Positions 1-24,395 of a stretch of 24,395 nt of DNA are shown here, in pieces (position 1 is the stretch's first letter; each line of letters starts with the position of its first letter). The stretch is from the NCBI GenBank assembly GCA_900128565.1, contig LT636005.1, positions 1 through 24,395 on the forward strand. The letters run 5' to 3'. The position numbers and the translations under genes were made by a program. The notes beneath the pieces are model-generated. The model did no database searches and was not told the origin of the DNA. It saw nothing but the letters and a program-made list of their open reading frames with translations. The stretch is from Stramenopiles sp. TOSAG23-6 (Eukaryota > Sar).

Positions 1-231
1 AGCCTTAATGATTCGCGCACCAGCCCGACGTTCCTCCTCTTCCGCAGCCGCCGCATCTGCCTCCCGAGCCTTCGCATTACCACCACAAGCCCAACAACCA
101 CAACCACCACACTTCTTGCGACGACGACGACGACCAGCCGGGGTAATTCGAAAAGTTCTCGTAGTAGCTGCTTCAATATGACATACACATGAAGATGCAA
201 GTAACATTGTACATAGTATAAACTGAATCAT
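1..231 (-). CDS. Secreted polybasic Cys-rich protein, 5' part only
   Basis: The frame starts at an ATG whose A is base 231 and stays open for 77 codons to the window edge, so the C-terminus is missing. Residues 1 to about 21 form a typical eukaryotic signal peptide: a hydrophobic core (IQFILCTMLLASS), then small residues before a likely cleavage at IEA|A. A run of five Arg and two Lys follows near residues 34-40, then a Cys/Gly cluster (CGGCGCWACGG), then an Ala/Glu/Arg-rich stretch that looks helical. I do not recognise the family. The polybasic stretch directly after the leader could be a proprotein-processing site or a nucleic-acid or polyanion binding patch. It is divergent from the gene starting at 422, with a 190-base shared upstream region that contains the 22-bp repeat. 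It could be the first exon of a spliced gene. Confidence 0.55.
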   Translation of the reverse strand, partial: MIQFILCTMLLASSCVCHIEAATTRTFRITPAGRRRRRKKCGGCGCWACGGNAKAREADAAAAEEEERRAGARIIKA

Positions 232-282
232 TTTAATGTATGCATGGGCTTTGATCGACCTTTGATGTAGGGCCGAACCCCC

Positions 283-304
283 GAAGTCATGCAGCCGCCT
301 GGCC
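283..304 (+). repeat. 22-bp terminal inverted repeat, outer copy
   Basis: Begins GAAGTCATGC and ends CGCCTGGCC; much richer in G+C than its surroundings. It lies 118 bases before the ATG at 422 and 52 bases before the divergent ATG at 231. The dyad GGTACCCGGTAC follows on the inner side, and a 14-T run (352-365) lies between it and the 422 gene. Confidence 0.75.
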
Positions 305-421
305 TAGTACCGGGTACCTGACGTCTTTTCGGCAGTCAAAGTGGAGCTCAATTTTTTTTTTTTTTAAGTATGTATCTTTCGTTCCTCGATATGATAATAT
401 AATTGCCGCAAGGCATGCCTA

Positions 422-1696
422 ATGATGTCAAAACCTGCAAAGAAAAAGCAAAAAAAGGCCAGGAAAAAGTTTGGCAATCTAAAGAAGAAGGATAAATCAG
501 AATTTCATGCTGATGTGAATCAATTATGTGGTAATACAAGAAAGAAGTTCAAGGGTAGCAGATGGCCTACACTTGAAGACTGGATTGCACTCGCTAAGTC
601 GTCCAAGTGGAAGAACAATACAACATTCTGGTTAGATACTACTACAGATGAACAGGCTGGACGTCAAATTGAAAAACATGCTCTTAAATATATTATCGGA
701 AAGAAGCTTGTAAAAAAATCCTTTAACCGATATTTTAGGGACCGGAGAGAAAGGTTGTTAAATGGGAATGAAAATAAACTTGATATAAAAGATGCTTTGA
801 CAATAGTATCTGTGCCTTTTTATTCATTAAAGGAATTAATCAGAAAAAAACGTATGGAGCACATTAATGGTCAGAAGCAGGGAGGTGAAGAGTTTGGATG
901 GGGACTGATACCGTGTCCAAATTGTAAGGAAAGGTCTATACCTCGCCATCTCAACGCAACAAAATGTAGGACTCTAGGTTGTGTAGATAAAGTAGCTGCA
1001 CAAAATCAGAAAAAGAAGACAAATAAAGTAAACTTAGAACTAGCTCTAAATCAAGCTCGTAGAAAGCAATGTGCATGTGGGTGTTGGGCAATGCTGAAAA
1101 CAGGTGAAACAAAGCCAAACCCTACTGATTTTGAATTTGGTTCATATGCACAACGTTGCAAACTCCACGCATCTTTGGATATCAGTGATCTTGAAATTGG
1201 TGTCAAATCTGTTGGATGTGACGGTTGTCAACGAAACTGTGATAAATGTAGGGAATGTGGGTGCTTTGATGGGATCGGCGTGACGCGTGTTTGTTTTGCT
1301 TGCACAAAAAAAGGTGAAACTGGTCAACCAAGGTTTCCAGAAACCTTTAACACTTATAAAATATGCATTCCATGCACTAAAAGGAAGAAAGAACGACGGC
1401 GGAAATCATATGTAAATGCAAGAGAGAATCTTCAATCCGAGAATAGAAACTCTGGTGGTTGGGCAGATCCAAGTGGTACGTTAACATTCAATATGATAGA
1501 TTATTGGTACCGTGTATTACTTCATGAACACTTTAAGTTTCATTACTTTAAATATTATACTTCAAGCAATACTGTAAAGCATCAGCACATTGCTATGCTT
1601 AAAGCTAGGACCGGTTGGACAAGAACTTCTCATTCGCTTGCTTCAGTCTACAAAAGTTGGCTTAAGTCAAAAATGTATCTGAAGTGCCGTATCTGA
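422..1696 (+). CDS. Lys/Cys-rich putative zinc-binding protein, 424 aa
   Basis: Starts at tandem ATG codons (422 and 425) and ends in TGA. Residues 1-25 are almost pure Lys/Arg, as in a nuclear localisation or DNA-binding tail. Residues 40-150 are basic and mostly helical. Cysteines then come in groups suited to zinc ligation: C165/C168 (CPNC) with C182/C187; C217/C219/C221 with C246; C266, C269, C273, C276, C279 and C281; C291/C294; and C315/C318 (CIPC), followed by a second basic patch (KRKKERRRK, about 320-328). The last 70 residues are aromatic and His-rich (HEHFKFHYFKYY). I know no family with this arrangement. A nuclear DNA-binding partner of the large convergent protein is my inference. 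There is no signal peptide or membrane segment. Coding composition and intact length make a real gene very likely. Confidence 0.85.
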   Translation: MMSKPAKKKQKKARKKFGNLKKKDKSEFHADVNQLCGNTRKKFKGSRWPTLEDWIALAKSSKWKNNTTFWLDTTTDEQAGRQIEKHALKYIIGKKLVKKSFNRYFRDRRERLLNGNENKLDIKDALTIVSVPFYSLKELIRKKRMEHINGQKQGGEEFGWGLIPCPNCKERSIPRHLNATKCRTLGCVDKVAAQNQKKKTNKVNLELALNQARRKQCACGCWAMLKTGETKPNPTDFEFGSYAQRCKLHASLDISDLEIGVKSVGCDGCQRNCDKCRECGCFDGIGVTRVCFACTKKGETGQPRFPETFNTYKICIPCTKRKKERRRKSYVNARENLQSENRNSGGWADPSGTLTFNMIDYWYRVLLHEHFKFHYFKYYTSSNTVKHQHIAMLKARTGWTRTSHSLASVYKSWLKSKMYLKCRI

Positions 1697-1751
1697 AGGA
1701 GAAACTGCCGCCCAGTAAGTAATAATACAAAAGATTTCTTTATAGAGCATA

Positions 1752-1816
1752 AGATCCGTTGAACTTAAACGACAGTTACGAAACTTACGAAACTGTCGTT
1801 TAAGTTCAACGGATCT
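1752..1816. terminator. 26-bp perfect hairpin between convergent genes
   Basis: Arms 1752-1777 and 1791-1816 are perfectly complementary (starting AGATCCGTTG, ending CAACGGATCT) around a 13-base loop. The loop and adjoining bases contain TTACGAAAC twice. It lies 55 bases after the stop of the 424-residue gene and 177 bases from the stop of the opposing gene. A role in 3'-end formation of one or both transcripts, or as a cruciform or replication element, is inferred from position. No U-tract follows directly, so it is not a bacterial-type terminator. Confidence 0.6.
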
Positions 1817-1839
1817 CTTGTAAAAGTGAATTACATTGT

Positions 1840-1929
1840 AAATGTAGCAAACATTGCAAATGCAGCAAATGTAGCAAACATTGCAAACGTAGCAAATGTA
1901 GCAAACATTGCAAATGTAGCAAATGTTAC
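1840..1929. repeat. 9-bp tandem array with 27-bp higher-order period
   Basis: Ten 9-bp units of the form AAAYRTWGC run without a break; the last is degenerate (AAATGTTAC). They group into three 27-bp blocks: AAATGTAGC, AAACATTGC, then a variable third unit (AAATGCAGC, AAACGTAGC or AAATGTAGC). The array lies between the hairpin and the stop of the 1409-residue gene. The 9-base period keeps frame on the minus strand, but the array lies beyond that gene's stop, so translation is not expected. Confidence 0.9.
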
Positions 1930-1993
1930 ATAAAAATTAACAAATTGAGAAATGTAATAAAAAATATNTTTTTTTCAAATTTTTATATAAATA

Positions 1994-4900
1994 TTACTTG
2001 CTATTATACATGCAATGTCTCTTCTGTACCTTTCCAAGTTTAGAGTCCTTCTTCATTTTGGGGCACGGGTTATGCGGTAGCCCCAGTTCATCTATCCATG
2101 AGCCGTTTTCATCCAGCCATGTAAGAAGATTATGCTTCTCATTACATTTTGAACAAACCTTTGAGCAACGTTGACACTCATAAGTATACCATTTACCCGT
2201 ACCAGTAGCAAGCTTATAGTCCCCGGAATCTTGCAACATTTGCTCCGGCCTTGTCTTTTCCCATGCTTGTATCTCGCTCAAAATTCTACTTTCTTGATGT
2301 TTCTTTGCTTCTTTCATTACATCATGTGTAGGATTTTCTGCCGCCAAGATAATAATGGGGTCAACTATACTTTGACATTGAAATGCATTTCGAGCTGCTT
2401 CTGACTCAAGACTATCTCTAGTATTCACTTCATTACTGCACTTTGCGGTGTACTCGCCAATTGAACCCATATAGCATAAACCATCATGGATTGTCTTTGC
2501 ATTTTCAGTATTATCCAATACTATCTTTACATGTGCAGCAACGGATAGATTTGACATATTCACCTCATTTGCTTTCAGTGTTACAAATCTATTCTGATGA
2601 GATTCTTTCATTCCAACTGTTAATGCATGTGCAAACTGAAAGATAAGACATGTACTGTCACTATTACCACGACCTGTTGAATTCACTACTTTGCTACTTA
2701 CAGCAGATATATACATAAATGGTATGTCATAACGCCATTCACAACCGCCACTATATCTTTTAGCTCTAATTCTGATGCATTTGCAAGTCTTTCCATAAAT
2801 AAGCTTCATTTTCACAGTATCTCCAGAGGTACGTTCGAATCTTGATGGTATTGTGCGGCCATTTATATGTTTCTTCTCTTCATAATTTCCTCCAATATCA
2901 AAACGTTGTATTTCGAATTCTTCAGTGGTAGGTGCACCTTCTTGTTGGGTAACATCTTCACCGTCATCTTCAATATCATCATCAGATTTATCTCCATTAT
3001 CTACAAATGATCCCCAATGATGTGGTGTATCAAAGACTTCACTGGTGCTAGAATCAATTTCATTTTTAATTTCATTTTTAACTGTTTTATCATCAAGTGC
3101 TTCATCTAGCTTTCCATGGAATGCACCAGTCCTCCTCGCCATCTTTTCAAATGTCTTTAGGTGCAGGAGCTCAAGCATATTTTCCCGTTGAGTATTGTAA
3201 TCTCTACTACGGCCACCGCCTCGGCATACTTCTGTTTTAACTATAGAATTACGGAAAGAGTGATGCTGCTCTACAGGTTTTTCACTAAGCATTAGCGGTG
3301 CCAATCCTGCTTCAGAAAAACATGCTTCATCAACAACCTCAACAAGATGAAATATTCCACCTCCACCTTTTGGTGTGTTCAATTCATTACCAAAAAGGTG
3401 TGCTGCAGTTCGCTGAAATGAAAGCATACATGGTCGCACCCATGGCCGGCACTTGATATACTCCTGTGTAGTAGCACAATTAAGTATTGTTCTATATTGA
3501 GCAAATCTTGAATGCAAATGTTTCAGTCCTTTAGCTTCGTAACTATTTGGATCAAAGAAACAGAACTGGAAATTGCCATCTTCACCTTTATAAAGAGAGT
3601 TGTCATATTTTTTCACAAGCCGTAAACACTCTGGATGATTGCATTGAAATAGTTTTTCATATGGCTGTGCCATTAAATCTTGAAGTTTTCCCGAGTCAGC
3701 TCCTGTTACTTTCATTTTCCCTTTTGTACCATATTCTTGAAGCCCAAACGGCGTTTGAAGATGATAAATTATGTGGTGCTTCCAAGGATCAAGTATACCT
3801 CGTAATTTCATTAAACGGCATTCAACGGCAAGATACTTCTTTGAAAGCGTTGAAAAGTGGTGCCAGATACCACTTGAAATTCTTTTTGGATCTGTGATAT
3901 TCATACCAGGTACATATAGTTTGCAGGGAAACGCAATTCCTGTGGATTGTCTCAATTCAGTCACAGCAGCAGCTCCCTTAGCTATTGCTTCTTTAGCAAG
4001 CAAATCATGTACATCACCTGTTCTTCCAATAAATGCACCGAACCGTTGCACCCCATTTGCATTTAGAAAATGGCGTAATTCTCGTGTCATTGGTCCTGAA
4101 AATGAAATATCTTGAGCACTTCCAACACTAGTAAAGCCGAATATGGCTCGAGCACCAGCACCATCAGGACCCCAGATAATATGCTCAACAGCAATAGTAT
4201 GCTTCAAACCTTCAATGTGTAGACCATTCTTCAAAATAGAAATATATTGCGTCCACCATGACTCGCCACCAGGAGGCCCATCACAAGCAGCTTGTTCAAA
4301 TTCGATACGATGATCATTTCCAGTGAACAATACCATAGGTAGTAGATTCATTGTTCTGTTTTGTTCTGCTGCATCGCCAATATGAACTTTGACTGCAATG
4401 AGAGTATTGTGCATTGTTTGTCTATAGTTGCCAAGTATTGAATTATCTGAAACAACATTGGCGTCTACAAAAACACTTAGATACAACTTGGCACCTTCAA
4501 CAATATCCATAACATTGCCATCAGCATCACACTGAAATAAATGAGATGCTGTTGTTTTGGAGCGTTGCAACAGATAATCTGAAAGCGCTGTGCTAACTTT
4601 CACCTGTGATATACTCATCCCATGGGGATACTCATTGGATGCACCAACTGACCATGTCGTCAGCTTTATATTTGGTAGTGTGTCTTTTAGTATTTGTACC
4701 AATTCAGCAGTGGTTTTTGTTATCTTTGAGATAAAGCCAGATAAAATACGTGCCATCTCAAATTTGGGATTTACTATTCTTTCAAATTGTCTTGCACTAG
4801 ATCGTGATTGCAATTGAGCCGTTACTATGGCATTTGAAAACGCAGTAACAGCTCCAGCCATTCCTAAACGACCAAGTATATTATCAACTAATGGCCCACA

Positions 4901-6223
4901 CCTTTCCTTGAGTGAATGTGTAACTTCAGCTCCACGCTCACCTCGCATGAAGCAATCAATTACAGTCATCAAAACCTGCGGAGGGATCAAGTCTTTGTCT
5001 TCTCCAAAAGTTCCAATTATTATTGGAACCATATCTGAAGTTTTAATGATTTCCTCCAATAGTTGTGTATCCTTTAGTTTATCTGGTGTTGGATAATCTA
5101 CTTTATCTTTTGCCGCAATAGGTGATGCTGGCTGTATTGGGTCGCCAACTGTGGGTGATATATTCCCTCCTAATGCAGAAATAGTAGCGGCTATAATACG
5201 TGATCTACATTTAATATTGAACAATGGTCTGTCATAAGCAAGCTGGCGAATATTTTGTTGAATTGTCTCATCAATACAATCAAATCTTTGCAACCATTCA
5301 TCACGTTCTGCATCCTTAACATATAAATTGATTGCCGTTTCAAGTGATGATCGATCATGTAAGACGATATTCAGAGTCCTTAGTATATCTTTACGACCGA
5401 AACCAAAATATCCTTCAATCATTTTTCGGTAAACTTTGAACGCAAAATCAGCACGTGGTCCCTCTAAACGACAACCAGACTTCCAATTTGAAACCTCTGC
5501 GAGTGTATGATATCTCCTGCAAATATCAAAAGATTCTTTGAGCGCCACATTAATCGCTACCTTGCAAATTTGAGACGGACTCCAAAGAACCTCTCTTTGT
5601 CCAGTGCTTGATTCCCAATGTTTCCTTTTATTGGAAATCTTTTTCAAACATGTGCCTGAAACCGTGCATTTGTGGCCATCTGTACACTCTACTTGATACA
5701 TTCGCTCACTTTGTGGTGTAGTTGATGATATTACTTTCAGTACCCGGCACTCCTCCCAATAAACATCATTGTCTATGTTTGTACTCATGGAATTCCGCGT
5801 CCGTAGCTCCGACTCAAAGCCACAATACACTTCGTGATCAAACTTGTTTGTCGCCTCTGTTGCAGTGCACAATACTTTAGTTTTACACCCTGATATTATA
5901 TAATTGTCTATGATATCTGTAACGGTCCGTTTCATTGAATCTTTCCGCACTTTTACGTCCTTAAGCTCTGGGGTAGTCTTGAACCACTTCAATACATCCG
6001 CTGTAACCGCATCTATCCAAATATCTCGTCCAAAACGAATACTACTACTTTTAGATTTGAATTCAAACGATCTAAGTATTCTTGTTGTTAAATTTCGAGC
6101 CATTCTTGGTTGCTTCACATTTTGATGGATCCTATTCGACGAAAACGGCCTCTGCCGTTGAAGTCTATCATCGTGGTGCGACAACGTTAATTCTGACACT
6201 TCCGAGTCCTTACTTTCAGACAT
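1994..6223 (-). CDS. Large orphan protein, 1409 aa, possible element-encoded recombinase or transposase
   Basis: One uninterrupted frame from the ATG at 6223 to a TAA; seven more upstream codons are open but have no ATG. I recognise no family. Visible parts: a basic Ser-rich N-terminus (1-60); a stretch near 155-195 ending VECTDGHKCTVSGTCLKKI that could be a small beta-barrel chromatin-type domain; a long helical region (210-520); a central alpha/beta block with LYLSVFVDANVV (D587), HIIWGPDGAGAR (D687) and later LSEKPVEQHHSFRNS (E985) followed by a basic helical stretch; an acidic linker (about 1076-1090); and near the C-terminus C-x2-C-x3-C-x2-C (C1350, C1353, C1357, C1360), a likely zinc knuckle. 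Ordered acidic residues followed by a basic helix resemble a DDE layout, but with atypical spacing, so that reading is weak. Size, zinc motif and flanking inverted repeats fit an element protein. Confidence 0.88.
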   Translation of the reverse strand: MSESKDSEVSELTLSHHDDRLQRQRPFSSNRIHQNVKQPRMARNLTTRILRSFEFKSKSSSIRFGRDIWIDAVTADVLKWFKTTPELKDVKVRKDSMKRTVTDIIDNYIISGCKTKVLCTATEATNKFDHEVYCGFESELRTRNSMSTNIDNDVYWEECRVLKVISSTTPQSERMYQVECTDGHKCTVSGTCLKKISNKRKHWESSTGQREVLWSPSQICKVAINVALKESFDICRRYHTLAEVSNWKSGCRLEGPRADFAFKVYRKMIEGYFGFGRKDILRTLNIVLHDRSSLETAINLYVKDAERDEWLQRFDCIDETIQQNIRQLAYDRPLFNIKCRSRIIAATISALGGNISPTVGDPIQPASPIAAKDKVDYPTPDKLKDTQLLEEIIKTSDMVPIIIGTFGEDKDLIPPQVLMTVIDCFMRGERGAEVTHSLKERCGPLVDNILGRLGMAGAVTAFSNAIVTAQLQSRSSARQFERIVNPKFEMARILSGFISKITKTTAELVQILKDTLPNIKLTTWSVGASNEYPHGMSISQVKVSTALSDYLLQRSKTTASHLFQCDADGNVMDIVEGAKLYLSVFVDANVVSDNSILGNYRQTMHNTLIAVKVHIGDAAEQNRTMNLLPMVLFTGNDHRIEFEQAACDGPPGGESWWTQYISILKNGLHIEGLKHTIAVEHIIWGPDGAGARAIFGFTSVGSAQDISFSGPMTRELRHFLNANGVQRFGAFIGRTGDVHDLLAKEAIAKGAAAVTELRQSTGIAFPCKLYVPGMNITDPKRISSGIWHHFSTLSKKYLAVECRLMKLRGILDPWKHHIIYHLQTPFGLQEYGTKGKMKVTGADSGKLQDLMAQPYEKLFQCNHPECLRLVKKYDNSLYKGEDGNFQFCFFDPNSYEAKGLKHLHSRFAQYRTILNCATTQEYIKCRPWVRPCMLSFQRTAAHLFGNELNTPKGGGGIFHLVEVVDEACFSEAGLAPLMLSEKPVEQHHSFRNSIVKTEVCRGGGRSRDYNTQRENMLELLHLKTFEKMARRTGAFHGKLDEALDDKTVKNEIKNEIDSSTSEVFDTPHHWGSFVDNGDKSDDDIEDDGEDVTQQEGAPTTEEFEIQRFDIGGNYEEKKHINGRTIPSRFERTSGDTVKMKLIYGKTCKCIRIRAKRYSGGCEWRYDIPFMYISAVSSKVVNSTGRGNSDSTCLIFQFAHALTVGMKESHQNRFVTLKANEVNMSNLSVAAHVKIVLDNTENAKTIHDGLCYMGSIGEYTAKCSNEVNTRDSLESEAARNAFQCQSIVDPIIILAAENPTHDVMKEAKKHQESRILSEIQAWEKTRPEQMLQDSGDYKLATGTGKWYTYECQRCSKVCSKCNEKHNLLTWLDENGSWIDELGLPHNPCPKMKKDSKLGKVQKRHCMYNSK

Positions 6224-6434
6224 TTTCCGCCAATGTTTACACACTTAACCACTCTCAGATAGTCAATTACTTACTGAATGATTTTAATTGTTTATTTTTA
6301 GTTTATCCCTTTCATCTATTCTTCATGAACAGGCAGAGACAAACCGGTAGGGTGTATGAATATGTTTTCGTAGTAGTAGGCCAAAAAAACTTTAATTTGC
6401 TACTCCACATAGGATGCCGATTTGGCCGTATACG

Positions 6435-6456
6435 GGCCAGGCGGCTGCATGACTTC
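6435..6456 (-). repeat. 22-bp terminal inverted repeat, inner copy
   Basis: Perfect reverse complement of 283-304, 212 bases upstream of the 1409-residue gene's ATG. It is bracketed by an 8-bp direct repeat GTATACGG (6428-6435 and 6461-6468), and a 14-T run follows at 6474-6487. Confidence 0.75.
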
Positions 6457-6530
6457 TATAGTATACGGTATAATTTTTTTTTTTTTTACACTTTCACTGA
6501 CTTGTTTCTACTGTTAAATTAATAAATTTC

Positions 6531-6608
6531 ATGGCGGGCAATAAAATCTTTGTGAAAATTGTGAAGCGTCTGTCATTGTCAATTCAGCCGTTCATCAATT
6601 TTAAATAA
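6531..6608 (+). other. 25-codon ORF, possible first exon
   Basis: ATG to TAA, beginning MAGNKIFVKIVKRL and ending QPFINFK. It is the only ATG-led frame with protein-like composition in the gene-poor stretch upstream of the 229-residue membrane protein. It could be a short peptide, an upstream ORF or a first exon. Nothing decides between these or excludes chance. Confidence 0.15.
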
Positions 6609-6680
6609 AAATTCATAGTTAAATGGTACAAATGGCACGTACCTGTTGTAAATGAAAAATAACTGGCCAAAATTAAATGC

Positions 6681-6941
6681 TTAATACTACATTAAAAACT
6701 CAAGACACAACAACCTAAAGAAGTAGCATTAAACTACATCATATAACAATACAAATACACACCCTTAGGCTTATAAACTACATTATACAATGTACTTTAT
6801 TCTTAAATGAAAAAATTGTTGAAAAATATTTGTTACTTAATTGGTACGGAGTGGCACAAACCTGAAAAAAAAAGCGATCTTTTGTCCTTACCTATTCCTT
6901 TACGGAAAAGACTTTAGTCGTTCCAACCCGTTACCGGGTTC
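6681..6941. repeat. 261-bp direct repeat, copy 1
   Basis: Matches 6997-7257 with two substitutions, at a period of 316 bases (55-base spacer). Each copy contains a 16-bp dyad TACATT-ATAC-AATGTA (6779-6794 here) and ends in the dyad AACCCG-TTAC-CGGGTT (6925-6940). No coding frame is seen. The 6609-7390 stretch otherwise holds only AT-rich sequence and scattered GGTAC motifs. Confidence 0.95.
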
Positions 6942-6996
6942 GAATAAACCTGGTGTGTACTCACACAATATATATTACCGGCTCATATTTAAAAAG

Positions 6997-7257
6997 TTAA
7001 TACTACATTAACAACTCAAAACACAACAACCTAAAGAAGTAGCATTAAACTACATCATATAACAATACAAATACACACCCTTAGGCTTATAAACTACATT
7101 ATACAATGTACTTTATTCTTAAATGAAAAAATTGTTGAAAAATATTTGTTACTTAATTGGTACGGAGTGGCACAAACCTGAAAAAAAAAGCGATCTTTTG
7201 TCCTTACCTATTCCTTTACGGAAAAGACTTTAGTCGTTCCAACCCGTTACCGGGTTC
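6997..7257. repeat. 261-bp direct repeat, copy 2
   Basis: Second copy, ending about 190 bases before the 229-residue gene's ATG. Its terminal dyad is at 7241-7256. The boundary is sharp: right after the shared CGGGTTC, copy 1 continues GAATAAACC and copy 2 CAACCCCAC. Confidence 0.95.
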
Positions 7258-7288
7258 CAACCCCACAGAAATATCTTTTTGTTTAAGA

Positions 7289-7312
7289 TTTTGTACCAAG
7301 GTTTTGTACCAA
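7289..7312. promoter_or_regulatory. Tandem TTTTGTACCAA motif upstream of the membrane protein gene
   Basis: TTTTGTACCAA occurs at 7289-7299 and 7302-7312, 13 bases apart, about 140-160 bases before the ATG at 7451. A protein-binding or promoter role is inferred only from repetition and position. The mirror lies at 17084-17107. Confidence 0.3.
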
Positions 7313-7450
7313 AATTTATAAAATTTCAGGGCCTTCCTTGTCACGACGTCGACGGCGGCACAGACGGTTACTGTAGCTAATGTTTACAAAGTGGTACAAA
7401 CAGTAATATCTATATTTTCATATACTTTAGAAGCTTACCAACAGATAAAA

Positions 7451-8140
7451 ATGAAGATTGTGAACGATACATGTAACCCTTTTAAATGGTTGATCATTGC
7501 GATTGCAGTTATGTTTTTTTTTGTGGGGCTTTTCTTCCTCTTTTTTTTTGTACTAGACACAACCTATTTTGATGACGATTGCCTCGATTACGATACAGTT
7601 GCTCATTGCCATTTTTTTAAGTATGGTTATCTATACTTTTTCGGAGCTGGGATTATTACGCTTCTTATGTTGGGGTGTATTAAAGGGAATCATTACTTTG
7701 CAGATTTCAACGAACAATCAGTCACATTCGCATATGGTGGTGTCTTTACAAATACAACTATTCGAGAAGTTAATTTTCTAGATATTGAGCAACTTGGTTG
7801 GGCTATGCGGCATACAAGTTCCGGGATCAATATTTTAAATCCTCGTAAATCGATTGTTCTAAAAATACGCGGCGAAGTCCATACTTTTCAATTTCCGCCC
7901 TCCGTGTATTTTGTAAGTCTTGCTTTTCTGAATAAGGTATATAATGCACTGTCAGAAAGGTTAGTACAGGGACAAGTAGTGCAGGGACATGTTGTTCAGC
8001 CACAAAGTGTTTCTGATGTTAAACCTGTTATCGTTAATCCTGTAGCTGTTAGAGCTGTTGTTGCTAAAGCTGTTGTTGTTAATCCTGTAACAAAAGCACC
8101 CAAATCTTCAAAAGTAGATTTGAATCAGCCAAACAATTAA
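7451..8140 (+). CDS. Two-pass membrane protein with PH-like domain and Val-rich tail, 229 aa
   Basis: First ATG at 7451, TAA at the end. Two hydrophobic segments span about residues 13-35 (very Phe-rich) and 60-77, separated by an acidic, Cys-containing loop (DDDCLDYD). Residues 85-168 alternate short beta-like stretches and end in a helix (VSLAFLNKVYNALSERL). That layout resembles the small beta-barrel PH-like domains that follow two membrane helices in some membrane proteins; this assignment is weak. The tail (171-229) is low-complexity, rich in Val, Gln and Pro, with repeated VVQ, NPV and AVV. The frame is open upstream of the ATG to about 7331, where it meets TTTCAG, an acceptor-like sequence, so the true protein may be longer. 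Function unknown; probably an internal or plasma membrane protein. Confidence 0.75.
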   Translation: MKIVNDTCNPFKWLIIAIAVMFFFVGLFFLFFFVLDTTYFDDDCLDYDTVAHCHFFKYGYLYFFGAGIITLLMLGCIKGNHYFADFNEQSVTFAYGGVFTNTTIREVNFLDIEQLGWAMRHTSSGINILNPRKSIVLKIRGEVHTFQFPPSVYFVSLAFLNKVYNALSERLVQGQVVQGHVVQPQSVSDVKPVIVNPVAVRAVVAKAVVVNPVTKAPKSSKVDLNQPNN

Positions 8141-8335
8141 CGAGTTACACCATTGTACATTGCTTCACAGAACCAACTCGTGTAATCTGCTATGTTTCTT
8201 ACTAATTAGGAGTTTAAAAAATGCCTGATATAATTTTATAAATTTTATGCTACTAGGACTAGCTAGATAAAAAATCTTTATGTAAACATCACCTGTTTTT
8301 TTTGAAATTAATTTTAATTAATTTTTTTAAAAAAT

Positions 8336-8386
8336 AGAGAGTCAGTGCGAGTGCGCGGCATCCGCGATCCCTCCGTCCCTTTGTTT
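8336..8386. promoter_or_regulatory. GC-rich island upstream of the HAD-like gene
   Basis: A short G+C-rich stretch (GTGCGAGTGCGCGGCATCCG followed by CGATCCCTCCGTCCC) stands out in the AT-rich gap between the membrane protein and the secreted protein, 50-100 bases before the ATG at 8435. It could be a core promoter. The rest of 8141-8434 shows no gene. Mirror at 16010-16060. Confidence 0.3.
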
Positions 8387-8434
8387 TTATAGTTGTTTAA
8401 CGCTTTAAAATAGGTACCCTGTTTATTTCACAAA

Positions 8435-9604
8435 ATGGGTTTTTACGGAGTTTTCTTTTTGATTGCATTTGTGCAATGCACCACTATAGTTTCCTCTTCT
8501 ACCGCTAGGAAAAGGACGAAGAGGACAGCTCCCCTGTGGACCGTTCCACTTGACTATAACTATCCACTTGAGTCCAATCTAGTTACGACTCAACAACTAG
8601 CACCACAAGTCATAACTTCTGAAGCGGGAGAAAGCTCTAGGGAAGCTTTACCGATGTATACACCGGGTAAACCAAGAAAAGGTATATGCTTATTCAGAAT
8701 CGATGGTGTGCTTCATCAGTTAGATTTAGACAAGACGATGACAGCAAAACAAAAGAAAAATGAAAGAGATAGAAACAGAAAAATTGTGGATGAGTGTTTG
8801 AAAAAAGACTTTGCAGTAGGAATTGTTACGGCAGGAGGCAGTTATCGTATCAAAGACCTTATAAGAGAGAGTTGGATGCCTTCAAACTTACTGCAATACT
8901 TGAAACAAACCAACTATGAAACGTTCTCAAACATATCTAACGGTATCTATCCTTCAGATACTATGGCAGGTGACTCGAAGACGCATTACGATGGTCCAAA
9001 AGGTCACGATCTTAAGAGAGATATTTACGTTGAAGATCCAGGTTTTGAAAGATGTTTAAACGAGACCGATATTCCAAAGAGCTTAGACGAAAAAGGTGGA
9101 GGCATTCGATACGGTTGGTTAGAAGCGTATTCGTGTGTTCTAGCCGCAATGAAGCAGAACATTACAGCTCCGGAAAGAGTCATTTTATTTTTCAATACCG
9201 AATCAAAAGATATGCATGAGTATCAACTTTCATATCATCAAGGGGTAGAACATTTTAATAGTTGTTTTTTTGAAAACGGCAAAGGTATCAACACATATTT
9301 TGGTCATTTTATTCCAAGTGAAGTGAAAGCATATTTAGAAAAAGTTGATATTTCAAAAGATGGTGATGATGAACCCAAACTACAACGAGGACCAACACGA
9401 CCAGAAGAACCGGAAGGACCAAGATTGAGGCGTTCCAAACGAAGGAAAAAGGCATCATATAGAGTCTCGCATACAGCCGTTGTGTCTAAGAAATTGATAA
9501 AAAAAACACGTAGTCAAAATTTGCCAACTCAGAAAAGGCGCAGGGAAATCAAAAAAGAAAAGCAAGACGGTTTAAATTTATTACTTGCCCTTTCAGAAAC
9601 ATAG
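8435..9604 (+). CDS. Secreted HAD-like protein with degenerate catalytic motif, 389 aa
   Basis: ATG at 8435, TAG at the end, no intron needed. Residues 1 to about 20 are a signal peptide (hydrophobic GVFFLIAFV), followed at once by the basic cluster ARKRTKR (24-30), a plausible proprotein-convertase site. Sequons N166, N209 and N242 fit passage through the ER. Residues 82-300 resemble a haloacid-dehalogenase fold: motif I reads ICLFRIDGVL (84-93), where the family has DxDG(T/V)L, so the nucleophilic first Asp is Arg88 while D90 is kept. GIVTAGG (129-135) is a plausible motif II with T132. A motif IV candidate VILFFNTESKD (249-259) lacks the usual adjacent acidic pair. The C-terminus (320-375) is strongly basic (RRSKRRKK, QKRRREIKKEK). 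I read it as a secreted, probably non-catalytic HAD relative. The fold call is moderate; secretion is well supported. Confidence 0.85.
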   Translation: MGFYGVFFLIAFVQCTTIVSSSTARKRTKRTAPLWTVPLDYNYPLESNLVTTQQLAPQVITSEAGESSREALPMYTPGKPRKGICLFRIDGVLHQLDLDKTMTAKQKKNERDRNRKIVDECLKKDFAVGIVTAGGSYRIKDLIRESWMPSNLLQYLKQTNYETFSNISNGIYPSDTMAGDSKTHYDGPKGHDLKRDIYVEDPGFERCLNETDIPKSLDEKGGGIRYGWLEAYSCVLAAMKQNITAPERVILFFNTESKDMHEYQLSYHQGVEHFNSCFFENGKGINTYFGHFIPSEVKAYLEKVDISKDGDDEPKLQRGPTRPEEPEGPRLRRSKRRKKASYRVSHTAVVSKKLIKKTRSQNLPTQKRRREIKKEKQDGLNLLLALSET

Positions 9605-9702
9605 ACACATAAAAGAAACACCATTTGACTGTTGTAGATTGAGTCATCTACTGGTGTATAGTATGATGTAATACACTATAATATACTTTATTACAGAGAC
9701 AA

Positions 9703-9708
9703 AATAAA
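9703..9708 (+). promoter_or_regulatory. AATAAA polyadenylation signal, HAD-like gene
   Basis: AATAAA about 100 bases after the TAG at 9604, within the 305-base convergent gap 9605-9909. Nothing else was identified in that gap. Mirror at 14688-14693. Confidence 0.4.
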
Positions 9709-9903
9709 ACGGTAATTGTAAGGGGTTACTACTGTTGTACATGTTGTGAAGATTCATCTACAATACCAACAATCCTGGATGACTATGAGGAATAACACTC
9801 TGCAAATTCAACATTCGTTGGTACGATTCTTTTAAAACCCAATTACTGACTAACTTAGATTCACTGGCGAATGTACCAAGTAGCACAACCTCTGAGTATT
9901 GTC

Positions 9904-9909
9904 TTTATT
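9904..9909 (-). promoter_or_regulatory. AATAAA polyadenylation signal, CFAP300
   Basis: On the minus strand AATAAA begins at the base right after the CFAP300 TGA stop, implying a very short 3' UTR. Mirror at 14487-14492. Confidence 0.4.
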
Positions 9910-11201
9910 TCACCACCATTTAGTAAAAGCATTATACCAAATTGTTACAGTTCTTTTTAGTGGACATATTATGATGTAACAAAAGTTATGTGGGCTTGAG
10001 GTAGGAAATAATTTCACAGGTTTGTCCTCACCCGTACCATCACTAGCATTAGGTTTCTGGTACAATCCTTGAATTGCAAAAGTAAACGATGCTACTTCAA
10101 TTCCTCCAGTACTAGCACTTCGATGTATTGTGAAAATATATTTTATTTTGAAAATTTTGAAAAAAAGTTATAAAAATGTTTTTTTTTTGAAGAATATTCG
10201 ATTAAAAACGAAATAAATTAAAAAAATTCAAATATGAAAAACATACATGTACAGTTAATAGATCCTTATAAAAATGTTTTGTAATTTTTAAAATATTTTC
10301 TGTTTTATCTTCCCATTGGCACATTGCCCCACCCACTGCTAAATGTTTGAATATACGAAATAATAATTCGTTTTTCTCATCTTCAGAAAAAATCCAAAAA
10401 TGTTCAGAATCTTCATCACAAAGCATCGCACGTAATACATCAGAAATTGTAACACCATCGATACAGTATAGTGAAAAATATATACATTTTTTTCTTTTTG
10501 AATAACACAAATCGGTGGATACGGAATTGAAAAAAAAAATTCAATTTTTGAAAAAAAAAATTCAATTTTTGNAAAAAAAAAATTCAATTTTTGGAAACGT
10601 ACACATTTTCCATACATTTGTGTATGTAACCATGAGAACCACCTCGTGTTATCTGCTCGGTTTCGAGACGATCAAAGAAATTCATACTTGTTTTTGTTGT
10701 ATAAATTGTTTCAATATTGACTTTACTAAATGTCTGTTTATGTTGTGATGAATTAGGGTTAGGGTTACCTTTTGTGTCTTTTGTGTCTTTTGGGAATTGA
10801 AAAGAATTTTGAAAAGCTGCTGAATTAAAAACACCAAGTAAGAACTTTTCTATATAGTAGTTATCTGTGGTACAATTCGTTTTCGAAACTTTTGAAACAT
10901 CAAATTTCTCCGAAAAGCTATAGCGTTTGAGTTGCCAAAACGTATCTAAATTCCACTTTTTTAACATGAATAAATTATCCTTGTTTTCAAACGTTGGTAC
11001 TGAATCTCCGATAAAAGTTAAATGAAAGTTACTTGGTTCATTTATTGTATTCACGTTGTCTTTTACACTGTCAGAACTTGTTTTATCGTGTACAAAGTTA
11101 GAACTTGTTTCATCTTTTGCATTTGTTTTTGAGCTTTCAGATTCATCTTTTACTGTTATGGTTTTGTCGTACATATTCATTGTTTTTGTATCTGAAGGCA
11201 T
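9910..11201 (-). CDS. CFAP300: CFAP300 (C11orf70) homologue, three exons, 342 aa
   Basis: Exons 11201-10603, 10463-10247 and 10122-9910. CFAP300 is a conserved ciliary protein needed for assembly of outer and inner dynein arms, probably during cytoplasmic preassembly and transport. Recognised by family-typical segments in order: SMNFFDRLE (172-180), HKCMEN (194-199), TISDVLRAML, a long match through LFRIFKHLAVGGAMCQWED, TKHFYKDLLTV (up to 271) and, in exon 3, GGIEVASFTFAIQG and CYIIICPLKRTVTIWY near the end. The human protein is about 267 residues; the excess here is a charged Ser/Thr/Lys N-terminal extension (1 to about 56) and an insert near 137-160. Exon borders were chosen to restore the family alignment and frame. 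Neither intron is GT-AG in this model. Identity is secure; exact borders are inferred. Confidence 0.85.
10123..10246 (-). other. CFAP300 intron 2 (non-canonical 3' end)
   Basis: 124 bases, starting GTATGTTT and ending CACAATAC plus AT. TACAT borders both ends, so the exact cut is ambiguous by up to five bases. No GT-AG pairing here keeps both the frame and the conserved residues. Mirror 14150-14273. Confidence 0.55.
10464..10602 (-). other. CFAP300 intron 1 (non-canonical ends)
   Basis: 139 bases, starting GTACGTTT and ending CACTATAC plus TG. It contains a three-fold 21-22-bp repeat of CAAAAATTGAA plus a T-run (10530-10593). A GT-AG alternative (donor at the same place, AG 30 bases earlier) keeps frame but inserts ten residues not expected in the family. 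Mirror 13794-13932. Confidence 0.5.
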
Positions 11202-11257
11202 TGCTTTTGCTTTTTTTTGAAAATCGTTGTCAATGTATAAAATAATTGTTGTTATGT

Positions 11258-11284
11258 ATTATTATTATTATTATTATTATTATT
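11258..11284. repeat. (ATT)9 microsatellite
   Basis: Nine perfect ATT units about 60 bases upstream of the CFAP300 start codon. Mirror at 13112-13138 as (AAT)9. Confidence 0.95.
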
Positions 11285-11285
11285 A

Positions 11286-12077
11286 GGAAGAAAAATTGAC
11301 TACTATGGAAACAACAGAGTTTCAACCCAAATAAATACACGATGTAGACCCTCAAGTAGACAGTGTGTTGTTGTTTTTTGGAGGAGGAGCTCAACGTCTT
11401 TTTCCTTTTTCCGGGAAATATTTGCAGTTTGCAACTCACGTGAGACAGCGACGTTTTCGAGATTTCGTGTTTGGTCATTTTGTCAATTCGGGACTTTGGN
11501 TTTTTCGTATTNGTATACAATTTCCTAGTTAAATAGATATAGAGACNAAATACANAACAATGCATTGAATGAGATACATTATTTTTAAGCCACAAATACC
11601 AAACTTTGCAGGTGCGCTTGATCTATATCCAATAGGCGGAATCCCGGCGCATAGCTTCGTAGGTACTCGGGAAAGCTTATTTTTACGCTAATATGCTTCA
11701 AAAATAGAAGGATTTACCGTAGGTAGCAGAAATGGTTCAATTGGAAAATATCATCCACTAAGTGTATATTCGTGGAACTTGTATACAATACAAGGTTATA
11801 TTCTCGTATTATATATATACTGGGGACGCTGTGCAACGCTACAGCATTGTATTCGTTTGATAAAGGACATTTCGAAGGGATTTTCTTATAAAAAGTGGCA
11901 AATTGGCAGTGGTATAAATCGATTGAAAATGGTACTATTTTTGCACTTACTGTCAATGATTATGAAAGTTGAGTATAATCTAAAATTAGATTCACCATTG
12001 ATTGGTAGATATAAAATGACATGCAAACGTAGAGCTTCGTAGGTGGTTGGCAAGTTGCGTTTAAGGGATAATATTGT
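11286..12077. other. Gap-proximal region without a supportable gene
   Basis: Holds four ambiguous bases, a 10-bp palindrome CTCACGTGAG (11435-11444), two copies of AGCTTCGTAGGT (11653-11664, 12033-12044) and a further CGTAGGT (11718-11724). A plus-strand frame is open from about 11688 to a TAG at 12042, but its first internal ATG is late; the opposite strand is also open over part of it. I could not match either to a family. Confidence 0.5.
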
Positions 12078-12318
12078 NNNNNNNNNNNNNNNNNNNNNNN
12101 NNNNNNNNNNNNNNNNNNNNNNNNNNNNNNNNNNNNNNNNNNNNNNNNNNNNNNNNNNNNNNNNNNNNNNNNNNNNNNNNNNNNNNNNNNNNNNNNNNNN
12201 NNNNNNNNNNNNNNNNNNNNNNNNNNNNNNNNNNNNNNNNNNNNNNNNNNNNNNNNNNNNNNNNNNNNNNNNNNNNNNNNNNNNNNNNNNNNNNNNNNNN
12301 NNNNNNNNNNNNNNNNNN
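12078..12318. other. Assembly gap (241 N) at the palindrome centre
   Basis: An unbroken run of N centred on base 12198, the exact midpoint of the window. If the palindrome is real, this gap hides its loop or spacer. If it is a scaffolding artefact, this is where the contig was joined to its own reverse complement. Confidence 0.99.
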
Positions 12319-13110
12319 ACAATATTATCCCTTAAACGCAACTTGCCAACCACCTACGAAGCTCTACGTTTGCATGTCATTTTATATCTACCAATCAATG
12401 GTGAATCTAATTTTAGATTATACTCAACTTTCATAATCATTGACAGTAAGTGCAAAAATAGTACCATTTTCAATCGATTTATACCACTGCCAATTTGCCA
12501 CTTTTTATAAGAAAATCCCTTCGAAATGTCCTTTATCAAACGAATACAATGCTGTAGCGTTGCACAGCGTCCCCAGTATATATATAATACGAGAATATAA
12601 CCTTGTATTGTATACAAGTTCCACGAATATACACTTAGTGGATGATATTTTCCAATTGAACCATTTCTGCTACCTACGGTAAATCCTTCTATTTTTGAAG
12701 CATATTAGCGTAAAAATAAGCTTTCCCGAGTACCTACGAAGCTATGCGCCGGGATTCCGCCTATTGGATATAGATCAAGCGCACCTGCAAAGTTTGGTAT
12801 TTGTGGCTTAAAAATAATGTATCTCATTCAATGCATTGTTNTGTATTTNGTCTCTATATCTATTTAACTAGGAAATTGTATACNAATACGAAAAANCCAA
12901 AGTCCCGAATTGACAAAATGACCAAACACGAAATCTCGAAAACGTCGCTGTCTCACGTGAGTTGCAAACTGCAAATATTTCCCGGAAAAAGGAAAAAGAC
13001 GTTGAGCTCCTCCTCCAAAAAACAACAACACACTGTCTACTTGAGGGTCTACATCGTGTATTTATTTGGGTTGAAACTCTGTTGTTTCCATAGTAGTCAA
13101 TTTTTCTTCC
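12319..13110. other. Gap-proximal region without a supportable gene (mirror copy)
   Basis: Mirror of 11286-12077. A 63-codon frame runs open out of the N gap to a TAA at 12510; it could be the tail of a gene hidden in the gap, or chance. Confidence 0.5.
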
Positions 13111-13111
13111 T

Positions 13112-13138
13112 AATAATAATAATAATAATAATAATAAT
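13112..13138. repeat. (AAT)9 microsatellite (mirror copy)
   Basis: Mirror of 11258-11284, upstream of the plus-strand CFAP300. Confidence 0.95.
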
Positions 13139-13194
13139 ACATAACAACAATTATTTTATACATTGACAACGATTTTCAAAAAAAAGCAAAAGCA

Positions 13195-14486
13195 ATGCCT
13201 TCAGATACAAAAACAATGAATATGTACGACAAAACCATAACAGTAAAAGATGAATCTGAAAGCTCAAAAACAAATGCAAAAGATGAAACAAGTTCTAACT
13301 TTGTACACGATAAAACAAGTTCTGACAGTGTAAAAGACAACGTGAATACAATAAATGAACCAAGTAACTTTCATTTAACTTTTATCGGAGATTCAGTACC
13401 AACGTTTGAAAACAAGGATAATTTATTCATGTTAAAAAAGTGGAATTTAGATACGTTTTGGCAACTCAAACGCTATAGCTTTTCGGAGAAATTTGATGTT
13501 TCAAAAGTTTCGAAAACGAATTGTACCACAGATAACTACTATATAGAAAAGTTCTTACTTGGTGTTTTTAATTCAGCAGCTTTTCAAAATTCTTTTCAAT
13601 TCCCAAAAGACACAAAAGACACAAAAGGTAACCCTAACCCTAATTCATCACAACATAAACAGACATTTAGTAAAGTCAATATTGAAACAATTTATACAAC
13701 AAAAACAAGTATGAATTTCTTTGATCGTCTCGAAACCGAGCAGATAACACGAGGTGGTTCTCATGGTTACATACACAAATGTATGGAAAATGTGTACGTT
13801 TCCAAAAATTGAATTTTTTTTTTNCAAAAATTGAATTTTTTTTTTCAAAAATTGAATTTTTTTTTTCAATTCCGTATCCACCGATTTGTGTTATTCAAAA
13901 AGAAAAAAATGTATATATTTTTCACTATACTGTATCGATGGTGTTACAATTTCTGATGTATTACGTGCGATGCTTTGTGATGAAGATTCTGAACATTTTT
14001 GGATTTTTTCTGAAGATGAGAAAAACGAATTATTATTTCGTATATTCAAACATTTAGCAGTGGGTGGGGCAATGTGCCAATGGGAAGATAAAACAGAAAA
14101 TATTTTAAAAATTACAAAACATTTTTATAAGGATCTATTAACTGTACATGTATGTTTTTCATATTTGAATTTTTTTAATTTATTTCGTTTTTAATCGAAT
14201 ATTCTTCAAAAAAAAAACATTTTTATAACTTTTTTTCAAAATTTTCAAAATAAAATATATTTTCACAATACATCGAAGTGCTAGTACTGGAGGAATTGAA
14301 GTAGCATCGTTTACTTTTGCAATTCAAGGATTGTACCAGAAACCTAATGCTAGTGATGGTACGGGTGAGGACAAACCTGTGAAATTATTTCCTACCTCAA
14401 GCCCACATAACTTTTGTTACATCATAATATGTCCACTAAAAAGAACTGTAACAATTTGGTATAATGCTTTTACTAAATGGTGGTGA
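13195..14486 (+). CDS. CFAP300: CFAP300 homologue, three exons (mirror copy)
   Basis: Exons 13195-13793, 13933-14149 and 14274-14486, total 1029 bases including the TGA. This orientation is easiest to read: exon 1 ends in codon AAT plus GT, exon 2 supplies T (GTT, Val200) and continues ATC GAT GGT; exon 2 ends at CAT (His272) and exon 3 opens with CGA. Confidence 0.85.
13794..13932 (+). other. CFAP300 intron 1 (mirror copy)
   Basis: Mirror of 10464-10602; the three-fold repeat lies at 13803-13866. Confidence 0.5.
14150..14273 (+). other. CFAP300 intron 2 (mirror copy)
   Basis: Mirror of 10123-10246; direct repeats TACAT at 14145-14149 and 14269-14273. Confidence 0.55.
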
Positions 14487-14791
14487 AATAAAGACAATAC
14501 TCAGAGGTTGTGCTACTTGGTACATTCGCCAGTGAATCTAAGTTAGTCAGTAATTGGGTTTTAAAAGAATCGTACCAACGAATGTTGAATTTGCAGAGTG
14601 TTATTCCTCATAGTCATCCAGGATTGTTGGTATTGTAGATGAATCTTCACAACATGTACAACAGTAGTAACCCCTTACAATTACCGTTTTATTTTGTCTC
14701 TGTAATAAAGTATATTATAGTGTATTACATCATACTATACACCAGTAGATGACTCAATCTACAACAGTCAAATGGTGTTTCTTTTATGTGT

Positions 14792-15961
14792 CTATGTTTC
14801 TGAAAGGGCAAGTAATAAATTTAAACCGTCTTGCTTTTCTTTTTTGATTTCCCTGCGCCTTTTCTGAGTTGGCAAATTTTGACTACGTGTTTTTTTTATC
14901 AATTTCTTAGACACAACGGCTGTATGCGAGACTCTATATGATGCCTTTTTCCTTCGTTTGGAACGCCTCAATCTTGGTCCTTCCGGTTCTTCTGGTCGTG
15001 TTGGTCCTCGTTGTAGTTTGGGTTCATCATCACCATCTTTTGAAATATCAACTTTTTCTAAATATGCTTTCACTTCACTTGGAATAAAATGACCAAAATA
15101 TGTGTTGATACCTTTGCCGTTTTCAAAAAAACAACTATTAAAATGTTCTACCCCTTGATGATATGAAAGTTGATACTCATGCATATCTTTTGATTCGGTA
15201 TTGAAAAATAAAATGACTCTTTCCGGAGCTGTAATGTTCTGCTTCATTGCGGCTAGAACACACGAATACGCTTCTAACCAACCGTATCGAATGCCTCCAC
15301 CTTTTTCGTCTAAGCTCTTTGGAATATCGGTCTCGTTTAAACATCTTTCAAAACCTGGATCTTCAACGTAAATATCTCTCTTAAGATCGTGACCTTTTGG
15401 ACCATCGTAATGCGTCTTCGAGTCACCTGCCATAGTATCTGAAGGATAGATACCGTTAGATATGTTTGAGAACGTTTCATAGTTGGTTTGTTTCAAGTAT
15501 TGCAGTAAGTTTGAAGGCATCCAACTCTCTCTTATAAGGTCTTTGATACGATAACTGCCTCCTGCCGTAACAATTCCTACTGCAAAGTCTTTTTTCAAAC
15601 ACTCATCCACAATTTTTCTGTTTCTATCTCTTTCATTTTTCTTTTGTTTTGCTGTCATCGTCTTGTCTAAATCTAACTGATGAAGCACACCATCGATTCT
15701 GAATAAGCATATACCTTTTCTTGGTTTACCCGGTGTATACATCGGTAAAGCTTCCCTAGAGCTTTCTCCCGCTTCAGAAGTTATGACTTGTGGTGCTAGT
15801 TGTTGAGTCGTAACTAGATTGGACTCAAGTGGATAGTTATAGTCAAGTGGAACGGTCCACAGGGGAGCTGTCCTCTTCGTCCTTTTCCTAGCGGTAGAAG
15901 AGGAAACTATAGTGGTGCATTGCACAAATGCAATCAAAAAGAAAACTCCGTAAAAACCCAT
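14792..15961 (-). CDS. Secreted HAD-like protein, 389 aa (mirror copy)
   Basis: Identical to 8435-9604, on the minus strand and convergent with the plus-strand CFAP300 gene ending at 14486. Leader, basic cluster, degenerate motif I and basic tail are all unchanged. Confidence 0.85.
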   Translation of the reverse strand: MGFYGVFFLIAFVQCTTIVSSSTARKRTKRTAPLWTVPLDYNYPLESNLVTTQQLAPQVITSEAGESSREALPMYTPGKPRKGICLFRIDGVLHQLDLDKTMTAKQKKNERDRNRKIVDECLKKDFAVGIVTAGGSYRIKDLIRESWMPSNLLQYLKQTNYETFSNISNGIYPSDTMAGDSKTHYDGPKGHDLKRDIYVEDPGFERCLNETDIPKSLDEKGGGIRYGWLEAYSCVLAAMKQNITAPERVILFFNTESKDMHEYQLSYHQGVEHFNSCFFENGKGINTYFGHFIPSEVKAYLEKVDISKDGDDEPKLQRGPTRPEEPEGPRLRRSKRRKKASYRVSHTAVVSKKLIKKTRSQNLPTQKRRREIKKEKQDGLNLLLALSET

Positions 15962-16255
15962 TTTGTGAAATAAACAGGGTACCTATTTTAAAGCGTTAAA
16001 CAACTATAAAAACAAAGGGACGGAGGGATCGCGGATGCCGCGCACTCGCACTGACTCTCTATTTTTTAAAAAAATTAATTAAAATTAATTTCAAAAAAAA
16101 CAGGTGATGTTTACATAAAGATTTTTTATCTAGCTAGTCCTAGTAGCATAAAATTTATAAAATTATATCAGGCATTTTTTAAACTCCTAATTAGTAAGAA
16201 ACATAGCAGATTACACGAGTTGGTTCTGTGAAGCAATGTACAATGGTGTAACTCG

Positions 16256-16945
16256 TTAATTGTTTGGCTGATTCAAATCTACTTTTGAAGATTTGGGTGC
16301 TTTTGTTACAGGATTAACAACAACAGCTTTAGCAACAACAGCTCTAACAGCTACAGGATTAACGATAACAGGTTTAACATCAGAAACACTTTGTGGCTGA
16401 ACAACATGTCCCTGCACTACTTGTCCCTGTACTAACCTTTCTGACAGTGCATTATATACCTTATTCAGAAAAGCAAGACTTACAAAATACACGGAGGGCG
16501 GAAATTGAAAAGTATGGACTTCGCCGCGTATTTTTAGAACAATCGATTTACGAGGATTTAAAATATTGATCCCGGAACTTGTATGCCGCATAGCCCAACC
16601 AAGTTGCTCAATATCTAGAAAATTAACTTCTCGAATAGTTGTATTTGTAAAGACACCACCATATGCGAATGTGACTGATTGTTCGTTGAAATCTGCAAAG
16701 TAATGATTCCCTTTAATACACCCCAACATAAGAAGCGTAATAATCCCAGCTCCGAAAAAGTATAGATAACCATACTTAAAAAAATGGCAATGAGCAACTG
16801 TATCGTAATCGAGGCAATCGTCATCAAAATAGGTTGTGTCTAGTACAAAAAAAAAGAGGAAGAAAAGCCCCACAAAAAAAAACATAACTGCAATCGCAAT
16901 GATCAACCATTTAAAAGGGTTACATGTATCGTTCACAATCTTCAT
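16256..16945 (-). CDS. Two-pass membrane protein with PH-like domain, 229 aa (mirror copy)
   Basis: Identical to 7451-8140, on the minus strand from the ATG at 16945. The same open frame extends upstream to about 17065. Confidence 0.75.
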   Translation of the reverse strand: MKIVNDTCNPFKWLIIAIAVMFFFVGLFFLFFFVLDTTYFDDDCLDYDTVAHCHFFKYGYLYFFGAGIITLLMLGCIKGNHYFADFNEQSVTFAYGGVFTNTTIREVNFLDIEQLGWAMRHTSSGINILNPRKSIVLKIRGEVHTFQFPPSVYFVSLAFLNKVYNALSERLVQGQVVQGHVVQPQSVSDVKPVIVNPVAVRAVVAKAVVVNPVTKAPKSSKVDLNQPNN

Positions 16946-17138
16946 TTTTATCTGTTGGTAAGCTTCTAAAGTATATGAAAATATAGATATTACTGTTTGT
17001 ACCACTTTGTAAACATTAGCTACAGTAACCGTCTGTGCCGCCGTCGACGTCGTGACAAGGAAGGCCCTGAAATTTTATAAATTTTGGTACAAAACCTTGG
17101 TACAAAATCTTAAACAAAAAGATATTTCTGTGGGGTTG

Positions 17139-17399
17139 GAACCCGGTAACGGGTTGGAACGACTAAAGTCTTTTCCGTAAAGGAATAGGTAAGGACAAAA
17201 GATCGCTTTTTTTTTCAGGTTTGTGCCACTCCGTACCAATTAAGTAACAAATATTTTTCAACAATTTTTTCATTTAAGAATAAAGTACATTGTATAATGT
17301 AGTTTATAAGCCTAAGGGTGTGTATTTGTATTGTTATATGATGTAGTTTAATGCTACTTCTTTAGGTTGTTGTGTTTTGAGTTGTTAATGTAGTATTAA
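17139..17399. repeat. 261-bp direct repeat, copy 2 (mirror)
   Basis: Mirror of 6997-7257. Confidence 0.95.
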
Positions 17400-17454
17400 C
17401 TTTTTAAATATGAGCCGGTAATATATATTGTGTGAGTACACACCAGGTTTATTC

Positions 17455-17715
17455 GAACCCGGTAACGGGTTGGAACGACTAAAGTCTTTTCCGTAAAGGA
17501 ATAGGTAAGGACAAAAGATCGCTTTTTTTTTCAGGTTTGTGCCACTCCGTACCAATTAAGTAACAAATATTTTTCAACAATTTTTTCATTTAAGAATAAA
17601 GTACATTGTATAATGTAGTTTATAAGCCTAAGGGTGTGTATTTGTATTGTTATATGATGTAGTTTAATGCTACTTCTTTAGGTTGTTGTGTCTTGAGTTT
17701 TTAATGTAGTATTAA
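17455..17715. repeat. 261-bp direct repeat, copy 1 (mirror)
   Basis: Mirror of 6681-6941. Confidence 0.95.
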
Positions 17716-17787
17716 GCATTTAATTTTGGCCAGTTATTTTTCATTTACAACAGGTACGTGCCATTTGTACCATTTAACTATGAATTT

Positions 17788-17865
17788 TTATTTAAAATTG
17801 ATGAACGGCTGAATTGACAATGACAGACGCTTCACAATTTTCACAAAGATTTTATTGCCCGCCAT
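17788..17865 (-). other. 25-codon ORF, possible first exon (mirror copy)
   Basis: Mirror of 6531-6608. Confidence 0.15.
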
Positions 17866-17939
17866 GAAATTTATTAATTTAACAGTAGAAACAAGTCAGT
17901 GAAAGTGTAAAAAAAAAAAAAATTATACCGTATACTATA

Positions 17940-17961
17940 GAAGTCATGCAGCCGCCTGGCC
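17940..17961 (+). repeat. 22-bp terminal inverted repeat, inner copy (mirror)
   Basis: Mirror of 6435-6456, upstream of the right-arm 1409-residue gene. Confidence 0.75.
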
Positions 17962-18172
17962 CGTATACGGCCAAATCGGCATCCTATGTGGAGTAGCAAA
18001 TTAAAGTTTTTTTGGCCTACTACTACGAAAACATATTCATACACCCTACCGGTTTGTCTCTGCCTGTTCATGAAGAATAGATGAAAGGGATAAACTAAAA
18101 ATAAACAATTAAAATCATTCAGTAAGTAATTGACTATCTGAGAGTGGTTAAGTGTGTAAACATTGGCGGAAA

Positions 18173-21100
18173 ATGTCTGAAAGTAAGGACTCGGAAGTGT
18201 CAGAATTAACGTTGTCGCACCACGATGATAGACTTCAACGGCAGAGGCCGTTTTCGTCGAATAGGATCCATCAAAATGTGAAGCAACCAAGAATGGCTCG
18301 AAATTTAACAACAAGAATACTTAGATCGTTTGAATTCAAATCTAAAAGTAGTAGTATTCGTTTTGGACGAGATATTTGGATAGATGCGGTTACAGCGGAT
18401 GTATTGAAGTGGTTCAAGACTACCCCAGAGCTTAAGGACGTAAAAGTGCGGAAAGATTCAATGAAACGGACCGTTACAGATATCATAGACAATTATATAA
18501 TATCAGGGTGTAAAACTAAAGTATTGTGCACTGCAACAGAGGCGACAAACAAGTTTGATCACGAAGTGTATTGTGGCTTTGAGTCGGAGCTACGGACGCG
18601 GAATTCCATGAGTACAAACATAGACAATGATGTTTATTGGGAGGAGTGCCGGGTACTGAAAGTAATATCATCAACTACACCACAAAGTGAGCGAATGTAT
18701 CAAGTAGAGTGTACAGATGGCCACAAATGCACGGTTTCAGGCACATGTTTGAAAAAGATTTCCAATAAAAGGAAACATTGGGAATCAAGCACTGGACAAA
18801 GAGAGGTTCTTTGGAGTCCGTCTCAAATTTGCAAGGTAGCGATTAATGTGGCGCTCAAAGAATCTTTTGATATTTGCAGGAGATATCATACACTCGCAGA
18901 GGTTTCAAATTGGAAGTCTGGTTGTCGTTTAGAGGGACCACGTGCTGATTTTGCGTTCAAAGTTTACCGAAAAATGATTGAAGGATATTTTGGTTTCGGT
19001 CGTAAAGATATACTAAGGACTCTGAATATCGTCTTACATGATCGATCATCACTTGAAACGGCAATCAATTTATATGTTAAGGATGCAGAACGTGATGAAT
19101 GGTTGCAAAGATTTGATTGTATTGATGAGACAATTCAACAAAATATTCGCCAGCTTGCTTATGACAGACCATTGTTCAATATTAAATGTAGATCACGTAT
19201 TATAGCCGCTACTATTTCTGCATTAGGAGGGAATATATCACCCACAGTTGGCGACCCAATACAGCCAGCATCACCTATTGCGGCAAAAGATAAAGTAGAT
19301 TATCCAACACCAGATAAACTAAAGGATACACAACTATTGGAGGAAATCATTAAAACTTCAGATATGGTTCCAATAATAATTGGAACTTTTGGAGAAGACA
19401 AAGACTTGATCCCTCCGCAGGTTTTGATGACTGTAATTGATTGCTTCATGCGAGGTGAGCGTGGAGCTGAAGTTACACATTCACTCAAGGAAAGGTGTGG
19501 GCCATTAGTTGATAATATACTTGGTCGTTTAGGAATGGCTGGAGCTGTTACTGCGTTTTCAAATGCCATAGTAACGGCTCAATTGCAATCACGATCTAGT
19601 GCAAGACAATTTGAAAGAATAGTAAATCCCAAATTTGAGATGGCACGTATTTTATCTGGCTTTATCTCAAAGATAACAAAAACCACTGCTGAATTGGTAC
19701 AAATACTAAAAGACACACTACCAAATATAAAGCTGACGACATGGTCAGTTGGTGCATCCAATGAGTATCCCCATGGGATGAGTATATCACAGGTGAAAGT
19801 TAGCACAGCGCTTTCAGATTATCTGTTGCAACGCTCCAAAACAACAGCATCTCATTTATTTCAGTGTGATGCTGATGGCAATGTTATGGATATTGTTGAA
19901 GGTGCCAAGTTGTATCTAAGTGTTTTTGTAGACGCCAATGTTGTTTCAGATAATTCAATACTTGGCAACTATAGACAAACAATGCACAATACTCTCATTG
20001 CAGTCAAAGTTCATATTGGCGATGCAGCAGAACAAAACAGAACAATGAATCTACTACCTATGGTATTGTTCACTGGAAATGATCATCGTATCGAATTTGA
20101 ACAAGCTGCTTGTGATGGGCCTCCTGGTGGCGAGTCATGGTGGACGCAATATATTTCTATTTTGAAGAATGGTCTACACATTGAAGGTTTGAAGCATACT
20201 ATTGCTGTTGAGCATATTATCTGGGGTCCTGATGGTGCTGGTGCTCGAGCCATATTCGGCTTTACTAGTGTTGGAAGTGCTCAAGATATTTCATTTTCAG
20301 GACCAATGACACGAGAATTACGCCATTTTCTAAATGCAAATGGGGTGCAACGGTTCGGTGCATTTATTGGAAGAACAGGTGATGTACATGATTTGCTTGC
20401 TAAAGAAGCAATAGCTAAGGGAGCTGCTGCTGTGACTGAATTGAGACAATCCACAGGAATTGCGTTTCCCTGCAAACTATATGTACCTGGTATGAATATC
20501 ACAGATCCAAAAAGAATTTCAAGTGGTATCTGGCACCACTTTTCAACGCTTTCAAAGAAGTATCTTGCCGTTGAATGCCGTTTAATGAAATTACGAGGTA
20601 TACTTGATCCTTGGAAGCACCACATAATTTATCATCTTCAAACGCCGTTTGGGCTTCAAGAATATGGTACAAAAGGGAAAATGAAAGTAACAGGAGCTGA
20701 CTCGGGAAAACTTCAAGATTTAATGGCACAGCCATATGAAAAACTATTTCAATGCAATCATCCAGAGTGTTTACGGCTTGTGAAAAAATATGACAACTCT
20801 CTTTATAAAGGTGAAGATGGCAATTTCCAGTTCTGTTTCTTTGATCCAAATAGTTACGAAGCTAAAGGACTGAAACATTTGCATTCAAGATTTGCTCAAT
20901 ATAGAACAATACTTAATTGTGCTACTACACAGGAGTATATCAAGTGCCGGCCATGGGTGCGACCATGTATGCTTTCATTTCAGCGAACTGCAGCACACCT
21001 TTTTGGTAATGAATTGAACACACCAAAAGGTGGAGGTGGAATATTTCATCTTGTTGAGGTTGTTGATGAAGCATGTTTTTCTGAAGCAGGATTGGCACCG

Positions 21101-22402
21101 CTAATGCTTAGTGAAAAACCTGTAGAGCAGCATCACTCTTTCCGTAATTCTATAGTTAAAACAGAAGTATGCCGAGGCGGTGGCCGTAGTAGAGATTACA
21201 ATACTCAACGGGAAAATATGCTTGAGCTCCTGCACCTAAAGACATTTGAAAAGATGGCGAGGAGGACTGGTGCATTCCATGGAAAGCTAGATGAAGCACT
21301 TGATGATAAAACAGTTAAAAATGAAATTAAAAATGAAATTGATTCTAGCACCAGTGAAGTCTTTGATACACCACATCATTGGGGATCATTTGTAGATAAT
21401 GGAGATAAATCTGATGATGATATTGAAGATGACGGTGAAGATGTTACCCAACAAGAAGGTGCACCTACCACTGAAGAATTCGAAATACAACGTTTTGATA
21501 TTGGAGGAAATTATGAAGAGAAGAAACATATAAATGGCCGCACAATACCATCAAGATTCGAACGTACCTCTGGAGATACTGTGAAAATGAAGCTTATTTA
21601 TGGAAAGACTTGCAAATGCATCAGAATTAGAGCTAAAAGATATAGTGGCGGTTGTGAATGGCGTTATGACATACCATTTATGTATATATCTGCTGTAAGT
21701 AGCAAAGTAGTGAATTCAACAGGTCGTGGTAATAGTGACAGTACATGTCTTATCTTTCAGTTTGCACATGCATTAACAGTTGGAATGAAAGAATCTCATC
21801 AGAATAGATTTGTAACACTGAAAGCAAATGAGGTGAATATGTCAAATCTATCCGTTGCTGCACATGTAAAGATAGTATTGGATAATACTGAAAATGCAAA
21901 GACAATCCATGATGGTTTATGCTATATGGGTTCAATTGGCGAGTACACCGCAAAGTGCAGTAATGAAGTGAATACTAGAGATAGTCTTGAGTCAGAAGCA
22001 GCTCGAAATGCATTTCAATGTCAAAGTATAGTTGACCCCATTATTATCTTGGCGGCAGAAAATCCTACACATGATGTAATGAAAGAAGCAAAGAAACATC
22101 AAGAAAGTAGAATTTTGAGCGAGATACAAGCATGGGAAAAGACAAGGCCGGAGCAAATGTTGCAAGATTCCGGGGACTATAAGCTTGCTACTGGTACGGG
22201 TAAATGGTATACTTATGAGTGTCAACGTTGCTCAAAGGTTTGTTCAAAATGTAATGAGAAGCATAATCTTCTTACATGGCTGGATGAAAACGGCTCATGG
22301 ATAGATGAACTGGGGCTACCGCATAACCCGTGCCCCAAAATGAAGAAGGACTCTAAACTTGGAAAGGTACAGAAGAGACATTGCATGTATAATAGCAAGT
22401 AA
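18173..22402 (+). CDS. Large orphan protein, 1409 aa (mirror copy)
   Basis: Plus-strand copy of the 1994-6223 gene. The ATG at 18173 is chosen over the upstream in-frame GTG at 18152 because a eukaryotic gene should start at ATG. No frameshift or stop over 4.2 kb, so the frame is under selection or very young. Confidence 0.88.
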   Translation: MSESKDSEVSELTLSHHDDRLQRQRPFSSNRIHQNVKQPRMARNLTTRILRSFEFKSKSSSIRFGRDIWIDAVTADVLKWFKTTPELKDVKVRKDSMKRTVTDIIDNYIISGCKTKVLCTATEATNKFDHEVYCGFESELRTRNSMSTNIDNDVYWEECRVLKVISSTTPQSERMYQVECTDGHKCTVSGTCLKKISNKRKHWESSTGQREVLWSPSQICKVAINVALKESFDICRRYHTLAEVSNWKSGCRLEGPRADFAFKVYRKMIEGYFGFGRKDILRTLNIVLHDRSSLETAINLYVKDAERDEWLQRFDCIDETIQQNIRQLAYDRPLFNIKCRSRIIAATISALGGNISPTVGDPIQPASPIAAKDKVDYPTPDKLKDTQLLEEIIKTSDMVPIIIGTFGEDKDLIPPQVLMTVIDCFMRGERGAEVTHSLKERCGPLVDNILGRLGMAGAVTAFSNAIVTAQLQSRSSARQFERIVNPKFEMARILSGFISKITKTTAELVQILKDTLPNIKLTTWSVGASNEYPHGMSISQVKVSTALSDYLLQRSKTTASHLFQCDADGNVMDIVEGAKLYLSVFVDANVVSDNSILGNYRQTMHNTLIAVKVHIGDAAEQNRTMNLLPMVLFTGNDHRIEFEQAACDGPPGGESWWTQYISILKNGLHIEGLKHTIAVEHIIWGPDGAGARAIFGFTSVGSAQDISFSGPMTRELRHFLNANGVQRFGAFIGRTGDVHDLLAKEAIAKGAAAVTELRQSTGIAFPCKLYVPGMNITDPKRISSGIWHHFSTLSKKYLAVECRLMKLRGILDPWKHHIIYHLQTPFGLQEYGTKGKMKVTGADSGKLQDLMAQPYEKLFQCNHPECLRLVKKYDNSLYKGEDGNFQFCFFDPNSYEAKGLKHLHSRFAQYRTILNCATTQEYIKCRPWVRPCMLSFQRTAAHLFGNELNTPKGGGGIFHLVEVVDEACFSEAGLAPLMLSEKPVEQHHSFRNSIVKTEVCRGGGRSRDYNTQRENMLELLHLKTFEKMARRTGAFHGKLDEALDDKTVKNEIKNEIDSSTSEVFDTPHHWGSFVDNGDKSDDDIEDDGEDVTQQEGAPTTEEFEIQRFDIGGNYEEKKHINGRTIPSRFERTSGDTVKMKLIYGKTCKCIRIRAKRYSGGCEWRYDIPFMYISAVSSKVVNSTGRGNSDSTCLIFQFAHALTVGMKESHQNRFVTLKANEVNMSNLSVAAHVKIVLDNTENAKTIHDGLCYMGSIGEYTAKCSNEVNTRDSLESEAARNAFQCQSIVDPIIILAAENPTHDVMKEAKKHQESRILSEIQAWEKTRPEQMLQDSGDYKLATGTGKWYTYECQRCSKVCSKCNEKHNLLTWLDENGSWIDELGLPHNPCPKMKKDSKLGKVQKRHCMYNSK

Positions 22403-22466
22403 TATTTATATAAAAATTTGAAAAAAANATATTTTTTATTACATTTCTCAATTTGTTAATTTTTAT

Positions 22467-22556
22467 GTAACATTTGCTACATTTGCAATGTTTGCTACAT
22501 TTGCTACGTTTGCAATGTTTGCTACATTTGCTGCATTTGCAATGTTTGCTACATTT
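22467..22556. repeat. 9-bp tandem array (mirror copy)
   Basis: Mirror of 1840-1929; units read GCTACATTT / GCAATGTTT on the plus strand. Confidence 0.9.
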
Positions 22557-22579
22557 ACAATGTAATTCACTTTTACAAG

Positions 22580-22644
22580 AGATCCGTTGAACTTAAACGA
22601 CAGTTTCGTAAGTTTCGTAACTGTCGTTTAAGTTCAACGGATCT
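22580..22644. terminator. 26-bp perfect hairpin (mirror copy)
   Basis: Mirror of 1752-1816 in the convergent 3' region of the right-arm element. Arms 22580-22605 and 22619-22644. Confidence 0.6.
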
Positions 22645-22699
22645 TATGCTCTATAAAGAAATCTTTTGTATTATTACTTACTGGGCGGCAGTTTCTCCT

Positions 22700-23974
22700 T
22701 CAGATACGGCACTTCAGATACATTTTTGACTTAAGCCAACTTTTGTAGACTGAAGCAAGCGAATGAGAAGTTCTTGTCCAACCGGTCCTAGCTTTAAGCA
22801 TAGCAATGTGCTGATGCTTTACAGTATTGCTTGAAGTATAATATTTAAAGTAATGAAACTTAAAGTGTTCATGAAGTAATACACGGTACCAATAATCTAT
22901 CATATTGAATGTTAACGTACCACTTGGATCTGCCCAACCACCAGAGTTTCTATTCTCGGATTGAAGATTCTCTCTTGCATTTACATATGATTTCCGCCGT
23001 CGTTCTTTCTTCCTTTTAGTGCATGGAATGCATATTTTATAAGTGTTAAAGGTTTCTGGAAACCTTGGTTGACCAGTTTCACCTTTTTTTGTGCAAGCAA
23101 AACAAACACGCGTCACGCCGATCCCATCAAAGCACCCACATTCCCTACATTTATCACAGTTTCGTTGACAACCGTCACATCCAACAGATTTGACACCAAT
23201 TTCAAGATCACTGATATCCAAAGATGCGTGGAGTTTGCAACGTTGTGCATATGAACCAAATTCAAAATCAGTAGGGTTTGGCTTTGTTTCACCTGTTTTC
23301 AGCATTGCCCAACACCCACATGCACATTGCTTTCTACGAGCTTGATTTAGAGCTAGTTCTAAGTTTACTTTATTTGTCTTCTTTTTCTGATTTTGTGCAG
23401 CTACTTTATCTACACAACCTAGAGTCCTACATTTTGTTGCGTTGAGATGGCGAGGTATAGACCTTTCCTTACAATTTGGACACGGTATCAGTCCCCATCC
23501 AAACTCTTCACCTCCCTGCTTCTGACCATTAATGTGCTCCATACGTTTTTTTCTGATTAATTCCTTTAATGAATAAAAAGGCACAGATACTATTGTCAAA
23601 GCATCTTTTATATCAAGTTTATTTTCATTCCCATTTAACAACCTTTCTCTCCGGTCCCTAAAATATCGGTTAAAGGATTTTTTTACAAGCTTCTTTCCGA
23701 TAATATATTTAAGAGCATGTTTTTCAATTTGACGTCCAGCCTGTTCATCTGTAGTAGTATCTAACCAGAATGTTGTATTGTTCTTCCACTTGGACGACTT
23801 AGCGAGTGCAATCCAGTCTTCAAGTGTAGGCCATCTGCTACCCTTGAACTTCTTTCTTGTATTACCACATAATTGATTCACATCAGCATGAAATTCTGAT
23901 TTATCCTTCTTCTTTAGATTGCCAAACTTTTTCCTGGCCTTTTTTTGCTTTTTCTTTGCAGGTTTTGACATCAT
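22700..23974 (-). CDS. Lys/Cys-rich putative zinc-binding protein, 424 aa (mirror copy)
   Basis: Identical to the gene at 422-1696, on the minus strand and convergent with the right-arm 1409-residue gene. Same tandem ATG start, N-terminal Lys/Arg tail, Cys clusters and basic patch; no disabling change. Confidence 0.85.
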   Translation of the reverse strand: MMSKPAKKKQKKARKKFGNLKKKDKSEFHADVNQLCGNTRKKFKGSRWPTLEDWIALAKSSKWKNNTTFWLDTTTDEQAGRQIEKHALKYIIGKKLVKKSFNRYFRDRRERLLNGNENKLDIKDALTIVSVPFYSLKELIRKKRMEHINGQKQGGEEFGWGLIPCPNCKERSIPRHLNATKCRTLGCVDKVAAQNQKKKTNKVNLELALNQARRKQCACGCWAMLKTGETKPNPTDFEFGSYAQRCKLHASLDISDLEIGVKSVGCDGCQRNCDKCRECGCFDGIGVTRVCFACTKKGETGQPRFPETFNTYKICIPCTKRKKERRRKSYVNARENLQSENRNSGGWADPSGTLTFNMIDYWYRVLLHEHFKFHYFKYYTSSNTVKHQHIAMLKARTGWTRTSHSLASVYKSWLKSKMYLKCRI

Positions 23975-24091
23975 TAGGCATGCCTTGCGGCAATTATATT
24001 ATCATATCGAGGAACGAAAGATACATACTTAAAAAAAAAAAAAATTGAGCTCCACTTTGACTGCCGAAAAGACGTCAGGTACCCGGTACTA

Positions 24092-24113
24092 GGCCAGGCG
24101 GCTGCATGACTTC
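24092..24113 (-). repeat. 22-bp terminal inverted repeat, outer copy (mirror)
   Basis: Mirror of 283-304, between the divergent genes starting at 23974 (minus) and 24165 (plus). Confidence 0.75.
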
Positions 24114-24164
24114 GGGGGTTCGGCCCTACATCAAAGGTCGATCAAAGCCCATGCATACATTAAA

Positions 24165-24395
24165 ATGATTCAGTTTATACTATGTACAATGTTACTTGCA
24201 TCTTCATGTGTATGTCATATTGAAGCAGCTACTACGAGAACTTTTCGAATTACCCCGGCTGGTCGTCGTCGTCGTCGCAAGAAGTGTGGTGGTTGTGGTT
24301 GTTGGGCTTGTGGTGGTAATGCGAAGGCTCGGGAGGCAGATGCGGCGGCTGCGGAAGAGGAGGAACGTCGGGCTGGTGCGCGAATCATTAAGGCT
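24165..24395 (+). CDS. Secreted polybasic Cys-rich protein, 5' part (mirror copy)
   Basis: Identical to the gene at the left edge, here on the plus strand and open to the last base. ATG at 24165, hydrophobic leader, Arg5-Lys2 run, Cys/Gly cluster, then an Ala/Glu-rich segment. No stop codon is reached. Confidence 0.55.
   Translation, partial: MIQFILCTMLLASSCVCHIEAATTRTFRITPAGRRRRRKKCGGCGCWACGGNAKAREADAAAAEEEERRAGARIIKA

Follow-up and report, generated by a model that had tools for sequence, protein, structure and literature searches.

The window, the whole 24,395-base stretch of DNA analysed here, has a GC content of 36.5% and forms contig C55 of a eukaryotic assembly (408 contigs, 8,027,113 bases). 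It reads the same as its reverse complement, around a central gap of 241 N (12078-12318), and each feature is consequently present twice. This palindrome of the whole window probably arose as an artefact of amplification or scaffolding; mirrored matches were also seen on contigs C2, C37, and C372, as amplification or scaffolding chimeras would give. We use the plus-strand copy throughout, in which positions 13794-14273, spanning intron 1, exon 2, and intron 2 of a CFAP300 gene, mirror the minus-strand interval 10123-10602 described in an initial annotation of this DNA.

The CFAP300 gene lies in three coding blocks (Table 1). The Pfam profile PF14926 matches three separate frames, with 45.7, 96.5, and 24.5 bits (the third below the family cut-off of 27), and joining them at the cuts given here yields a product of 342 residues with a single match of 198.0 bits over profile positions 8-246. 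Used as a protein query, this product retrieved six homologues, the two closest with 47 and 46% identity, and it tracks these two across both junctions when each intron is cut from GT to the 3' motif plus two bases; exon 2 alone, as a protein query, gave no match. At the first junction, the product reads ENVIDG (EN-V-IDG) against EEVFDG and EDVFDG in the two closest homologues, with the V common to all, and at the second it reads LLTVHRSASTGGIEVAS, identical in homologue P0121. The three-block junctions of the initial annotation are thus borne out by the joined product.

Table 1. CFAP300 exons, introns, and splice signals in the plus-strand copy, with the mirrored minus-strand positions
Feature	Positions	Strand	Evidence	Mirror (-)
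Exon 1, from the frame's first ATG	13195..13793	+	PF14926 match	10603-11201
Intron 1, GTACGTTT...TTTTCACTATAC+TG (GT...TATACTG)	13794..13932	+	frame, homologues	10464-10602
5' splice motif GTACGTTT of intron 1	13794..13801	+	sequence; family consensus GTAYGTTT	
Only in-frame AG usable as GT-AG alternative, intron 1; disfavoured	13901..13902	+	scores, homologues	
3' motif TTTTCACTATAC and last two bases TG, intron 1	13919..13932	+	sequence; motif 489 vs 3 genome-wide	
Exon 2	13933..14149	+	PF14926 96.5 bits, homologue alignment	10247-10463
Intron 2, GTATGTTT...TTTTCACAATAC+AT (GT...AATACAT), AG-free	14150..14273	+	frame, homologue	10123-10246
5' splice motif GTATGTTT of intron 2	14150..14157	+	sequence	
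TATAAC, degenerate branch-site-like word, intron 2	14224..14229	+	judged by eye; family core GTACCTAAC	
3' motif TTTTCACAATAC and last two bases AT, intron 2	14260..14273	+	sequence	
Exon 3 with stop	14274..14486	+	homologue alignment; PF14926 24.5 bits alone, below cut-off	9910-10122

Both introns begin with GTAYGTTT and carry TTGAA and a T-run towards the 5' side; each ends in TTTTCACWATAC plus two bases (TG and AT, respectively), exactly as first described; the AT that ends intron 2 also precedes that intron, at 14148-14149. The further claim that there is no AG at the cut holds for both introns, but intron 1 contains an in-frame AG at 13902 that had gone unmentioned. Splicing to this AG would add ten residues (KKCIYFSLYC) and reduces the PF14926 score from 198.0 to 181.3, a cost of 16.7 bits, and no insert of this type occurs at the junction in any of the six homologues aligned. 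On these grounds, we rejected a GT-AG reading of intron 1. Intron 2 contains no AG at all, and each of the six AGs between its end and position 14330 leads to a stop. Transcripts with GT-AG junctions had been named among the findings that would overturn the annotation; up to position 14330 the sequence offers intron 2 no such junction, and the one open to intron 1 is costly.

Small shifts of the cut fare less well: PF14926 gives 198.0 bits for the chosen register, against 197.4 and 197.1 for other cuts. Cutting intron 2 one base further downstream produces H-G-S for H-R-S, against the homologues, and cutting between AATA and C keeps the frame but adds a residue absent from the CFAP300 homologues; both were discarded. 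The exact length of intron 1 is uncertain because one undetermined base (13824) sits within a threefold T-rich repeat of 21-22 nt. Self-splicing was likewise rejected, as the Rfam group I and group II intron families gave no match in window positions 12400-24395 up to an E value of 1.

The signals of these two introns recur throughout the assembly. Counting inverted duplicate contigs, TTTTCACWATAC has 489 exact matches genome-wide, compared to 3 for the reversed pattern, and GTACCTAAC followed after 12-42 nt by AATACAT has 954, compared to 0 for the control; the initial argument that two introns sharing both motifs is beyond chance is supported by the former count. Copies were sampled from loci that total 281,087 bases, among them half of the window and some that overlap. 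From 214 HMM hits, 109 without both ends and 20 that were duplicate, short, or at an edge were dropped, leaving 85 non-redundant copies. The sample is non-random, most loci having been fetched via the 3' motif or a kinase match, and a GTAYGT-like start and an A[ATG]TAC end were required.

These copies are about 80-120 nt long and have differing flanks. They align as GTAYGTTTTCATCATGAATTTC, T-runs, TTCGTACGAAATTTYGTACCTAACGA, T-runs, and GAAATATTTTTTCACAATAC or TTTTCCAAAATAC, followed by two bases that are mostly AT; the best pair is 97% alike and the median pair 60%. The 5' end is GT in 95% and GC in 5%, followed by A, C or T, mostly G, and T, letters that the search imposed. After AATAC, the two bases are AT in 61 copies, GT in 10, TT in 9, and AG in a single one. 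A second pattern, which demands a G after the two end bases and includes some inverted duplicates, gave a similar picture among the 100 matches listed out of 599 (AT 85, TT 8, GT 6, AA 1, AG 0). Together with the motif counts, these 85 copies support the suggestion that the CFAP300 pair belongs to a larger class of introns with these signals.

A branch word resembling CTAAC occurs in 78 of the 85 copies, and in 77 of these it lies 31-54 nt from the end (15-60 nt were searched). Even in the most diverged third of the copies, GTACCTAAC is 82-96% conserved, compared to 36-82% for the arm just upstream, and conservation of the final block (a T-rich stretch, then CACAATAC) is maintained across the family, in part because the search imposed it. 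In the CFAP300 introns, no branch word stands out clearly. We considered an internal palindrome as a conserved hairpin and rejected it: its outer pair is present in 35 of 74 cores and the other pairs in 54-70 of 74, no compensation was seen, and the first arm decays.

A family HMM built without the two CFAP300 introns, run in a 12-kb search whose best reversed-sequence control had an E value of 0.59, matched intron 1 with an E value of 0.021 and intron 2, by its 3' end alone, with 0.31. Both introns have kept both end motifs, have lost the core GTACCTAAC, and match the family body weakly. They would thus be either decayed copies of the family or older introns using the same signals; in the latter case, the 3' motif would belong to the splicing machinery and not to one element.

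What excision does to the reading frame was followed in the 82 copies with enough flank. When GT through AATAC plus two bases is removed, 76 of them keep a frame that is open for 90 nt to either side, compared to 22 when the cut falls directly after AATAC and 13 when it falls one base later; 47, 0, and 4 copies, respectively, are open in that register only. An earlier set of 62 copies, read over 99 nt, gave 53, 12, and 10 open frames in the same order. Only 9 of the 76 open-frame copies could stay in place without a stop or shift. Phases 0, 1, and 2 are represented by 36, 16, and 24 of the copies with a single open frame. The absence of AG also extends to the family. An in-frame GT-AG alternative is lacking in 52 of the 76 copies; the other 24 have one in the stretch that runs from +30 to 30 nt beyond the end, and in 6 of these the AG is internal to the intron. 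Moreover, the last 35 nt are free of AG in 66 of the 76, compared to 5 of 85 exon 35-mers.

Where the flanking dinucleotides are identical, the precise cut leaves no trace: three registers give the same product because the dinucleotide before GT is repeated after AATAC, and only the 28 copies with unequal flanks discriminate. The competing register moves both cuts two bases upstream, so that the intron runs from the two bases before GTAYGT through AATAC, in the manner of an AT-AC intron removed by the U2 or U12 spliceosome. It leaves the frame unchanged and the product identical in the 57 of 85 copies with equal flanks, and AC is a known 3' end of introns. Among the 28 copies, 27 had enough open frame, and nine were run through Pfam in both registers; one of these had no Pfam hit, and in another a Dcc1 match stopped short of the junction. 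For a tenth copy, in a MatE gene (L071), Pfam was run in the chosen register alone, as the competing cut puts a stop into the frame, a defect that the chosen cut causes in none of the 28 copies where its competitor does not.

The residues at the junctions mostly favor the downstream cut. A MAPK copy reads HRD with the chosen cut and HHD with the other (140.9 vs 137.6 bits), and HRD, with its R, is present in the five alignments shown for this query, four of which are MAPK7 constructs. A ClpB copy reads V instead of I, with V in the five homologues shown, three of them near-identical ClpB chains, and with equal AAA scores; a PEX19 copy reads R instead of W (122.0 vs 118.2 bits), against K in two solved PEX19 chains. 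In CFAP300, the choice lies between V, found in the two closest homologues, and C. By contrast, a zinc finger copy (L113) scores higher with the upstream cut (zf_CCCH_4, 32.7 vs 27.9 bits; zf-CCCH, 25.2 vs 23.5 bits), its solved homologues shown (YTH1 and CPSF4 chains) having S or P at the position, and three others lean the same way by 0.1-0.4 bits (EF-hand, 34.4 vs 34.0; S15, 60.5 vs 60.4; PNK3P, 38.1 vs 37.9). Against the upstream register, the intron would open with AT in only 46 of 85 copies, and an ordinary GT-AG intron of the same genome (L080) also has GTATGT as its 5' motif. U12-type introns have ATATCCTT or GTATCCTT at the 5' site and TTCCTTAAC at the branch; the family has GTAYGTTT and GTACCTAAC instead. 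Based on the MAPK, ClpB, PEX19, and CFAP300 residues and the MatE stop, we rejected the upstream cut and consider the AT-AC-like explanation improbable; the register is very probably GT..AATACNN, judging from the protein-level comparisons.

Three further explanations were considered. Ordinary GT-AG introns or assembly errors could have been misread, as the alternatives in CFAP300 intron 1 and in the 24 copies noted above might suggest, and two introner-like introns (L078 and L069) do end in AG. Yet CFAP300 intron 2 and the 52 remaining copies offer no such alternative, that of intron 1 carries the cost given above, and one motif repeated hundreds of times is not an assembly error, which makes this explanation highly improbable. 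Removal outside the spliceosome by means of paired ends, as in the nonconventional introns of euglenids, was suggested by the ends of the CFAP300 pair, and the outermost GTA and TAC can indeed pair in 81 of 85 copies, most of these letters being imposed by the search; in 71 of the 85, pairing is also possible between the base before the intron and the one directly after AATAC. However, the pairs +4/-6, +5/-7, and +6/-8 never occur together in the 85 copies (+5/-7 occurs in none), the base at +4, a C in 50 of 85, shows no covariation with its partner, the branch-site-like core is under constraint, and the CCT-beta tree described below places the organism among the stramenopiles. Pairing of the ends is therefore rejected as the mechanism and is not supported as a defining feature of these introns, and euglenid-like removal is, in our judgment, less probable still. 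The least probable of the alternatives is that the sequences are eliminated at the DNA level, like the internal eliminated sequences of ciliates, instead of being spliced from RNA. Short AT-rich inserts, two-nucleotide repeats, and an exact removal that restores the frame would all fit such elimination, but the elements carry splice-like signals, including the branch core, and 76 of 82 copies lie in the sense orientation of an open frame. We know of no case of this kind in stramenopiles.

We consider it probable, at roughly 0.78, that the CFAP300 introns are old members of a genome-wide introner family, or share its signals, and are removed by the spliceosome with a 3' splice site that does not depend on AG. 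The family, its frame rule, its conserved signals, its lack of AG, and, at the protein level, its cut positions are all read directly from the sequence; from them we infer that a U2-type spliceosome does the cutting, that the 3' site is chosen via the AATAC motif and an offset rather than AG, and that the element moved as DNA. The assembly also contains ordinary GT-AG introns, among them long GTAAGT...AG introns (HSP60, C380), one on C275, and L080 (GTATGT...TATAG), whose start is that of the family, and a PRP8 domain lies in an open frame of 2,021 residues on contig C84. A search for U2 snRNA gave no match, but no control responded either, so this says little. Given the family signals, these ordinary introns, and PRP8, the simplest account would be U2-type splicing with AATAC+2 as the 3' site.

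The flanks suggest how such introns might arise. The dinucleotides before GT and after AATAC agree in 57 of 85 copies, where shuffling predicts 36.6 and 0 of 10,000 shuffles came as high, and this excess points to a 2-nt target duplication of the type NT. A target preference exists in addition, since duplication alone leaves the T that precedes the intron in 95% of copies unexplained. The terminal inverted repeat is weak (about 3 nt, GTA/TAC, with letters partly imposed by the search). Spread by an element resembling MITEs appears to fit these features best; we prefer a DNA element because reverse splicing of intron RNA is not expected to duplicate target bases.

In the model we propose, a short transposon-like DNA element would bring its own splice signals: GTAYGTTT from its first base, the branch site GTACCTAAC about 30-55 nt from its end, a T-rich tract, and, at the terminus, CACAATAC or CCAAAATAC. 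Insertion would take place beside an NT dinucleotide that is probably duplicated in the process, and splicing would then remove the element together with the second, downstream NT, restoring the original reading frame. That the spliceosome of this lineage reads AATAC and a fixed offset of two bases without AG, and that a DNA transposon exploits this property with its target duplication ending the intron, is a fuller claim to which the sequence evidence lends about even odds. If it is true, all three splice signals come from the element, and its insertion would be silent for the protein whatever the target bases.

Some introns and genes depart from the common pattern. The first intron of a CDK7-like gene (L078), introner-like in appearance, ends in CACTATACAG, i.e., in AG, and a kinase intron with a family-like start (L069, 2483-2623) ends exactly in AAAATAG; these ends are possible steps from or towards canonical ends. 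The spread among genes is also uneven. Dynein heavy chains are hardly interrupted, with open frames of 4,052-4,688 residues on contigs C96, C155, C6, C7, C11, and C87 (that on C41 is shorter and near the contig start), and neither is the PRP8 gene, whereas several introners cut some kinases.

Introners are widespread and also occur in the stramenopiles Aureococcus and Florenciella; they are described with GY/AG ends and rare GC and GA 5' sites, and many families show target duplications, some drawing one splice site from the duplication (Gozashti 2022, PMC9860276). The family described here resembles them in placing similar introns at unrelated gene positions, in bringing its own splice signals, and in a splicing that mostly restores the frame, but it differs in lacking an AG 3' end and in having last two bases that match the target dinucleotide. 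No title or abstract opening among those listed describes non-AG introners in stramenopiles, within a search whose scope left out most subscription journals and all preprints.

In the dinoflagellate parasites Amoebophrya A25 and A120, introns have no clear first or last dinucleotide, and their direct repeats measure 3-5 nt and their inverted repeats 8-20 nt (Farhat 2021, PMC7789003). The likeness to such parasites raised in the initial annotation stands as one of kind, in that introns breaking the GT-AG rule are found genome-wide in both and are partly repeated elements with direct repeats at their borders, and it is closer than that to euglenids; it does not extend to the lengths of the repeats. 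No repeats as long as those of Amoebophrya were seen in the alignment of the ends of the 85 copies, which have a 2-nt match of the flanks and about 3 nt of pairing; in addition, GT and AATAC are constant in the copies read here, and the organism groups with stramenopiles. The nonconventional introns of euglenids, whose hallmark is the three pairs considered above (PMC4770533), share with this family noncanonical borders and end pairing over a few bases but not its branch-site-like core, and none of the 85 copies has their defining pairs. Fritillariid tunicates likewise have non-AG intron ends on the scale of the genome, attributed to altered spliceosome components (PMC13326754), but with other border types (AG-A(N); PMC7789003) and without a shared element.

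The placement of the organism comes from CCT-beta (C330). The protein has 89% identity to an environmental protein, 70-71% to stramenopiles such as Triparma, Phytophthora, and Tribonema, and 67-68% to two land-plant entries, whose scores place them second and third. A tree of 34 chosen sequences groups it with five environmental sequences and then with the labyrinthulid Aplanochytrium (97/95). On this one protein tree, the organism is likely an uncultured heterotrophic stramenopile.

Nearly all 3' splice sites have an AG, whose recognition is part of the textbook account of splicing. A genome in which hundreds of similar introns ending in AATACNN sit beside GT-AG introns and PRP8 would make AG-independent choice of the 3' site testable in a natural system. 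It also suggests how introns could be gained silently, with the target duplication providing the end of the intron. There is a practical side as well: many genes that bear the family would be broken up by gene finders built on the GT-AG rule. Single-cell genomes of MAST-4 are described as having few but long introns (PMC5269757); if the organism is a relative of MAST-4, that description may merit a recheck with an AATACNN model.

Several other features of the window were recorded. By eye, GAAGTCATGCAGCCGCCTGGCC is found at 283-304 and, inverted, at 6435-6456, at the ends of a 6.2-kb block with open frames of 432 residues (398-1696, plus strand) and 1,416 residues (1994-6244, minus strand) that have no Pfam match above the cut-off. 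This block is possibly an autonomous transposon. A direct duplication of 294 nt, 95% identical (6651-6944 and 6967-7260), adjoins it. Positions 1752-1816 hold a 32-nt inverted repeat that is 94% complementary, with 1 nt between its arms; in its mirror, at 22579-22644, a mir-237 match below the gathering score is probably spurious. Finally, a short tandem array with units of 9-18 nt (GCAAATGTA and GCAAACATT) occupies positions 1815-1944.
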